Assembly (NCBI RefSeq): GCF_014697615.1
Contig: NZ_JACJSD010000042.1
Span: 1-63,811 of the forward strand
Source of the DNA: Nostoc sp. FACHB-280
Lineage (GTDB): Bacteria; Cyanobacteriota; Cyanobacteriia; Cyanobacteriales; Nostocaceae
Reading direction: 5' to 3'
Length of the DNA: 63,811 nt
Shown here one piece after another: positions 1 through 63,811 of this stretch. The notes beneath the pieces are model-generated. The model did no database searches. It was not told where the DNA came from and saw only the letters and a list, made by a program, of their open reading frames with translations. The translations under genes were made by a program, and so were the position numbers. Every line of letters begins with the position of its first letter. Within the stretch, counting starts at the first letter, position 1.

Positions 1-1
1 C

Positions 2-1372
2 ACGAGAATTCTGACCACTGAGGGACTCAACCTTGGCGGACTGGTTGATTTGTTCTTTGATGAGCATAGTGGACTGGTGGAAGGATACGAAGTTTCAGGG
101 GGTATGTTTGCCGATGCTTACTCTGGGAGATCATTCATTCCTGCTCCCGAAACGCTGAAAATTGGTGCCGATGTTGCTTTTGTGCCTCCAGAAACTGCTC
201 AAATGATGGCAGAACAAGTCGGTGGTATCCGAGGAGCCGTTAACGCAACTGAAGATAGATTCCAAGACTCGGCTGAGACTGCTAACCGCAGATTGCAAAC
301 AGCAGTTCAAACAGTAAATGAGCAACTGCAAAGCTCGGTAGAGAACGTGAACCGTAGTCTACAGGAAGCAAGGCAGAATGCAAGTGAGCAATTGCAGACC
401 GCAACTGATGCTACTAGCAGCAAACTGCAAGACTTGAATCGAGATGCGACTGCTTCGCTGACAAATAATCTGATTGACCCTGCGGAGCAAAAGGTATATG
501 TGATTGGCAAGCACGTTGAGCAGGATGTGCTGACTCCAGACGGAAATGTATTGCTACTGCAAGGGCAAGAAGTCACCCTAGTCGATGCAGAAGCGGCCGA
601 TCGCCTGGGTATCCTTGATGAACTCTATCGAGCCACTGGTGGCAGTCTAACTGCAAACATCAGCCGCAATATGCAAGCAACAATCCAATCCACTAGCAAT
701 CGAATGGGGAGCGCAACTCACAGTAGCGTCGCTAATCTGCGTCACTCGGTTGATGGGCTGGCTGCACACGTGGCAATCCAGCAGGCAAAAGGGCGTAGAG
801 TCCTGCAAACAGTGCGTGCTAACGATGGCTTAATTATTGCAGCATCTGGGCAGATTGTGACCGAATCCGTCCTTGATCGTACCCAGACTTACGGTAAAGA
901 AGCAGAATTACTCAACGCTGTCGGTCTAGATCTGGCAACCGCAGTTCGTTCTAGTGCTAATGACACATGGTTAGAAACCAAAGTTCAACTGCGCGAGGGG
1001 GCAAATATTGCTCAAGAGAATCTCAACACTTTTTGGCGAACCTTGAAAAAGCAGTCTGAAAATCTACAAGGACGCAGTACACGCGCAATGAAGAAGCAAC
1101 GGATTGAACAAGCATTGGGTCGTCCAGTTACCCGTGTCATTCTTGACCCAGAAGACAACGTAATTCTCAATGTGGGCGAACTGATTACCCATCGCGCCGT
1201 CCGTCAAGCTGAAGAAAGTGGAGTTTTGAATATCTTGTTAAGTTCAGTTTATACCAAGGAGCCAGAAATCTCGGACAAGGAGTTACGTGCATCAGAACAT
1301 GGAATGGCAGCTTTGGTGCATCACGGTAATGGGCGATCGCAACTTGAATCTAAATCAATCGTAGTCAACTAA
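2..1372 (+). CDS. PRC-barrel domain protein with coiled coil (5' end outside window)
   Basis: The reading frame is open to the left edge, so the gene is partial and its start lies outside the window. The first visible residues ([17 protein letters not shown], then [10 protein letters not shown]) look like a PRC-barrel, a small beta-barrel found in photosynthetic reaction-centre H subunits and RNA-processing proteins. A second PRC-like segment ([17 protein letters not shown]) is near codon 145 counted from position 50. Between them lies a long amphipathic coiled coil with repeated N/Q-x-x-LQ heptads. A third barrel-like stretch ([16 protein letters not shown]) is near the C-terminus. Neighbours are phycobilisome and photoprotection genes, but the sequence does not fix a role. 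Confident as a gene and in the PRC assignment; function unknown. Confidence 0.75.
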
Positions 1373-1570
1373 TGCTAGATTTTAACACCTTAACTATCCT
1401 GCCACACAGAGGTGTTAATTTCGGCATCTAATACCATTTCACTTTAAAAATGATACATATCGGCTAGCAGAGGAAGCAGAGGAAGTGATTTGTATCAATA
1501 ATTTCGTGAATTAGTATAACTAAAGTACCTTAGTGTTGAGCGACTAAAGCTATCAGGAGTTTAGGCAACA

Positions 1571-1843
1571 ATGTATAAACCAATCCTAGAAAAAGATGGG
1601 ACTAAATTTGATGGTGGAATTACTCTACAGTGGTATGTGGCAGTACATTCCCACCCTTTAGATCAAAGAAATTATTCTTACGCGATCGCTATCGATAACG
1701 TATTAGAGCGTAACCCATCCCCTATTGCAGACTTTGACTCATGCTTGTTTGGTTGTTATGAAACACCGGATCAAGCACTGAATGCCGCAGTTGAGGAAGC
1801 AAATAAGAAAGTTGTGTCGCCAGAAATATTACAGAACAGATGA
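1571..1843 (+). CDS. hypothetical protein, 90 aa
   Basis: A small soluble protein beginning MYKPILEKDGTKFDGG, preceded by an AGGAG-like ribosome site (tatcaggagtttaggcaaca). It is rich in aromatic residues, has no transmembrane segment, and contains a HIP1 octamer within its coding sequence. I do not recognise the family. It lies between the PRC-barrel gene and the allophycocyanin-like gene on the same strand, with non-coding gaps on both sides, so it is probably transcribed separately. Confidence 0.55.
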   Translation: MYKPILEKDGTKFDGGITLQWYVAVHSHPLDQRNYSYAIAIDNVLERNPSPIADFDSCLFGCYETPDQALNAAVEEANKKVVSPEILQNR

Positions 1844-1935
1844 TTGGCTTAAATAGTAATGCATTAAGCAACAGTTACACAAATTGGAAACATTGCCTTC
1901 TATCCTGATTGTGTAACTGTTTTTGCCACACAACA

Positions 1936-2421
1936 ATGAGTATTATTACCAAAATGATTCTAAATGCAGATGCAGAGGTTCGCTATCTCACTCCTGGAGA
2001 ACTAGACCAGATTAATATCTTTGTTAAGAGCAGTCAGCGCCGTTTGCAACTTGTGCAAACTTTAACTCAAAGCCGCGATCGTATTATTAAGCAAGCTGGA
2101 AAGGAACTGTTTCAGAGGTTTCCACGCCTTGTTGCTCCTGGTGGCAATGCCTACGGCGAAAGTATGACTGCCACCTGCCTGCGGGATATGGATTACTACC
2201 TGCGGTTGATTACTTACAGTGTAGCGGCTGGAGATACTACACCCATTCAAGAGATCGGGATTGTTGGTGTTCGCCAAATGTATAGATCTCTTGGCACCCC
2301 AATTGATGCGGTTGCTGAAAGTGTCCGTGCTATGAAGAACATCACTACCTCAATGTTGTCTGGAGAAGATGCAAGCGAAGTTGGCACTTACTTCGACTAC
2401 TTAATTACTAATCTCCAATAG
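1936..2421 (+). CDS. allophycocyanin alpha-subunit paralogue (ApcA-like)
   Basis: The 161-residue protein starting [18 protein letters not shown] is the usual length for an allophycocyanin alpha subunit. It carries the bilin-binding cysteine in [15 protein letters not shown] and the family signatures [23 protein letters not shown] and [13 protein letters not shown]. Allophycocyanin forms the phycobilisome core, which passes energy to the photosystems. I place the start at the ATG at 1936 rather than an in-frame codon at 1909, because the nine extra residues have no counterpart in the family. Compared with a typical ApcA it looks diverged ([26 protein letters not shown]), and no apcB or apcC follows. 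It is therefore better read as a stand-alone second copy (ApcA2-type) than the main apc operon gene. Confidence 0.9.
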
Positions 2422-2664
2422 GCAGACAATAACAATCACCAGGAGAGCGATGTCTAGCGACGAGCCGTTTATACCATTTCTCTCCTGCCTTCTGCCTTAT
2501 CCTGACGATAAATATTCACGATGACCTACTTGTGTCAGTATTTGCTCAAGCAACCATCAACACTATTTCAATGCTCTAGATAGAAACTTTATTTTCATCA
2601 GCATCGCGTTTGGAAAGAGTGGCATTATTTACAGAATTACTATTATTTAATTAGGAGATATTTT

Positions 2665-2919
2665 ATGTCAGTTTATATTGGGAATTTATCGCATGAAGTG
2701 GAAGATAATGATATTAGGCAAGTTTTTTTAAAGTATGGCTCTATTAAGAGACTTGTAGTTTCTACTAACCAGAAAACGGGTGAAAAGAGAGGCTTTGCAG
2801 TTATAGAGATGGAAACAGACGCTGAAGAAATTGCAGCAATTCATGGGTTAAGAGGCACTGAGTGGATGGGTTATAGCCTTAAAGTTAATAGAGCTAAAAC
2901 CATTGCGGATGTAAGTTAG
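2665..2919 (+). CDS. RRM-type RNA-binding protein (cyanobacterial Rbp)
   Basis: An 84-residue single RNA-recognition-motif protein. RNP2 is VYIGNL at residues 3-8 and RNP1 is KRGFAVIEM near residue 48. Cyanobacterial Rbp proteins of this size bind RNA and several are cold-induced or involved in mRNA localisation. There is no glycine-rich C-terminal tail, so it resembles the short Rbp class. A strong ribosome site (taggagatatttt) precedes the ATG. The 243-nt upstream gap may hold a long leader, as is common for rbp genes, but I see no definite element in it. Confidence 0.9.
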   Translation: MSVYIGNLSHEVEDNDIRQVFLKYGSIKRLVVSTNQKTGEKRGFAVIEMETDAEEIAAIHGLRGTEWMGYSLKVNRAKTIADVS

Positions 2920-3001
2920 GAGACAAACTTTGCTACACTAGCGATACAACTATTGAATACACTAGAAAGTTAAATTTTCTAGCATTGTATTCACGAATAC
3001 A

Positions 3002-6000
3002 ATGAACTCTCACCAATCTTCTGAGTCATCACCATCGGATTCTATTGCTGTTGAACCATTGACACAGAAGCAGCAAGATAAAAACAATGAATTATTTCCT
3101 ATAGTCGGAATTGCCGCATCTGCGGGAGGGTTAGAAGCATTTACGCAGCTACTGAATCACTTACCAATCGATACTGGAATGGCATTTGTACTGATTCAGC
3201 ACTTAGATCCAAATCAGAAGAGCCTGCTGACGGAGATTCTGGCGAAGACGACACAAATGCCTGTCCGTGAAGTGCAAAATGGGATGTTTGTCGAACCGAA
3301 CCAGGTATATGTCATTCCGCCGAACACGAAGATGACGCTGTCTCAAGGGGTGTTGCAACTCATGCCCCGTGAGAAAATTCATGGGAAATATATGCCTGCT
3401 GATGCTTTTTTTGCTTCGTTGGCGGCAGAAATAGGAAGCAAAGCCATCAGTGTTGTCCTATCTGGAAGCGATGGAGACGGCGCACAAGGATCAGAAGCAA
3501 TTAAGGCCGCCGGTGGCATTACCTTTGCTCAGTGTGAAGAATCGGCACAATTCAGTGATATGCCGAATACTGCGATCGCTACTGGTGATGTGGACTTTAT
3601 TCTACCACCGCACAAAATTGCTGAAGAACTAGCAAAGATTGCTCGCCATCCCAACGTTACCTGTTCGATTTCTTCACAGACAGTTGAGCCACTGTCTAAA
3701 AGTGAGACTGCTTTGCCGGCAATCTTTGCAATGCTGTTCACCGCCACTGGTGTTGACTTTACGCATTATAAGCAAACGACTTTAAAGCGACGAATTGCTC
3801 GGCGGATGGTGCTGTATAACCTGGAAAGTTTAGAAGATTACGTGCAGTATCTGCAAAATCATCCAGATGAAGTGCAAGCACTGTACTATGAAATCTTAAT
3901 CAGTGTCACCAGTTTTTTCCGTGATCCAGACGCTTATCAAGCTTTGAAAGAGCGAGTATTTCCGGTAATATCTAAGGGTCAGTCAGTTGATGAGCCGATT
4001 CGGATCTGGATACCAGGCTGTGCAACTGGGGAGGAGGTTTATTCAATTGCTATTTCCTTAATGGAATTTTTGGAGAATGTGCTTCCCAAACCTGTTATTC
4101 AAATTTTTGCGACAGACATTAATGAGACAGCAATTGAAAAAGCCCGCTTAGGTATCTACAAACCAAGCCAAATAGTTGATGTCTCACTAGAACGGCTAAG
4201 ACGCTTCTTTAATCAAGTAGAGAGCGGCTATCAAATCAGCAAGCCGATTCGGGAACTTTGTGTTTTTGCTAAACAAAACCTCATCAGCGAACCGCCATTT
4301 TCTAATCTGGATCTCATTAGTTGTCGTAACGTCCTGATTTACTTTGAATCTGTTTTGCAAAAGCAGGTGATGCCCATTTTCCATTACAGTCTCAAGCCCA
4401 CTGGGTTTTTGATGTTAGGTATCGCCGAAAGTGCAGGAGAATTTTCCAACTTATTTACTTTATTAGACAGAAAAAACAATATTTATACCAAAAAATTAAT
4501 ACCCACTCCACTTAACTTTAACTTTGCAACCAGCAACTATCCCGTAGCGAAAATAGCTGCTGATAAGTCCATGAGTCATAAGGTTTGGGATATTACTGAC
4601 TTAAATAAACAGGCTGACCAGATTCTTTTGAATCGTTATGTCCCAGTTGGCGTGATGATTAACGACAATATGGACATTCTGCAATTTCGTGGAGAAACCA
4701 GTCCCTATCTGAGACCCGCCCCTGGAGATCCCAGTTTTAATTTGTTCAAAATGGCACGAAAAGGACTGCTAGAAGAGTTACGTACTGCGATTCATCAGGT
4801 AAAAAGGCAGAATGTTTCTGTGAGAAAAGAGCAGATACAGATGGAAGGGAGCGAGCCGTCTAGGAAAGTCAGCGTTGAGGTGATTCCGTTTCAGCCTGAT
4901 TCAGTGGAAACTCGCTGCTTTCTTGTTTTATTTGAAGATGTACCTGCTCCAACAAATCCACAAGTGACCATCACACCTGGAAATGTAGAACAAGTAGGTA
5001 GCGAGGAAATACTCCGACTCCAACAAGAACTGGCAGCCACCAAGCAAGAGCTTGCTGCTACTCAAGAATATTTGCAATTGATTAGTCAAGAGCATGAAGC
5101 CACCACTCAACACCTGAAAGTGGCAAATGAAGAAATCCTCTCCAGCAATGAGGAACTACAAAGCACTAATGAAGAGTTGCAAACAGCCAAAGAAGAGGTA
5201 CAAGCAACCAACGAAGAATTACATACAACTAATCAAGAACTGCAAAGTCGCAATCTCGAATTACACAATGTCAATAATGACCTGTTGAATTTACTCAGTA
5301 GTGTGAATATTCCCATTCTCATACTGACCAACGATTTACGGATTCGGCGTTTTACGCCAACAGCACAGCGTTTACTGAATCTGATTCCCACAGATGTGGG
5401 ACGACCACTGAGCGATATCCGCTCCACTATTGACGTTCCTGATTTAGAGTCATTGTTCATAGAGGTGATTGACACCTTAACTGTCAAAGAACTGGAGGCG
5501 CAAGACCAAGAAGGGCGTTGGTATAATCTGCGAATTCGACCTTACAGAACTACGGAAAATCACATTGATGGCGTGGTGATGGTGTTGATGGATATTGATG
5601 CCCTCAAACGCAGTACCAACCAGTTGCAAGCAGCCCTTGATTACGCTGAAGCTGTGGTGGAAACTGTGCCAGAGCCTTTAGTAGTCCTCAATGCTGACTT
5701 ACGAGTCATTAAAAGCAATCGGGCTTTTTACCAAATTTTTCAGGTAATGCCCGCCCAGACAGAACAGCAACTGATTTTTGAGCTAGGAAACGGTCAGTGG
5801 AATATTCCCCAACTGCGATCTATCCTGGAAGAAATTCTCACTCATAACACTCAAGTTGAAGGTTTTGAGCTTGGCTGTGACTTTAAAAAAATTGGTCAAA
5901 AGACTATATTGCTCAATGGTTATAAAATTTTACAGCCAGGCAATCAGCAGATGATTCTGCTGGCACTTCATGACATTACACAGCAGAAGTTGTTTGAGAT

Positions 6001-7225
6001 AGAACGCGCCCAGCTATTGGCTCAAGAGCAGTCAGCCCGCCTGGAAGCAGAGGCATCTAACCGAACTAAGGATGAGTTTTTATCTATTCTATCCCACGAA
6101 CTTCGCAACCCCCTCCACAGTATTCTGGGATGGTCTGATTTACTCCAGAAACAAAAGTTTGATACCGCTCAAATGAATCTTGCAATTGACATGATCCAGC
6201 GAAGTGCTAAAGCGCAAGTCCAAATGATTGAGGATCTTCTAGATATCTCGCGCATTACCACTGGCAAACTCCGTCTGAATATTTGTCCAATTGATCTCCG
6301 CTCTGTAATTGAGGCAGCCCTTGAGATAGTCAGATTATCGGCAGAAGCAAAAAATATTCAAATTGAATGCCACTTGCAACCCGTGATTGGAAAGGTACTG
6401 GGGGATGGGTCGCGATTGCAGCAGGTAATTTGGAATTTGCTTTCTAATGCCATCAAATTTACTCCTTCTGGGGGAAGTGTGATGATCTCACTAGAGGAAG
6501 TTAATTCCCAAGCCCAGATTCGAGTTAGTGACACAGGTATTGGTATACCTAATGACTTTCTCCCTTATGTCTTTGATCGGTTTCGCCAGGCTGACAGTAG
6601 CAAAACTCGTGCTAATCAAGGGCTGGGCATAGGGTTGTCCCTTGTCCGTTATCTAGTCGAACTTCATGGCGGCACGGTTCAGGCAGAAAGTCCAGGTGTA
6701 AACTTAGGGACAACTATTATTGTTAGGCTACCATTGAACGCCAATCTTGAGGAGGATTTTAGCTCTTGTGATCCAGGGGTGATAGATATTGCCGGCAACG
6801 CGGAAATATCCGTTGATAATATTCCTTCCCTGGAAGGTTTACACGTACTTGTTGTAGATGACGATGCCGATATACGTGAGTTAACGAAGATGATGCTACA
6901 AAATCACGGGGCTGAAGTAACTGCTATCGCATCCGCTGATGAAGCATTCTCAATACTCACAAGCCAACCAGGGTTGTATGATGTGCTATTGTCTGACATT
7001 GGGATGTCGAACCAAGATGGCTATACCTTGATCCGGCGAGTGCGCTCTCTTAGTGCTGAGGCTGGGGGACAAATTCCCGCAGCAGCAATGACAGGGTATG
7101 CCAGTAGTATTGATATCGAAGAATCTAGGAAAGCAGGTTTTCAAATGCACATTTCTAAACCCGTCGAGCTAACCCAATTGGTATTTATGGTTGCCAACTT
7201 AGCTAGACGAACTAAAAATGCTTGA
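3002..7225 (+). CDS. CheB-CheR-PAS-histidine kinase-receiver hybrid signalling protein
   Basis: A 1407-residue fusion. Residues about 33-215 are a CheB methylesterase with catalytic Ser in AASAGG (S40), the IQHLDP histidine and SGSDGDG aspartate. Residues about 240-500 are a CheR methyltransferase with the SAM-binding IPGCATGEEVYS. A coiled coil (about 665-760) rich in NEEL repeats follows, then two PAS-like regions (about 765-995), a HisKA domain with SHELRNP (phosphoacceptor His near 1031), and a HATPase with NLLSNAIKF and DTGIGIP. The receiver domain (about 1280-1400) has the VVDDDAD acidic pocket, LLSDIGM phosphoacceptor Asp near 1330, MTGYA and KPVEL. No MCP gene lies nearby, so the CheB/CheR parts probably act on something other than a chemoreceptor array or as sensors. 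All visible catalytic residues are intact. Confidence 0.93.
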   Translation: MNSHQSSESSPSDSIAVEPLTQKQQDKNNELFPIVGIAASAGGLEAFTQLLNHLPIDTGMAFVLIQHLDPNQKSLLTEILAKTTQMPVREVQNGMFVEPNQVYVIPPNTKMTLSQGVLQLMPREKIHGKYMPADAFFASLAAEIGSKAISVVLSGSDGDGAQGSEAIKAAGGITFAQCEESAQFSDMPNTAIATGDVDFILPPHKIAEELAKIARHPNVTCSISSQTVEPLSKSETALPAIFAMLFTATGVDFTHYKQTTLKRRIARRMVLYNLESLEDYVQYLQNHPDEVQALYYEILISVTSFFRDPDAYQALKERVFPVISKGQSVDEPIRIWIPGCATGEEVYSIAISLMEFLENVLPKPVIQIFATDINETAIEKARLGIYKPSQIVDVSLERLRRFFNQVESGYQISKPIRELCVFAKQNLISEPPFSNLDLISCRNVLIYFESVLQKQVMPIFHYSLKPTGFLMLGIAESAGEFSNLFTLLDRKNNIYTKKLIPTPLNFNFATSNYPVAKIAADKSMSHKVWDITDLNKQADQILLNRYVPVGVMINDNMDILQFRGETSPYLRPAPGDPSFNLFKMARKGLLEELRTAIHQVKRQNVSVRKEQIQMEGSEPSRKVSVEVIPFQPDSVETRCFLVLFEDVPAPTNPQVTITPGNVEQVGSEEILRLQQELAATKQELAATQEYLQLISQEHEATTQHLKVANEEILSSNEELQSTNEELQTAKEEVQATNEELHTTNQELQSRNLELHNVNNDLLNLLSSVNIPILILTNDLRIRRFTPTAQRLLNLIPTDVGRPLSDIRSTIDVPDLESLFIEVIDTLTVKELEAQDQEGRWYNLRIRPYRTTENHIDGVVMVLMDIDALKRSTNQLQAALDYAEAVVETVPEPLVVLNADLRVIKSNRAFYQIFQVMPAQTEQQLIFELGNGQWNIPQLRSILEEILTHNTQVEGFELGCDFKKIGQKTILLNGYKILQPGNQQMILLALHDITQQKLFEIERAQLLAQEQSARLEAEASNRTKDEFLSILSHELRNPLHSILGWSDLLQKQKFDTAQMNLAIDMIQRSAKAQVQMIEDLLDISRITTGKLRLNICPIDLRSVIEAALEIVRLSAEAKNIQIECHLQPVIGKVLGDGSRLQQVIWNLLSNAIKFTPSGGSVMISLEEVNSQAQIRVSDTGIGIPNDFLPYVFDRFRQADSSKTRANQGLGIGLSLVRYLVELHGGTVQAESPGVNLGTTIIVRLPLNANLEEDFSSCDPGVIDIAGNAEISVDNIPSLEGLHVLVVDDDADIRELTKMMLQNHGAEVTAIASADEAFSILTSQPGLYDVLLSDIGMSNQDGYTLIRRVRSLSAEAGGQIPAAAMTGYASSIDIEESRKAGFQMHISKPVELTQLVFMVANLARRTKNA

Positions 7226-7273
7226 AGATAACGGGAATTAAACATTTGTGAGGCAGAAACAAGCCTAAAAGCC

Positions 7274-7664
7274 ATCCAAGGATAGAATCTCAACCCCACA
7301 AGCTCTGGAGATATTTGAGCAATGGCAACCTTATATAGTCGTGAGTGACATTAGCTTGCCAAAGGAAGATAGCTATGCCCTGATTCAAAAAGTGAAAAGC
7401 AAAGCGAAACAGCGAGGGCAAGTGGTGTTAGGGATTGCTGTGACAGGCTACGTCCATGAAAAGATATGTGAACGGTCTTTGTCTGCTGGATTTGACCTAT
7501 GGTTTGCCAAACCCCTAGATATTGATGAATTCGTTGCTGTGCTTGTCTGTTTAGCTATTTGCCAACAGTCCTCATATGCGATCGCGCAACGGATTTTAGG
7601 TCATGTTCCTAGACATGGTGATTTAAGTCTGGAACAGCAGTTAGAACCGTCAGTTTCAAGTTAG
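7274..7664 (+). pseudogene. truncated response-regulator receiver domain
   Basis: The frame keeps the second half of a receiver: the phosphoacceptor region VVSDISLPKEDSYALI, the switch threonine in AVTGYV, and the lysine in FAKPLDIDEF. Upstream it can be followed only to about 7274 (KDRISTPQALEIFEQW), where a TAA closes it. The first beta strand and the acidic Asp pair are therefore missing. A shorter reading from the GTG at 7341 would make a 107-aa protein that could not bind the metal normally. It lies 50 nt after the hybrid kinase, so it is probably the remnant of a partner or duplicated receiver. A non-phosphorylated adaptor is possible but less likely. Confidence 0.65.
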
Positions 7665-7722
7665 CATCATCATTTTTGAAACACTATCAATTAATGTAAT
7701 TTCGTTCTGGAGATTTTGAAAA

Positions 7723-8682
7723 ATGTCGTTTACTATCGAATCTGCACGCTCTATTTTTCCTGAAACTCAAATTGCTAATGCAATTCCAGCTACGATTGAA
7801 TCATGCAACCAACTTAGTGCTGAGGATCAGTTGGCTTTACTTTGGTTTGCCTATACAGAGATGGGAGTTACAATCACTCCTGCTGCTATGGGAGCAGCCA
7901 ATATGGTCTTCGCAGAAAAAACCCTGACTCAAATCAAGCAGATGCCTGCTAGAGAGCAAACGCAAGTTATGTGCGATCTGGTTAATCATAGTGATATTCC
8001 CATTTGTCGTACATATTCATCTTTCGGTACGAATGTTAAGTTGGGCTTCTGGTATCAGTTAGGCGAGTGGATGAAACAAGGAATCGTTGCTCCCATTCCA
8101 GAAAGTTATGAACTGTCTGCACAGGCATCAGATGTCCTCCAAGCTATCCGTCAACTTGAAGGGGGTCAGCAACTCACCGTATTACAAAATATTGTCATCA
8201 ATATGGGGTATGCCCCAACAGTTAGCACCCAAAAAGTCAAAGAACCTGTGGTTCCACCTAAAGATATCGCACTCAGAGCTAAGGTCAGCATTGAGGGTAT
8301 CAACAACTTGACAGTCCTAAACTATGTGGAGAATATGAACGCCTTTGACTTCCAAGGGGCTGTAGCTTTATTTGCTGAAGATGGTGCCCTGCAACCCCCT
8401 TTTCAAGAACCGATTGTAGGTCAGGAGAACATCCTCGTCTATATGCGCGAAGAATGCTACGGACTCAAACTCATACCAGAGCAGGAGGTAGCTGAACCAA
8501 CAGAAGGAGAATTTACCCAGATTAAAGTGACAGGTAAAGTGCAAACTCCCTGGTTTGGTGACAGTGTTGGGATAAATCTAGCATGGCGGTTCTTGCTCAA
8601 TCCGCAAGGCAAAATTTTCTTTGTGGCAATTGACGTGCTGGCAACTCCCCAGGAACTACTTAACATGGGCTTTAGCCAGTAG
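7723..8682 (+). CDS. ocp: orange carotenoid protein
   Basis: A 319-residue two-domain protein collinear with OCP: an all-helical carotenoid-binding N-terminal domain (about 1-165), a linker, and an NTF2-like C-terminal domain (about 190-319). OCP binds a keto-carotenoid, is activated by blue-green light and quenches phycobilisomes. Positions matching the ketone-binding Tyr201 and Trp288 are present (TVLNYVEN and NLAWRFLLNP), as are the tunnel aromatics in LLWFAYTEMG and GFWYQLG, and the Glu244 counterpart in MREEC. The position matching Arg155, which forms the interdomain salt bridge and contributes to phycobilisome binding, is Gln here (TVLQNIVINMG). The start has a ctggag ribosome site. A terminator follows at 8801. 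No FRP gene is visible. The subfamily (OCP1, OCP2 or OCPx) cannot be settled by eye. Confidence 0.95.
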   Translation: MSFTIESARSIFPETQIANAIPATIESCNQLSAEDQLALLWFAYTEMGVTITPAAMGAANMVFAEKTLTQIKQMPAREQTQVMCDLVNHSDIPICRTYSSFGTNVKLGFWYQLGEWMKQGIVAPIPESYELSAQASDVLQAIRQLEGGQQLTVLQNIVINMGYAPTVSTQKVKEPVVPPKDIALRAKVSIEGINNLTVLNYVENMNAFDFQGAVALFAEDGALQPPFQEPIVGQENILVYMREECYGLKLIPEQEVAEPTEGEFTQIKVTGKVQTPWFGDSVGINLAWRFLLNPQGKIFFVAIDVLATPQELLNMGFSQ

Positions 8683-8800
8683 AACAGGTTTGGGGTAGGC
8701 AGTATCTGGGTGGGTCTAGAGGAGTAGAGTTGGTAAATATTCTATTAGGAAGGGGCTATTTAGGTAGCGAGCAACCCATTTGCAGCAGCATAACCCTTTG

Positions 8801-8832
8801 AACCCCTGAAACACGGGGTTTTCTTTGTTTTT
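8801..8832 (+). terminator. rho-independent terminator after ocp
   Basis: AACCCC at 8801-8806 pairs with GGGGTT at 8815-8820 around an 8-nt loop and is followed by a T-rich run (ttctttgttttt). It lies about 120 nt downstream of the ocp stop codon. The rest of the 8683-9055 gap is AT-rich and I see no gene in it. Confidence 0.7.
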
Positions 8833-9016
8833 ATCAAGCTCAATTATTAGCAATACTATTCGCTGAAGCTTGGGTGCAACATGAATTAAAGATTGATAGA
8901 CAAGACCCCATATTTAGTTGCAACACAGTTTTTGGAACTTTTACAAAGGTAAAGATGTTTTTAATTAAAAAGATAAAAATAATATCACAAGTATTTTAAT
9001 TTTGTAAATAATTTGT

Positions 9017-9022
9017 TATAAT
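9017..9022 (+). promoter_or_regulatory. candidate -10 element upstream of the 9056 gene
   Basis: A perfect TATAAT at 9017-9022 lies 34 nt before the ATG at 9056, inside an AT-rich stretch. I see no good -35 hexamer at 16-18 nt spacing, so this may be a type-2 promoter that depends on an activator. Confidence 0.4.
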
Positions 9023-9055
9023 AATTACATATAACTTAAACACGAGGTCACGCCC

Positions 9056-9508
9056 ATGCGCTACACCGATAAAGAAGGGAAGACCCTCAACCTTGATGAT
9101 TGTATGACTGCTGACAGCTTCTTTATGGAAGCTGAAGTGTACATCTGCGAACCATTGGAAATGCATTTCAATAAAGAAGGAGATTTAAAAGCAGGAAAGA
9201 AACCGAACAAAGCGATCAGCTACGCTGGGCGGAACGCCATCGCACATCTTCGTAGTGATGGCAGTGAACTGATCCCCGCTGAAGTTCAAGCGCGTAGGCA
9301 CAGAGACGGCAGTCAATTGCTGAATATGCCTCTCGCAACTGGCTACACATTAGATGATGAGGGAATGATCAATAACTACGCAATCCAGCCTGGTATGTCC
9401 TTGGCAGAGTATCCTTCACCAGAACAGCAACAGCGCTACATCTTCCAAGGGGCAGTAGCTATCCTGTTTGTTGCTCTGACACTGATGACTGCATTTGCTG
9501 TCAGCTAG
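9056..9508 (+). CDS. conserved hypothetical protein with C-terminal membrane helix, 150 aa
   Basis: The protein has a soluble N-terminal part of about 120 residues and ends in one hydrophobic helix (FQGAVAILFVALTLMTAFAV), so it should be a tail-anchored membrane protein with its bulk on the cytoplasmic or stromal side. A ribosome site (cgaggt) precedes the ATG. I do not recognise the family. Its position next to ocp suggests a thylakoid or light-stress role, but that is inference only. Confidence 0.6.
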   Translation: MRYTDKEGKTLNLDDCMTADSFFMEAEVYICEPLEMHFNKEGDLKAGKKPNKAISYAGRNAIAHLRSDGSELIPAEVQARRHRDGSQLLNMPLATGYTLDDEGMINNYAIQPGMSLAEYPSPEQQQRYIFQGAVAILFVALTLMTAFAVS

Positions 9509-9720
9509 GTTTAACAATAGCTAGTAGTCTATCGCATTAATCTTGATGGGCTACAATATCCCGGACTTCTGCAGAAGCCTGGGATCTGACCACCACTAAC
9601 GACTGACAACTTATGCGATGAACCACTAATTAAAGTTTTGACAAACTATCGAAGGCAAATTTAGGAACATAATACAACGTAATTCTGAGCGTTTTTTCTG
9701 AGTTATGTTAACAAAAAAAT

Positions 9721-10167
9721 GTGATGAATATAGATTTTTTAAAGAAAATTACTAGCTTATCTTTATTGCTACTTTGTCTTGCTTACGCTTTCTTTGGTTG
9801 GTATCTATCTACTTATCATATTATTTTGCTTGTAGTAAGTTTTATAGCAACTGTGGCTTTCTTTGGCGGTAGTAAAAATAGCTCTCTATTTGCGCGTTCG
9901 TTGAGTTTTTTTATTCCAAGTTCGTTTGTAATTTTTATTGTCTCTTTAATTATGAGTATATTCCTATTTGCTTTAGCAGTAAATAGCCCTATTTTAGGAA
10001 TTCTCATTATCACACCGCTAGCAACTACTGTTTTAGCAGAATTAGAAATGCGTCTTACTGGTTTAAACAAACTAAATGCACTAGTAATTTTAACAATCAT
10101 AGCTGGATTTGGTTTAATATTGGGCGAAATTATAGATGTCGTGCTTGTGCCAAGTCCTAGGTACTAA
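9721..10167 (+). CDS. small multi-pass membrane protein
   Basis: About 148 residues with four hydrophobic segments (near residues 9-28, 32-48, 66-90 and 120-142), consistent with an integral membrane protein. GTG at 9721 and ATG at 9724 are both possible starts; I see no clear ribosome site. The gene is AT-rich relative to ocp. No family is recognised. Confidence 0.55.
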   Translation: MMNIDFLKKITSLSLLLLCLAYAFFGWYLSTYHIILLVVSFIATVAFFGGSKNSSLFARSLSFFIPSSFVIFIVSLIMSIFLFALAVNSPILGILIITPLATTVLAELEMRLTGLNKLNALVILTIIAGFGLILGEIIDVVLVPSPRY

Positions 10168-10335
10168 GTTATAGATACTGTCTCAATATAGCAGCCCTAA
10201 ATTGATTAAAAAATAATTCGGGTAATAGCTTTTTAAATTATATTTTTTTATTTGTAATGATAGTTATAAAGGCTTATATTGCTTCTTGAAAACACAATAT
10301 CTATAATCAGCTATCAATGATAAAGGAGACAAAAA

Positions 10336-10614
10336 ATGCAAGTATTATCAAATGAATCGAGACAATTACTGACTCATAATATAACTGATAACAGCCAAGG
10401 AAATACAACTACATATACCTGGAACTCGGTGTGGAGCCACCATAGTTGCCCTTGCTGTTCATACGGGTTACTCCGTCATATAAGTAATGATGGTATTTAC
10501 TGGCGTTGTAGCCATTGTTATCAAGAAATGCCCGTTTGGGACATATCTAAGTGCATAGCTAGCTACTCTAGCTTCCTGCCTCTACAAGATTTTCAAGCCA
10601 AACATCCATATTAA
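10336..10614 (+). CDS. small zinc-ribbon-like protein, 92 aa
   Basis: A strong ribosome site (aaaggagacaaaaa) precedes the ATG. The protein has two CxxC pairs, CPCC near residue 36 and CSHC near residue 57, separated by about 18 residues. This spacing is typical of a zinc ribbon that binds nucleic acid or protein. The N-terminal 30 residues are polar and probably disordered. It is followed 26 nt later by a small membrane protein gene, probably cotranscribed. Function unknown. Confidence 0.6.
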   Translation: MQVLSNESRQLLTHNITDNSQGNTTTYTWNSVWSHHSCPCCSYGLLRHISNDGIYWRCSHCYQEMPVWDISKCIASYSSFLPLQDFQAKHPY

Positions 10615-10640
10615 AATCTGGGAATTTAGCCAGGAAACTA

Positions 10641-10985
10641 ATGCTCGACTTTAACACATTAACTGAATTCTCCAGCACTTACTGTATTGGCATTTGTGCC
10701 TTTCTAATTCCAGCCAACCTGCTTGCTACCTCATTGACAATAATTTTTACACTATTGCATCGTCCGGCTGTTCAGGTCTGGCAAGCTGCTGGAATTGCCA
10801 GTATCTTTGCTCTACTCATGATACTGCATGTACTTGCTTGGTTTATGATGGGAGTAGTTATGGCTCCTACATACATTTTGTTGGGTTTGGCAAGCATCTG
10901 TTTATTAGCAAATTTAGGGGCAATTCTTAGACATAGACGCTTTGTGAGAGCTGATAATTACAATACAGTTGATACCAGTATTTAA
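10641..10985 (+). CDS. small membrane protein, 114 aa
   Basis: Three predicted transmembrane helices (about residues 12-38, 46-68 and 72-92) and a basic C-terminal stretch (RHRRF), suggesting a cytoplasmic C-terminus. A ribosome site (ccaggaaacta) precedes the ATG. The gene is close to the zinc-ribbon gene on the same strand and is likely in one transcript with it. No family is recognised. Confidence 0.6.
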   Translation: MLDFNTLTEFSSTYCIGICAFLIPANLLATSLTIIFTLLHRPAVQVWQAAGIASIFALLMILHVLAWFMMGVVMAPTYILLGLASICLLANLGAILRHRRFVRADNYNTVDTSI

Positions 10986-11121
10986 CTCGCTTATTAACCG
11001 AGCTAAATACACTAAATTCTAGTAATCTAAGTTAATCAGCGTGTATCTTACTCTCCAGCGAGTGGGATGTTGAATATACCATTCAGTCTCAGCGAGGGAT
11101 ACAGTTTATTAGAGGTTTTTT

Positions 11122-12669
11122 ATGAATATTTTGCTCCTGTATCCCCTTTTTCCAAAAAGCTTTTGGTCGTTTGAGAAGACCCTGGCATTGCTCAATCGCA
11201 AAGCGATGTTGCCGCCGCTTGGGTTAGTGACGGTTGCCGCTATTTTGCCGCAAGAATGGGAATTTAAGCTAGTGGATCGCAATGTACGCGAAGTTACCCA
11301 AGCAGAATGGGATTGGGCAGATTTGGTGATTCTGTCCGCCATGATCGTGCAAAAGGAAGATTTATTAAAGCAAATCCAGGAGGCGAAACGTAGAGGAAAA
11401 CGGGTAGCAGTAGGTGGGCCTTACGCAACTGCATTACCTCAGGAAGTGATGGAGGTAGGGGCAGACTATTTGATTTTGGATGAAGGAGAGATTACTTTGC
11501 CCCTTTTTACCTGTGCGATCGCACGAGGCGAGCGATCGGGAACCTTTCGTGCAAATGGCGAAAGACCAGATGTTACCCATACACCTATTCCCCGGTTTGA
11601 TCTGTTGGAATTTGATGCCTATGCAGAAATGTCAGTACAGTTTTCGCGCGGATGCCCCTTCCAGTGCGAGTTTTGCGACATTATTGTGCTTTACGGTCGC
11701 AAGCCGCGTACAAAAACACCAGAGCAATTACTTAAGGAACTAGATCGTCTCTACGAGTTGGGTTGGCGACGCAGCATTTTCATGGTGGATGACAATTTCA
11801 TTGGCAATAAACGCAATGTCAAACTGTTCCTTAAAGAACTAAAACCTTGGATGGTAAAACATCAGTATCCTTTTTCCTTTGCCACAGAAGCCTCAGTCGA
11901 TTTGGCAAACGACCAAGAATTAATGGATTTGATGGTGCAATGCAATTTTGGTGCTGTCTTTTTGGGGATTGAAACACCAGATGAAGCTAGTTTAACTCTA
12001 ACCCAAAAACATCAAAACACAAGGGATTCTCTGAGTGAGGCAGTGAATGCGATCGCCAGATCAGGCTTGCGAGTAATGGCAGGATTCATTATTGGTTTCG
12101 ATGGTGAAAAGGCGGGCGCAGGGTCGAGAATTGTACAATTTGTAGAACAAACATCTATTCCCACAGCGCTGTTTAGTATGTTGCAAGCATTGCCTGATAC
12201 AGCTTTGTGGCATCGCTTAGAAAAGGAAGGACGACTCCGCACTAAGTCAGCTAACATCAACCAAACCACGTTGATGAATTACGTACCGACCCGTCCCTTA
12301 GAGGAGATTGCTCATGAATATGTAGAGGCATTTTGGCAATTATACGATCCAGCAAAGTTCCTTGATCGTGCCTATCGCCACTACCGAATTCTGGGCGAGG
12401 CGACTTATCCCAACAAAGGTAAAGGTGCAAAAAAACCGATTAATTGGGTAACGATTCGTGCCTTATTGACCATATGCTGGCGACAAGGTGTCTTTCGCAA
12501 AACCCGTTGGCAATTCTGGCGCAATCTTTGGAATATGTGTCGCTACAATCCAGGTGGCTTAAGTAGCTATCTGTCAGTTTGCGCTCAAATCGAGCACTTT
12601 GTGGAGTATCGCCAAATTGTCAAAAGGGAGATTAATGAACAAGTAGCGCAGTTTCTGGCATTGGGATAA
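11122..12669 (+). CDS. B12-binding-domain radical SAM protein
   Basis: A 515-residue enzyme with an N-terminal cobalamin-binding-like Rossmann domain (about 1-150; LPPLGLVTVAAILP, VGGPYATALP) and a radical SAM core whose [4Fe-4S]-binding CxxxCxxC is in RGCPFQCEFCDI (near 178-190). SAM-domain features include FMVDDNFIGN and LGIETPDEASL. The C-terminal 150 residues (DPAKFLDRAYRHY, then a Trp/Arg-rich region) match DUF4070-type members, which include hopanoid methylase HpnP-like and related enzymes. The DxHxxG cobalamin-ligand motif is not evident, as in many of this class. The gene is alone on its strand, with remnants downstream in the opposite orientation. The substrate cannot be told from sequence. 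Confidence 0.85.
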   Translation: MNILLLYPLFPKSFWSFEKTLALLNRKAMLPPLGLVTVAAILPQEWEFKLVDRNVREVTQAEWDWADLVILSAMIVQKEDLLKQIQEAKRRGKRVAVGGPYATALPQEVMEVGADYLILDEGEITLPLFTCAIARGERSGTFRANGERPDVTHTPIPRFDLLEFDAYAEMSVQFSRGCPFQCEFCDIIVLYGRKPRTKTPEQLLKELDRLYELGWRRSIFMVDDNFIGNKRNVKLFLKELKPWMVKHQYPFSFATEASVDLANDQELMDLMVQCNFGAVFLGIETPDEASLTLTQKHQNTRDSLSEAVNAIARSGLRVMAGFIIGFDGEKAGAGSRIVQFVEQTSIPTALFSMLQALPDTALWHRLEKEGRLRTKSANINQTTLMNYVPTRPLEEIAHEYVEAFWQLYDPAKFLDRAYRHYRILGEATYPNKGKGAKKPINWVTIRALLTICWRQGVFRKTRWQFWRNLWNMCRYNPGGLSSYLSVCAQIEHFVEYRQIVKREINEQVAQFLALG

Positions 12670-12845
12670 CAGCCAATGATAATTTTGCCGATCGAGATTA
12701 TTCCATTTGGCATCTTGGTTAATGCAGTGTACGGTAGCAGTGAGGTTTATTTCAATGGAGTATTTCTCCTTTAGTCCTAAGACGATCTCTACTGCTGCGT
12801 TATCAACTCCCAATGCCATACCTGAATATAACTGGATGCGTTTTT
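12662..12845 (-). pseudogene. remnant of a SLOG/YpsA-like (DUF1273) protein
   Basis: Read on the minus strand, the frame gives LYSGMALGVDNAAVEIVLGL and then NQDAKWNNLDRQNYHW. These match the pattern of YpsA/DUF1273 SLOG proteins (SGGALGxDxxAAExVLxLK, then NQxxKWNxxxxxxY). Only about 60 residues survive. The far end runs into the 3' end of the radical SAM gene and the upstream end joins a TnpB fragment in another frame, so it cannot make a working protein. Confidence 0.5.
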
Positions 12846-12991
12846 GACATCAAATCGTATCTGCCAATTTCTCGGTTGTCCATCCAGTATTTTAGGCAAG
12901 CGTTACGAACAAAACGAGCAGTTTTAATTGCCTCATCCAGCGATTGATACTGCTGTTTTGTACCTTCCAGTTTTGCCTCAAATACCAACAT
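12835..12991 (-). pseudogene. TnpB (IS200/IS605 family) N-terminal fragment
   Basis: The minus-strand frame starts MLVFEAKLEGTKQQYQ and continues LDEAIKTARFVRNACLKYW, the typical N-terminus of IS605-family TnpB, an RNA-guided nuclease. After about 48 residues (GRYDL) the similarity stops and the sequence joins the SLOG remnant. The RuvC-like catalytic region and the zinc finger are absent, so this is a dead fragment. No partner tnpA is visible. Confidence 0.7.
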
Positions 12992-12993
12992 TA

Positions 12994-13392
12994 TTACGTT
13001 AAACTTGCTGACGTAATTATACCATCAACCGACTGCTTAATCTGGCTTAAGGCTATTAACATTTCTTCTCGATTGAGATGTCGTTTCTTGCCTGTTTTAG
13101 ATACTTGGATAGCGTAACTCCATTTTATTCCAGCTTGTGAGCATCTTTTTCTTAACTGTTGAACAGTGATATGTTTGTTTGTAGAGCCTTGCTTTTTGTT
13201 AAATATCCGAAGTTTGGATTTATCAGTTAAGTTTTCGATTTTACTTACAGTGGGTTTTATAGATGTAGTGCAGTTGCAGTGCTTTTCAAAAGTGATAGAT
13301 ATCTCTAGCAAGAATTGAAAAATGAAGAAAATAGAAAATCCGTAAATAAGAATGTAGAGAAGCCCTGTTAGCATATTCTGTGCTAATTCCAT
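12994..13392 (-). CDS. hypothetical membrane-anchored protein with SAP/HeH-like C-terminus
   Basis: Starting at MELAQNMLTG (13392), the protein has one or two N-terminal transmembrane segments (LLYILIYGFSIFFIFQFLLE) and a basic soluble tail. The C-terminal 45 residues (TVQQLRKRCSQAGIKW, then RHLNREEMLIALSQI) resemble short helix-extension-helix or SAP-like DNA-binding segments. A longer in-frame start at 13467 adds 25 residues of unclear relevance. The gene is AT-rich. Function unknown. Confidence 0.45.
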   Translation of the reverse strand: MELAQNMLTGLLYILIYGFSIFFIFQFLLEISITFEKHCNCTTSIKPTVSKIENLTDKSKLRIFNKKQGSTNKHITVQQLRKRCSQAGIKWSYAIQVSKTGKKRHLNREEMLIALSQIKQSVDGIITSASLT

Positions 13393-13575
13393 TGTTTTAA
13401 CTCCTGTTGATATAACTAGTAACTGGTTATTTGATGAAGCGGTATACCAGCTTTCTATTGATATCAAAGCGTGAGCTTGTGTAAATTTACTCTGAAGAAA
13501 AGGCTCGATAATAAATTAATGGTGTAACAGTGATGAAATATTTTGGGCTTGGTTTGCTTCGATAAAGATGCCACT

Positions 13576-14025
13576 CTACATATATTTAACAACTGTTCTA
13601 ATATTATCAACTAACTGTAGTATCATTCCCAAAATAGCTTTCCAGCCTAGTATTATTCCCCAAAATCCGCTAACGAATAGACCAAGTACTGATTTAAGGA
13701 AGATAACTCCCCTGTAATTTATCTCGATATTTGATTCGGCTTTGGCATAGATAACACTATCCCCAATTTGATTTTTCAAATTCCTCACTTTTTGTTCTTC
13801 TTCTCTAATCCTTCTTTCTTCTTGCACTTTCCAGCCCCAAGGGACAAATCCCAAAATAATCGAAATGGGAAGATAGAATGGCCAGTTATATATGTAGCCC
13901 AGGGAAGCATAGATGATGAAAAAGGTTAGCCCCAAACCAGTACGCCAAATTAAACACCAAATAATAAACAAACTGTTGATAATAGCGTTACGGATAACTA
14001 TACTTCTATTTTGATGATATGACAT
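13576..14025 (-). CDS. hypothetical membrane protein, 149 aa
   Basis: Hydrophobic segments lie near residues 12-50 (two helices), 48-62 and 105-140. A charged central region (EERRIREEEQKVRNLKNQ) is probably helical and cytoplasmic. The protein begins MSYHQNRSIVIRNAI. No family is recognised. It is on the same strand as its neighbours but about 100 nt away from the next gene. The 14026-14451 gap upstream is AT-rich and I find no gene in it. Confidence 0.5.
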   Translation of the reverse strand: MSYHQNRSIVIRNAIINSLFIIWCLIWRTGLGLTFFIIYASLGYIYNWPFYLPISIILGFVPWGWKVQEERRIREEEQKVRNLKNQIGDSVIYAKAESNIEINYRGVIFLKSVLGLFVSGFWGIILGWKAILGMILQLVDNIRTVVKYM

Positions 14026-14451
14026 TTGAAGGTGGCTCCCGATAGCTAATATTTAATTTTTATTTATAGTGGTTGCATACCTTAACATCCAACCTAATGC
14101 TAGTTTGAATTATCATCTTTTTAGTTGGAAATTATAAATACATAATCAATTGCAATTACCTACTGAACCTCATCACAGAAGGTTAAATATACCAACCTAT
14201 CGTAACGATGTTTGTACTTAGCCCGGTATAGTTGCTGTTGCTAAAATTAATATTTACTGTTTTACCGATTGTATCTTCACTGATTTTAAATCTAAGCAAA
14301 GTTTTGATGATTTTTTTAATAAATTTAAAATTGAGGTATAGTTTTTAAAAAAATAAAAATGATCAAGATTTGACTCTTAACCATTTGATGATATATTTGT
14401 AAAATGATGGGATATACCTATGTTTGATTTACATAGTTAAGGCGTATGCCA

Positions 14452-15054
14452 TTAGTTGTGGTTTTTCTTGTTGCGCGTCTTAGTAGCTGATTGCACCTTA
14501 AACCGTACCTGTTTCCCAATAGTTATCTCAGCAACATTGCTAATATCTTTACCAGATTTATAGGCTTCAATAATTGCCTTATTATTAGCTTGGTACTTAA
14601 TAACTCTAAATTCATCAGGAAAATCTTGATCGTCTACCTCTACTAGTAAGTTAGCGACTTTGGGCGGGTTATCCCTGATTTCAATTACCCTTTCCTTACC
14701 AATATTTTTGTCACTGATTAATCCAATCTCGTGTAGATGGATCAGGGTACGCTTGATTTGTTCAAGTTGAGTTTTACGACGTGAGATTACCTGGTCGTGG
14801 AGTTCGGCTACTCGCACTTTTCTTTCTTCCCAGGTTTCAAGGTCAAGATTTAACTGGTCAACTACCCAGGCGATCGCATCAATTTTGGTTTCGATACCAT
14901 CTTGAACACTCATAAGTTCTTGTACGAGTTGTTCTACTTTACCTTCTTCGCCTAACTCGCTTGCTTCTTCTATCTGTGACCAGAGTTTAGCAGCATCTAA
15001 GCTTAACTCTTTGAGCGTGAGTTGATTGATTTCGCGTTCAATTGCTGGAGTCAT
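14452..15054 (-). CDS. siphovirus Gp157-like protein
   Basis: A 200-residue, highly charged, mostly helical protein whose first 130 residues follow the Gp157 pattern: an N-terminal ELSLDAAKLWSQIEE segment, then KIDAIAWVVDQL, then LKxxL-type helices ending ERVIEIRDNPPKV. Gp157 proteins occur in phages and cyanobacterial plasmids next to recombination or single-strand-binding genes. The C-terminal 50 residues are basic. The gene lies among other phage- or plasmid-type genes (HNH nuclease, small ORF). The role in the cell is not established. Confidence 0.7.
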   Translation of the reverse strand: MTPAIEREINQLTLKELSLDAAKLWSQIEEASELGEEGKVEQLVQELMSVQDGIETKIDAIAWVVDQLNLDLETWEERKVRVAELHDQVISRRKTQLEQIKRTLIHLHEIGLISDKNIGKERVIEIRDNPPKVANLLVEVDDQDFPDEFRVIKYQANNKAIIEAYKSGKDISNVAEITIGKQVRFKVQSATKTRNKKNHN

Positions 15055-15149
15055 AATTTACTTTTGATATGAAAAGCTAGTAGCAGTTACCTATTTACCT
15101 GCTACTGCTTGTTGACTAGGAAGAGTTGATGCTTGAAGGGATATTGAAT

Positions 15150-15317
15150 CTAGTACCCGTACCGCAAGTGATAGTAATCTGACTTTTCTTGTGCTAATTC
15201 TGCTTCGTAGTCATAGTAATCCGCCTCGCTTAGTAAGGTGCTTATTTGTTGAATTTGCTGGGCAGAGGTTACTAATTTTTTGTTAGCTTTTAGATTAGAA
15301 TTAGTAGTAGTTTTCAT
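15150..15317 (-). CDS. small protein, 55 aa
   Basis: A short ORF beginning MKTTTNSNLKANKK and ending rich in Tyr and acidic residues (ADYYDYEAELAQEKSDYYHL). It fits neatly between the Gp157-like gene and the HNH gene on the same strand, and its amino-acid composition looks real, but I see no strong ribosome site. Function unknown. Confidence 0.4.
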   Translation of the reverse strand: MKTTTNSNLKANKKLVTSAQQIQQISTLLSEADYYDYEAELAQEKSDYYHLRYGY

Positions 15318-15451
15318 GTCTATACAACTTCAATTGTTCAATGAAGTTATTGCGTCAGCAAATGTTGCGATCTTGACTTAGAAAGATAATATTTATTTTT
15401 TACCTTTCTCATAACTATCTACTACTGATTTGTCTTTAACCACTGGCTTTT

Positions 15452-15751
15452 CTACCACAAAGATAGTTGTCCTGGTGATATATTTCCCCGTCGTCGCGTA
15501 TGGAACAGCAGATGACAAGCTGTGCATAAAGCCGCGAGATTCTCGACTCGATTATCTTCGGGCAGATAATTCCAGTGGTGAACCACTAAAGTTTTAATAC
15601 TGCGTTCTCTACGATTTAACCCATCTCTTTTATCAGTTGGGCGTAAGCATTGTATACCACAGCGCGTGCATTTCCAGTCGGATTTTGATTTGACCTCAAG
15701 TGCGATAGTATCCCAGTTTGAAGAATAGCGACTGCGGGTTTTGCTAGTCAT
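15452..15751 (-). CDS. HNH endonuclease
   Basis: A 99-residue HNH protein. The first zinc pair is in WKCTRCGIQC, the catalytic His motif is LVVHHWNYLPEDN, the central Asn is in VENLAALC, and the second zinc pair with the last His is CTACHLLFH. Small HNH proteins of this type are DNA nicking or cleaving enzymes found in phages, plasmids and near restriction genes. All motif residues are present, so it is likely active. A small Gp157-region cluster lies downstream on the same strand. Confidence 0.85.
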   Translation of the reverse strand: MTSKTRSRYSSNWDTIALEVKSKSDWKCTRCGIQCLRPTDKRDGLNRRERSIKTLVVHHWNYLPEDNRVENLAALCTACHLLFHTRRRGNISPGQLSLW

Positions 15752-15979
15752 TAATCAGTCCTTTTGGGTTACACAAAAATAATTTTGATTATATCGTTAA
15801 TGTTTATCATAATATACTTAATTTTTTTATATTCAGTTTGATTTATAAATTTATTTGCGTAGTTAGGGAAATCTTAACTTTTAAAAAAGGATAGATATGC
15901 ACTGATTATTGTAATTGAATAACGCAGGTTACGCCAAAAAATAAAATATAAGTCTTTGATATCGGTATGTATTTTTAAC

Positions 15980-16030
15980 GGAGCAAGCTAATGATTGACG
16001 CAGAGGATCTACTACTCTTGCGGTTGCTCC
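15980..16030. other. hairpin-forming sequence between the HNH gene and the GNAT-pair operon
   Basis: GGAGCAA at 15980-15986 pairs with TTGCTCC at 16024-16030, and inside it CGCAGAG (15999-16005) pairs with CTCTTGCG (16015-16022) with one bulge. It lies just past the 3' end of the minus-strand operon that ends at 16074. There is no following T-run on the minus strand, so it may protect the transcript end rather than terminate. The remaining 15752-15979 sequence is AT-rich and probably contains the promoter of the HNH gene. Confidence 0.35.
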
Positions 16031-16073
16031 TTTGATGAATTTGATGCAATATTGTTGTTTTTATATTGAGTAT

Positions 16074-16613
16074 TTAAGCAGAAAGTTTTTCGGAAAAATT
16101 CACCTGCGACATAACTTGTGCGCGTATTGAATTAGCAGCCGTCTCTGCAATTTCTGCTCTATCAGAATCAGTAAGAAGTACTGCAAGTAGCGATTTGAGA
16201 GCTTCGCGGTTAGATATAAACTCTTCACTGTATAAATCATCTTGCAGCAGGGTGGCTTCTAAGTGAGGTAATAGCTCAGGCGCAGGAGATAGTAACCGCT
16301 CTTTAATGCGTCTCCTTGCAGTCTCTGTTGCCGCTTTTGTACCTACACCTAAATCCCATGTTTCAATTATTAGCTTGATTTCACGGTTAAGTGATACACG
16401 CAGCGTTGATAGGCGGCCAAATAAAGGAAGGTTAAGCATTAAAGGTGGTAGTGCATTACCCCAATCCAGACCAGCACCAATAGTGCAATTGGCTTCATCT
16501 TCGATACGAACAGCTTCATCGAGCCATCCTTCACCAAAAAGTAAATCTATAGCTTCTTGGGTTGTTACTGGCTCATTCACCTGAGAATTATTATTTTGCT
16601 GTTGATGATTCAT
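16074..16613 (-). CDS. partner protein of GNAT module, copy A
   Basis: A 179-residue protein of unrecognised family, clearly paralogous to the product of 41226-41762. Shared blocks include IGAGLDWG, LPLFGRLSTLRVSLNRE against FELLGRLTTLRVSLNRE, and EEFISNRE followed by LLAVLL. It is predicted helical and soluble with no transmembrane segment. Its ATG overlaps the stop codon of the GNAT gene (16610-16613, ATGA), so the two are translationally coupled. The same order recurs in copy B inside the DISARM island, which implies that the proteins act together. Confidence 0.75.
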   Translation of the reverse strand: MNHQQQNNNSQVNEPVTTQEAIDLLFGEGWLDEAVRIEDEANCTIGAGLDWGNALPPLMLNLPLFGRLSTLRVSLNREIKLIIETWDLGVGTKAATETARRRIKERLLSPAPELLPHLEATLLQDDLYSEEFISNREALKSLLAVLLTDSDRAEIAETAANSIRAQVMSQVNFSEKLSA

Positions 16614-17173
16614 AAATTTTCACCTGCTCTCCGTCTCAATACACCATACTCAAAGTAAACCAAATTATCGTATTCTTCTTCAGGCCCGCAGTTAAACATA
16701 TTTTGTTTTTCATAAAATCCTACAGACCTTGGTAAAGAATGCAACCCAACTCTACCTTCATACCCAAGCTCAACACTTCTAATTCTGGCAAAATTTAAAA
16801 GTGCTTGACCAACACCTTTGAATTGAGGCGGACGCTGAATTTCAATTCGGTTAGTGGGGGCAGTTGCAATACCATCAACATAAACTAGTCTCTTACCAAT
16901 ATTCAACCGGGAACCGTGCATTTGTGTTTCTATTATCATTAATCCTTGAGTTGTGTTTTCGCACTCAACTGCATAACCTTCAAGATTTGCTTGATTGGCA
17001 ATATATCTTAATTTAAATATCCAGTCCCAGTATTTATCTTCTTGAGTAAATAACCTTAACTTTTCGACCCAATCATTGACATAATCATCAACATGTTTTT
17101 GTCCTAAATCTACCAGATAGGCTTCAACAGGTGTATTATCAACACCCCTTTTTAACTCGATTTTTCGCTGCAC
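16610..17173 (-). CDS. GNAT-like N-acetyltransferase, copy A
   Basis: A 187-residue protein with a GNAT-type core: a central strand MIIETQMHGS, strand LVYVDGIATAPTNR, the acetyl-CoA loop region KGVGQALLNFARIRS (matching the Q/R-x-x-G-x-G/A pattern), then YEGRVGLHSLPRSVGFYEKQ, the usual C-terminal helix and strand of the fold. The substrate is unknown. It is paralogous to the gene at 40653-41207. It heads a two-gene unit with the partner gene and lies 27 nt after the 17201-17725 gene on the same strand, so three genes may form an operon. Confidence 0.75.
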   Translation of the reverse strand: MQRKIELKRGVDNTPVEAYLVDLGQKHVDDYVNDWVEKLRLFTQEDKYWDWIFKLRYIANQANLEGYAVECENTTQGLMIIETQMHGSRLNIGKRLVYVDGIATAPTNRIEIQRPPQFKGVGQALLNFARIRSVELGYEGRVGLHSLPRSVGFYEKQNMFNCGPEEEYDNLVYFEYGVLRRRAGENL

Positions 17174-17200
17174 CTAAAGCTCCTAATTGTCAACTGATTA

Positions 17201-17725
17201 TTAAAGCTTGTGACTGCTATTTGACTGGTAGATAAAAGAGTAAATGTGAATGCGTATATCAATAGCTTTATGCCAACCAGCAAGCACAGCATCATCTGAA
17301 ATGTCTCCAATAACTACCAAACTATTTTCTTTATCCACATAGTACGGTAAAGGTTCAGCACTCAACCAACCATAAGCAATGGCTTCTTGGTCTCGCTCAA
17401 AAATTGAAATTTCTAAACTTTGCTCATATCTTGAGTAGTAGTAAGGTAAATAGCAAGCTGGGTATTCTCTTAAAGATTCGCGATTAACTGTGTATGATTG
17501 CCAACGTAGTCGCTCACCCTTAATTTCTTTATGATTAGCTTCTAGCCAATCATAAAGTTTTTTAGCTTGCCGCAAGGCGTGGTCTTTGCCTTCAAAAACA
17601 ACGCTGGGAAGAAAAATATCGCCGTCAAAATGCACCGCGACTTCAAATAAATCTTCATCCTCATCCTCATCTTCGGCTTCTGCTTCTGTTACCTCAATGA
17701 TTCCAGCCTTGTATAGTTCTGCCAT
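17201..17725 (-). CDS. hypothetical acidic protein, 174 aa
   Basis: The N-terminus contains a strongly acidic run (EAEAEDEDEDEDLFEV) made of Glu/Asp repeats. The rest looks like a compact alpha/beta domain (VHFDGDIFLPSVVFEGKD, then LREYPACYLPYYYSRYEQ). No transmembrane region is seen. It precedes the GNAT pair by 27 nt on the same strand, so it may belong to that operon, but no counterpart accompanies copy B. Family not recognised. The gap 17726-17986 holds nothing I can identify. Confidence 0.55.
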   Translation of the reverse strand: MAELYKAGIIEVTEAEAEDEDEDEDLFEVAVHFDGDIFLPSVVFEGKDHALRQAKKLYDWLEANHKEIKGERLRWQSYTVNRESLREYPACYLPYYYSRYEQSLEISIFERDQEAIAYGWLSAEPLPYYVDKENSLVVIGDISDDAVLAGWHKAIDIRIHIYSFIYQSNSSHKL

Positions 17726-17986
17726 TTCCCTGCATTGCTTCGTCAGATATACCTCTACATTATTAAAATTTTAGCTTTCAGTTACAAAATAATCAGAACG
17801 CTCTGTTGGTTCTAATCCCTTATCTGGAGGGAAGTTTTGTTTGTGTACACGAGCCAGCACCGTAGTGTTAGTGCAGGTCGGCATTATCTCCAGGAGGAAC
17901 TAAAGCCCTATTCTTTTTCTTACCCGCGATCGCATTAACAGAGCGAATCAGTGTAAATTCAGAAATTCTTAAAATTAATAAAAATT

Positions 17987-18511
17987 CTAACTTGCCGGAT
18001 GATATAACCCCGTATCCTGATTAAATTCCCATCCTAACCCTGCTCTATCCTTGCCTTTGCACCATCCCACAAAAAGCGGTGGTGGCAGATTAATTCGCTG
18101 CTCGCGTATAGTTTCTACACTTACACCAAGTCTTGAAGCTAAACCTTCTTCCGTTAGCGGTTGGATTCGAGGAGTTTGCCCTTGATAATATGAATTGTTG
18201 TTGTACGATTTCTTCTGCCGTTTCGGTTGGTTGTTGAGATAATTTTGAATTTTAATAATCGCCTCAGCAAATTGTTTCATTTGGGCTGTTATCTCTTCAG
18301 TTTTTTGTTCTAAAGAGTCCAAACGTTTATTTTCATTACCAGCAATTGCATCAAGGTCATCTAAAGAACCATCTAGGTATAGCTCAATAAAACGGGTGAG
18401 CGTCGCTGTTGCTGTCGTGCCTTTCGAGTTGCAACGGGCGATAAACTGCTCCCACATCTTTTGGTCACAGTTGAAAGATGCTAGCTTCTTTGTTCTCCCT
18501 GTATTGCTCAT
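17987..18511 (-). CDS. recombinase-linked DNA-binding candidate, 174 aa
   Basis: The protein begins MSNTGRTKKLASFNCDQKMW and continues FIARCNSKGTTATATLTRFI, which resembles a ribbon-helix-helix or CopG-like N-terminus (a strand followed by two helices). A coiled coil follows (about 60-95), then a basic Asn-rich linker, and a C-terminal segment with EEGLASRLGVSVETI, which looks like a helix-turn-helix. It is upstream of, and co-oriented with, minus-strand genes and lies next to the tyrosine recombinase. Three 11-bp repeats overlap its start region. An excisionase or regulator role is possible but unproven. Confidence 0.5.
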   Translation of the reverse strand: MSNTGRTKKLASFNCDQKMWEQFIARCNSKGTTATATLTRFIELYLDGSLDDLDAIAGNENKRLDSLEQKTEEITAQMKQFAEAIIKIQNYLNNQPKRQKKSYNNNSYYQGQTPRIQPLTEEGLASRLGVSVETIREQRINLPPPLFVGWCKGKDRAGLGWEFNQDTGLYHPAS

Positions 18512-18512
18512 A

Positions 18513-18543
18513 TCTAGGTAAAGTCTAGGTAATATCTAGGTAA
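18513..18543. repeat. three tandem 11-bp direct repeats (TCTAGGTAA core)
   Basis: TCTAGGTAA occurs at 18513-18521, 18524-18532 and 18535-18543, an exact 11-bp period or about one helical turn. The repeats abut the start codon of the 17987-18511 gene, read on the minus strand as TTACCTAGA. They lie between that gene and the recombinase, which suits an operator or recombinase/excisionase arm sites. Confidence 0.65.
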
Positions 18544-18702
18544 ACTAGTCGTGGACACCGAACAACTGAGCGTGTTTCCATCTTGATAACTACCTTGACA
18601 CTATCATGATGAGCGTATGAGTGCGATGGCCGAACCGCCCAGCGGAGGCGATACCTTCTGGAGTGGCTTCCCCGTAAGGGTAGGGTACACCTACGTTTTT
18701 TA

Positions 18703-19800
18703 TTACCTATGTTTGCTTTTTTTACGCAGTGCGTGAGAAGTCCCAACACGCCCGACGTGGTGAATGTACTTTGCAGTTGTCGCCGGGGAAGCGTGGCCCA
18801 AATCTGCTTGCAAGTCAAAATCAGAAGCTCCATTTTTTTTAGCCAGCGTTGCGTGGGTGTGGCGCAGAAAGTGGGCGCTGAACTTAATTCCCGCACAAGT
18901 AGAAATTTCCTCCATCATCAGTCGCAACCCGCGATCGCTTAAAGGTTTACCCCTATCCCGCCGGCTGGGACTAGGAAACACCGGCTGATCATTGCTGGCA
19001 TTCCCACGATAATCCAGTAACACTGCACTAGTTTCCGGATCGAGACTAATGGTTCTAGTTTTATTTCGTTTCCCCGTCACAGTTAACAACAGACAATCTC
19101 CATCCTCCCGAAACTGCCGCCAAAATAACCCCGGCGTAATTACGCGCTTACCATAATCAGAAGTTTGCCGGGCAATTTCTCCCGCCCTCACCCCACTGTA
19201 AAAGATGAGAGTAAACAGCAGCCAGTGCATCTTATTAGTGTTATGTTGCAAGTCTACTTCAATTGCCGCTTTTTCCAACTTAGCAATCTCGCGTTCCGAG
19301 AGAATGCGCTCTGCGAGCTTATCGTCCCACTGGATACTTAAGTCCTTGCCCAAGTCGATAGCAAAATAACCAATAGAAGCTCTAGTACCCCACTCCCACA
19401 AACTTTTAATCGCTGCCGTGTATTTAGCCGCAGTATTTTTACTCAACCCATAAGTATTGTTCTTTCCCCGTACTGGCTTTTCATCCTTGAGCCAAGCCAG
19501 ATAAGCGTGTAGATGAAATAACGTTACCATCCTCAAATCAGATATCCCAAACCGCGACTGCATATAATCGACAAGCTCATAACCAATTTGCCGATATGCC
19601 CGTCGCGTTTGGTCGCTTTTAATAGTGACAGAATGCACCCATAGCTCAATTAGCTGCTGTGTGGAATTAATTTTCTGGCGGTTGGGAAAATAATAATCCA
19701 CAAGCGCGACACGAGCTTCATCAAGCGGTAGAGTTACCACCTCCACAGCAAGTGATTCCACGCTTTTGACAGGTAAATTTTCCATAATATAAATCCCCAA
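18703..19800 (-). CDS. tyrosine recombinase (phage/XerC-type integrase)
   Basis: A 365-residue site-specific recombinase. The N-terminal core-binding SAM-like domain (about 30-160) is followed by a catalytic domain with the first Arg in YSGVRAGEIARQ, the box II HxxR in HFLRHTHATL, a His in LGHAS and the nucleophilic Tyr in TTAKYIHH. All catalytic residues are present and the length is normal. The internal start MENLPVKS (19785) is an alternative to 19800. Such enzymes integrate or excise mobile DNA or resolve plasmid dimers. No att site could be assigned, although the TCTAGGTAA repeats lie close by. Confidence 0.9.
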   Translation of the reverse strand: MGIYIMENLPVKSVESLAVEVVTLPLDEARVALVDYYFPNRQKINSTQQLIELWVHSVTIKSDQTRRAYRQIGYELVDYMQSRFGISDLRMVTLFHLHAYLAWLKDEKPVRGKNNTYGLSKNTAAKYTAAIKSLWEWGTRASIGYFAIDLGKDLSIQWDDKLAERILSEREIAKLEKAAIEVDLQHNTNKMHWLLFTLIFYSGVRAGEIARQTSDYGKRVITPGLFWRQFREDGDCLLLTVTGKRNKTRTISLDPETSAVLLDYRGNASNDQPVFPSPSRRDRGKPLSDRGLRLMMEEISTCAGIKFSAHFLRHTHATLAKKNGASDFDLQADLGHASPATTAKYIHHVGRVGTSHALRKKSKHR

Positions 19801-20064
19801 CCCCCACTGATAATTATGATGCCGAGAACTGTAATTCCCGGTATCTTTATGATAGTTGTTTCTAGGACACGATTAAATTGCTCATCTAGAATCATCTATA
19901 TCGTATATACGCGGATATCCCGTATGCGATGATGGTAGTGAGAAGAGTAGGGGAAGTAGGGGGAGATGGGGAGGTAGGGGGAGTAAGTAAATATTAGAAC
20001 TTGAAGCAAATGGTTAAAGAACTGGTTAGAAATCACTTCTCCACAACAAAAGCGCGAGGGACTG

Positions 20065-20571
20065 GTGGAATATCCGCAGATAAATATAAAACTTCTGTCT
20101 GAAGAAGACCGGGAGTTGGTGAAGCAGGCCAAGCAGCGTGCTGAGGAGTTGCGCCTCACTTTTAAGGAGTTTGTGCTGAATTGTATTAAACAAGCACTTG
20201 TGGAAGAGAGTCCCGATAGTGCAGATAGTGCAAGTGCTGCCGAAATTGAAGCTTTGAAAGCTCAAATCGCCGCCCTGGAAGAGAAGGTGAATATTCCTTC
20301 TGCGACCAAAACAGAAGTACATAACCTCCAGGAGCGGTTAAATCAATTGCGGGTGGGAATTTCAAATGAAATTAAGAAGGATAGGGAGCAACTTGCATCT
20401 TTAACGTTGGCGATCTCCCGACTTGAAAGCCAAATTGAACAGCTAATACCTTCCTTAAATCTTCAGGTGGATGGCGAAGGTAATGCCGACAGTGATAGCG
20501 ACTGGATTTTTGGGGAAGGCTCCGGTGGTGTGGGAGAAGATGTTGAGGATACCCGAACTGATGGAGCATGA
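20065..20571 (+). CDS. hypothetical coiled-coil protein, 168 aa
   Basis: The gene starts with GTG at 20065 preceded by a gaggg ribosome site 6 nt upstream. The N-terminal 50 residues (INIKLLSEEDRELVKQ, EELRLTFKEFVLNCIK) look like a small ribbon-helix-helix or ParD-like fold. A long coiled coil follows (about 55-135), then a Gly/Asp/Glu-rich acidic tail. It is adjacent to and divergent from the recombinase. A DNA-binding accessory of the mobile element is plausible; the family is not recognised. Confidence 0.6.
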   Translation: MEYPQINIKLLSEEDRELVKQAKQRAEELRLTFKEFVLNCIKQALVEESPDSADSASAAEIEALKAQIAALEEKVNIPSATKTEVHNLQERLNQLRVGISNEIKKDREQLASLTLAISRLESQIEQLIPSLNLQVDGEGNADSDSDWIFGEGSGGVGEDVEDTRTDGA

Positions 20572-20653
20572 TGGGAGAAAATGGAAATTAATAGTTTAGG
20601 GATTAACAAAAATCGGTTATTGAATACTTATGTAGACGAGACGTGATAATAGT

Positions 20654-20681
20654 TACCTAAATCTTAGGTATTGCTTTTTAA
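20654..20681 (+). terminator. possible weak terminator
   Basis: TACCTAA (20654-20660) and TTAGGTA (20664-20670) form a 7-bp inverted repeat with a 3-nt loop, followed by ttgcttttt. It lies 83 nt after the 20571 stop. The stem is AT-rich. Because the core resembles the TTACCTA repeats at 18.5 kb, it could instead be a protein-binding palindrome. Confidence 0.35.
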
Positions 20682-20776
20682 ATAAATTGTTAATGAAATT
20701 TCCCTACTTTAAGACGCACGATAATTTCGACTAGCTAGGAAAGGATCGTAAATAACTCGCCCTGATGAGTTAGTTT

Positions 20777-21067
20777 CTATACTTGACCGCATTCTCGACG
20801 GCTGTGGAGATGAGGGGGATGTTGCCATATTGCGTCAATATCTGTGAGTCCCTCGACGTACTGCAATATTGTCACCAGAGCTAATCGCAGCGGAGACATT
20901 CCAGGTTGCCCTTGGCTAGAAAACAATGTACTGAAATCTTGGTCACTGAGGAAGCAGCTAAAGCGATCTGCCATCGTGATGTAAAGGTTGCCTTTTGGAA
21001 AGATAGCTCTAGCAACTTTAGCGGTTTCTGCTGGCACAGTATAGCCTGGTTGTGGATGCAGTGACAT
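20777..21067 (-). pseudogene. IS1182-like transposase N-terminal fragment
   Basis: The frame starts MSLHPQPGYTVPAETAKVAR and contains FSCFLSDQDFSTLF, then SPLRLALVTILQYVEGLTD. This is the typical N-terminus of IS1182-family transposases. Similarity stops after about 80 residues and no DDE catalytic domain follows, so it is an inactive relic. The 21068-21391 gap next to it holds nothing I can identify. Confidence 0.75.
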
Positions 21068-21391
21068 CGAACGATACCTCTTGCGATCGTCTTTTAGATC
21101 CTAAATAACTCTTGATGGAGCTAACTTATTTGTTAAGCAATATTTCGCCACCAGTATCACTTTTGGTGATCGCTTGTTGGGGAAGGCCATCTTTTCCTTT
21201 AAGTGACAATTTATCTGCGATCGCCACAGTTGACGAGAGAGTCTAAACAAGTACTGGATATTTACACTAAAATTAGACTAATTGAGCTAAATAAGAAAGA
21301 CTTGACGGGCAAGCCATAACCGTTAAAACTAAACTAGAGAATAAACCAAATTAATCCGTAAATAAGCAATTTTCCTACTAGCGAAGTATCT

Positions 21392-22807
21392 ATGAAAACA
21401 GTAGAACTAATAAAAATTTTTCTAGCTTCTCCAGGCGATGTACAGACGGAAAGAAATTATGTTAAAGAAGTCGTCGCAACAATTAATCGTACTGTAGCTC
21501 AATATAAAAATGTAAGACTAGAAGTAAAATGTTCTGAAAATGCATATCCCGGATACGGTAAAGACGGTCAGGCAATTATCAACGAGCAGATAGGCAAAAT
21601 GGATGAATATGATTTATTTATCCTAATTATGAAAGACCGCTTTGGAAGTCCTACTAAGCGTCATGCATCTGGAACAGTTGAGGAGTTTACACTAGCTAGA
21701 AAAGCTCACAAGGAAAGAGGTAAGCCTGATATATGGTTTTATTCTGGCTCAATGAAGCAAGATGTAAAGAAGAAGGAAGATAAACAGCAGCAGGCGAAAG
21801 TAAAGGGATTTAGAACTAGGTATATAAATAATAGGTACGGTTTATTCAGAGACTATAAAAACCCTTCTAATTTTAAAAGTCAGTTACACGAGCAACTTAC
21901 TCTATGGTTGAATGATTATAGTAATAAAAAAACCAGAAAAAGCATTACTACTTCAAAAACTAAGACTGCTTCACTCAAGAAAAAAGAGCCTATAGATAAA
22001 ACAAAAGTAGCCAATAATTCTAATCAAGCAAGTTTAATTTCCAGTAAGCCAATAAAAGAAATAAAATCTACTACTAATAAGAATAAAACAAATACTAAAT
22101 CAAAAATTAATAATAGCAAAAGTATAAGTAATTCTGGTGCTTGGGTTTTACTTGATGACAATTTATTTGAAACTAAATCAGTTTTTCAGGATGTTAATAG
22201 AAAGCTGATTCTTAACATACCGATTATAAATTCAGAACAGGAAACTAATCTACGACACTTACAAACCAACCATCGCTACGGTAACAGGCTTGTTTCTTAT
22301 AGCTACCAAAATGATGCATTTATGGTACAAGTGGAGAGTATTGAAACTGATTCTATCAAAGGCAAAACTTCTTGTATAGTTACATTGAAACCAATACAAC
22401 AATCTAATAATTATAATATAGCTAGTTATAACAACTACAGTATAGAGCAAACTGCCGAGCTAATACGTTTTTTACTATTAAATGAAATTCAGGATAATCA
22501 AAATCAAGCCAATAATCCTATGCTGAATTATATGCTTACAGGAAGTAGCTATTCAACAAAGCTGGAAAAATTTATTTTTAGCGATATATGGAAGAAGTGG
22601 AAGAATAAGCCAAAAATGTTTTTAATCAATGCGCGACTGGCAGCAGTACATCTTTTGAAAAGCAAAAATATAGTTGAGCATATATTAAAATTTAACATCA
22701 GTCTTAATCAAAATGTTGTATCAATTGATTTTAGTGGAAAGATGCAGAATATTTACGCAAATCAAGAGCCAAAAACATTACAGGTAAAAGGTAAATGTAC
22801 TTTATAA
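21392..22807 (+). CDS. DUF4062-domain protein with long unknown C-terminal region
   Basis: The first about 120 residues are a DUF4062 domain: KIFLASPGDVQTERNYVKEV, a YPGYGKDGQAIINEQIG segment, DLFILIMKDRFGSPT and SGTVEEFTLA. DUF4062 belongs structurally near the TIR/nucleoside-deoxyribosyltransferase (STIR-like) superfamily. The Glu in GTVEEF (E97/E98) sits where those enzymes have the catalytic Glu; this is my inference. A Lys/Ser/Asn-rich linker (about 180-245) leads to a 225-residue domain I do not recognise (SGAWVLLDDNLFETKS onwards). The gene ends 23 nt from the convergent end of a TM-macro protein, forming a possible sensor-effector pair. It is very AT-rich, which suggests transfer. Confidence 0.75.
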   Translation: MKTVELIKIFLASPGDVQTERNYVKEVVATINRTVAQYKNVRLEVKCSENAYPGYGKDGQAIINEQIGKMDEYDLFILIMKDRFGSPTKRHASGTVEEFTLARKAHKERGKPDIWFYSGSMKQDVKKKEDKQQQAKVKGFRTRYINNRYGLFRDYKNPSNFKSQLHEQLTLWLNDYSNKKTRKSITTSKTKTASLKKKEPIDKTKVANNSNQASLISSKPIKEIKSTTNKNKTNTKSKINNSKSISNSGAWVLLDDNLFETKSVFQDVNRKLILNIPIINSEQETNLRHLQTNHRYGNRLVSYSYQNDAFMVQVESIETDSIKGKTSCIVTLKPIQQSNNYNIASYNNYSIEQTAELIRFLLLNEIQDNQNQANNPMLNYMLTGSSYSTKLEKFIFSDIWKKWKNKPKMFLINARLAAVHLLKSKNIVEHILKFNISLNQNVVSIDFSGKMQNIYANQEPKTLQVKGKCTL

Positions 22808-22830
22808 TTGGAAAGTTTATAGTTAGTATT

Positions 22831-23736
22831 CTAAAAGCAAGCTGATTTTAAAAAGTCCTCTAACTTATATAAATCTATAGAATCTAAATCTTTGGGATAT
22901 ATCATTACTGTTAATTTTTTGGTTATAAACTTTTCTTTAGATGCTATAACGAAAGCTTCTATAATTAACTTAGCTAATGCCATCCTTGGCAAACCAGTAC
23001 GAGCCAAGTCGGAGCCGATGATTGGAATGGTTACATTTTCGCTATGACCTTTGAGGCGGATTTCTTTCCAAAGATTGTTAAGAGATTGCAGAATATATTC
23101 AGAAGAAGATTGTACAGTTATATCATTATTCATATAACCATAGGCAGTTAAAAAATAACGTTTATCGTGTGTACCAAGCGTTATAGCTGTACCAATGGGA
23201 TATCGACCAGTTTTACCTCGCTTTTTGTTAGTTTCTTCTTTACATAGATTACGTAACGGTTCAAGTGCTGTTTCAATATCCGCGTCTAGTCTTGCAATAT
23301 CATTTGCATAAACTTTGGTTAAAAACTGTCCTTGAACACTTGAAGGTTTAATTATCTCTCCTAATTCAGTATCAAAAACATCATTAGTGCCTATTACAAT
23401 ATGACCTTTATCATCAAAAATATCTCCTACTTTAACTTCAACTATTGAATCTGGAGATGATAGTTTATGGCAAAAACTTCTTCGAGGAAAGCACTTTAAG
23501 ATAGCGAAAATAAAGCAGATGATTATCAATGCAAAGTAGCCTGTCCAACCAAAATCTGGCCTTCCAGGGAAAAAGAGCGAAACAGGTTTAGTCAGTAACC
23601 CCGCCAAACCAAAAAAACTGACAAATGAACTCCAAATTCGCTTTAAGCTAACTTTGCTAAACAATTTAAAATAAATTTCAATTGCCATAATCAAGTTTAA
23701 TAAGCGGAACTTCTGTAACATTAAATTAAAACTCAA
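22831..23736 (-). CDS. two-TM macro-domain protein resembling type II Thoeris ThsA (DUF6430)
   Basis: The N-terminal region has two hydrophobic helices (FVSFFGLAGLLTKPVSLFF and YFALIIICFIFAIL). After them comes a macro-like domain of about 190 residues: VKVGDIFDDKGHIVIGTND, GRYPIGTAITLG, RYFLTAYGYMNND and VTIPIIGSDLARTGLP. In type II Thoeris, ThsA has this architecture: the macro domain senses an ADP-ribose-type signal made by a TIR protein and the membrane helices kill the cell. A later start (MAIEIYFKLF, 23688) is possible. No classical TIR gene is next to it; the convergent neighbour is the DUF4062 protein. The family match is by motif reading only. Confidence 0.7.
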   Translation of the reverse strand: MSFNLMLQKFRLLNLIMAIEIYFKLFSKVSLKRIWSSFVSFFGLAGLLTKPVSLFFPGRPDFGWTGYFALIIICFIFAILKCFPRRSFCHKLSSPDSIVEVKVGDIFDDKGHIVIGTNDVFDTELGEIIKPSSVQGQFLTKVYANDIARLDADIETALEPLRNLCKEETNKKRGKTGRYPIGTAITLGTHDKRYFLTAYGYMNNDITVQSSSEYILQSLNNLWKEIRLKGHSENVTIPIIGSDLARTGLPRMALAKLIIEAFVIASKEKFITKKLTVMIYPKDLDSIDLYKLEDFLKSACF

Positions 23737-23880
23737 TAATTATAAATCATTTTTGTTAGAGGCTATTTATAAAGTAAATCTAAAAGCCAGGAGAAAGGAG
23801 TTCTGATAACGATAAGATACTTTATATGCAGTGAATTTACATAGATAGTCGGTATGGCGCGAAAGTCTTACCCCACAGAT

Positions 23881-25005
23881 TTAACTGATATGGAGGTTTT
23901 GCCAATTTTGGTGCTTAATTTGAGAAGTGGTATTGGATTCTAGATGTTCTCTAACTTGCATTCCCACAGCATATGCAAGCAATGGGGGTACCGAATTTCC
24001 GATTTCTCTTTGGGCGTGGAGTATTGCCTCACTGAAATTAAACCAATCAGGATAACTGTGCAAACGAGCAGCTTCTCTAACTGAGATAACCCGTGGTTGT
24101 TCTGGATGGAGGGGACGCAATGCAGTGCGGTTGCCACTCCCCGCTCTTAACGTCACGCAGAATCCATCCCATTGCAGCTTCTTTGATTTGGATTTAGCTT
24201 CCCTTGCACCTGGGGGAGTATTGATGAATTGCTGAATTACTTCTGGTGTATGTGTTGTCGCTGCGAATCCCGTCTCAATGTTAGTTACTATACCAAGATT
24301 TGGGAATATTTTTTCAAGATACTTAGCATATTCTCCCTTCACCCAATCTGGATGCCATTCTTGAGTGTTTTGCTTGGGGAGTAGGGGGACTGGCAACAAG
24401 TCCGCGATCGCATCTCTAACTGTATGTTGAGGTTGATGCTGCGGCGGTATAATTTCTCCAAACTTAGATGCAACAAAAAACACCCTTTTTCTAGCTTGCG
24501 GAACTCCGTAATCTGAAGCGTTCAGGTTTCATTTTGAGAGAAAATAATGTTCTTCTAGCACTGCTTGAAGGTTAGCAGTAATGCAGCCAAACTTCTGATT
24601 TTTAATGCCTGGCACATTCTCCATGATTGCAGCTAGGGGATTGAGTTCCAACACCAGCCGTACAAACTCCCCTACCAACGAGTTTCTCTCATCCTCAACA
24701 TTTTGCAGTCCAGCAACGCTAAATCCTTGGCATGGTGGGCCACCAAAAACGGTATGAATTTCCCCGTCCCAATCTGCATACTTCGCCTGAATACAGGCAC
24801 GTATTTCTTGCGCCGTCACCTCCCGAATGTCTTTGCACAAGACTGTGGCGTGCGGGAAATTATGTTGGTATGTTGTTAGGACGATGGGATTATTATCAAT
24901 GGCGATCGCTATTTCAAATCCTGCTGCTTCAAATCCCAAATCTAATCCACCCACCCCGGAGAATAGGCTAATAGCTATTTTTTTGTTTGTTGCTGTTGAG
25001 TTCAT
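23881..25005 (-). pseudogene. C5-cytosine DNA methyltransferase with an in-frame TGA stop
   Basis: The product, 374 residues if read through, has all core motifs. Motif I is LFSGVGGLDLGFEAAGF, the catalytic motif IV is GGPPCQGFSVAG, motif VI is MENVPG, motif VIII is ASDYGVPQARKR, and motifs IX-X are REAARLHSYPDWF and REIGNSVPPLLA. A TGA at 24529-24531 interrupts it between LSK and NLNASDYG. The two parts are in the same frame, so this is a single nonsense codon and not a frameshift. The 158-residue N-terminal part alone lacks motif VIII onwards, so the gene is probably inactive unless the stop is read through. No matching restriction gene is adjacent. Confidence 0.85.
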
Positions 25006-25075
25006 TTTTCTGCGCTAATATAATGCGCGGTTTTATCTTTAAGACTAAGTTTGCTAATTCGACTAGTTAAATAAG

Positions 25076-25663
25076 TCAAGCTGCTTTTTCCCAATTTTTT
25101 GATGACGATTTGGAGATAGCAGCCAAAGCATAGCTCAAGGTATGCTTGTGAATTTTGGGCATTTTGTGAAACGACATATCTTGACCCCAATCTTGGACTG
25201 ATTTGGTGCCAATATGTAATACTTGCGTGAGAGTTTTGACACAAGTTGCGCGAAAATTGGCGTGAGAAACGGTTTGCAGTATTTGTTTTTCAGTTAACCC
25301 TTCAAGGAGTGTTTTTTCAAGAAAGGTTTGAGCGTCTACTTCCGGTGCATTGTATTCTCCTGTCAAGATGCTATTTAGCTGGTTTGGTACGATTTCGGCG
25401 GCGTGAATGTAAGCAAGTGTAAATTTACAATAGTTAGGTATTCCATCAAAATTGAGATCGCTTCCCCACTTGCGAACTGTTGGTCTTTGTACACCTAAGA
25501 TGGCACATAGTACAGTGATGCATTTTTTTCGATATTGCGAATCTGTTTCTTCTTCAAGAAGTTCTCCAGAACTGAGTTCGGCAATACCGAAACAGTGGCG
25601 TAGAAATTGTCTGGGTTCTAACCTTTCTTTGGGTAAACTCTTGAGCATTTCATAGTTTTTCAT
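25076..25663 (-). CDS. hypothetical protein with two internal repeats
   Basis: From MKNYEMLKSLP (ATG at 25663; an in-frame ATG at 25687 would add eight residues) the product is about 195 residues. It contains two related segments of about 75 residues. Each has a putative helix-turn-helix and a WGxDxxFxxxP block: VQRPTVRKWGSDLNFDGIPN with CKFTLAYIHAAE, and GTKSVQDWGQDMSFHKMPK with HKHTLSYALAAI. The two repeats therefore arose by internal duplication. The protein is soluble. It lies upstream of the methyltransferase on the same strand with a 70-nt gap. A DNA-binding role is suggested but not shown; the family is not recognised. Confidence 0.6.
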   Translation of the reverse strand: MKNYEMLKSLPKERLEPRQFLRHCFGIAELSSGELLEEETDSQYRKKCITVLCAILGVQRPTVRKWGSDLNFDGIPNYCKFTLAYIHAAEIVPNQLNSILTGEYNAPEVDAQTFLEKTLLEGLTEKQILQTVSHANFRATCVKTLTQVLHIGTKSVQDWGQDMSFHKMPKIHKHTLSYALAAISKSSSKNWEKAA

Positions 25664-25796
25664 AAATGATCCCTCACCTAAATGCAATTACAGCAACTCA
25701 AGGTACAGAGATACATTTTGTGTATTCTCTGCATAGCAATTATGTGAAGCTAGCTGTAATTTGTTAGGTGTAACTCTAAAATGTGATTTGTTGTTA

Positions 25797-27347
25797 TTAA
25801 TGACGTTGGGAATTAGTCAAATCAAAGACAAAAGCCGCAATAGCATTTATCCCTGTATGTAAAATTCCATTGACTGCTCGATAACCTTGACGACTCCAAC
25901 CAGCCCAACCAAACTGCTCTCCTATATGCCCAAATTCAGCAATAATTATTGATTCTTGGGTTTCGATGTTAGGTAAAGGTAATAATTGGCGCAATTGCGT
26001 TATTTCTTCCTGTTGTTTGGTATTAACAACTTGAAGTTCGGCTAGTTCTTCTTCTCGTAATAAGAGTACATTATTTAAATGCTCAACTTCCAACATTAAA
26101 GGTGTAATAGTTTTCTCCAACTCCGAGTTCACTACTTTAGCAGCTTGGCTATTGAATGTATTGCTCCATCTGTTTTTGTTAGCATCTTCGAGAGCTTTTT
26201 CTAATTGGGCTACTCGTTGTTCCAATTGTGCCTTTTCTGTTTGGAGTGACCGCACTTTCCCTAGTTCGCGTTCTGTTTCAATTAGCTTTTTAGCTACTTC
26301 TTCCTTGGCTTGGGCCATTTTTTGGGCATATGCTCTTGCTGCTTGGAGTTCCACAGTTGCTGCTTTTAGTGCTGCATCTCGAATTTCAACAAACCGCCCC
26401 AGTTCTTCTTCGGCTTTTTCTTTATTTTGTTGTGCTAAGGCTTCTGCTATTTTCTGCTCTAGTTGAGCCGCAGTGTAGAGTTCTTCAGTTCTGTAAAGCT
26501 TTGTCTGTTTGGGAGTAATTTCGGCAGTGGACACTTCTACTTGTAACTGTTCTGGTTCAAACAGGCGCTTAGTTTCTAGCCCCATAGAAACTGTATGGTC
26601 TAATAATACCCACCACAAATCTGAGTCAGTTTTATCCCATTTAGAAATAATGATGCCCCTACATCCAGTACAACCCATATTGTCCTCGACCACGATAACT
26701 CGCACTCCCGGTGCAAACTGTGGCTTAGATGATGCGATAGAATCTGATTTCCTAACAACCAGAACTGACTTAGAGTTATAAAGAGTATTTGCTTTAGGAG
26801 TAGGCAGTTTTGAGGTTGCTGCTGCTTTAATTTGTGCTGCTGTCTTTTTCCCAGTATCTACCACCTCCTTCACTAAGTCAGTTGAGATTTGAGTTAACTG
26901 GCGCAGGGCTGCAACGCTCCAATTCTGTACTTTCTCGCGCACAAGGCGTTGCACCCTTTTCGGAAGCTTCTCAAACCAAGCGTATATTTCCATTGAGGCT
27001 TTAGCGATGTAGCGTGATGCCCCAAAGTCAGGGCTATCGAGCCATGCTGCAAAAATCTTTTTCCCATCAGTGTCCATAGCGATGCAGTCGTCATAGACAT
27101 GCTGCAAAGCTCGACCACTTTCTAATAAACCATCAAAGGTCTGGCGAACAAACCCTAAGAAGTTACCCAATGTTGTTCGGGCTTTGCTTTGTAGTTCAGG
27201 TCTTTTAAATTGGTTGTAATCGAAGCTGTAAGTTATTGCAAAAGGAGCAATGGCATCGGCTTGTTCTTCAATATATTGCTCTAATTCTAATTGGGCGATC
27301 GCTTGGTTGTCGGGTAAAACTACGATCGCTCCTTGCAGTTGTGTCAT
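25797..27347 (-). CDS. large coiled-coil protein with KOW/SH3-like segment, 516 aa
   Basis: Residues about 1-190 are helical. A central segment of about 50 residues (VRVIVVEDNMGCTGCRGIII, then DLWWVLLDHTVSMG) looks like a KOW or SH3-like beta-barrel. A long coiled coil follows (about 290-460, rich in EKAQLEQRVAQLEKALE-type heptads), and a short C-terminal domain (FGHIGEQFGWAGWSRQGY) ends the protein. No membrane segment is seen. This layout is reminiscent of plasmid KfrA-like or structural proteins, but the match is loose. It is transcribed divergently from an XRE regulator, with a good promoter at 27429-27457. Confidence 0.65.
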   Translation of the reverse strand: MTQLQGAIVVLPDNQAIAQLELEQYIEEQADAIAPFAITYSFDYNQFKRPELQSKARTTLGNFLGFVRQTFDGLLESGRALQHVYDDCIAMDTDGKKIFAAWLDSPDFGASRYIAKASMEIYAWFEKLPKRVQRLVREKVQNWSVAALRQLTQISTDLVKEVVDTGKKTAAQIKAAATSKLPTPKANTLYNSKSVLVVRKSDSIASSKPQFAPGVRVIVVEDNMGCTGCRGIIISKWDKTDSDLWWVLLDHTVSMGLETKRLFEPEQLQVEVSTAEITPKQTKLYRTEELYTAAQLEQKIAEALAQQNKEKAEEELGRFVEIRDAALKAATVELQAARAYAQKMAQAKEEVAKKLIETERELGKVRSLQTEKAQLEQRVAQLEKALEDANKNRWSNTFNSQAAKVVNSELEKTITPLMLEVEHLNNVLLLREEELAELQVVNTKQQEEITQLRQLLPLPNIETQESIIIAEFGHIGEQFGWAGWSRQGYRAVNGILHTGINAIAAFVFDLTNSQRH

Positions 27348-27361
27348 GATTATATTGACCT

Positions 27362-27466
27362 CGCAAGGGGTTGACGTTAGCCGTTGCGATTCTTCCTGGA
27401 AGTCGAGTGCAGCGGCTTTCTGTTACTAATTCTACTTGTGTTAACTAAAACCGTCAACCCGTTGCG
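27362..27466. promoter_or_regulatory. 15-bp inverted repeat, candidate XRE operator
   Basis: CGCAAGGGGTTGACG at 27362-27376 and CGTCAACCCGTTGCG at 27452-27466 are reverse complements with one mismatch in 15. They occupy both ends of the divergent gap between the coiled-coil gene and the XRE gene. The right arm overlaps the -35 box of the minus-strand promoter. Binding of the XRE protein to both arms would let it control both genes. Confidence 0.65.
27429..27457 (-). promoter_or_regulatory. sigma-70-type promoter for the coiled-coil gene
   Basis: On the minus strand TTGACG (27457-27452) and TAGAAT (27434-27429) are 17 nt apart. Each matches the -35 or -10 consensus at five of six positions. 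The predicted start site is about 75 nt upstream of the ATG at 27347. Confidence 0.6.
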
Positions 27467-27492
27467 GTAATGCAAATGGTAAAGTTACTGTA

Positions 27493-27720
27493 ATGGATAT
27501 GAAGCAGTTAAGAGAGCGGTTAAATCTCAGAACCGTCGATGTAGCTAGTAAAGTTGGTGTTGGAGAATCTTCTGTACGCAATTGGGAGAAAGGGCGTACT
27601 ATACCAAAACTAAGAATTGATCAGACAGCAGCATTATGTAAGCTTTATGGATGTTCAATTGAGGAATTAGACCAAGCAGTTAAGGAATCCATAGCTAATG
27701 CTTCACAATACCAAGATTGA
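27493..27720 (+). CDS. XRE-family (Cro/C1-type) helix-turn-helix regulator, 75 aa
   Basis: A complete small XRE domain: LRERLNLRTVDVASKVGV with recognition helix GESSVRNWEKGRTIP and the trailing IDQTAALCKLYGCSIEELD. It should be a dimeric DNA-binding repressor. The neighbouring inverted repeat in the divergent promoter is its likely binding site. An alternative start is the internal ATG two codons later. No phage repressor C-terminal domain or toxin partner is visible. Confidence 0.88.
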   Translation: MDMKQLRERLNLRTVDVASKVGVGESSVRNWEKGRTIPKLRIDQTAALCKLYGCSIEELDQAVKESIANASQYQD

Positions 27721-27976
27721 AAATTTCCTATTGTTTTTAAAGATTACAAAGGAAGAGAGAATAGCACTTAACTATTACCAAGCTATTATCAGCCGATGAT
27801 TTGCTAATTTACTTGTCGAATACCAAAGCACTAACGGACAATAAGAAACAGGAAGGTGAATATGCGATAACACAGGCAGTAGCAATTACAGAATCAAAAA
27901 TAGATCTGTATGAAATATTCAGGGTGAACAGTATCAAGTAGCATTTGTGGGCTTGGTCAAATCTGATACGGTATAA

Positions 27977-28150
27977 CCCTGTTTTGTCAATCTGGGAGAA
28001 GCCAATCTCTGAAAGCGTTTCGGAGCTTTACTTTTCAACTTTTGGCTATAAATTTTAGTTTCTGTTAGAAAATAAAGGCTCAAAGCTTTATTAAATAAAA
28101 CTTTCAGAGTTTAGCTTCGATTATTCCTTTCCGAAAGTGATAAAACAGGG
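27977..28150. mobile_element. MITE-like element, 174 bp
   Basis: CCCTGTTTTGTCA (27977-27989) and TGATAAAACAGGG (28138-28150) are terminal inverted repeats with one mismatch in 13. Similarity continues weakly for another 10 nt. ATAA occurs directly outside both ends (27973-27976 and 28151-28154), as expected for a target duplication. Inside, CTCTGAAAG (28007-28015) pairs with CTTTCAGAG (28101-28109), so the element can fold into a nested hairpin. It has no coding capacity. The remainder of the 27721-27972 stretch holds no gene I can identify. Confidence 0.65.
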
Positions 28151-28188
28151 ATAAGATGCAATTATTCAACCCAGTAGGCGCAAATGTT

Positions 28189-28380
28189 CTACACTGCCTG
28201 ACTGATTGCATCTAACAAAAACAAACCCAAGTCTTTATGCAGTGCTTCATTATGCTGCGGACAACCAGTTGAATGTAGACACCTTGGACAACCTGCTTCA
28301 CAATCACATTCAGCTGCCAGCGCATATGCTTTAGCAGCGAAATTAGTCAAATCATTAAATTCCCGGTACTCGACGTAGTA
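28189..28380 (-). pseudogene. C-terminal remnant of a DUF1998-type helicase (zinc-binding tail)
   Basis: Directly after, and slightly overlapping, the drmC stop, a second minus-strand frame encodes about 60 residues ending in a TAG. They contain AAECDCEAGCPRCLHSTGCP, then QHNEALHKDLGLFLLDAI. This is the cysteine tail of YprA/MrfA-type DUF1998 helicases (CxCxxGCPxCxxSxxCPxxNxxLxK). There is no start or helicase body in frame, so it is a broken relic, or possibly a re-used tail. It is distinct from the DUF1998 end of DrmB. Confidence 0.65.
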
Positions 28381-29179
28381 TATTCTTTGCCACTAAAGTT
28401 TCAAACTGCGATCGCATTCCTTTAGCAGCTACAGGGTCATCAATTAGTACACCAGCTTCAATATTGCGTTCGTGGGCGGCTTCAGTAAAGTTGGCTGAAG
28501 TTACAAGCAGGCGTTCTTCATCTACAACAACACATTTCGCATGAAGACAGGCTTTTGTACCTGCACCTGGGGCGAGGGAACGGGGGTCATAAAACACTTC
28601 TGGTAAGCGTTGTCCCGTCCAGATTTCTTGACGGAATGTGTCTGCAAACTCTTTCAAAAGCGTTGACTCTGGTAATTTATTGTTGTGCGATGGGCGAAGC
28701 CCCACCGTAGGTGTTCGCTTCACGTTAAGGAACATCCTGACATTTAGTTCTAGATTCGCATCCATCCGGGAAGCCAGCACACCAAACAGAGCTTGTGCTT
28801 TTTTCCCTTTGTCAACAGCAAAACTGGAAATAAGGATGCTACTTTTGGCTGTGCTGAATAACTCGCGCACAACAACGCTAGTATCGCGGCTTTGAGAACC
28901 GACGACTTCCTGTCCTGTCCAAACCAACTCTACTCTGTCGTGTACTTCCTGAGATGCTGACCGTTCTGCTGCTAGTAGACGCAATGTGTAAGCTATGTGA
29001 CCGGGAGTAGCACCCATTGCGTTAAGTCGATTGAGTTCCTCAACAACACTGCTACTGAGAATTTCTGGGACGTAGGTTTTAATAGTTGATATGCTAAAGG
29101 GTGGATGAAGCCTTCCTGTTTCAAAGGCTGTAGCCAAACTGAGCAAAACTGGTCGGCTCAGTTGGAGAAACGCTGTCAT
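28355..29179 (-). CDS. drmC: DISARM protein DrmC (phospholipase D-like)
   Basis: A 274-residue PLD-family protein, the last gene of the DISARM operon. The C-terminal HKD-type motif HAKCVVVDEERLLVTSAN is at about 216-235, followed by HERNIEAGVL. The N-terminal half contains VRELFSTAKSSILISSF, as in the PLD fold, but only one clear HxK motif is seen, so activity needs a dimer or is degenerate. DrmC is reported to be dispensable for DISARM in some hosts. The start overlaps the drmB stop (29176-29179). A palindromic cyanobacterial repeat appears to be inserted in frame near residues 150-165 (VKRTPTVGLRPSHNNK). Confidence 0.85.
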   Translation of the reverse strand: MTAFLQLSRPVLLSLATAFETGRLHPPFSISTIKTYVPEILSSSVVEELNRLNAMGATPGHIAYTLRLLAAERSASQEVHDRVELVWTGQEVVGSQSRDTSVVVRELFSTAKSSILISSFAVDKGKKAQALFGVLASRMDANLELNVRMFLNVKRTPTVGLRPSHNNKLPESTLLKEFADTFRQEIWTGQRLPEVFYDPRSLAPGAGTKACLHAKCVVVDEERLLVTSANFTEAAHERNIEAGVLIDDPVAAKGMRSQFETLVAKNILRRVPGI

Positions 29180-31035
29180 GACAATTCCTGATTGAGAAAA
29201 AACTCAGCACCCAAACCCTCAACTGTAGCTACGACAAGCGCCCGGTCAAGAAATTCGTTACCACGTTCGCAGGAAGATTCAGCAATTAATAAACATCCAT
29301 GACAGGCTGCACCATGCAAAAAACGCTCCTCTTGTACGTTGTCTGGCTGGTGTTGGGCGCAAACAGGGTCATTAGAACATAGCCTTCCTAATTCTAGGGC
29401 GGTAGTTAGATGGTACTCAATTCGCTTGCCAATTTGTACCAGACCTCCCAAAGTTCCCTCCGACCCAGGGGAACCAGTATATAAAAGAATTCCATAGCCA
29501 GTGTCACCAACATAAATGCGTTCACGAATTGATGAAGCAGCATAACCGCATTCTAGAGATACTGCTGTAATCAATAGGTGTGATAAGGAGTGCAGCATAA
29601 TATAAGGTAGTCCAGGAAATTTAGCTTCTGGGAGTGCCTTGCGCTTCTGCCACACCTCGAAGCCCCTCAACAATTCCAGCCCACGTTTTTGCACCGCAGG
29701 CTGCTTTACCCAGTTTTCGATTGCCTGTTTTTGAAAGCTGATAAATACACCCTCACCACGGTTTTCGATGGCAGGAACCCAGCTTGGTTCGATATCAAGG
29801 GCAGCCCGCCGCACATCCAGTGCCAGTTCGCCATCAATATCAGGCATTGCAGGTTCAAAGCGGGTGAACCCGACTTGGGCAATGACCTCTCGTAAACGAT
29901 GTACTAGAATAATCCGGTCAATACGAGAGGATAATAACGGGGGCAAAGCAGTTAACTTGCGGGCGCGGGCATAAAAGTCACCATCTGGGGCATCTTCTCC
30001 CATCTCTTCTGGGCTGGAAAGCAAGGTTTCAATTTCTACTTGCTTAATACTTTTACTTTGGTCTCCTTGTCCACTTTGCTTGCGCCGTATTTCTGCCCAT
30101 ACAGCTTCATCGCTAAATCCTTCCAAGGCGTTAGCAACTTTTTGTTTACGGCGTTCTCTTTTGACATCATCTGAGCTTTCTGCATACTGAAGAAAGTCTT
30201 CATAGACTAAATTAACTGCTGCTCGCAGGGCTTCATCTGAGTCTGGGAGAGAGATAACACTCAAAACTTGAGAAAAGTAAGTATTACTTGCAGCTCTTAC
30301 TAGCAGTCGGTTGTACTCTGGTTTACCAGTGACGCGGGAAACACAAGGTTCAAAAGCTTTTGGCCCTAGCCAAGGACGATGCCCCAGACATTGACCCAAA
30401 ATTTTGCCATTGGGTACTGTGGCATCAGAGAGGGGACGACGAGCGCCGCAGGCTTCACAGCGAACGAAGATATCTACGAAATCGTTGCCAGAACCACGTT
30501 CGTCAAGCCAAAGTTGACCCCGGCATTTACTGGAAACATCGCTATTACTGTGGACAAAGCGATACCAGTCGATATCACTGATGTGTCCGTTAACACAGGC
30601 TTGGACAAAGCGAACGGGGACAACTGGGATTTTCTTTTTGGTATCGCTGAGGTATTTACCTTTAACTAGACTACCCCAAGGAATCAGAGGACGAGTACGG
30701 TACTCTTTGGCGTTAGGAGAAGTCCAAGTTTCTTCTACTTGAGCGACAAACCAAGTGGGGAAGGTAAAAGCTGAAATCCCACTTCTGGCGGCGGCTGGGT
30801 CTTGCTCGTCTGTAGGTGGCGCATACATAGCAATGTCTCTGACACCCAAAATCTCGGCAACCCTGGCTGCAAGGCGGTCTTCGTAAATTCGTCGTCTATT
30901 ACCCCGCCAGTGGTTGAGTCCGCCGATGATGACTGAGTAATTTGGTAAGTCCACCATTGCGCCGGGGCCAAAGGTGGAGATAATTTGGCTTTGCCGTATT
31001 TCTCCTGAAGGCTTGCGTTTGCTTTTTGACTTCAT
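29176..31035 (-). CDS. drmB: DISARM protein DrmB (DUF1998)
   Basis: A 619-residue protein with the DrmB start IRQSQIISTFGPGAMVDLPN and a C-terminal DUF1998 region (HSLSHLLITAVSLECGY, DTGYGILLYTGSPGSEGTLG) ending in cysteines (CSNDPVCAQHQ, GAACHGCLLIAESSC). Central cysteine pairs (RCEACGARRP) suggest zinc binding. DrmB forms a complex with the DrmA helicase that recognises phage DNA. Its start overlaps the drmA stop by 4 nt and its stop overlaps the drmC start, so the three genes are translationally coupled. The length is normal for the family. Confidence 0.92.
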   Translation of the reverse strand: MKSKSKRKPSGEIRQSQIISTFGPGAMVDLPNYSVIIGGLNHWRGNRRRIYEDRLAARVAEILGVRDIAMYAPPTDEQDPAAARSGISAFTFPTWFVAQVEETWTSPNAKEYRTRPLIPWGSLVKGKYLSDTKKKIPVVPVRFVQACVNGHISDIDWYRFVHSNSDVSSKCRGQLWLDERGSGNDFVDIFVRCEACGARRPLSDATVPNGKILGQCLGHRPWLGPKAFEPCVSRVTGKPEYNRLLVRAASNTYFSQVLSVISLPDSDEALRAAVNLVYEDFLQYAESSDDVKRERRKQKVANALEGFSDEAVWAEIRRKQSGQGDQSKSIKQVEIETLLSSPEEMGEDAPDGDFYARARKLTALPPLLSSRIDRIILVHRLREVIAQVGFTRFEPAMPDIDGELALDVRRAALDIEPSWVPAIENRGEGVFISFQKQAIENWVKQPAVQKRGLELLRGFEVWQKRKALPEAKFPGLPYIMLHSLSHLLITAVSLECGYAASSIRERIYVGDTGYGILLYTGSPGSEGTLGGLVQIGKRIEYHLTTALELGRLCSNDPVCAQHQPDNVQEERFLHGAACHGCLLIAESSCERGNEFLDRALVVATVEGLGAEFFLNQELS

Positions 31036-34000
31036 TTTTCGTCCTCCTCAACCTCAAAACCATCAGGGTTGCAAACCCACAAGTTGACTGTTGGTTCTAC
31101 ATCTCGGAGGCTGCGTTGTGCTTTGAACTTGCGTGCTTCCATTGGTTGCTTTTCAAGTTCTGGGTCAAGGGGGTCAAATAATAACGGTGGTGCTTGACCT
31201 ACTTCTTGTTGGTATTGCAAGCTGATTTTTTGACTAGCAATGCGTTCCCAAGTGTCTAGTAAATCTTTCACCCGTCCGCGAACTTTTTGACGTAGTGCTT
31301 CGGCTTCTACGGCATCAAGTTCTTTATCGTGCATTTCTGCGCGATCGCTAATGGCATCGACCACATATTCTAAATCCTGCCGATGTTGTAAAATCTCGAT
31401 AGCGCGGGGTGGTGCAGTCATACCAGGATGTCCTAAACGCGCCAAGGCAACGGAAATAGCAGCAATACCCCTGTCAATGGCGCGAGGTGAAAATGGAGTG
31501 ACGCTAGTTGCTTCTACAGAACGATAAAAGCTGGTATGCCAAGCTGGAAAGCGTTCGTAGTGAGAGCGATCGCGTGGTCGATGTATATTTAATAATGTAA
31601 TCACCAAACCAGGGCGATTTTCATCCCGTCCCACCCGGCTGGTAGATTGAATATACTCGGATGCTGTTTTTGGTTGACCCAACACGACCATCAACCCTAA
31701 ACGGGTGATATCCAAGCCCACGGATATCATATTTGTTGCTAAGGCTACATCGATATGTTTCTTCTCGTGAAATGGTAGTGCCAAGCAGCTTTTGATTTCA
31801 GCAACAACATTAGTGCTGACACGGGAAGTTAATTCCGCCGGTTCATAGGCAATTTGACGGTCAGCAAATAAACCTTCAGTTTCGTTGACTCGTTTTCTCA
31901 GGCTATACCTTGCTAGACGAGAGTTGACTTCATCTTCAACGATGCGGCGACTACCACCTAATTCTCGCAGGGAGTTAAAATATCCCAGCAGGGTCATGTA
32001 AGGATCTGCGGGGTTATCTGGATTTTTTGCTCCTCCTGCTGCTTGATAATGTTTCTGTGCAGCACCCAGTAGTGCTAAGTAAGTTCGTAACAGTACCACT
32101 TTTAAGCTTCGTCCCTGGGCTGCAATGCCTACATAGGTACGGGCATTACTGACACTTGCTGGTACTGTTTTGGCGAAAAACGAATCGCGGCGATCTGGAC
32201 CGGGAGGTGGGAAAATATCTACAGCATCTCGACCAAATAAGGCTCGAATTTGTTTACTAGCTCTCCGTACTGTTGCGGTAGAGGCGATAATTTTAGGGCG
32301 TAATTTTTTACCGTTAATTCTTCGGCTGCTCAGTTCGTCAATGGCAGTTTCATACAACCCTACCATTGTTCCCAAGGGGCCGGAAATTAGGTGCAACTCG
32401 TCTTGAATAATCAAGTCTGGGGCTGGTAAATGACCTGCAAGTGCTTGACCGCGACCGGGATGGGCAGGCCCGTAAAAACCATCTTTGTCATAACGGTCTA
32501 CCAGTCCGAATAATGCTCCAGTTTCTCCTACCCAAGGGAGATTGGCGAATTTATCGACAGTGGCGATAATAAAGCTGGGTAATCGTTGGTAAATTGGTTC
32601 ATCTACTGCAACGATGGGCAACGATTGATTGCGGGTAAATTTGCATTTGCGGTTGATACAAGTAATTTGCAGTGACTTTGGCTGGTCTGCATCTGGTAGT
32701 AATTGAAAGGAATCAGAGGTAAACCGTTTACCGCACCAAGGACAGTTTTCTAAAGGGATGGGTGAAGGTTTGCGGGTGTCATTTTGAAAGGCAATAGTAC
32801 GGGCGCGGGCGGTGTATTCATCGTTGTCGCCTTTTTTTCCCATACGGTTGGGAGTAGCGGTTTGTCCCACCCACAGTCCAATTTCAAAAGGCCAGGGACC
32901 TAATTTTTGTGTATCTTTTTGTCTTTCTAACTCTAAGGCGCAGACAAGAGTAGCAGCACGACTTAATTGGTCAAGGGTAAGCAGGCGCAGGGTATAACGC
33001 ATCAAAACACTTACGCCAGCTGAGTTTATTGTGGGGTTTCGCAGGCGGCGCAATACCATTGCGAATGCTGCTAATCCTAAGTAAGCTTCGGTTTTACCAC
33101 CGCCTGTGGGGAAGAACAGCAAATCTACTAATTCTCGGTCAGGGTGTTCGGGATGGGCAATACCAACCAAGTTCATTAATAAAAACGCCAGCTGAAAAGG
33201 TCGCCATGCCGGAGGTCTGACAGATTCTGGGGTAGTATCTGTATTGTGGGTAAGACGCTGACGGATAGCAATGGCGATCGCGCGATTGGCAATTTGAAAT
33301 GCTTCTAATACATTAGGATCGTCTAGGGCTTGCAATCCGGCGGCGATGCGTTTGTTTGCCCTGCTTGCCCGGTTGAGTAAATCGTTAGCAACTTCCAGTC
33401 GTTCTGGTTCACTGGGAAGATTGAGCTTTTGTGCTTCAATCCACAGCCCATAAGCATCAACTATCCCAGACATCATATTTCGCAGAGTTTCCACCGTGGG
33501 TGCGGCGGCTAGTGCTTCCATCCCCAGTTCCACGCCTGCAACTTGCTCAGGTACTACCTTTTCTACATCAGCAATGGGCATCCAAGCAGTGCGGACTTCT
33601 TGACAAGTAGTGTCATCGTTGGTGACAGCGACAGCTGAAACGTTATGTCCCACCGCATACTCATAATCATCTCGATACTGTAAATCTGCTACCTTCTCAT
33701 CCCAATCATCACCGTGTCGTCCGCGCAGGTTGGGACGAGGAACGAGAGAATAAGGGGTGCGGATGATGAGGCAAGTTTGGAAGGCGAAAGCAATATCGCT
33801 GTAGGGGTTGGCTACTGGCGGGCGATAGTTCACCAGGAACACGGACACGGAACGAGTACCAACAGGAACTAACTCTGCCGCAGTTACGGGACGCACTGAG
33901 GTAACGAGTCTCAAACCGTTACTACCAGGAATTTCCCAATGTTTGGGTACATTACTGACATGGAGAGGAACTGTTAATTCTGCTTGTCCGGGGGTTCTTT

Positions 34001-34427
34001 GCCACAGCCGGGGTAACTGGAGTTGGCTTTTAGAGTCTTCCTGATTTTCTTCATCCTCTTCATCAACTGGACAGTAATCGCCCCAGTGAACAGTAACATT
34101 TATTTCCTTAGCGGTTGCTGGTACAAGGATGCTTAAACCCATTGATGAGGGGAAAAATGCTCTCCGGGCGGAGGCACTGTCGGGTTGCTTTTCATCATCG
34201 CCAGCGTTCACCTCAGAAATCTCGTCTATGTCATCGTTACCTATATCTTCTGAACGCTGTTCTACCGAAGCTTCATAAGGCACTAAAAAACCCGTGAGAT
34301 ACCACTTAGATGGAGCTTGGTCGATAATTTCGTCAACGTGGGCGATATCATTGGGCGTAGGCCCCACTAAGTCAAGTTGTAGGGCATCAATGAGAGATGA
34401 ACGCACTTCGGCAGGAGTATTGGGCAT
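31032..34427 (-). CDS. drmA: DISARM helicase DrmA
   Basis: An 1131-residue SF2 helicase. Walker A is FPTGGGKTEAYLG (near 440), the DExH box is IIQDELHLISGPLG (near 675), motif III is STATVRRASKQIRALFG, and the C-terminal motif VI is QSTSRVGRDENRPG (near 930). A zinc site CPWCGKRF/CINRKCKF lies between the first motifs. DrmA translocates on DNA within the DrmAB complex, using ATP, to sense unmodified or incoming phage DNA. A TTGACA box at 34506-34511 on the minus strand may serve an internal promoter in the 119-nt gap upstream, because the inserted DUF4435 gene separates it from drmMI. Confidence 0.93.
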   Translation of the reverse strand: MPNTPAEVRSSLIDALQLDLVGPTPNDIAHVDEIIDQAPSKWYLTGFLVPYEASVEQRSEDIGNDDIDEISEVNAGDDEKQPDSASARRAFFPSSMGLSILVPATAKEINVTVHWGDYCPVDEEDEENQEDSKSQLQLPRLWQRTPGQAELTVPLHVSNVPKHWEIPGSNGLRLVTSVRPVTAAELVPVGTRSVSVFLVNYRPPVANPYSDIAFAFQTCLIIRTPYSLVPRPNLRGRHGDDWDEKVADLQYRDDYEYAVGHNVSAVAVTNDDTTCQEVRTAWMPIADVEKVVPEQVAGVELGMEALAAAPTVETLRNMMSGIVDAYGLWIEAQKLNLPSEPERLEVANDLLNRASRANKRIAAGLQALDDPNVLEAFQIANRAIAIAIRQRLTHNTDTTPESVRPPAWRPFQLAFLLMNLVGIAHPEHPDRELVDLLFFPTGGGKTEAYLGLAAFAMVLRRLRNPTINSAGVSVLMRYTLRLLTLDQLSRAATLVCALELERQKDTQKLGPWPFEIGLWVGQTATPNRMGKKGDNDEYTARARTIAFQNDTRKPSPIPLENCPWCGKRFTSDSFQLLPDADQPKSLQITCINRKCKFTRNQSLPIVAVDEPIYQRLPSFIIATVDKFANLPWVGETGALFGLVDRYDKDGFYGPAHPGRGQALAGHLPAPDLIIQDELHLISGPLGTMVGLYETAIDELSSRRINGKKLRPKIIASTATVRRASKQIRALFGRDAVDIFPPPGPDRRDSFFAKTVPASVSNARTYVGIAAQGRSLKVVLLRTYLALLGAAQKHYQAAGGAKNPDNPADPYMTLLGYFNSLRELGGSRRIVEDEVNSRLARYSLRKRVNETEGLFADRQIAYEPAELTSRVSTNVVAEIKSCLALPFHEKKHIDVALATNMISVGLDITRLGLMVVLGQPKTASEYIQSTSRVGRDENRPGLVITLLNIHRPRDRSHYERFPAWHTSFYRSVEATSVTPFSPRAIDRGIAAISVALARLGHPGMTAPPRAIEILQHRQDLEYVVDAISDRAEMHDKELDAVEAEALRQKVRGRVKDLLDTWERIASQKISLQYQQEVGQAPPLLFDPLDPELEKQPMEARKFKAQRSLRDVEPTVNLWVCNPDGFEVEEDEK

Positions 34428-34505
34428 GGTGTATCGCTGTTTACTCCTTTAAAAGATATAACAAGCAATTAACTGTTTTCTTATGTTGCCCGAAGTGTTT
34501 AAAAG

Positions 34506-34511
34506 TGTCAA
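34506..34511 (-). promoter_or_regulatory. candidate internal -35 box upstream of drmA
   Basis: A perfect TTGACA on the minus strand lies about 80 nt before the drmA ATG. The hexamer 17 nt further on (CAACAT) is a poor -10. An internal promoter would let drmABC be expressed apart from the methyltransferase and the inserted pair. Confidence 0.3.
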
Positions 34512-34546
34512 ATAATACTTTAGTCTATCTTTACAATCAGAAATTC

Positions 34547-35413
34547 CTATTGAAGAGGGTTAATTCTGTTTTGTAACTCAATTAAATCTGGGTACTGATT
34601 AACATCAAGTTGATTCAGCACCCAATCAAAAAAAGTTTTCAAAGAAATATACCGGGAATCTCTTTGCTGCATAGCTTTTTGAATATCCTTACCATGAAAC
34701 CAGATCAAGTACTGCTTCTGTGTCCAAAATTCCTCTTGGGCAAATTGCTGCTGATATTCAGCAAGACTTTGTTTAAATCTGTCTGGCGTTACTGTTCCTA
34801 CAGCTTGTTGAAACTGGTTAATTAATGCTTCAGCTTCAGTTTGACAGTCTTGGAGAGTTAGCGAGGGCGGGAGTTCACCACTACCACCTGTCCATGTTGT
34901 TTTTAATTGATGCCGACTTGCACTTGATTGCAACAAGTCGGCTAATGCCCATCTTACTGCTTGATAATCTTGCAAGCTTCTTGCAGCTTCTTCAATCCAA
35001 GTTGCGATCGCCTCAATTCCTGGTGAATCTCCATGTCCCCATTTGGAAGTGGGATTTTCTTGTTTTTCTAGATATTTTGTGTGCCAATAATCGTGAATTA
35101 AATCGGCATTTATTAAATAATTCTCCACACAAGCACGATGGGTAAGCAACATGGATTGGAATGGGATTAATCCGATGTTGGTAGTAGGTTGAGCGTCAAA
35201 ATCGCGATCGCGAAAAATGATAGCTTGTTGATTTGTCGTTCCCTCTCTAGAAAAGTAACCCTGAACAAAACTTGAAAAGGTAAATTTACTGCCAGAGGGA
35301 ACAATTGTGGGCTTATTTGTTCCAAGGTTCTCGACAACTCTGTTAAGTAGTCTAAAATCTAAACTAGTTTGCTTGCCCTCACAGAAAATAATTTTGCCAC
35401 TAACGACACTCAC
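34547..35413 (-). CDS. DUF4435/Toprim-like protein inserted in DISARM
   Basis: A 288-residue protein with a Toprim-like pattern: IIFCEGKQTSLDFRLLNRVV supplies the acidic Glu, and AIIFRDRDFDAQP supplies the DxD. The LLTHRACVENYLINADLI block is typical of DUF4435 proteins, which are encoded with ABC-type ATPases. It follows the ATPase gene by 2 nt on the same strand. Together they resemble a split OLD/Gabija-like ATPase plus nuclease. The rest is helical. The nuclease role is inference from the Toprim-like residues. This pair is not part of the canonical class 1 DISARM gene set. Confidence 0.75.
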   Translation of the reverse strand: MSVVSGKIIFCEGKQTSLDFRLLNRVVENLGTNKPTIVPSGSKFTFSSFVQGYFSREGTTNQQAIIFRDRDFDAQPTTNIGLIPFQSMLLTHRACVENYLINADLIHDYWHTKYLEKQENPTSKWGHGDSPGIEAIATWIEEAARSLQDYQAVRWALADLLQSSASRHQLKTTWTGGSGELPPSLTLQDCQTEAEALINQFQQAVGTVTPDRFKQSLAEYQQQFAQEEFWTQKQYLIWFHGKDIQKAMQQRDSRYISLKTFFDWVLNQLDVNQYPDLIELQNRINPLQ

Positions 35414-35415
35414 AA

Positions 35416-36474
35416 CTACACCTCTAGCCGGATAATATATGCTTCAGGCACTAATTGCTCTATATAATCAGAGTGGGTTGTAATAATAAACTGATTATTT
35501 GTGCCTAATTTGGGTAAAGCTCTCAGCAATGCCTGTTGCATTGGTGGATGAAGGTGCAATTCAATTTCATCAATTAGAATGACGGAGTTGTGAATATTCC
35601 AACTAGCAAAGTCCATTAACATTGGGAAAATAGCTCGTTCACCGCCGGACATCTCAGAAATTTCATACTGGTTTTTACCGTCGTATAAATAAAACCAGGG
35701 TTCACTTAAGATATCGTCTACATTCTCTCGCAGAACTGGGCCTTCAAAACTGCGTTCTGGAAAGACTGCTTTGTAAGCGCGTTCAATTTCGGCGTATAAA
35801 TCCTTTTGTCCTGGGCGTAGATTGGGGATTTTAGGTGTTCCTACATCTTGATGGAATTGTCGCCATTTAGAAAGGCGATCGCGCAACAGGTCTTCTGTAA
35901 TTTCTAGTTTGCGATCTGGGTCTTCTGTAGTCAGGCTAGTTGATGTTCTCTGTTCTGTGTACCAAAAAATTGTACCCACTCGCTCAAATGCTGAAAATCC
36001 TTCAGCACGGAGTAGTTGTTTAGCGTATTCTCGTCCTTTAAATTGAAATAATTCCGCAGCACTATCTGCTTGAACACGCCCGTTTCGCCATTTAAGGTTA
36101 ACAATATGCTTTTCCGCAGGAGGCTGCAAATCACGACCCATTTCTCGTAACTTCTGTTGAAAATACCGCACAGCTTCGAGTTCACTAGATGAGAACTGCA
36201 CCTGTACAGTCACCTCCGGCTCAAATGCTCCCCAATTACTCCCAAGCAGTTCATAGTTAAATCCTGCCCATTCTAAATCGGCAGGTTCTTTTAAGCGTCC
36301 GGTTGCTGTGCCGAGAGTTGCGGCGATCGCTTGTAAAAGACTTGTTTTTCCAGCACCGTTCATGCCGATGAGAACAATAATATCTCGTGCCAACCCAGTT
36401 TCTGGATCTGTGAAATCAAATGTAGAAGACCGGAATTTTTTAAAGTAATTTAGCTGTAGGGATTGAATTTTCAT
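35416..36474 (-). CDS. ABC/SMC-like AAA ATPase inserted in DISARM
   Basis: A 352-residue ABC-type ATPase of the OLD/RecF-like class. Walker A is GMNGAGKTSLLQ (near 38), the signature is EMSGGERAIFPM (near 278), Walker B is VILIDEIELHLHP (near 298) and the switch His is in IITTHSDYIEQL (near 332). The start codon overlaps the drmMI stop (ATGA, 36471-36474). It is therefore translationally coupled to DISARM, and the DUF4435 gene follows after 2 nt. All catalytic motifs are intact. The protein lacks the long SMC coiled coil, and the middle region is about 190 residues long. Confidence 0.88.
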   Translation of the reverse strand: MKIQSLQLNYFKKFRSSTFDFTDPETGLARDIIVLIGMNGAGKTSLLQAIAATLGTATGRLKEPADLEWAGFNYELLGSNWGAFEPEVTVQVQFSSSELEAVRYFQQKLREMGRDLQPPAEKHIVNLKWRNGRVQADSAAELFQFKGREYAKQLLRAEGFSAFERVGTIFWYTEQRTSTSLTTEDPDRKLEITEDLLRDRLSKWRQFHQDVGTPKIPNLRPGQKDLYAEIERAYKAVFPERSFEGPVLRENVDDILSEPWFYLYDGKNQYEISEMSGGERAIFPMLMDFASWNIHNSVILIDEIELHLHPPMQQALLRALPKLGTNNQFIITTHSDYIEQLVPEAYIIRLEV

Positions 36475-39400
36475 AAGCTAGTCTCCACATCAAATCCCGG
36501 TATTATTGGTGTAGTTTCCCCAATCTTTTTAGATTTGGTTTTGGTTGTTTTTTTCTTAGTAGCTTTAGCCTTGGGTTTCTTTTGTGCTGCTTTACCGCCA
36601 AGAATTTCGGCTTGCGATCGTTTTTGGTTAAGGTCGAGTAGGCGTGCTAAAACTTCATCATGCACTTCTTCTGTCCAACGGTAACGCCAAGGTTTTTTGC
36701 GTTGTCGTCCGTTGCTGGTTTCTTCTTCGTCTTCCTCATCGTCGTAGTCTAGCAGGAAGGTGCAGTCGGTGGGGATGTCACTCCAGCCGTAAGCTTCGAG
36801 GACGGCTTTATCCATTGCGGCGTGCAGTGAGCGTAATTTTAGGATATCAGGGTCGCGTTCTTCTGGGTCGTGGAAGCGGTTGTAGGTGTCGGTTAGTCCC
36901 TGGTTGTTGCGAACCATTAACGCGGCGCGGTATTCGTAGTATTCTTTACCTACGGTTTCTAGGGTGGGGTTGGTTTCCCAATTTTCGGGGAAGGGGAATG
37001 TTTCAAAGCAGTCAGATGGGGTATATACAGGGTCATCCTTCATAGTTGATCCTAAGAATAATGCCCACATTTCATGTATACGAGAATGCATTACACAAAA
37101 AGAGGCAAAATCATCAATAGAAAATATTACTATTTTGTGACTAAAAATTATATTTGAAGGTAAAAATGTAAAACTTCTGTATTTACTAGTTTGACAACAG
37201 ACTATCACCTGATTCAGTTCTGTAATAGCTCTAAATAAAGCAGGTGTAGTTTCACCAAAACGCCACCAATAACGTGCGCGTGTTTCACGATTTTGTTTTA
37301 ATCTTGCTGGCTTAACTTTAGCTTCTACAATCTCCATTAAATCAGTATATTGCCGTGCCTCATCTTCGCTCATCTCCCCAAAATTGATAACATAACGGCG
37401 ATGTGCATGAGTTGGACTGCTATTTACTTCTTCACCACCAATATAAGGAAAAATTCTCTCAGCATTTTTTGTATCTTTCTCAATCAAGCGGTGCATTTCT
37501 GCAATGGGTGTTGCTTTTTCATCAGAGTCATCAAAAACAAAACCCTGACCATATATCTTACTACCTAAAAAACTTTTATTGGCATTAGCTAATAATACCA
37601 CCGGATTTTCATTTCCACCAGCATGGAACATAAACGCAGAAATTAGAGAAACTTCTCGATTATCTAATAGCTTTTTGCCTTGATAATTACCTTTAAAAAT
37701 ATTAATTACACTCACAACAACCGCAGCTTGTCCTGCCCATTTTAAACGTTTTTGAGCATGATAAATAGTACCTGAATTTTGACAAATCCATCTTAAACCA
37801 GTGGTACGAGTATCACCTTGAGCAATAGTATTTGTTGCGATTAATCCAAAAGTTCCACCTTGACGTAACAAATCAAATGCTCGACGGAAAAAATAAGCCA
37901 CTAAATCACCATTTCCATGCGATTCAGGATATTGTTCTAAAATCCATGCAAGGTATTCATCTCCAAAATTTGAAGAAATTCTGCTTCCACCCAAAAACGG
38001 TGGATTCCCAATAATTGCATCAAACCCTGGATTTTCTCTATCAAAAACCTCTGGAAACTCAATATCCCAGTTAAATGGAATAATCCCCTTATCTCCACTC
38101 CGCAACCTATTAGCAATTTCCTCCAAACTCTCAGTATCAGCTTGGTGATATCGCCACCTTCTCACCAATTCGGCAATTTCAGTTTCCCTTTCCTCTCGCT
38201 GCTTCTTATTACTTCTTTCAAAAAACGCCGCAATTCTCACATCACCCGTTAACCGCGCTTGGTACAATTCTTGTTCTACTTTGCAGAGATAATCCCGCTT
38301 TTGGTCATCATCAGCATCACTGCGGGTATCCAACGCCTGAATTTCCGCCCGATAAGAACGCGCACGGTCAAGTTGCTCTTTTAAATATGCCAATAGTGGT
38401 AAATCGTAAGTAGCATCCTTCCCAAAAGACCCAATCTGCTCTTTCCTCAACCCTACCAGCGAATCCCCACACTTGAGGGCATGGTCAAGAAATGTAAACG
38501 GTAAATCCTTCGCCAGCGTCACCAACCATAAAGATAACTTCGCCAAATTCACCGCAAACGGGTTTTTATCCACACCATATAAACACCGTTGCGCCACCAA
38601 GCGACGCGCAATTAATAAAGGTTCTTCTTTACCATAATTGCTAATTGTCGCATTCTCGTTGCGATCGCTTTGGTGGGCGGAGCGATCGCTAATTCCCATT
38701 TCCTGGCGGGTATCGTTTTCCTCGCGTTCCCACGCTTCCACCACCTTCTCAGCCAATTGACGACAAGTTTCTACCAAAAACGCACCAGAACCCATCGCCA
38801 AATCACAAACTTTCAAAGATAAAATTTGTTCCGCAGTCGGTTTTTCTCCCAACGCTTCCAACACCGGACGCAGGGTTGTTTCCACAATTGGTTTAGTCAG
38901 TGACCTGGGCGTATAATGCGAACCAGAACGCCTGCGTTCTTCCCCTGGCTGCAAGTACAGCGAACCCACAGTCAATAAATTTGGCGTTTGCCGCGATACC
39001 TTCCGACCTAGTGCGATCGCTATATCTTCCAATGACTGCGCTGCTTTCAGTTCCTTTAGGGCATTACCTGACACCTCGCAATTTGCCAATTCCTTCAGTA
39101 ACTTTTGGCGATCGCCCGATTTCGCTGCCAAAATCGCTGCTACATCAACTACAACCGTTGTAGAAACCTTTGAACCCTTGGGTTTACTGTAAACTCCAAT
39201 ACTGGGACTTTCTGCCCTTTCCACAGCAAAACCCATAATGCCCTCATACACCGAGCCAATTTGCTCCACATCTAGGGATCTATAAGATAGCCGCTCCCCT
39301 TCTAAAATTAGTAATTTTTCTAACAACCGATAAATCACCCCATCGGGGATTCGCGGAGGCTCGATTGCTTGACCCGCCACCCCTTCGGGGTTCGCCAGTC

Positions 39401-40562
39401 CACTCGGCGGCATAGCCGCACGTGTGGCTAGTCTCACAAACTTACTACCGCGTGGGCGACCTTCCAAAAACGCATATTCATCTGGGTCAAAAAGCTGACC
39501 ATGCCGTGCTGGTAAATACTCTGGTGTTTGTCCGCCCCCATCATAAACTAAGCGAAACAAACTCAACAGCCATACCCAGGCCCCATAACGCTGATCCATC
39601 GTGTCGGGGTAGCTTCCAGCATCTTCACGTAGCCGTTCATACAAGCCAGTTACAGAATAGTTACGTTGGTAAATATCGTCTGGTGGCATTAGCCCTTCGT
39701 CCTCAGCGTAGAGCAAAAACACCAGCCGCATCAGCGTAGTGATTAATCCACCGTAAATGTGTTGTGGATCTGTAGCAGCAATTTCACCTAATAACTTACC
39801 ATCAACTGCTGCATCCGCCATTTGAAACCCACGCAGCAGTTCCCACAAAGCATCCAGCACTTGGTTAGCCAAGGTTGTAGAAACTTCCGCTTGGTACTTA
39901 CGGCTGTCTTCCAACAAATTTTTTAAAGAACGACCTGTAGTAGCACTAAACACCCGAAATGCCGATAGCAGCATTTCCATCGCCCCCAAAATCAGCCTTC
40001 CAGAAACCTCACACATCGCCTGCACTGGAAAGGTCAAATGTCCAGAAGACTCGCCCCGTGGTGCATATACCAAACGCAGCAACCCACCATTACACAACAA
40101 ACCTATGGGTATTTGCGTCTCCCGCAGCAACCGCTCAAACTTAGCTTGGGGGCTAGCGTGCCAACCACTGCTAGACTTAGTTAATTCTGGTGCGACTACA
40201 TCCAACTCAGTACCAGGAGAAATTATTTGCACCAAAATCTGCGGCTTGTCGCTATCTAGGTCAGGCACAATATAGGTAGGCGCAAGAATTTCGCTGTAAT
40301 CAGGTAAAGCTATCTCATATTCTGGTGATGGTTTAACAAGGTCGCTCTCAGCCCAGCCTAATACATTAACCGTAAAAGCCTGAAAATCAGCAATCAAGCC
40401 ATCCTCATCAACCGCAGCCAGCAACGATTGTTGCAAATCTACAACATTCCGGTTGACCACCGCCTGCGCCTTCACCAACGCCGGGGGAGATACCACCAAC
40501 CCTACAGGCTGGAGAAAACCCAACCACTCTTTATGTCTGGTGATTTCTGGGTCAATTGCCAT
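36471..40562 (-). CDS. drmMI: DISARM adenine methyltransferase DrmMI
   Basis: A 1363-residue Eco57I/PglX-like N6-adenine methyltransferase. SAM-binding motif I is KVCDLAMGSGAFLVETCR (near 590), the catalytic motif IV is IIGNPPFLGG (near 850), and GSHYTPRSLTKPIVE is the region preceding motif I. In class 1 DISARM this enzyme marks host DNA. The C-terminus is Lys-rich (KKPKAKATKKKTTKTKSKK), probably disordered and DNA-contacting. Two in-frame inserts look like cyanobacterial palindromic repeats: AAMPPSGLANPEGVAGQA near residues 380-405, and a HIP1-containing stretch (SDRSAHQSDRNEN) near 625-640. The 90-nt divergent gap upstream separates it from the GNAT copy B gene. Confidence 0.92.
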   Translation of the reverse strand: MAIDPEITRHKEWLGFLQPVGLVVSPPALVKAQAVVNRNVVDLQQSLLAAVDEDGLIADFQAFTVNVLGWAESDLVKPSPEYEIALPDYSEILAPTYIVPDLDSDKPQILVQIISPGTELDVVAPELTKSSSGWHASPQAKFERLLRETQIPIGLLCNGGLLRLVYAPRGESSGHLTFPVQAMCEVSGRLILGAMEMLLSAFRVFSATTGRSLKNLLEDSRKYQAEVSTTLANQVLDALWELLRGFQMADAAVDGKLLGEIAATDPQHIYGGLITTLMRLVFLLYAEDEGLMPPDDIYQRNYSVTGLYERLREDAGSYPDTMDQRYGAWVWLLSLFRLVYDGGGQTPEYLPARHGQLFDPDEYAFLEGRPRGSKFVRLATRAAMPPSGLANPEGVAGQAIEPPRIPDGVIYRLLEKLLILEGERLSYRSLDVEQIGSVYEGIMGFAVERAESPSIGVYSKPKGSKVSTTVVVDVAAILAAKSGDRQKLLKELANCEVSGNALKELKAAQSLEDIAIALGRKVSRQTPNLLTVGSLYLQPGEERRRSGSHYTPRSLTKPIVETTLRPVLEALGEKPTAEQILSLKVCDLAMGSGAFLVETCRQLAEKVVEAWEREENDTRQEMGISDRSAHQSDRNENATISNYGKEEPLLIARRLVAQRCLYGVDKNPFAVNLAKLSLWLVTLAKDLPFTFLDHALKCGDSLVGLRKEQIGSFGKDATYDLPLLAYLKEQLDRARSYRAEIQALDTRSDADDDQKRDYLCKVEQELYQARLTGDVRIAAFFERSNKKQREERETEIAELVRRWRYHQADTESLEEIANRLRSGDKGIIPFNWDIEFPEVFDRENPGFDAIIGNPPFLGGSRISSNFGDEYLAWILEQYPESHGNGDLVAYFFRRAFDLLRQGGTFGLIATNTIAQGDTRTTGLRWICQNSGTIYHAQKRLKWAGQAAVVVSVINIFKGNYQGKKLLDNREVSLISAFMFHAGGNENPVVLLANANKSFLGSKIYGQGFVFDDSDEKATPIAEMHRLIEKDTKNAERIFPYIGGEEVNSSPTHAHRRYVINFGEMSEDEARQYTDLMEIVEAKVKPARLKQNRETRARYWWRFGETTPALFRAITELNQVIVCCQTSKYRSFTFLPSNIIFSHKIVIFSIDDFASFCVMHSRIHEMWALFLGSTMKDDPVYTPSDCFETFPFPENWETNPTLETVGKEYYEYRAALMVRNNQGLTDTYNRFHDPEERDPDILKLRSLHAAMDKAVLEAYGWSDIPTDCTFLLDYDDEEDEEETSNGRQRKKPWRYRWTEEVHDEVLARLLDLNQKRSQAEILGGKAAQKKPKAKATKKKTTKTKSKKIGETTPIIPGFDVETSL

Positions 40563-40652
40563 CGTTTCTCCTTTACGGTCTTTGAGTCTGGTACAGTTTG
40601 TTTACTTAATCTGATAACATCAAAATCTGCTAATGCACATGATATTGGTGCG
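40563..40652. promoter_or_regulatory. divergent intergenic promoter region, drmMI / GNAT copy B
   Basis: Only 90 nt separate the starts of drmMI (minus) and the GNAT copy B gene (plus). The gap must hold promoters for both, and so link expression of the DISARM operon with the divergent block. I see no clear -35/-10 pair. Confidence 0.35.
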
Positions 40653-41207
40653 ATGCGAACAAAAATACAACTAATTCGCGGTCAAGATAGCATGACCGTG
40701 GAAGCAGATTTAGTAGAATTAGTGCAAAAGCACGTCAATGATTATGCCTCAGAGTGGAAAGAACAATTAAGATTGTACGGACAAGAAGATAAATTTTGGG
40801 ACTGGGAGTTTAAACTTCAGTTCGTTATTCACAGACAGCCAAACCGCGAAGGCTATGCAATTGAGTACGAAGGCAAAACTCAAGGGTTAATGCTGATTGA
40901 AACTCAAATGCACGGTTCGCGTATCAGTGAGGGTAAACGCTTAGTATACATTGATGGAATTGCTTCTGCCCCTTGGAACCGGGAATTTATTCAACGCCCA
41001 CCAAAATTAAAAGGCGTTGGTACTGCACTTTTAGCATTTGCCAGAAACCGCAGTATAGAACTAGGTTACGAGGGTAGAGTTGGGTTGCATTCGCTACCAG
41101 GAGCAGAAGAATTTTATGATAATCAAGGGATGATTGATTTAGGAGAGGATGAAGATTACGAAGACCTAGTTTATTTTGAGTATGGAGTTCGCCGTTCTTC
41201 TGAATAA
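40653..41207 (+). CDS. GNAT-like N-acetyltransferase, copy B
   Basis: A 184-residue paralogue of the 16610-17173 product, collinear throughout. Shared landmarks are KHVNDYASEW, ETQMHGSRIS, LVYIDGIASAP, RPPKLKGVGTALLAFARNRS and YEGRVGLHSLPG, which together make the GNAT core and acetyl-CoA loop. I chose the ATG at 40653 (MRTKIQLIRG) because it matches the copy A start; a longer in-frame start at 40428 would lie inside drmMI. The gene is divergent from drmMI. The partner gene begins 19 nt later. The substrate is unknown. Confidence 0.75.
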   Translation: MRTKIQLIRGQDSMTVEADLVELVQKHVNDYASEWKEQLRLYGQEDKFWDWEFKLQFVIHRQPNREGYAIEYEGKTQGLMLIETQMHGSRISEGKRLVYIDGIASAPWNREFIQRPPKLKGVGTALLAFARNRSIELGYEGRVGLHSLPGAEEFYDNQGMIDLGEDEDYEDLVYFEYGVRRSSE

Positions 41208-41225
41208 GGTAGCGAGGTGAAGTTA

Positions 41226-41762
41226 ATGAATCAGGAAGAACCTAATTATATTCAAAGCACTTTTAATCAAGAAAATGCAGTAAATCCGATGGATTTATTA
41301 TTTGATGAAAAATGGTTGAGAAAAGCTGTAGAAGCAGAAGATAAAGTGGGTGGTAATATTGGTGCTGGATTGGATTGGGGTTCTGGATTTGGCGACCTCA
41401 TGCTTAACTTTGAACTTTTAGGACGTTTAACAACTTTACGGGTTTCTCTTAATCGAGAAGTGCGGTTGCTGCTGAATAATTGGAATTTAGGAACAGCTAC
41501 AAAAATTGCGGTAAAAACTGCAAGAGATAGATTACTTCAAAGATTAAGACTACCTACACCAGAAGTCAGAGAACAGATACTCATTGTTTTAGGAAAAGAT
41601 GAACTTTATGGCGAAGAGTTTATCTCTAATCGAGAGATACTGCGCGAATTGCTGGCGGTGTTGTTGAAACAAGAAGATTGGGAAACTATTGCAGCAGTTG
41701 CAGCAGATTCATTAAAAGAGACAATTATGTATCAAGTTTCTGTTGAAAAAATTTCAGCATAA
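41226..41762 (+). CDS. partner protein of GNAT module, copy B
   Basis: A paralogue of the 16074-16613 product (about 178 residues) with shared IGAGLDWGSG, LLGRLTTLRVSLNRE and GEEFISNREILRELLAVLL. The ATG at 41226 has a gaggtgaag ribosome site 5 nt upstream; the GTG at 41217 is an alternative. It is predicted soluble and helical, of unknown family. As in copy A it directly follows the GNAT gene. Confidence 0.72.
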   Translation: MNQEEPNYIQSTFNQENAVNPMDLLFDEKWLRKAVEAEDKVGGNIGAGLDWGSGFGDLMLNFELLGRLTTLRVSLNREVRLLLNNWNLGTATKIAVKTARDRLLQRLRLPTPEVREQILIVLGKDELYGEEFISNREILRELLAVLLKQEDWETIAAVAADSLKETIMYQVSVEKISA

Positions 41763-41779
41763 GTCATAAATTTAAATAG

Positions 41780-41899
41780 ATGAATTCATCCATAACTGAT
41801 TTAACTACCAACCAGCAAACTTTTATAGTAAATGATATCCCCACTCGCTTACATAAGTTAGCAGAAAACGTAATTTGCTGGATTGGAGAAATTTTATGA
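41780..41899 (+). CDS. short ORF, 39 aa, coupled to the nuclease-like gene
   Basis: The ORF begins MNSSITDLTTNQQTFIVND and continues IPTRLHKLAENVICWIGEIL. Its TGA overlaps the ATG of the next gene (ATGA at 41896-41899), the usual arrangement for translational coupling. The FIVNDIPTRLxxLAxN pattern is, as far as I recall, seen at the N-terminus of longer small cyanobacterial proteins, so it may be a truncated member. Low certainty. Confidence 0.35.
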   Translation: MNSSITDLTTNQQTFIVNDIPTRLHKLAENVICWIGEIL

Positions 41900-42510
41900 G
41901 TCGTCCACCATTACTAGACCCAAATCGCTCATATACTTTTAGCAATTACTTTGAATTAGGGTTTGCAGTTGATGATTTAGTAGCTGAATTTGGTTATTCA
42001 TTCGAGCGTAAATTTCTGGAATTACCACAATATTCAGGCTCATTAGACAGACTTGCCGAACTAAAACAACGAATTGAAGAAGTATTACCTTTTGTAGATT
42101 TAGAAAACGAAGCTACTCGCAGGGAAATTTTAATTGCACCGATTGTTACTGATTTAATTCATTATTCCCACGCTAAATTACGAATAGAATATAATATTAA
42201 AGTTGATAATAAACTCCAAGGTAATTTGGACTATTATCTACGAACAACAACAAATTTAATTGTGATTGAAGCCAAGCAAGCAGATATAAATAGGGGATTT
42301 ATACAACTAGCCACTGAGATGATAGCTCTCGATAAATGGACTGATTCTACACAAGCTGAAATATTAGGAGCAGTAACTACAGGTAATGTTTGGCAATTTG
42401 GTAGATTAAATAGACAAAAACAAAGTATTGAACAAGCAATTAACCTTTATCGAGTCACTGAAGAATTGGAAGTTGTGGTCAGAACGTTGCTGGCTGCACT
42501 GATGAATTAA
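41896..42510 (+). CDS. PD-(D/E)XK nuclease-like protein
   Basis: A 204-residue protein from the ATG at 41896 (MSRPPLLDPNRSYTF). It carries a PD-(D/E)XK-like pattern: LQGNLDYYLRTT, then LIVIEAKQADINRGF, giving the D and ExK residues on adjacent strands. This resembles the restriction-endonuclease-like domain of cyanobacterial Uma2- or type I-like families. It lies convergent to drmD (4-nt overlap at 42507-42510), downstream of the GNAT pair. A DNA cleavage role is inferred from the motif only. The enzyme could equally be a scaffold if the acidic residues are not arranged as I think. Confidence 0.6.
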   Translation: MSRPPLLDPNRSYTFSNYFELGFAVDDLVAEFGYSFERKFLELPQYSGSLDRLAELKQRIEEVLPFVDLENEATRREILIAPIVTDLIHYSHAKLRIEYNIKVDNKLQGNLDYYLRTTTNLIVIEAKQADINRGFIQLATEMIALDKWTDSTQAEILGAVTTGNVWQFGRLNRQKQSIEQAINLYRVTEELEVVVRTLLAALMN

Positions 42511-45500
42511 CCGCTAACTGGATACAAATAAACTATACCTACAGGCTCGACCCGTACCGCCTTCACTTCATAAATTGCTTCAATTCGTGCTGGTTCGCGT
42601 ACCAACTCTTGGGCTAACATATTTAGCCGCTTATCCCAATGGCGACGGTCTGCTTCTAACTGACGCAACTCTTCTTCAGGAAATAATGACAGCTGTAGGG
42701 GTTGTTCGGTTTCTTGTTTAGTTTTGAAAATGCGATCGCGTTGTTCTTCTAAAATTTTCTTCATTTCCTCAGCTTCTTTTTGTCCCCTTGCTGTCAGCTT
42801 TTTCTTAGCGCGTTCAGCTAGTACCTCTGCGCGTTTGTGTAAATGTGGTGTCAACTCTCCCACATCCTGAGATGTAGCTTGACATAAGCGTTGTCTTACT
42901 GATGTGGGAACCTCTCGCAATCGGGGAGAAGCTAAGGAAGTTTCCAATAAAGCTAAAACATCATCTTTTTGTCCTTCTGGTAAAGCTTGTAACTTTTTAC
43001 GCCCTCTAGTTACTGGGTCTGACCACTCCGCAGCCACAGCAATTACTTCATCATGTAATCTAGTAGCGCGATCGCCATATAGAGATAAGCGTCCTAAAAT
43101 TAACACTTTGGGTAAAGGTTCATCCGTGAGACACACGCAAGCACGAGTTAATTCATCATGGGTAAAACCTTGCGATAAAAAGCGTCCCAGCAATCGCTGT
43201 ACCAATCGGTGTTCCAAATGCAAGTGAACTACATCGCCATCCAAAGTACCTGAGTCACGGAAAATTACCGGACGAATAGGAGCTTCCCGCCGCCATTCCC
43301 AAGGTTTTTGACCGTGTTTTCGCGGTATTCTTAAGGTATCAAGGGTACTAGCCCAGGTGGGGTCTGCTCCCAAGCGTTGGTTAAGAGATGGTACTATCCA
43401 ACGTGCAGTAGTAGGGTCATTAGCTGCCTCATTAGCATCCACAGGTGCAAGCGAACTGACTCCCAAAATTTCCAAGGAAGCGGAAATAGCATCCCGAAAA
43501 TGGCGGTCATCCAATCCCAACCAATCCTGGGAAGTTTTGAGCATTTCTTGAAGTTGTGCTACTTGGTTAACCAATTGCTCCTTCCTGAGTCTAATTTCCT
43601 CCAGTTCTTCATCAACTACTTGGGAGAAAGCGTTGGCTTGAGTTTCAGACTGGTCTACTTTTTTAATCACCTCAGCAATTGAATTTGCTTGTTCATGGCG
43701 AATCCCCCCTTCCAGCAATCTTGATAAATTCTTCTCTACTACTGGCGAAAGGCTACCCAGTTCTTTTTGTATAGTTGCTGTCTTTTTAATTAAGATATCT
43801 AATACTCGGTCTTCGGCTCGCTGTGGCAGTGCAAAATAGTAACAGCGAACAATAGGCGATCGTTGCAGTTTTCTGTCAATCCGCCCGTTGCGCTGTTCCA
43901 TACGGCTGGGATTCCAGGGAACATCAAAGTGGAACAAATCAGCACAGTTATTTTGTAAGTTTACCCCCTCCCGTGCTGCGTCGGTGGCAATAAGGATACG
44001 TAGAGGATGACGAGACGGGTCAGTATTAAAAGCAAGTTTGATTGCTTCTCGACGTTCTTCGCTCATACCACCATGAAATACATCGATACGTTCATGCTCT
44101 CGGTCTGAGCCTGCAATCAACGCTTCTAATTGTTGTTGGAGGTAACGTTTTGTATCTGTATACTCAGTAAATATAATTACTCGGCGGTCATTCCAAGTAG
44201 CCCCTGGTTCGCCCAAATCTGGACACAGATTACTACGAATCCAATTTTCTAGTTCTTTGATGCGGGGGTCTGGCTGATAACGTGCAGCATTTGCAGTCTC
44301 AGACATTTCTTCTAGTAGTTCTAGTTCGCGGGCTGTAAGTGCAGAGGTCGTAACTTGACTAGTCGCTGCTATCATCTGAGCATCTTCTTCTGCCTGTACT
44401 TCTATTTCGTCCAGTTCAGCGCGGTCATCATCAGCACCTGGAGGTTCCCATAGTAGCGGTAAATTACGTGACAATTTAGTTGTATTAGAAGTAGAAGCAG
44501 CTTGCTTTTCAATTGCAGTACGATGCACCTTTAAAGTTCTAGCAAATGCTTCGATAGAGGAGAGTAGGCGTTTTTGCAGAGAAGTGACAACAAGCATCGC
44601 TGACTTTTGAGTGGATTTGGATGTATCTTTTAACCGCTCCTCACGTAGTTGGCGATATTCTTGTAACAATCGAGACAGCTTTAACTCTGGAGCATTTGCA
44701 GGTAGCCCATCAATAACTATGGGAATAACTTGGCGATTAGGAAAATCTTCTCCTATTTCCCGGAGGTCGCGTTTTAATCGCCTTACCATCACAGTATCAA
44801 GTAGTTTTGGGTTGCGAACGGGTACGCCTCGACAAAACCGTTGTGGGTCAAGAATTTCTAGTAATGCGGCAAAGCTGTTAGAGTGGCCGTTGTGGGGAGT
44901 GGCAGACAGAAACAGCTTATGCTCAAACCGAGGTGCTAAGTCACGGACAGTTCGTGTCAGTTGAGAATCAACAGCATATTTGGCACCACTTGCTGGGGCG
45001 GCGTTATGAGCCTCATCAAGTATCAGCATTGATGCAGCAGAAAAATCACCTAACCAATCACGTAATGGTGCAGCATAGGTTTCATCTCGGAGTAGCGCAT
45101 GAGAAATAATAAAGCGGTTGTGCGTTGTCCAAGGGTTAATTCCATAGCCACGTTCTTGGCGACGGGAGGCAACAAACTCCCGATCAAAAATCATAAAAGT
45201 GAGTCCAAATCGGCTCTCCATTTCATCGCGCCATTGTCGTACCACCGATGGGGGACAGGAAATGATCACGCGCCTCACTTTTTGGCGCATCAACATTTCA
45301 CGCAGGATCAGCCCAGCTTCAATGGTTTTTCCTAAACCAACATCATCAGCAATAAACAAAGCCACTCTAGGCATCAGTAAAGCTTTACGTAGCGGCTCTA
45401 GCTGATAAGCTTTTACCTCAATTCCAGCTCTGTAAGGTGCTTGAAATAATTTTGGGTCTATTGAGGTAACACAGTTCCAACGCAATGTGTGCAGATAAGC

Positions 45501-45749
45501 AGAAAATAGCCGTGCATCGTCAAATCCTCGGCTGGCAACTACATCCCAATTAGTTGCACTTATGTACTGAGCATCAACTTCTCTCTCCCACAAAACTTCC
45601 AGAGGAGCTCCTAGTGCATCGTCATCTAGACACGAAAGGCGAACTAAGGTGTCTTCCTCAGCAGACGGCCCAAGAACTACATCTTCTACAAGATACTGTC
45701 GGGAGCGTACCCGAACGATTTGTCCGGCTTCAAGGTTGATTGCTGGCAT
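42507..45749 (-). CDS. drmD: DISARM SNF2-type helicase DrmD
   Basis: A 1080-residue SNF2/RapA-like helicase. Walker A is ADDVGLGKTIEAGL (near 140), the DEAH box is MLILDEAHNAAP, motif III is FLSATPHNGHSNSF, and the C-terminal lobe has DAAREGVNLQNNCADL and WNPSRMEQRNGRIDR. It also has an acidic linker (DDDRAELDEIEVQAEEDAQ) near 440 and a long C-terminal coiled-coil region. DrmD marks class 1 DISARM. It is separated from drmMI by the divergent GNAT/nuclease block on the opposite strand, and so must have its own promoter in the 45750-46370 gap. Confidence 0.93.
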   Translation of the reverse strand: MPAINLEAGQIVRVRSRQYLVEDVVLGPSAEEDTLVRLSCLDDDALGAPLEVLWEREVDAQYISATNWDVVASRGFDDARLFSAYLHTLRWNCVTSIDPKLFQAPYRAGIEVKAYQLEPLRKALLMPRVALFIADDVGLGKTIEAGLILREMLMRQKVRRVIISCPPSVVRQWRDEMESRFGLTFMIFDREFVASRRQERGYGINPWTTHNRFIISHALLRDETYAAPLRDWLGDFSAASMLILDEAHNAAPASGAKYAVDSQLTRTVRDLAPRFEHKLFLSATPHNGHSNSFAALLEILDPQRFCRGVPVRNPKLLDTVMVRRLKRDLREIGEDFPNRQVIPIVIDGLPANAPELKLSRLLQEYRQLREERLKDTSKSTQKSAMLVVTSLQKRLLSSIEAFARTLKVHRTAIEKQAASTSNTTKLSRNLPLLWEPPGADDDRAELDEIEVQAEEDAQMIAATSQVTTSALTARELELLEEMSETANAARYQPDPRIKELENWIRSNLCPDLGEPGATWNDRRVIIFTEYTDTKRYLQQQLEALIAGSDREHERIDVFHGGMSEERREAIKLAFNTDPSRHPLRILIATDAAREGVNLQNNCADLFHFDVPWNPSRMEQRNGRIDRKLQRSPIVRCYYFALPQRAEDRVLDILIKKTATIQKELGSLSPVVEKNLSRLLEGGIRHEQANSIAEVIKKVDQSETQANAFSQVVDEELEEIRLRKEQLVNQVAQLQEMLKTSQDWLGLDDRHFRDAISASLEILGVSSLAPVDANEAANDPTTARWIVPSLNQRLGADPTWASTLDTLRIPRKHGQKPWEWRREAPIRPVIFRDSGTLDGDVVHLHLEHRLVQRLLGRFLSQGFTHDELTRACVCLTDEPLPKVLILGRLSLYGDRATRLHDEVIAVAAEWSDPVTRGRKKLQALPEGQKDDVLALLETSLASPRLREVPTSVRQRLCQATSQDVGELTPHLHKRAEVLAERAKKKLTARGQKEAEEMKKILEEQRDRIFKTKQETEQPLQLSLFPEEELRQLEADRRHWDKRLNMLAQELVREPARIEAIYEVKAVRVEPVGIVYLYPVSG

Positions 45750-46385
45750 TTTGTCCTACATAAGTACAATGGCACTTTGCGTTTTATCATCCGAAAGGCA
45801 TTGCTGCCATAGCATACACACCTAAAGTACCGGACTTCTCACCTAGTGTTAGTTATAAATTTTACCACTAGCTGTCCGTGAAACGCAGCAATATCAGACG
45901 ATTATATTTTAATCTCAGACTATGGTAAAGCGTGGCATTTTGCTATCAAACCCATTGTTTTAGCAACTTGCAATCAAATAACTTCAAGATTTGACAAACA
46001 TCCTGTATTTGGAGTTATTAAAATTTTGGCATTACAAGATTAAACCTGAAACTTTACAGATAGAAAAGTAACAGTTGATTTTGATGTAAATCATTTCACT
46101 TTTGGCTATGAATTTCTGTTAGAGTGCTTTTTTCTCAAAAAAGTTGTTTTTTCATTTTTTTACTCATATATACAAACGTGCTTGCATTATCAACAGGCAG
46201 TATGTAACTTGGCTAGTGTGCAGTTTATTTGGAGATAGGTTGAAATATAGATGTATTTGAGTTGAGCTATACCTGTACTAAACTGGCATATTTGGTAAAT
46301 TATTTTTTAATCTACAAGCAATTTAGTAATGTGCTAGTTTAATTCGCTTCTCATTGATGTTGTCTTTTACTTGGAATTGAGTTTG
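45750..46385. other. AT-rich intergenic region between drmD and the transfer-like cluster
   Basis: I see no gene here. It should contain the drmD promoter (minus) and the promoter of the plus-strand cluster. A CTTTTTT/AAAAAAG stem with a 3-nt CTC loop followed by T-rich sequence (46129-46162) is a possible terminator. A stretch at 46098-46123 resembles part of the MITE-like element at 28038-28069 (acttttggctat, then ctgttaga), but the match is short. Confidence 0.4.
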
Positions 46386-46784
46386 ATGATATGTGAAAAC
46401 GTTATCTACACCCAAAAAACACTTGCCGAAAGATACGGGATTTCAATCTCTGCTTTACAAAAGTGGTATCCCTATGCCGGTATAGTAAAACCGCGAAAGC
46501 GGGGAGGATATTTTGATGCGGCAACAGTTGAGATTGCTGATGTTTTCTATGTTGCTACCAAAATTCGGCGGTTGACGTATAAGGAATATTTACAGCAAGT
46601 AATTCCTGCTGGTGGCTTAGATGCTTATTTACAAAAAGTTAATGACTTAACCCTTTATAACTTTTTGACCAAGCATATATCTGATGAAGAAAAAAACAAC
46701 CCAATTGTGCAATCAGTAATTAGGAGAATTGAGCGAAATGAAGCATATCAACAAAGTGGCAGAGACTTTGCAGGTGTCGCCTGA
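46386..46784 (+). CDS. MerR-like DNA-binding protein, first gene of the transfer-like cluster
   Basis: A 132-residue protein starting MICENVIYTQKTLAERYG, continuing ISISALQKWYPYAGIVKPRK. It has a MerR-like winged helix-turn-helix at the N-terminus (YGISISALQKWYPY) with a wing-like AATVEIADVFY segment. The ATG at 46386 suits the fold better than an upstream TTG at 46371. It overlaps the next gene by 47 nt. Likely a regulator of the cluster, though the family is not fixed. Confidence 0.5.
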   Translation: MICENVIYTQKTLAERYGISISALQKWYPYAGIVKPRKRGGYFDAATVEIADVFYVATKIRRLTYKEYLQQVIPAGGLDAYLQKVNDLTLYNFLTKHISDEEKNNPIVQSVIRRIERNEAYQQSGRDFAGVA

Positions 46785-47358
46785 TGTGGTACGTACCTGC
46801 TGTCGGTTATTAGATTTAGCTTTGCAGCCAAATGATACGCTTGATGAAACAATCGAACAGCAATTAGTTCAACTTAAAGAGATAGCTTCTCGTGAAGGTA
46901 TGTCCCTAGAAGAAGCTGCCCAGCACTTGATTACAATGCGCGATCGCAAATCAGAAGTAGGCGAACATAAGTTCGATAAGCGCGAGTATATTAAACAGCG
47001 ATTTGGCGTAGATCCAGAACAAGCTTCCCCCGATAGTTTTGTAGGAATACTGTACCGGGATGCAGACAGAGGAATTCAGTTAGGAGAATTACGCCATAAA
47101 GTGGTGCTTGAATCTTCCACACTTGCTCTAGAAGAATTTGTTTTTCATGGCAGTAGTTCGCTTGCTGAAGGTAATACTTCCGTTCCACCTGGTTACGACC
47201 AGGCGCAAGAGCGAATCAATTCGCGCATTGATAACGATTTTTTCGGCAAAGTGAACTGGGGGGAAGAGACTCATCCTCTGTTGGTCGGTACATCGACACC
47301 GCAGCCGAGACAGTTGAAGTCCTCGCAGCCGAAAACCGGGCAATCTCCGAAGAAATAG
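46738..47358 (+). CDS. hypothetical protein, 206 aa, HTH-like N-terminus
   Basis: It starts MKHINKVAETLQVSPDVVRT (ATG at 46738 with an aggagaa ribosome site 11 nt upstream). The N-terminal 30 residues look like a helix-turn-helix, and a helical segment follows (LVQLKEIASREGMSLEEAAQHL). The C-terminal half is Pro/Ser/Gln-rich and probably disordered. No transmembrane segment. Cotranscribed with the upstream HTH gene. Function unknown. Confidence 0.5.
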   Translation: MKHINKVAETLQVSPDVVRTCCRLLDLALQPNDTLDETIEQQLVQLKEIASREGMSLEEAAQHLITMRDRKSEVGEHKFDKREYIKQRFGVDPEQASPDSFVGILYRDADRGIQLGELRHKVVLESSTLALEEFVFHGSSSLAEGNTSVPPGYDQAQERINSRIDNDFFGKVNWGEETHPLLVGTSTPQPRQLKSSQPKTGQSPKK

Positions 47359-47366
47359 TAGCTCAG

Positions 47367-47621
47367 ATGTTACCTATCTGCTATCGAATACGAGATGAGA
47401 GTTTACTTAATTTGAGAAAAACATCTACCCAAGCAGTTGGTATAAATTTACTTTCGGTAGTAGCTGGTACTGTGGTTGGGACATGGGTAGCGATTCCCCC
47501 AACGCAGGATAAACAGGAGATTTACAGCATCCAGCCAATTTTGGTGGGTGTAGGCATAGGTGAATTAGTTGGTTTGATTCTGGCACTAGTAGTTATTTGG
47601 TTTACCAGGGAGCAGGTATGA
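47367..47621 (+). CDS. small two-TM membrane protein, 84 aa
   Basis: Two hydrophobic helices (INLLSVVAGTVVGTWVAI and ILVGVGIGELVGLILALVVIWF) span the membrane. The stop overlaps the next ATG (ATGA at 47618-47621), so the two small membrane proteins are coupled. Size and layout are like VirB2/VirB3-type subunits of secretion systems, but no sequence match is claimed. Confidence 0.5.
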   Translation: MLPICYRIRDESLLNLRKTSTQAVGINLLSVVAGTVVGTWVAIPPTQDKQEIYSIQPILVGVGIGELVGLILALVVIWFTREQV

Positions 47622-47836
47622 GTGCAGCATTTGACTTTTTGGTTAACACAGCAGGTGGTTTGTTAATGAACCTGGGTGTTTCTGGGATGGTGGGACAGCT
47701 ATTAGGAGTGGGGGCCACGCTTGCCTTGCACCCTCTGTTGCTACTAACCGGAATAGTTGTGGGTGGTGCGGGAATTGCAATCGCACGCGAGTTAAACAAG
47801 CGCCCTCAGTTGCAGTTGGTTGTTGATAATACGTGA
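47618..47836 (+). CDS. small hydrophobic membrane protein, 72 aa
   Basis: From MSAAFDFLVNTAGGLLMNLG it has two Gly-rich hydrophobic stretches (about 10-35 and 40-58) and a basic C-terminus. The glycine-rich helices are reminiscent of a pilin-like or channel-forming subunit, which is inference. It starts inside the stop codon of the preceding gene. Confidence 0.5.
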   Translation: MSAAFDFLVNTAGGLLMNLGVSGMVGQLLGVGATLALHPLLLLTGIVVGGAGIAIARELNKRPQLQLVVDNT

Positions 47837-47846
47837 GGGGTAAAGT

Positions 47847-48689
47847 ATGTTTACTCCTACACCTGTGCGAAATAAACAACCAAGTCGCAGAAGACAAAAG
47901 GTAAATGTCACCCTGTGGACGGTTTGTTCGACTGTTAGTGCGCTGTCTGTTATTGGGGCGGTTGCATTAATGGTTGGATGGAAGCAACAAATTCCAAGTA
48001 ATCAGATATCGGAGGTACAGCAAGTAAAGGCGCAAGTTGCCCAAATTCGAGAAGTGTACTTAGAAAAGCTTTCCCGTACTGACTACAATATAGACCATCT
48101 GTCCAGTTACTCCTCATTAGAAGGTGCGCCTACTCTTACAGGCTGGCGACAGTTAGCTGCGGCATTGTGGGGACAGCAATTGCGGGGTGAAATATCCAGA
48201 ATGCAAGCTAATGAGAAATCTGGGTTTTACCGCCTTCATTATATGCCAGCACTGGAAATAGTTAAGTTCAACTCGCTGGATGTTTTACTAGAAGCGGCTT
48301 CTGGAAATAATAGTTTTTATTGGGGATACCGCAAAACCGATGGTACGAAAGTTGAGGAGAAGATACCAACCGGGGCTGCTGCTGTTTTGATCTTGGGTAA
48401 ATTAGAGGCGATTGATTACGCCCAGAATTTGGAATCTCAACCATCAGTCGATCTCAATCAAATGCTAATTCAGATTAGGAATGCTCAAGAACCATACTCG
48501 CTTGCACAGGCGCAGTTATTACGGGCGCGGGGGTATTTAGATCCAGTAGAGCAGATGGCACAGGTGGCAGACATCCGCGAGAAAATACGCCAGAAAGAGG
48601 AGCAAAGGCGAATATATCTCCAACAAATGAAAAAGCCATTACCTAATCCAATTCCTAATAGAAAGCCTGTTAATAAATCAGGGGAGTGA
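47847..48689 (+). CDS. membrane-anchored protein, 280 aa, transfer-like cluster
   Basis: A basic cytoplasmic N-terminus (RRRQKVNVTLW) precedes one transmembrane helix (TVSALSVIGAVALMVGW, about 31-47), then a soluble domain with a coiled coil (QVQQVKAQVAQIREVYLEKL region) and a Gln/Arg/Lys-rich tail (REKIRQKEEQRRIYLQQMKK). The topology suggests a type II membrane protein with its bulk outside. No family is recognised. It starts 10 nt after the preceding gene. Confidence 0.5.
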   Translation: MFTPTPVRNKQPSRRRQKVNVTLWTVCSTVSALSVIGAVALMVGWKQQIPSNQISEVQQVKAQVAQIREVYLEKLSRTDYNIDHLSSYSSLEGAPTLTGWRQLAAALWGQQLRGEISRMQANEKSGFYRLHYMPALEIVKFNSLDVLLEAASGNNSFYWGYRKTDGTKVEEKIPTGAAAVLILGKLEAIDYAQNLESQPSVDLNQMLIQIRNAQEPYSLAQAQLLRARGYLDPVEQMAQVADIREKIRQKEEQRRIYLQQMKKPLPNPIPNRKPVNKSGE

Positions 48690-48693
48690 TGTC

Positions 48694-49260
48694 ATGTATG
48701 TTAAGTTTGCTGCTGCGATAATTTGCATAGCTTTGTGTTCGCTCAATGTTGTAGCGGCAGTCAAACGTACCCCTATTCGTACTACCCTGGAAGGTTCAAC
48801 TCGCACAACGGTTGAAATGATGCCATCTCCCAATTCAGAAGTGCATTGGATGAGTGCAGTTATATTTTTGGCAGGGTTTGCTTGTTTCTTGAATTGGGGC
48901 ATTTCTGACTATAACAATGCAGTTGAAGAAACAGATGAAGTATCTGATCGCTTGGGAAATTCTGGCAATCAACAACTTCATGTTGGTGTTTCTAATACTG
49001 ATATTCAGCCTTCTTTAATCCCCCCAGTTTCGCCTCCTGGGATGAAATTCAATAACGAGTTTTCTGCTAAAAATGTCGTTCAATTTTCTCCTCGTTCTGC
49101 TGTTTCTGGATTAGGGCGAGTAGATAGTAGTGAGTTTGTTGAAGATGGAGTGCAAAATCAACCTGGAATGTTATCTCCAGAAGAGTTTTACGCTCAACTT
49201 CAAGATGAAGATTTTTGGGAAGATACTAACTCCCAAATAAATAATAAACCCGCCAGCTAG
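48694..49260 (+). CDS. membrane protein, 188 aa, transfer-like cluster
   Basis: The N-terminal hydrophobic stretch (YVKFAAAIICIALCSLNVVAAV) resembles a signal peptide or membrane anchor, and a second helix (VIFLAGFACFLNWGI) lies near 53-67. The rest is polar, Ser/Asn-rich and probably disordered. It lies 4 nt after the previous gene. No family is recognised. Confidence 0.45.
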   Translation: MYVKFAAAIICIALCSLNVVAAVKRTPIRTTLEGSTRTTVEMMPSPNSEVHWMSAVIFLAGFACFLNWGISDYNNAVEETDEVSDRLGNSGNQQLHVGVSNTDIQPSLIPPVSPPGMKFNNEFSAKNVVQFSPRSAVSGLGRVDSSEFVEDGVQNQPGMLSPEEFYAQLQDEDFWEDTNSQINNKPAS

Positions 49261-49282
49261 TTAGTTAATTTGAGGTCATATT

Positions 49283-49771
49283 ATGAGTAGAAATCAACGC
49301 CGTAATTTTGATGTTGATTATTCTGAAGGTGGAGCAATTGTGCCTGCCAATCGGTTGCAAAATATGTTGCAGCAGGTACAGCAAGGAGGAATGGTAAATC
49401 AGCAACCTAGCGTTTCTCCTATGACCACTTATGATACTCAACCTGTAGAAGTTAGGTATATCAATGCACCTACTGCCTATAAGCCCAGGGTTCCTCAGAT
49501 AGAAATTCCCTACATTGAGACTTGGAAAGCACATAGGTTACATCCACAAAATCCCTGGAGATTTGGCTGGTATCCAGTATATTTTTTATCAGATGTAATT
49601 AAATCTCCTGTGGGTGTCGCTGCTGTAGGAGTGTGGTTATTAATAATGCTGTTGAATTTTCTCCTTAATGGCAGTTACACCGGGCCAGGATATGCAGCTG
49701 GGAAGAAGATTGAAGTTGTACCCAAGGAAGTTCCATCTTTTGCCCTGCCTGTGGTTAAGCAATTGGATTAA
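49283..49771 (+). CDS. membrane protein, 162 aa, transfer-like cluster
   Basis: A long Gln/Pro-rich cytoplasmic N-terminus (about 1-105) precedes one transmembrane segment (SPVGVAAVGVWLLIMLLNFLL) and a short C-terminal tail. The stop TAA shares its last base with the next ATG (TAATG at 49769-49773). A ribosome site (ttgaggtca) precedes the ATG. Family not recognised. Confidence 0.5.
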   Translation: MSRNQRRNFDVDYSEGGAIVPANRLQNMLQQVQQGGMVNQQPSVSPMTTYDTQPVEVRYINAPTAYKPRVPQIEIPYIETWKAHRLHPQNPWRFGWYPVYFLSDVIKSPVGVAAVGVWLLIMLLNFLLNGSYTGPGYAAGKKIEVVPKEVPSFALPVVKQLD

Positions 49772-50112
49772 TGTGGGTAAAGGCAATTTTTTGGTTCGTA
49801 CTGCTGGTATGGATTGCAGATATCTTGCAACCGGGGTATTTGCAGTTTTATAACTGGCGTAATGCTGTGGCGTTGGCACAAAAGCTTCAATTTTTATCGC
49901 CGACTGCTGTTTCTACTGCTGCACCTAGTGTGAATATATCTTCTAATCCTGTCTCTACGCGCTATTCCCCTAAAGTTAAGGAATCTGCAACATCCGGAGA
50001 TGGCCTAAATTCTCCTGATTGCCGTGTAGCTCAGAATGATTTTGAGGAAGTATTGAGTACTGCAAAGATTGGTTGTTGGCAGGTTTCTCCTGCTAATGCA
50101 AAAAGGCGTTGA
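49771..50112 (+). CDS. small protein with N-terminal membrane helix, 113 aa
   Basis: The N-terminus (MWVKAIFWFVLLVWIADI) is a hydrophobic helix or signal-anchor. The remainder is Ser/Thr-rich with one C-terminal segment containing Cys residues (SPDCRVAQND, IGCWQVSP). It overlaps the upstream stop and ends 4 nt before the M23 peptidase ATG. Function unknown. Confidence 0.45.
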   Translation: MWVKAIFWFVLLVWIADILQPGYLQFYNWRNAVALAQKLQFLSPTAVSTAAPSVNISSNPVSTRYSPKVKESATSGDGLNSPDCRVAQNDFEEVLSTAKIGCWQVSPANAKRR

Positions 50113-50116
50113 GACA

Positions 50117-50767
50117 ATGCGAATAATCTTTGAAACTGACGGTAAAAAGGAGGTTAGTAATTCGACTGTAACTAGTTTGGATGAGACAGCCGATACTAAT
50201 TCGAGTGAAAGTTGGAGATATGCGATCGCAACCTCAGTTGTCATTGCAGCTATGGTCATTCCCCAGGTTTCTGGATGGATTGAATCTCAATTGCTGGTTA
50301 AATCTCTCCAGAATCTAATACTACCTAGAACTGTTGTTAGTAATAAGGTTTTAAATAACGGTCGAATTGCCTTTCCTACTGCGGCTGGTACTCCTGTAAC
50401 TAGTGAATTTGGTTGGCGGACACACCCCATTACAGGCGATCGCAAGTTTCACAGGGGAATTGATTTTGGCGCAGCCAAGGGTACGCCAATTTATGCAGTT
50501 GATGCTGGCCGAGTAGTTTTTGCGGGTGACAAGGATGGTTACGGCAAAGCAGTTGTTATTCAGCATCAGGGAAGTTTATCTACTCTCTACGGTCATGCCA
50601 GTCAGCTGTATGTACAGCAGGGACAACTTGTTGTCCGTGGGCAGATGATTGCAGCAGTAGGTAGTACGGGGTTTTCGACGGGGCCACATTTACATTTTGA
50701 GGTTCAGATTAATGGTGTACCGCAGAACCCCCGCCCTTATTTACACGAATATTTAGCAAACCGTTGA
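50117..50767 (+). CDS. M23-family peptidoglycan endopeptidase, membrane-anchored
   Basis: Starting MRIIFETDGKKEV (50117), the 216-residue protein has a TM helix near the N-terminus (YAIATSVVIAAMVIPQVSGW), then an M23 (LytM) domain. The GWRTHPITGDRKFHRGIDFG block holds the first His and HxxxD zinc ligands, and STGPHLHFEV gives the HxH. M23 enzymes cut peptidoglycan cross-bridges. It is coupled to the next lysozyme-like gene by a TTGA overlap. In transfer systems such hydrolases open the cell wall for DNA passage. All metal ligands are present. Confidence 0.87.
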   Translation: MRIIFETDGKKEVSNSTVTSLDETADTNSSESWRYAIATSVVIAAMVIPQVSGWIESQLLVKSLQNLILPRTVVSNKVLNNGRIAFPTAAGTPVTSEFGWRTHPITGDRKFHRGIDFGAAKGTPIYAVDAGRVVFAGDKDGYGKAVVIQHQGSLSTLYGHASQLYVQQGQLVVRGQMIAAVGSTGFSTGPHLHFEVQINGVPQNPRPYLHEYLANR

Positions 50768-51618
50768 AAGTTATTTGGTTATTGGCAAGAGCAATGCAAA
50801 TTGTACCGATTTTTATATCAGGTGTAGTTGGTGCAGCCTGCTCTGTTGCATTTTCCTATGGAGTAGCTTCATTGCCATGTGGATTGGTATCCAAGGGTGC
50901 AGATACTGTTTGTCAAGTGCGTAGTTTCGGTAAGGCAGTTGATAGTTGGAAATTTGGGTTTATTGTTGGTGGTTTAGCAGGATTGATTTTCAGTCCTCGT
51001 CGTCAATTTATATCCCGGTTTCAACCCATTCATTTGTCAACTGCTTCTTTAATTACTTTAGGCATTTATTTCTCAATTTCTCAAGGTAATAGTGTTTCTT
51101 CATTGTCGTCAAATAGTTTAAGAAGCAGAGTTAATACAAGTGATTACTCACCACATCTTTATTCACCACGGTTGAGTGCTTTTTTAGCAACAATTCGTTG
51201 GGCAGAAACAGGAACCAGTGAGTCAGAAAGTTATCGCAAGTTAGTATTTAACGGAACTTTTAATGATTTTTCTACACACCCGTTAAAGAAACAGTGCGCT
51301 CCTATTAATGGTAAAAATGTTTGTTCAACTGCGGCTGGTGCTTATCAAATGTTGGATATAAGTTGGTATGACCTTCAGCCAAAGTTAAACTTAAAAGATT
51401 TTAGTCCAGCTTCTCAGGACAAGATGGCAATTGAATATATTCGTCGTAATAATGCTTTAAGTGACATTGAAGCAGGAAGGTTTGATACTGCTGTATGCAA
51501 AGTAGGTAGAATTTGGGCTTCGTTTCCTTGCAATAATTACGCACAGCCACAAAAATCACTTGCAGAACTTAGAAGTGTTTATCAGAAAAATTTAGAAAAA
51601 TATAGGAGCATTAACTAA
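50764..51618 (+). CDS. lysozyme-like muramidase with membrane anchors
   Basis: The TTG start at 50764 overlaps the stop of the M23 gene. The N-terminal region has hydrophobic segments (VIWLLARAMQIVPIFISGVV, FIVGGLAGLIFS, STASLITLGIYFS). A C-terminal muramidase-like domain (about 125-284) has FLATIRWAETGTSESESY with the predicted catalytic Glu, STAAGAYQMLDISWYDLQ and MAIEYIRRNNAL, as in lambda-endolysin/GH104-type lytic enzymes. With the M23 gene it gives two complementary wall-cutting activities. A LAGLIDADG gene overlaps its 3' end on the other strand by 8 nt. Confidence 0.78.
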   Translation: MKVIWLLARAMQIVPIFISGVVGAACSVAFSYGVASLPCGLVSKGADTVCQVRSFGKAVDSWKFGFIVGGLAGLIFSPRRQFISRFQPIHLSTASLITLGIYFSISQGNSVSSLSSNSLRSRVNTSDYSPHLYSPRLSAFLATIRWAETGTSESESYRKLVFNGTFNDFSTHPLKKQCAPINGKNVCSTAAGAYQMLDISWYDLQPKLNLKDFSPASQDKMAIEYIRRNNALSDIEAGRFDTAVCKVGRIWASFPCNNYAQPQKSLAELRSVYQKNLEKYRSIN

Positions 51619-52744
51619 AATATGGTACTGGTTTATCCCATTTACGTTTTAATTTCGGTACTTCTACTTGATAAAGCATTTTCCATAGTTTGATACCTCG
51701 ACTTCCAGCTACATGATATCTATATGCTTTTGAATCAGTTTTCTTAGTATTGGCACATTTATAGTGTGTATTTGGAACCCAAATATCAAACCAGTATTTT
51801 ACCCAATCTAGTATTTCTTTTGTTCCTGTGAGATCAATTTCTATGCTATTAATTTCTCCTTTAATTTTAAACAAATTTACTCCACCATCCCCATCTATTA
51901 ATCCGATAATGAATGCTTTGATTAATTGCTCATCTTCTAGTGGTGGTGGACATAGTGTTAGTGATTTTCTAGGTGTAATATTGAATATGCTGATTAAATC
52001 TTCACATATATCTTTGCTGTTAAATCTGAGTTTACAAGCTGTCCCGCAAATATATTTCTTACCAGATGGAAATTTTTTTAATTTTGCCGAATTAGACATT
52101 TTACATATCTTATTGCTACATTCTAGGTCTACACGAAGCGTTTCCAAATGTCTTACATCTACTTCATTTAGAGCAATTTCTATAATATACCCATGATTTG
52201 AATATTTTATGCATCCATCAGCTGCTAAAAATCCAGCCCAATAGCAATTTTTTAAATTAGGAGTGTTAAAATATTTGTGATTAACTGTATATGATGCAAG
52301 CTTTCTGAGCTTCATTTTTTGAGCTTTTGCTCTTACTGCGGGTTCATCTTTTTCAAGTTTTTGACCTATTTCTTCATAGGTTTGAGTTAAGTAGTTATCC
52401 TTGAGGTATCTTTCTTCTTCTCTTGTCCATCTATGGCGTTGTTTTAAGTTAAGTCTTTGTGCTTTGGCATGAATTGCAGGAAGAGTTCTATGAGGCATGA
52501 AACGAGATTGTATCAGCTTTGGTGATAGCTCAGAGTAAAGCTGGTGTAATATTTTTTCTTCCTCAAGAGTCCATTGTGGTTCAAGTGTTAATCCTAGTAA
52601 GCTCAGTTTTCCTTTTACTGATTTTCTACTTCTATATGGAAAATATTCCTGATGTATTTCATCAATATTTGAGCATTTTGTAACTGCTTCGGCAAGAAGT
52701 TGTTCTTCTTCTACACTCCATCTATTCCAATTTTTCATAGTCAT
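51611..52744 (-). CDS. LAGLIDADG homing endonuclease with Myb-like repeats
   Basis: A 377-residue protein. The first three about 50-residue segments each contain a Trp-anchored Myb/SANT-like HTH (RWSVEEEQLLAEAV, QWTLEEEKILHQLY, RWTREEERYLKDNY). They are followed by two LAGLIDADG motifs: YWAGFLAADGCIKYS (near 180) and FIIGLIDGDGGVNLF (near 300). It should be a site-specific DNA endonuclease. It is on the opposite strand to the whole cluster and lies between the muramidase and FtsK genes, so it probably arrived as a free-standing mobile gene. No intron or intein boundaries are evident. The gene is AT-rich. Confidence 0.88.
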   Translation of the reverse strand: MTMKNWNRWSVEEEQLLAEAVTKCSNIDEIHQEYFPYRSRKSVKGKLSLLGLTLEPQWTLEEEKILHQLYSELSPKLIQSRFMPHRTLPAIHAKAQRLNLKQRHRWTREEERYLKDNYLTQTYEEIGQKLEKDEPAVRAKAQKMKLRKLASYTVNHKYFNTPNLKNCYWAGFLAADGCIKYSNHGYIIEIALNEVDVRHLETLRVDLECSNKICKMSNSAKLKKFPSGKKYICGTACKLRFNSKDICEDLISIFNITPRKSLTLCPPPLEDEQLIKAFIIGLIDGDGGVNLFKIKGEINSIEIDLTGTKEILDWVKYWFDIWVPNTHYKCANTKKTDSKAYRYHVAGSRGIKLWKMLYQVEVPKLKRKWDKPVPYFS

Positions 52745-52793
52745 TTTTTTTAGTCATTAACTCAATTTTATCATTCTAATAATTGAAAAAACA

Positions 52794-54971
52794 ATGTTGG
52801 AACTGTATACTGATAACAACAATACTGAATTTCAAAAACAACAGCTTTGGACTGCAATTGTGCAGGCAAAACAAGATGGTTTAGACAATGAAGAGATTAT
52901 AGAGAATGTACGGGAAGCTTTACCGGACGCAATGGTTTCTTATGCTGAAACTGTTTTAAAGCAGATTGACTTTAGAGCAAAATTATCACGTCCAGTTGTT
53001 GAATTTAACTTAGAATTTTTATTTAAGGTAATATACGAATCAGTAATTGCAGGTACAAACGATGATGAAATATTATCAATATGTGCAGAACACTGTACTT
53101 TAAATCAGTACGAGTTTGTACGTTATGCACTTGAATATATCCATCTCAATCGAATGCCATCACAATGGGAGCAAAATAACGTATATCAAAAAATGATTGA
53201 GATAGTTAGCATCTCGTCAATAGAATCTTTATTTGAATATATAGAATCAATCAAAAATATTTATCTCAAGCAGATTGGTTATAAAGTAGTTCAGGAGAAT
53301 CTTTATAATTTATTTTTGAGCAATAAAGAAACTGGTTATTTTACTGATTTAGCAAATAAATCGAGAGATAACTTTATTAAAAACTATTGCTGTCGAACGG
53401 CAGTGCTTGTTGCGCGTGCCACAGGTAAACCATTAGATTTAAAAGTGACAGGTAATGGCTCAATTCTTTTAAAAGAACCTAAATATTTAAATAGTGAAAT
53501 TGCTAATAATGAGATTATTAACTCAAATCTTTTAACTATGGGGCAAGCCGGAAAACTATTAGTTAATACTTTAGAAGATTTTAATATTAATGCTAAGTAT
53601 GTTGATGCCAAAAATGGCCCTACTTTTAACCGTATTAGGGTAAAACTGGGACGGGGTGTTAGTTACAAGAAAGTAGAAGACATAGGTAATGACTTAGTAC
53701 AGCAGCTTGGTGAAGAATTAGGCTTAAAAGTTGCGCCAATGGTGAGTGTAGTGCCTGGGGGAGTTGTATTTGACATACCTCGGTTAGACAGACAATTTGC
53801 TTATTTTCGTGATTACTTTACTTTTGACGGCGAACCTGACATTTATTCGGTGTCTATCCCCGGTGGTGTTGATGTTGATGGCACTTATGTCGAAATCCCC
53901 CTTTATAGCGATAACGTGACTCATATCCTGGGTGGTGGGCGGACGCGGGGTGGAAAATCGCAGTTTGAGAAAGCCGCAATCTTATACTTAGTGCGACGAT
54001 ATCCCCCTTCTGTTGTGCGATTGGCACTTTCAGATGTTAAGCGCGTGACCTTTGGTAAATTTGATGGGCTTCCCCATCTTGTAGCCCCAGTTGCGCGTGA
54101 TGCAGAGTCTACCGCTAACTTACTTGATTACTTGGTCGAAGAAATGGAATTGCGCTACCAGGAATTTGAGCGCCACAGCAGTATTGAAACGATCGCACAG
54201 TACAATTCACGGTTTGCACCTGATTGTGTCATGCCACGAGTGATTTGTCTAATTGACGAGTGTTTTGACTTACTTTCTGATGATAATTATTGCGATCGCA
54301 TTGAGACTGCGCTGATGAAGTTGCTTGCAAAAGCGGGTGGTGCGGGGATTCATGTATTGTTATATACCCAGCGACCTGACAAAAACGTGATAGACCCATT
54401 GATTCGCTCAAATTTTCCAGCGAAGACAGCCTTTGTTACAACCCGTCCTGAAGACAGTTGTATTATCCTGGGTGACGATAAAGACAAGCGTGCAGTTTAT
54501 TTGCTGGGATACGGTGATTTTTTGTACAAGACGACTGAAGTTTTACGACTCCAAGCTTTATATGTTGCTGACGATGAAGACCCTGAATACTTTCAGCAAT
54601 TACTCTTAGAAGCAAAAAACCAGAACGATCCTTATACAGCATGGAAATCTGGGTTAGATTTTAATGAATTTGTCGCTAGTCTGTATGGCGAGAGTAGTAG
54701 TAATGATAATGGTAAATTTAAAGCCACTACTGCTACTAAAACTAAGCAATCTAAGACTGATTTTGAGGGCAGTTTTAGTTTTAAGGTGCAGCTTGACGAA
54801 GAAGCAAGAAACTCAATTATGAATTTGCATCAAAAGGGCTATAAACTTGATGAAATTGTCAAAGCAGTATTCAATTTATCCCGTCAAGATGGTAGGTCAT
54901 ACAAGAAATTTAGAAACGTTGTTGAGGAATTTTTAAATAGCTTGAAAGGGAGTGAGGAAGATGATATTTGA
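52794..54971 (+). CDS. FtsK/SpoIIIE-type DNA translocase
   Basis: A 725-residue protein. The N-terminal 370 residues are helical and contain no obvious transmembrane segment. The ATPase domain has Walker A GGGRTRGGKSQFEKA (near 381), then VVRLALSDVKRVTFGKFD, Walker B PRVICLIDECFDL (near 485) and a sensor AGIHVLLYTQRPDKNVID. FtsK-type ATPases pump double-stranded DNA in division or, as TraB- and ConE/TcpA-like proteins, in conjugation. The lack of four-helix membrane anchoring and the neighbouring cell-wall hydrolases favour a transfer role. The C-terminal 100 residues (NLHQKGYKLDEIVKAVFN) may be a DNA-binding HTH. Confidence 0.87.
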   Translation: MLELYTDNNNTEFQKQQLWTAIVQAKQDGLDNEEIIENVREALPDAMVSYAETVLKQIDFRAKLSRPVVEFNLEFLFKVIYESVIAGTNDDEILSICAEHCTLNQYEFVRYALEYIHLNRMPSQWEQNNVYQKMIEIVSISSIESLFEYIESIKNIYLKQIGYKVVQENLYNLFLSNKETGYFTDLANKSRDNFIKNYCCRTAVLVARATGKPLDLKVTGNGSILLKEPKYLNSEIANNEIINSNLLTMGQAGKLLVNTLEDFNINAKYVDAKNGPTFNRIRVKLGRGVSYKKVEDIGNDLVQQLGEELGLKVAPMVSVVPGGVVFDIPRLDRQFAYFRDYFTFDGEPDIYSVSIPGGVDVDGTYVEIPLYSDNVTHILGGGRTRGGKSQFEKAAILYLVRRYPPSVVRLALSDVKRVTFGKFDGLPHLVAPVARDAESTANLLDYLVEEMELRYQEFERHSSIETIAQYNSRFAPDCVMPRVICLIDECFDLLSDDNYCDRIETALMKLLAKAGGAGIHVLLYTQRPDKNVIDPLIRSNFPAKTAFVTTRPEDSCIILGDDKDKRAVYLLGYGDFLYKTTEVLRLQALYVADDEDPEYFQQLLLEAKNQNDPYTAWKSGLDFNEFVASLYGESSSNDNGKFKATTATKTKQSKTDFEGSFSFKVQLDEEARNSIMNLHQKGYKLDEIVKAVFNLSRQDGRSYKKFRNVVEEFLNSLKGSEEDDI

Positions 54972-55425
54972 ACTAACAATGCCTTTACCCCCTTGTATGA
55001 ACGAAATTATTAACCAGGCACGGTCGAGTTGGCAAGCGAGTGCTGAACTTAAGAAGTACTGGACAAACTTAATTGGTGAATTTGTTAGAGAATGCGAATT
55101 TTATTTAGATAGTACAGTGTGGATTGAGTTTCATTGGTATCTCAAAAATTTTGCACGAGATAGTGATAATGTAGCTGCTGCCGCTAAATTTATTATGGAT
55201 GGGCTAGTTACAGGACGAGCAATTCGTAACGATAACCTGACAGTTATCCAATCACCTGTTGTTCATTACTATCATCGCAGTAGTGGTGATGATGGTGTGC
55301 TGTTAAGACTTTCACAATCACCTGATTTTTTATTAGATAATTTTATTCTATCTAACCAATTTTCTAGAAAAAGTTTAGAAAGACACAATCAAAAAATCAC
55401 ACATTTAATCTCAAACAAATTGTAG
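54961..55425 (+). CDS. RusA-like endodeoxyribonuclease
   Basis: A 154-residue protein starting MIFELTMPLPPCMNEIINQA (ATG at 54961; a GTG at 54952 is in frame). It shows the RusA pattern: PLPPxxN, a central WIEFHWYLKNFARDSDN with Asp residues, and KFIMDGLVTGRAIRNDNLTV, matching the D-N-xxKxxxDgL...D block that binds metal. RusA resolves Holliday junctions in phages and plasmids. It overlaps the FtsK stop by 11 nt, so it is coupled to it. All four acidic positions appear present. Confidence 0.75.
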   Translation: MIFELTMPLPPCMNEIINQARSSWQASAELKKYWTNLIGEFVRECEFYLDSTVWIEFHWYLKNFARDSDNVAAAAKFIMDGLVTGRAIRNDNLTVIQSPVVHYYHRSSGDDGVLLRLSQSPDFLLDNFILSNQFSRKSLERHNQKITHLISNKL

Positions 55426-55446
55426 TTTATCTAAAGGATAATAGTA

Positions 55447-55926
55447 ATGTTACGTTATAAAGAATATACTTGGTTGATTGGTAAACTAAATGTAGGCAAG
55501 AATGTTAATTTATGGGGTAAACAGGATATTGGTAAGACTTTTACTGTTAAAAACTGTTTACTTAAAGATATTACTTTAAAGTCTGTCTATCTCAATCTTG
55601 AATATCCTTTTAGTGTGGCTCATCTCTTTGATGTTATTCCTATGAGTTTTGATTTGTACTACCAGCAGGATTGGCAAAATATAATAACCGAATTATCTGA
55701 AGGATTCAATAGACTACTTGTGATTGATAATTTTGATAGATTGCACTTTGTTAGCGATAGTTTTAGCAATGATTTATTGAGATTACAACAGTTAGCTAAA
55801 CTAGAAAATTTTTCTTTACTATTAATATCTCGGATGCCGCTAAGATATTTTCACTTTCCGAGTTTTGTTAACTGTTTTGAAGAATTGGAATTAAACGAAA
55901 CTAATACTTGGACTTTTGGAAAGTAG
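55447..55926 (+). CDS. small P-loop ATPase, 159 aa
   Basis: The N-terminal Walker A is WGKQDIGKTFTVK (near 27-35) and the Walker B-like RLLVIDNFDRL lies near 95, with a possible sensor in SLLLISRMPLRYF (about 124). It is short for an AAA+ protein and lacks a lid domain, so it may be a truncated or minimal DnaC/IstB-like or TniB-like ATPase. A ctaaaggataata ribosome site precedes the ATG. It is likely cotranscribed with the FtsK and RusA genes. Confidence 0.6.
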   Translation: MLRYKEYTWLIGKLNVGKNVNLWGKQDIGKTFTVKNCLLKDITLKSVYLNLEYPFSVAHLFDVIPMSFDLYYQQDWQNIITELSEGFNRLLVIDNFDRLHFVSDSFSNDLLRLQQLAKLENFSLLLISRMPLRYFHFPSFVNCFEELELNETNTWTFGK

Positions 55927-55952
55927 ATATGTTATTTCTATATATTGTGATT

Positions 55953-56021
55953 TGGTGATATTTCAGTTCGGGTAGATTGTTGTTTTAAGCAACAAAGCAA
56001 GTTCGATTCTTGCTATCACCA
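55953..56021 (+). tRNA. degenerate tRNA-like element, apparent anticodon UUA
   Basis: TGGTGATA (55953-55960) and TATCACCA (56014-56021) form a perfect 8-bp end stem. The T arm GCAAG-TTCGATT-CTTGC is canonical, the anticodon arm TGTTG-TTTTAAG-CAACA has a 7-nt loop with anticodon TTA, and the D loop AGTTCGGGTA has the conserved A-G and GG. The D stem has only two good pairs, the variable loop is about 2 nt, and CCA is not in a standard position. The element is shorter than a normal tRNA. Anticodon UUA would read UAA stop codons. It could be a plasmid pseudo-tRNA or a suppressor. Confidence 0.5.
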
Positions 56022-56194
56022 TTGGGAATGAAACTACTACTGAGACTGAAAATTAACGAGTACATATCTATTAAATAGTTGTGGAATTGTTAATAGAGTA
56101 AGGGGTAGGTTAGTGGTGTAGTTCTCAGCAAATCCCAATTTGTGCCGGGGCGAGAGTAATTAAAAATCTTGTGACCTGCATTTTGGAGGGATAA

Positions 56195-57463
56195 ATGATG
56201 TTGAAGAAGTTTGTGTTTAGTTGCTTGAGAAACCTTAATGCTGCTTTTGGAATGGTGTCTTTAACTGCTATTGCTTTAGGCACTGTAGCAACTTTTTCTG
56301 GTTTGGGCTTATTGTACTTAGCTAAGGGCGGATTCCCGATAGTTCAGGAAGAACGCTCTGAACAAATTGCCTATATTGGCACTGGTGCTATTGTATTGGG
56401 CTTTACCGGAATTATTTTTGCTTCCTTGGGCGGTGCTTTCTTCAGCATTGTTGAAGAATCGGAGGAAACTAATTCGAGTAGAGAAACTGCAAAAATAGCT
56501 GACATAAAACCGCTTGTATTAACAAAAGCTGAAAACTCTGAAAAATCTGATTGTCTGCCTTCAATTTACACTTACACGGTGATGAATTTTGAGGGACATC
56601 CTGATTCAAAGTGCTTGGTTATTTGTAGGTTTGAGGAAGAACCATATCGGAAAATCGTACTTTACGAAGAACTACGTTCTCACCAAATTGACGACTTGGC
56701 AGTAATCTATGATGAAACAGATCCAGACAGATTAATTGGACAAACATTCTCCTCATATAAACCTTTACCTTATGAAGCTTTAGAGGAGCATTTAGATATA
56801 CACCGACGCTATATTAATGCAGTTAATAGCGAAGAATTTAGTTCTTGCTATTTACAAGTATGTGCTGGGTGTAAATTACTGCATGGTGCCAATAATATTG
56901 TTTGTGGGATTCATCCACATGGATGGTTTGAGAATGGTTGCTGTCCAGATAAACAATGGGATGAACGTAAGGCATTGTTCCCATTTGAAGATGATGCTGT
57001 TGTCGAAAATTTAAATAGAGAAATATCGTCCAATCAAGCGAATATTTGCAAATTTTACGGCAATCTTATCTTGTGGGATGAATATGCTAACCGTAGGTTT
57101 TCTTTTTCCTATTCCGGTATCTTGCTTAAACATTCTGACAGACTGCTTGAGCTTGGTATGGAAGCAAAACTTCTTTCTTACATCCAGTATTTCCGTACTC
57201 GAAATGTAGTGGTCTTTGACTACGTAGCATCAGGACGAGTTTTAGAGTTTGCAAAGGAACTCAATGGCATAGCTCAAATCGAAGTTGATGGTGATGAAAT
57301 ATCTATCTTTTTTGATATATATGCGCCCTGTCATCGCTTTCGCCGTGATGGTGTAGCACTGCATCCTTACTCAACTTTCGTTCCTCAAGAACTCAGATAT
57401 AACTACAACTTGGTTAGCTACGTTAACTACCTTAAGAGTAAAAAATTTGGAGTGCTGGGATGA
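56195..57463 (+). CDS. membrane-anchored Cys/His-rich protein, 422 aa
   Basis: Two N-terminal TM helices (VSLTAIALGTVATFSGLGLL and AYIGTGAIVLGFTGIIFASL) precede a large soluble part. Near 210-245 there is a Cys/His cluster (CAGCKLLHG, CGIHPHGWFENGCC) that looks like a zinc site similar to the small Cys/His modules of cyanobacterial DUF6464-type proteins. The last 200 residues are an alpha/beta domain I do not recognise. A ggaggg ribosome site precedes the ATG. It follows the tRNA-like element, and the 55927-56194 gap holds only that. Confidence 0.55.
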   Translation: MMLKKFVFSCLRNLNAAFGMVSLTAIALGTVATFSGLGLLYLAKGGFPIVQEERSEQIAYIGTGAIVLGFTGIIFASLGGAFFSIVEESEETNSSRETAKIADIKPLVLTKAENSEKSDCLPSIYTYTVMNFEGHPDSKCLVICRFEEEPYRKIVLYEELRSHQIDDLAVIYDETDPDRLIGQTFSSYKPLPYEALEEHLDIHRRYINAVNSEEFSSCYLQVCAGCKLLHGANNIVCGIHPHGWFENGCCPDKQWDERKALFPFEDDAVVENLNREISSNQANICKFYGNLILWDEYANRRFSFSYSGILLKHSDRLLELGMEAKLLSYIQYFRTRNVVVFDYVASGRVLEFAKELNGIAQIEVDGDEISIFFDIYAPCHRFRRDGVALHPYSTFVPQELRYNYNLVSYVNYLKSKKFGVLG

Positions 57464-57668
57464 ATAAGGAAGTTTCTCAAAGCTGCGAGTACAAGCCGGA
57501 AAAATCGCATTTCGCATTTTTGCAATTTCTGTATCTTGAACTTGTAATTTCTCCAATTTAACAACTGCAAATTTTGGAAAACTTACTTCATCTAATTGCT
57601 TAAAAAGGCAATTTACCCTCCTTCCTCCTGCTATCAGTTGGGATACGTATAAAAGCTTTCACTCAGTA

Positions 57669-57683
57669 CGGGGGTTTCCCCCG
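57669..57683 (+). other. GC-rich hairpin upstream of the 57743 gene
   Basis: CGGGGG and CCCCCG form a 6-bp stem with a TTT loop. A second looser inverted repeat, between actgggtgg and ccgcccatcagt, follows. There is no T-run, so it is more likely an RNA structure in the leader of the 57743 gene than a terminator. The 57464-57742 gap holds no gene I can identify. Confidence 0.4.
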
Positions 57684-57742
57684 CTACTGGGTGGTAAGTC
57701 GCTATAACGCCGCCCATCAGTAATTCATGGAGGAACCACATT

Positions 57743-58249
57743 ATGTCTGCTTTTGCAATATCGCCTTTTGTGCAATCTGTTAACGATGTTTTGTTTCCAA
57801 TCGAGTTGTTTTTGATGGTCTTCCCAATCTTCTGTGTGATATTTGTCCCTGCTCAATCAGTATCACTTCAAGTTAGTAATAGCGTTGGGGTGATTCCTGA
57901 AGAGTTGCCAGTTTTGGAAACTCATGGTGATTTGACTGGTGTTAATGCTGTTTCTGTTCGGGAAGAATTTTCTAAACCAGAATCTTCCATTATTGAAACT
58001 GCGCCGCCAGTTGTTGAAACTGGGATTGTAGATGAAGCCAGACAGCTTGTGCTGGTAGACGTTAAGGAAGAAAGGAAGAAGCTTTTGGATTTAGGTGCGC
58101 GGAAGCTGCGACAGTTCTGCAAAGAACGCCGAATTCAAGGCTATTCTACCGTCTATAACCGTAAAAAACTTGATGGACTCGTTGACTTTCTGATCGCGCA
58201 ACAAGTGACCTCTGCTCAAGTGGTCGAGTGTGTGGAAATGCTTGCTTAG
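57743..58249 (+). CDS. membrane-anchored protein with Rho_N/SAP-like C-terminus, 168 aa
   Basis: The N-terminal hydrophobic stretch (VLFPIELFLMVFPIFCVIFV) is a membrane anchor. The C-terminal 50 residues (LLDLGARKLRQFCKERRIQG, then YNRKKLDGLVDFLIAQQ) match the helix-loop-helix shape of Rho N-terminal or SAP-like nucleic-acid-binding domains. A gatggagg-type ribosome site (atggaggaaccacatt) precedes the ATG. A similar C-terminal element occurs in the 12994-13392 protein. It may tether DNA to the membrane, which would suit the transfer cluster, but this is inference. Confidence 0.55.
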   Translation: MSAFAISPFVQSVNDVLFPIELFLMVFPIFCVIFVPAQSVSLQVSNSVGVIPEELPVLETHGDLTGVNAVSVREEFSKPESSIIETAPPVVETGIVDEARQLVLVDVKEERKKLLDLGARKLRQFCKERRIQGYSTVYNRKKLDGLVDFLIAQQVTSAQVVECVEMLA

Positions 58250-58340
58250 AATTAAAATTTGGTGAAAAGCCTCGGTAAAAACTGGGATTGCAAAACTATT
58301 CCCTTGGGATAGGATAATACTTGCTTGATGACTCTTTCTA

Positions 58341-58793
58341 TTAAGGTTGAGCTTCTAAAATGCGTCCTATACTTCTTGGCGATAGTGTTGGTAAACCTCT
58401 CCTAGCGGCTTCTTCTGCTACCTGCATATGGTAGTGGTGCTTTGAGCGACTAGGTTTTCGGTTCTTGCTCCATTCGCTGATTTCGACAATTTTGCTTGCC
58501 TCTGTACTTTTGCACTTCTTAGGTCTGCCTACGTTGACACCTAATACTTCATTAGCTTTTGCGATCGCCGACTCCTGGGTTTCTGACAAGATGGTACTTG
58601 ATGTCCATCTTTTCTTCCACTTTGCTATTGAGTTTTCGGTTACACCAATCTCTTGGGCTAAAGCTACATATTTTTTGCCTTCGTTTAGCCCTAGCAGAAT
58701 TTTCGCTCTTTTGCTAACTTCATCGCTGCTCGTTGCCGCTATGTGTTCTAGTGCTTGTTTTTCAAGAGAATTTAATATCTGAAGATGAGGCAT
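58341..58793 (-). pseudogene. IS630-type transposase HTH region, truncated
   Basis: A 150-residue protein with paired HTH domains: TSSDEVSKRAKILLGLNEGK, then VALAQEIGVTENSIAKWKKR, and a linker with RKPSRSKHHYHMQVAEEAAR ending SPRSIGRILEAQP. This is the N-terminal DNA-binding half of IS630-family transposases. The frame stops just where the DDE domain should begin and no DDE sequence follows, so it is truncated. It may act as a stand-alone DNA-binding protein. Upstream lies a perfect 10-bp hairpin (58889-58915). Confidence 0.65.
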
Positions 58794-58888
58794 CTAAAAA
58801 TTTACCCCTCTTTACTGTACAATTTTGCCAAATGGAATGAAGCCTGATATACTCTTTTTGTAGCGTTCATTTTTTCTAAAAACCCACC

Positions 58889-58915
58889 CAAAGCCCTGTT
58901 TGCACCAGGGCTTTG
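58889..58915. terminator. strong hairpin, possible terminator
   Basis: CAAAGCCCTG (58889-58898) and CAGGGCTTTG (58906-58915) form a perfect 10-bp stem with a 7-nt loop. On the minus strand GGGTGGGTTTTT follows, so it may terminate minus-strand transcription; there is no T-run on the plus strand. A second AT-rich palindrome (aaaacaa ... ttgtttt) lies at about 58942-58965. No gene can be assigned with confidence in the 58794-59309 gap. Confidence 0.5.
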
Positions 58916-59309
58916 AGGAGAAAACAAGCCCACCTGTTAGTAAAACAAGGCGGAACATTGTTTTGTCAATTTAATTAACTAGAGACATCATATCATGAGT
59001 TTAGCCAGTTTTACAAATCTTTCTTTCGGTAGATGTATTTTTCCCAAAAATAACACCAAAAAATATCTCTTCAATGAAATTGGTTTTAAATGGGTTAATA
59101 ATAATAGTTTTCTACTGCAAAAATTCTCTTCGGGAGATTGTTTGATAATTAATTGTTCATTATTTACAAAAATTAATTATTTTTTAATAATATCACTTTC
59201 ACTGTAGAAAGTGCCATCAGTCCTGCTGCTTGAGTTTTCCTGCTTTCTGCTCAGGCTTTTCAAAATTGAACTTATCTTTTTTAGGCAATTTGTGACCCGG
59301 AGTATCAAT

Positions 59310-60494
59310 ATGTCTGAGGTGCATAGTCCGGCAATTGTATATATTTCTCCTGCGGAGTTAGTTGTTCATCCGAAGCTGATAGAAATATACGGTGAAAATG
59401 AGGTTCGTCCCGCTTTAGAAAAAAGTATCTCGGAAAAAGGGATTCTGGAATCTTTAAAGGTATCTGCACGCACTGGTGTAAATGTAGTCTTAGCAGGTAA
59501 GTGTCGTTTGCAGATAGCCCGCCAGTTGGGAATTTCTGCTGTTAAAGTAGAATTTGTCGAGTCTAGTTCGCCTGAAGAAGATTTGAAATTAGTGCTTGAT
59601 TTTAATCTCCACCGCGAAGGCGGAAAGACTCATTACCAAAAATTTCACGAAGGGCAGTACTGGGAGAGTGTACTTCGTCCCCAAGCGAAAGAAAGACAGA
59701 GGGAAAGCGCTCGTCGTTTGAATGAAACGAAGTATTCAAATTTGAACACTTCGATAGATGAGAATCAATTTCAATTAAAGAAAGGTAAACCTGTGATTCG
59801 AGAGGTTTCAGAGAATCTAAGGATAAGTGTTGGCAGTTATCACAAGGGTAAGAAAGTATTTGAATATATTTCTCAATTAAGGGAACTGCAAAAATTTAAG
59901 GCAGTTGTTGCACTGGAGGCAGAATTTAACCGAAGTATTGATGCAGCGTACAAGTTCGTTTGCAATCAAGATATCTGTGACCAGGTGATAGACCTGATTG
60001 AAGCAGACGAGATAGGTAGTATAAGTGATGGTATCGCTTGGATGCGGAATGGCGATCGCAATCCGTTTCGGCGTTTCCAAGTTGGTCAAGTATATCAATT
60101 TAAGGAAAGACTGCGGACAGAGTTGGAAATTGTGGGGCGTGTTATTGGTATAACTAATGAATTTGTTGTGTTTGGATTGAGGAATTTAGTAAATATGAAC
60201 CTAGAAATTGTGAATCTACGTCCGCGACAGATTGATGCGGATTTGCAAGATGAACCATCTGCGGAACAGAGAGCAAGAATTCTTCACTTAATGGAAAAGT
60301 TTAGAGATGTTTTTCCAGTTCAGGTATCTTTAGCTGAATTGTTAAAACTACCAAATTTAACTGATAAAGAGGAGGTTTTATTGCGGATGTATGAATCTGA
60401 CGTATTTGAAAAAACTTGGGAGGACTATAAGAGCCAAATGAAAGCAATGGAAGTGTCTACAAATAGAAAAAAGGATAATATTCGTGCTGCATAG
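59310..60494 (+). CDS. ParB/Srx-domain protein
   Basis: The ATG at 59310 (MSEVHSPAIVYISPAELVV) is preferred over an upstream in-frame codon because it gives the normal ParB N-terminus. The ParB/Srx nuclease-like fold (about 10-95) shows VRPALEKSISEKGILESLKV and LAGKCRLQIARQLGISAVKV. The N-terminal CTP-binding GENxR-type motif is not canonical (GENEVRPALEKS). A basic region (RPQAKERQRESARRLNE) and a possible HTH (REVSENLRISVGSYHKGKKV) follow. It may be a plasmid-partition or plasmid-regulator protein. No adjacent parA gene is present. Confidence 0.75.
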   Translation: MSEVHSPAIVYISPAELVVHPKLIEIYGENEVRPALEKSISEKGILESLKVSARTGVNVVLAGKCRLQIARQLGISAVKVEFVESSSPEEDLKLVLDFNLHREGGKTHYQKFHEGQYWESVLRPQAKERQRESARRLNETKYSNLNTSIDENQFQLKKGKPVIREVSENLRISVGSYHKGKKVFEYISQLRELQKFKAVVALEAEFNRSIDAAYKFVCNQDICDQVIDLIEADEIGSISDGIAWMRNGDRNPFRRFQVGQVYQFKERLRTELEIVGRVIGITNEFVVFGLRNLVNMNLEIVNLRPRQIDADLQDEPSAEQRARILHLMEKFRDVFPVQVSLAELLKLPNLTDKEEVLLRMYESDVFEKTWEDYKSQMKAMEVSTNRKKDNIRAA

Positions 60495-60853
60495 GTAGCT
60501 GTGAGCAGTTAATCTAGCAGAGAATTTATCCCACAATTTAACGTTACCTAATAGATTAGCATCTCAATACTGATTGCAGTACGAGTTCATATTTTGGGTG
60601 CTGAACTCGTATGGATATATTTGACTGTTTTTTGTCTTTAAATTCGTTGGTGGAGTGTAATTTCATCTTCACCCATTGTACTAACCTCTGTCAGTTTTTG
60701 GTGACACTTTTAGGTGTTACTAGCTTTGCATTCTTATTCCAAAACTATTTTCTAGATTTAGTCACAACTTCGCTAGAACTGACGTACTTAAAAATCTCTC
60801 AAAAAAAAGTTGGGTAGCCGCATTGTTGTTGGTGAAGCGTGTTGGACTAAATC

Positions 60854-60993
60854 TTAGCCTAAGCCTACGTATGTCTAAGCCTAAACAAGTATAACCTCTG
60901 TTTGCTTTCAACCATGAGACGATTACCAGTCGCCTCCAACAAGCGGATAACCAACCGCTTCTTAATAAAACAAAAATTTCAAATTTAGGCTAA
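60854..60993. repeat. iteron-like repeats in a putative replication origin
   Basis: CTAAGCCTA occurs at 60859-60867 and again at 60875-60883, a 16-bp period. TTAGCCTAA at 60854-60862 recurs in inverted form as TTTAGGCTAA at 60984-60993. AAGCGG (60941-60946) and CCGCTT (60955-60960) form another hairpin. Repeats next to a primase gene are typical of plasmid origins and copy-control sites. Nothing identifiable is coded in 60495-61051. Confidence 0.5.
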
Positions 60994-61018
60994 CACATTT
61001 TGATCAACAGCGAGGCTA

Positions 61019-61051
61019 CCTGATGCACTAAAACCATCAGGACAGTCACTC
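61019..61051 (+). promoter_or_regulatory. hairpin that can hide the primase ribosome site
   Basis: CCTGATG (61019-61025) pairs with CATCAGG (61035-61041) around a 9-nt loop. The ribosome site AGGA (61039-61042), 9 nt before the ATG, lies in the 3' arm. Folding would block translation, as in plasmid copy-number control. Confidence 0.5.
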
Positions 61052-63259
61052 ATGTTCCAAGAAGATTTCGGGGCAGATGTTGATAACAGGCCCCAATTAA
61101 GTCTTTCACAGCCTGCAAAAAAGAAAATCAAACCCCACCTACCCGCAGAATCTTTGGGTAAACGCTACGTAGAGCGTTTTTGGCATCCATTTGGGGCGAT
61201 AGTTGCCCCTTCTTTAGTAGAAGGTGCAAAACCAGCATGGCGTACTATCGACCATTACCTGCAACCTTCCCAACTGTGGAAGCTGCACCAAGATAAGTCA
61301 AAATTAGTAGGTCTGCGTTTTGACAACACAACCCGTTACGCCACAATCGATTTAGACTGTTTTGGCGACTACCATAACATTGAATCTATAAATCGCATCA
61401 AAGCCGCACTAGAGGACATTGGCATAGTCGATATCGTCATTCTCCAGTCCAGCTTTAGTGGTGGTTATCATTTGATCTTAAACTTTGCATCTCCCCTGCC
61501 AACCTTTGCTATAGCCTGCGCCTTAGAAATTACCTTGAGAAATGCAGGCTTTATCCTGCGTCAAGGACACCTAGAAATCTTCCCCAACACTAAACCATAT
61601 AGCGCCAAACAAATAACCAACTACAAAGCCATCCGTTGTCCCATGCAACCGGGTAGTGGGTCATTTTTACTTGATGATGACTTACAACCAATTAGCGATT
61701 CCGTTTCTATCTTCCTCGACTATTGCGATCGCGCGGCCAGTCGGCAAGATTTAACCAAATTAAAACGGGTAGCGAACAAAGCCAAAAAAGAAATTTCACA
61801 GGAGAGATATCGTAAGCAAGAGTCTGCTGATGCTGCACAGTGGCGTGCCAACTGGGAAGAAACAATTGCGATCGGTTGGACGGGACAAGGACAAACAAAC
61901 ACCCTCCTACAAATCTTTGCAGGCTACGGAATTGTCTTTCTAGACTTAAGAGGCAATAAATTAGTCGAATTTTGCCTCTCCACCGCAATCAACGCCCCTG
62001 GCTATAAGCAATATTGCCGACACCAACATGAAATCGAAGCTAGAGTACGGCATTGGGTAGAATGCACAATTCGTAACAAATGGTACAGTGCATACGTTAG
62101 TTATCCCGAACGACTGTTGGGTACATTCGCTAATACGTTTGGAGAAGCCATAGCAGGTGTTAGTAGGATCGATGAACCCAAAGATAACGTAATTTTATTT
62201 GACCGCCGCCACCAGCAGAACTGGGAACGTAGCCAACAAGCCCAAAGACGCATCCAGATAGTAGTAACAGCAATAGAGTGGGATAGTGGGTTACCAGTTG
62301 GGGCTACTGAACGGGCAAAAGCTATACGTGCTGAGTATAAACGCCGCTTTAACAAAACTGTCTCTCAAGAGACACTACAAAAGCACTTACATTTGTGGCA
62401 TCCCACACGCTACATTTTAGACCCTTGGGCAGAAAATAGCTTCAACCCTTATGAATCAAGCGAGAACGGGCAATTTTACGAATCTCAAAGCTCATTTGTA
62501 AAACACGATACTCAAAATCCTTGTGGAATAAGTAATTACGTTCATTCTTTCTATATGAAGGTCTTTTGTAAGTTTTTATCTCCTGCTGCTACAGCCCTCC
62601 AAGGGCTGGCGTCAGCAGAGGTAGTTGAACAACCCGATGTTTCTCAGTCAGACTCAGCTCTAATCCAGTCTGCGGAAGCGGAAAATGTTGAATTCATAAA
62701 TTCTTCTAATACTGCTGAAATTAATTTAAATAAAACCAGTAATCAATTAGAGAATTCAGTTCATACAAATATTTTACAATCAAATGAATTCAGTTCTCAT
62801 CAGGATTTTATATACCTGTGTAGCTCCGGCACGTCGTCAAAAGTTGATAATCAAAACTTATCTAACACGGAGGATAACGGGCTGGGTGTAGTTTCGATAC
62901 CTGCTGCGGTTCCACTAGAACAACCACTCCAAAACCCTAACAACGGCTTGCACGGTGCATCTGTTGGTGACGAGACTGCTGATGCTTCCTACCGCATTGA
63001 GGAACTCAAGCGAGTGACAAAACTACGGCTAATGGCTTTAACCCAAGCTAAGGCTAAGGTGCGTCAATACTGCGTAATCACGGGACATATTCTCAGCACT
63101 CAAGAACGCGATCGCTTAGAGCAACGTGCCAAAATGCAATTATACCTCGATTCGGGTAACGAAACTTTAATTGCAGAAGCTAACGAGTGGGCGGCTGCCA
63201 ATCCTGGATGTTTACCATTTTCCTTGGAGTTGGAGAGCGAAAAATTTTGGGAAAGATGA
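61052..63259 (+). CDS. AEP-type primase-polymerase, probable plasmid replication protein
   Basis: A 735-residue protein. The N-terminal 230 residues show archaeo-eukaryotic primase motifs: motif I TIDLDCFGDY (DxD, near 97), motif II SSFSGGYHLILN (His, near 135), and motif III IRCPMQPGSGSFLLDDDL (near 193), close to the TOTE/COG-type AEPs. A region of about 250 residues follows (WECTIRNKWYSAYVSYPERL region), with a helical domain containing VSQETLQKHLHLWHP, which may be an HTH. The C-terminus (about 480-640) is Ser/Asn/Gln-rich and disordered, then a short helical end. No helicase motif is seen, so it needs a host or plasmid helicase. Upstream repeats suggest it starts replication here. Confidence 0.78.
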   Translation: MFQEDFGADVDNRPQLSLSQPAKKKIKPHLPAESLGKRYVERFWHPFGAIVAPSLVEGAKPAWRTIDHYLQPSQLWKLHQDKSKLVGLRFDNTTRYATIDLDCFGDYHNIESINRIKAALEDIGIVDIVILQSSFSGGYHLILNFASPLPTFAIACALEITLRNAGFILRQGHLEIFPNTKPYSAKQITNYKAIRCPMQPGSGSFLLDDDLQPISDSVSIFLDYCDRAASRQDLTKLKRVANKAKKEISQERYRKQESADAAQWRANWEETIAIGWTGQGQTNTLLQIFAGYGIVFLDLRGNKLVEFCLSTAINAPGYKQYCRHQHEIEARVRHWVECTIRNKWYSAYVSYPERLLGTFANTFGEAIAGVSRIDEPKDNVILFDRRHQQNWERSQQAQRRIQIVVTAIEWDSGLPVGATERAKAIRAEYKRRFNKTVSQETLQKHLHLWHPTRYILDPWAENSFNPYESSENGQFYESQSSFVKHDTQNPCGISNYVHSFYMKVFCKFLSPAATALQGLASAEVVEQPDVSQSDSALIQSAEAENVEFINSSNTAEINLNKTSNQLENSVHTNILQSNEFSSHQDFIYLCSSGTSSKVDNQNLSNTEDNGLGVVSIPAAVPLEQPLQNPNNGLHGASVGDETADASYRIEELKRVTKLRLMALTQAKAKVRQYCVITGHILSTQERDRLEQRAKMQLYLDSGNETLIAEANEWAAANPGCLPFSLELESEKFWER

Positions 63260-63380
63260 GGGACATCAGGCGGTAAGATGTTCGTTATTTTGGATTTTAA
63301 CTGCACAAAAAGAGGTGATTCAGCTTTACAGAAGTTATTAATTTGTGAGTATAATTTGGTACAAAAATATAGAAAGAGAT

Positions 63381-63662
63381 ATGAAAGATATCTTAATGGA
63401 AAAACTGTTTAATCAAGCAGTTGAACCAATCTTCCAAGCCAACAATTTAACTAAATATTCAGCACTCAAACAAAGAGAGGATGAATTTAAATCGTTGTTT
63501 CATATTGAATTAGCAGAATACGTGGACTCGAAAAGAGGATTTAATTTTTCTCTATTTATCCGCGACTTTTTAAGTGAAGATTGCTTGCCGTACAGGGACG
63601 CTATTGAACAAAAATATGGAGAACGAGCAGCGGATTTGATTGGAGAATTAATTTGTATTTGA
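63381..63662 (+). CDS. hypothetical protein, 93 aa
   Basis: The ATG at 63381 (MKDILMEKLFNQAVEPIFQA) has an agaaagaga ribosome-like site; an in-frame start at 63345 would add 12 residues. Soluble, charged and probably helical, with a C-terminal EQKYGERAADLIGELI. It lies 120 nt after the primase gene on the same strand. Family not recognised. Confidence 0.5.
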   Translation: MKDILMEKLFNQAVEPIFQANNLTKYSALKQREDEFKSLFHIELAEYVDSKRGFNFSLFIRDFLSEDCLPYRDAIEQKYGERAADLIGELICI

Positions 63663-63738
63663 AAGCAAACAAAATTAGCTGGTAGGCGTGGATCTAGCGA
63701 AGCTGTCACTAGGGGCAAGATAAGCTGAAAATACTGAT

Positions 63739-63811
63739 ATGAAAGGCTTTCAGACTATAAGTGTCTCGGATAGAATAACAAAGCGTATTTTTAGACACAT
63801 TCACCCCGTCT
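63739..63811 (+). CDS. start of an ORF cut by the right edge
   Basis: An ATG at 63739 opens a frame (MKGFQTISVSDRITKRIFRH) that stays open to the end of the window, 24 residues. The run is too short to identify, and it may be chance. Confidence 0.2.
   Translation, partial: MKGFQTISVSDRITKRIFRHIHPV

Follow-up and report, generated by a model that had tools for sequence, protein, structure and literature searches.

A DUF4062 protein beside a ThsA-type membrane macro protein in Nostoc: a putative Thoeris-like immune module

Which enzyme could signal to a ThsA-like membrane macro protein that has no TIR-domain ThsB next to it? The window, by which we mean the whole stretch of 63,811 nucleotides from Nostoc sp. 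FACHB-280 analyzed here, raises this question with a TM-macro gene that faces a gene for a DUF4062 protein. Comparison of sequences and loci makes it reasonably probable that the two act together as an immune module resembling Thoeris, with DUF4062 in place of the ThsB TIR protein as the putative signal maker. The features concerned, and the DISARM genes in the same window, are the following:

21392-22807, plus strand: DUF4062 protein of 471 aa, proposed to act both as sensor and as signal-making NADase (Pfam PF13271; macro neighbour in 25 distinct loci)
21392-21943, plus strand: putative TIR-like DUF4062 domain, aa 1-184, with candidate catalytic Glu98 (AlphaFold model; KpSwz profile match; Glu98 invariant)
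21944-22111, plus strand: Lys/Ser/Thr-rich low-complexity linker, about aa 185-240 (pLDDT below 50 at 181-240; poor conservation in the window-type alignment)
22112-22804, plus strand: C-terminal domain, about aa 241-471, with a proposed role in sensing or activation (no Pfam match; fused elsewhere to TIR and to a nucleotidyltransferase)
22831-23736, minus strand: ThsA-like TM-macro protein (Pfam PF20016; PADLOC ThsA; hydropathy; ortholog starts)
28355-29179: drmC (DISARM)
29176-31035: drmB (DISARM)
31032-34427: drmA (DISARM)
36471-40562: drmMI (DISARM)
42507-45749: drmD (DISARM)

Both frames of the pair lie where an earlier note on this DNA had placed them, in convergent orientation and with 23 nt between their stops. 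Their dN/dS values of 0.16-0.34 over seven pairwise comparisons (four of the DUF4062 gene, three of the macro gene) look like purifying selection on both. An NCBIfam search returned no family for either protein, and a PHROGs search gave weak matches only (E 0.1 and 0.15 for the window sequences, 0.017 for the Calothrix NIES-4101 plasmid locus L005). Elsewhere in the window, a weak AriB-like gene (34547-35413) and a PtuA/AriA-like AAA ATPase gene (35416-36474) lie between drmA and drmMI, and a C5 cytosine methyltransferase gene at 23881-25005 on the minus strand is split into two frames of 200 and 158 aa where a near relative (L074) has a single frame of 389 aa. A tyrosine recombinase/integrase gene (18703-19800) stands 1.6 kb from the DUF4062 gene on the other strand, and two plasmids have a gene of this kind immediately upstream of their DUF4062 gene (L002, 4818-5906; L003, 4992-5984).

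The macro protein matches Pfam ThsA_Macro (PF20016) at 193 bits (cut-off 25; 4.6e-57), PADLOC ThsA at 240 bits (9.4e-72) and the solved ThsA chains 8v6q, 8v6s, 8r66 and 9uuz at 3.5e-19 to 5.7e-25, while two hydrophobic stretches ahead of the macro domain reach best 19-residue Kyte-Doolittle means of 2.3 and 1.6. Pfam, PADLOC and hydropathy agree on the ThsA-type architecture, two N-terminal helices and a macro domain, that had been read from the letters alone. Annotated orthologs begin at the position of the ATG at 23688, which is therefore the probable start (285 aa), rather than the TTG at 23736. A study of Thoeris reports ADP-ribose and IAD as ligands of TM-macro ThsA, which oligomerizes, and the macro domain of E. 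coli ThsA binds ADP-ribose (PMC11204291). Aligned with the solved proteins, the window macro retains equivalents of EcThsA D83, N96, D100 and S217 and carries the changes N114Q, S175G, G218D and T220A, so the ligand cleft that had been proposed as a check is kept at several key residues but replaced at these four contacts.

A classical TIR partner had been said to be missing, and this held over the whole window contig (C51), which has no match to TIR_2, TIR, ThsB_TIR or CAP12-TIR. With these four families unmatched, we rejected the idea that a TIR partner lies farther off on this contig. The window's own genome has TIR_2 matches on three other contigs (C95, C58, C55), so a distant TIR partner is conceivable there, and a search of 25 genomes for TIR_2 gave matches in 21, the window's own included. 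Two drafts, Anabaena sp. 4-3 (L084) and a Chloroflexi MAG (L085), hold the pair with no match to TIR_2, ThsB_TIR, TIR or CAP12-TIR, the four TIR families searched.

A study of DUF4062 domains describes them as NADases of a TIR-like type and Swarozyc as a system against phage, and reports that the DUF4062 protein KpSwz depletes NAD+ and yields ADP-ribose (PMC13174449). The same study describes KpSwz and TEP1, the two shown to be active, as NAD(P)+ hydrolases, and reports DUF4062 proteins from 26 bacterial phyla and from eukaryotes, with NPHP3, NWD1/2 and the vault protein TEP1 as examples; it also places some of the genes in operons together with defence genes or with various enzymes (PMC13174449).

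The window protein matches Pfam PF13271 at 28 bits (cut-off 24.7). Its DUF4062 domain was modelled by AlphaFold with a mean pLDDT of 86 and a pTM of 0.84, giving five strands alternating with helices, with Glu98 near the beginning of the helix at 94-109. The order of strands and helices fits a TIR-like five-stranded fold; Foldseek matches to this model are generic flavodoxin-like, the 50 listed containing no TIR and, as number 48, a single nucleoside deoxyribosyltransferase, and they lend no support to a specific TIR claim. HHalign against small, shallow TIR alignments likewise gave no signal (probability 3.7 and 0.4). The positive evidence for a TIR-like NADase comes from sequence: a broad DUF4062-domain profile (A4) matches the KpSwz chain in the PDB (10wc, 11cq, 11cv) at E 0.0013, while a profile of the full-length window type (A2) found no PDB match up to E 1, KpSwz included. 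The STIR-like fold that had been suggested thus gains from the KpSwz match and from the five-stranded alpha/beta model, but Foldseek singled out no TIR.

In the profile alignment Glu98 falls on an alanine at position 84 of the KpSwz chain. The solved construct runs from residue 15 to the C-terminus with E97A (PMC13174449); on a numbering that makes residue 14 the first of the chain, this alanine would be residue 97, the mutated catalytic Glu. The earlier note had named E97 and E98. Both are invariant in 13 of 13 window-type proteins aligned, but across 19 more diverse DUF4062 domains only E98 is (19/19).

To assess whether such pairs recur, we surveyed 388 genomes of the window's class, in which ThsA_Macro occurs at 19 places in 18 genomes and DUF4062 at 51 places in 45. 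A DUF4062 neighbour was found at nine of the 19 macro places, eight of them by Pfam within about 2.5 kb and the ninth (L031), whose DUF4062 domain is incomplete, by a self-built profile; wherever Pfam matched both families in one genome, as it did in eight, the two genes form an adjacent pair. The other ten macro places comprise four with a ThsB-type neighbour, one with a CAP12-type TIR, four where neither TIR nor DUF4062 was seen and one unclassified fragment (L043). The ThsB-type neighbours were assigned by Pfam (L026, L036), by annotation as TIR (L037, one record met twice, also as L007) and by likeness to L026 (L027), and the CAP12-type TIR beside the macro gene of L041 by Pfam. Our self-built TIR profiles missed this CAP12-type TIR, and the ThsB profile was made from the genes that it reports, so that both count as weak evidence; the Pfam scan covered some, not all, neighbour proteins of macro genes. 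Distant TM-macro proteins at L038, L039, L040 and L042 have no recognized TIR or DUF4062 partner, and the macro genes of L040 and L042 adjoin proteins of 426-440 aa without a Pfam match.

Scanning genome contigs with a macro alignment gave 24 loci, 20 of them with a DUF4062 neighbour (seven on contigs already counted, to judge by their lengths and coordinates), two with ThsB (L094, L097) and two with no partner seen, where the macro gene is at the contig edge (L091) or short (L092). On three plasmids, each with an adjoining macro gene, a match spans 80% or more of the DUF4062 protein; 82 plasmid records matched the macro protein, and the neighbourhoods of five were opened. Around a macro relative (42% identity) on a Priestia plasmid lie three annotated TIR genes, two of them above the Pfam TIR_2 cut-off. 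Viral contigs yielded one distant macro protein, ThsA_Macro by Pfam, and no DUF4062 relative.

Altogether the DUF4062 gene is next to, or one gene from, a ThsA_Macro gene in 25 distinct loci, the window included, which bears out the recurrence that had been proposed as a check. One of these is in a Chloroflexi MAG and two are from Streptomyces, where (L095; L096, 6915-8022) an extra gene lies between macro and DUF4062, DUF6414 in L096 and one that looks alike in L095. The two genes are convergent in 11 loci, where they are therefore not one operon, on the same strand in 13 and divergent in one, and five loci hold two DUF4062 genes (L004, L035, L081, L086, L087). Some partners fall below the Pfam cut-off of 24.7 bits (first gene of L084, 21.1; L081, 21.1; L082, 23.4; L096, 18.0) and were called by a self-built profile at E 3.2e-13 or better; PADLOC PDC-S60 also matches those of L084 (86 bits) and L096 (75 bits). 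Damage affects one gene or both in four or more of the 25 pairs: besides L031, described above, the L030 pair shows signs of it in each gene (an in-frame stop breaks the DUF4062 match, and the open frame upstream of the macro has no usual start codon), the L079 macro is missing its N-terminus, and L087 has an interruption in one of its two DUF4062 genes. In the last case (6175-9013) the interrupted gene, which has the window-type C-terminal domain, holds an inserted frame of 436 aa.

How does the macro protein vary with its partner? Our macro tree has 39 rows (25 paired with DUF4062, eight with TIR, six with no partner seen), leaves out the fragment L043 and was built by a quick method with SH-aLRT and no bootstrap. 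One clade of 25 rows (SH-aLRT 96) consists of 23 DUF4062-paired rows together with L091 and L092; the Streptomyces rows fall outside it, on a tree that carries a long-branch warning. Among the DUF4062-paired rows, the D83 and D100 equivalents are retained wherever covered (24 and 25 rows) and that of N96 in 23 of 25, with Thr in both Streptomyces rows. The N114 position is Gln in 25/25, and also in six of eight TIR-paired rows, so this change is not tied to DUF4062. The T220 position is Ala in 24/25 (Ser in L029) and that of G218 is Asp, Asn, Glu or Thr in 24/25; the ThsB-paired L094 has the same changes at 218 and 220.

Of the cleft positions compared, 175 tracks the partner best. It is Gly in all 25 DUF4062-paired rows; this distal-ribose contact is Ser or Ala in two solved ThsA proteins and in the six of six ThsB- or TIR_2-paired rows that cover it. 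Over the eight TIR-paired rows the count is four Ser, two Ala, one Gly (L041, where the alignment is ambiguous) and one absent (L097), and Gly also occurs in L040 and L042, which are related to L041 and have no partner seen. Shared ancestry accounts for much of this pattern, and a change of ligand behind it is a possibility that the alignment raises.

The C-terminal domain of the window DUF4062 protein has no Pfam match, and the same type is present in 16 of the 25 paired loci. Among the 388 genomes it was matched five times, in four DUF4062 proteins adjoining a macro gene and in one cyanobacterial protein (G040; L103, 3959-6275) where it is fused to an NTase-conflict domain (2.1e-51), with an 8xMP membrane protein as upstream neighbour; this fusion and the 8xMP gene are a possible further signalling pair. 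On the Calothrix NIES-4101 plasmid the domain is fused to a canonical TIR (TIR_2, 9.8e-17) with more TIR genes alongside. The run of TIR genes there (L005, 4317-10681), one with the window-type C-terminal domain, has no macro gene in the stretch fetched. TIR and DUF4062 therefore alternate in two roles, as macro neighbour and as head of the C-terminal domain, and the earlier suggestion that DUF4062 replaces TIR beside a ThsA-like macro is supported so far as anatomy, recurrence and substitution go.

The nine other paired loci carry different C-terminal parts on DUF4062, among them a type of 527-546 aa (L029, L032, L034, L082), a long type of 791-813 aa (L030; L033, with a HEAT match just below cut-off), a 293-aa type in the Streptomyces loci and a protein carrying DUF4384 with a TPR-CHAT gene next to it (L081). 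In this Tychonema locus (492-5752) the macro gene adjoins a run of three genes, for the DUF4062-DUF4384 protein, the TPR-CHAT protein and a second DUF4062 protein, which might represent a protease branch. Phage records gave no match to the C-terminal domain, and its profile gave no KpSwz match up to E 1, a comparison of sequence and not of fold. Foldseek with the full DUF4062 protein (mean pLDDT 70) against PDB and viral models returned weak, scattered matches, with TIR structures not ranked high among those in the PDB; those to phage tail-tube, baseplate and Hcp-like proteins were poor, with the matched part of the model unclear, and we do not claim a tail-tube fold.

From the observed gene pairing, domain identities, catalytic-residue match, partial cleft conservation and exchange of DUF4062 and TIR as partner and as head, we infer a DUF4062-made signal, its chemistry and an anti-phage effect. 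In the mechanism that we propose, the C-terminal domain would detect infection and bring DUF4062 domains together. The assembled domains, by an activity known for a relative, would cleave NAD+ via Glu98 to ADP-ribose or an ADP-ribose adduct, and this nucleotide would enter the macro cleft of the membrane protein, as ligands of its relatives do. Following the literature model, ligand-bound macros would then oligomerize, cluster their two-helix membrane parts and damage the membrane, so that the phage would be stopped together with the cell.

The DUF4062 protein may instead be an executioner of the Swarozyc kind, stopping phage itself by NAD+ depletion, with the membrane macro as an added arm opened by the by-product ADP-ribose. 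Conservation of Glu98, the KpSwz reaction (PMC13174449) and the binding of ADP-ribose by the E. coli ThsA macro (PMC11204291) all suit such a scheme, which we nevertheless regard as unlikely: pairing is near obligatory in the macro clade (23 of 25 rows, the other two being cut or short) and several DUF4062 architectures accompany one effector family, both of which fit dependence on the effector better, and the distal-ribose contact is unlike that of the ADP-ribose-binding ThsA in every DUF4062-paired row. Macro domains in other systems can bind or hydrolyse ADP-ribose derivatives. The macro protein might then remove or sequester the DUF4062 product and protect the cell, in a toxin-antitoxin-like arrangement for which the close pairing in several gene orders can be cited; a ThsA-type macro with two N-terminal hydrophobic stretches, relatives partnered with TIR proteins and the published suggestion that ThsA macro domains are unable to process ADP-ribose derivatives (PMC11204291) make this very unlikely.

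Two unrelated defence genes might also merely have come together, the window being a defence island with DISARM genes and the genes being convergent in 11 of 25 loci. Such chance proximity would have to produce 25 distinct loci in three orientations, on differing replicons and with differing flanks, and a pairing confined to one macro clade and a Streptomyces branch. With the 51 DUF4062 places scattered at random over the 388 genomes, each of about 6 Mb, we estimate well under 0.01 DUF4062 neighbours among 19 macro places, an expectation that clustering in islands would raise, against nine seen, and we consider coincidence very improbable.

The Thoeris-like reading, with DUF4062 as signal maker, opens onto a wider proposal that we offer tentatively and judge somewhat unlikely to hold in full. 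DUF4062 would be a second, TIR-independent maker of ADP-ribose-type messengers, with a messenger unlike those of TIR-Thoeris (Gly occupies the distal-ribose contact in 25/25 DUF4062-paired macros, as against Ser or Ala in the two solved ThsA and in the six ThsB- or TIR_2-paired rows that cover it), and the C-terminal domain would be a portable sensor on DUF4062, TIR and nucleotidyltransferase heads, each driving its own membrane effector. Among openly accessible titles and abstracts on DUF4062 with Thoeris, phage or a macro domain, none describes the pair. A recurrent partnership of DUF4062 with a nucleotide-gated effector suggests that some DUF4062 proteins make a signal, and provides a two-gene system for direct testing; it may exemplify the rewiring of a Thoeris effector to a new enzyme, alongside the reuse of an undescribed C-terminal domain on three enzyme types.

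Among known systems, the TM-macro Thoeris of E. coli CFT073 and B. amyloliquefaciens Y2 shares with the window pair a PF20016 effector with two N-terminal hydrophobic stretches and several cleft residues, an adjacent gene for a putative NAD+-cleaving partner and, at some loci, two partner genes per effector, Thoeris having one or multiple ThsB genes (PMC11204291). It differs in that the window-type partner is DUF4062 and not TIR/ThsB, four cleft contacts are changed and the genes are often convergent; because an adjacent TIR-domain ThsB is missing, we call the pair Thoeris-like and not Thoeris. Swarozyc KpSwz (10wc, 11cq, 11cv) has in common with the window protein the DUF4062 domain, the catalytic Glu and an auxiliary C-terminal region after the N-terminal domain, and DUF4062 genes are reported in defence islands (PMC13174449). 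KpSwz is described there as its own executioner, triggered by the phage portal (PMC13174449), whereas the window type has a recurrent membrane partner, and the window C-terminal domain, compared by sequence and not by fold, has no match to KpSwz with its HTH/winged, portal-binding auxiliary domain. The recurrent effector partner and the lack of sequence likeness in the C-terminal domain are our reasons for calling the window protein a DUF4062 enzyme and not a Swarozyc. The NTase-conflict and 8xMP pair of G040 repeats the plan of an enzyme with a membrane protein and has the same C-terminal domain, with another enzyme class and another membrane protein. The module may work like Thoeris, with the enzyme of Swarozyc.
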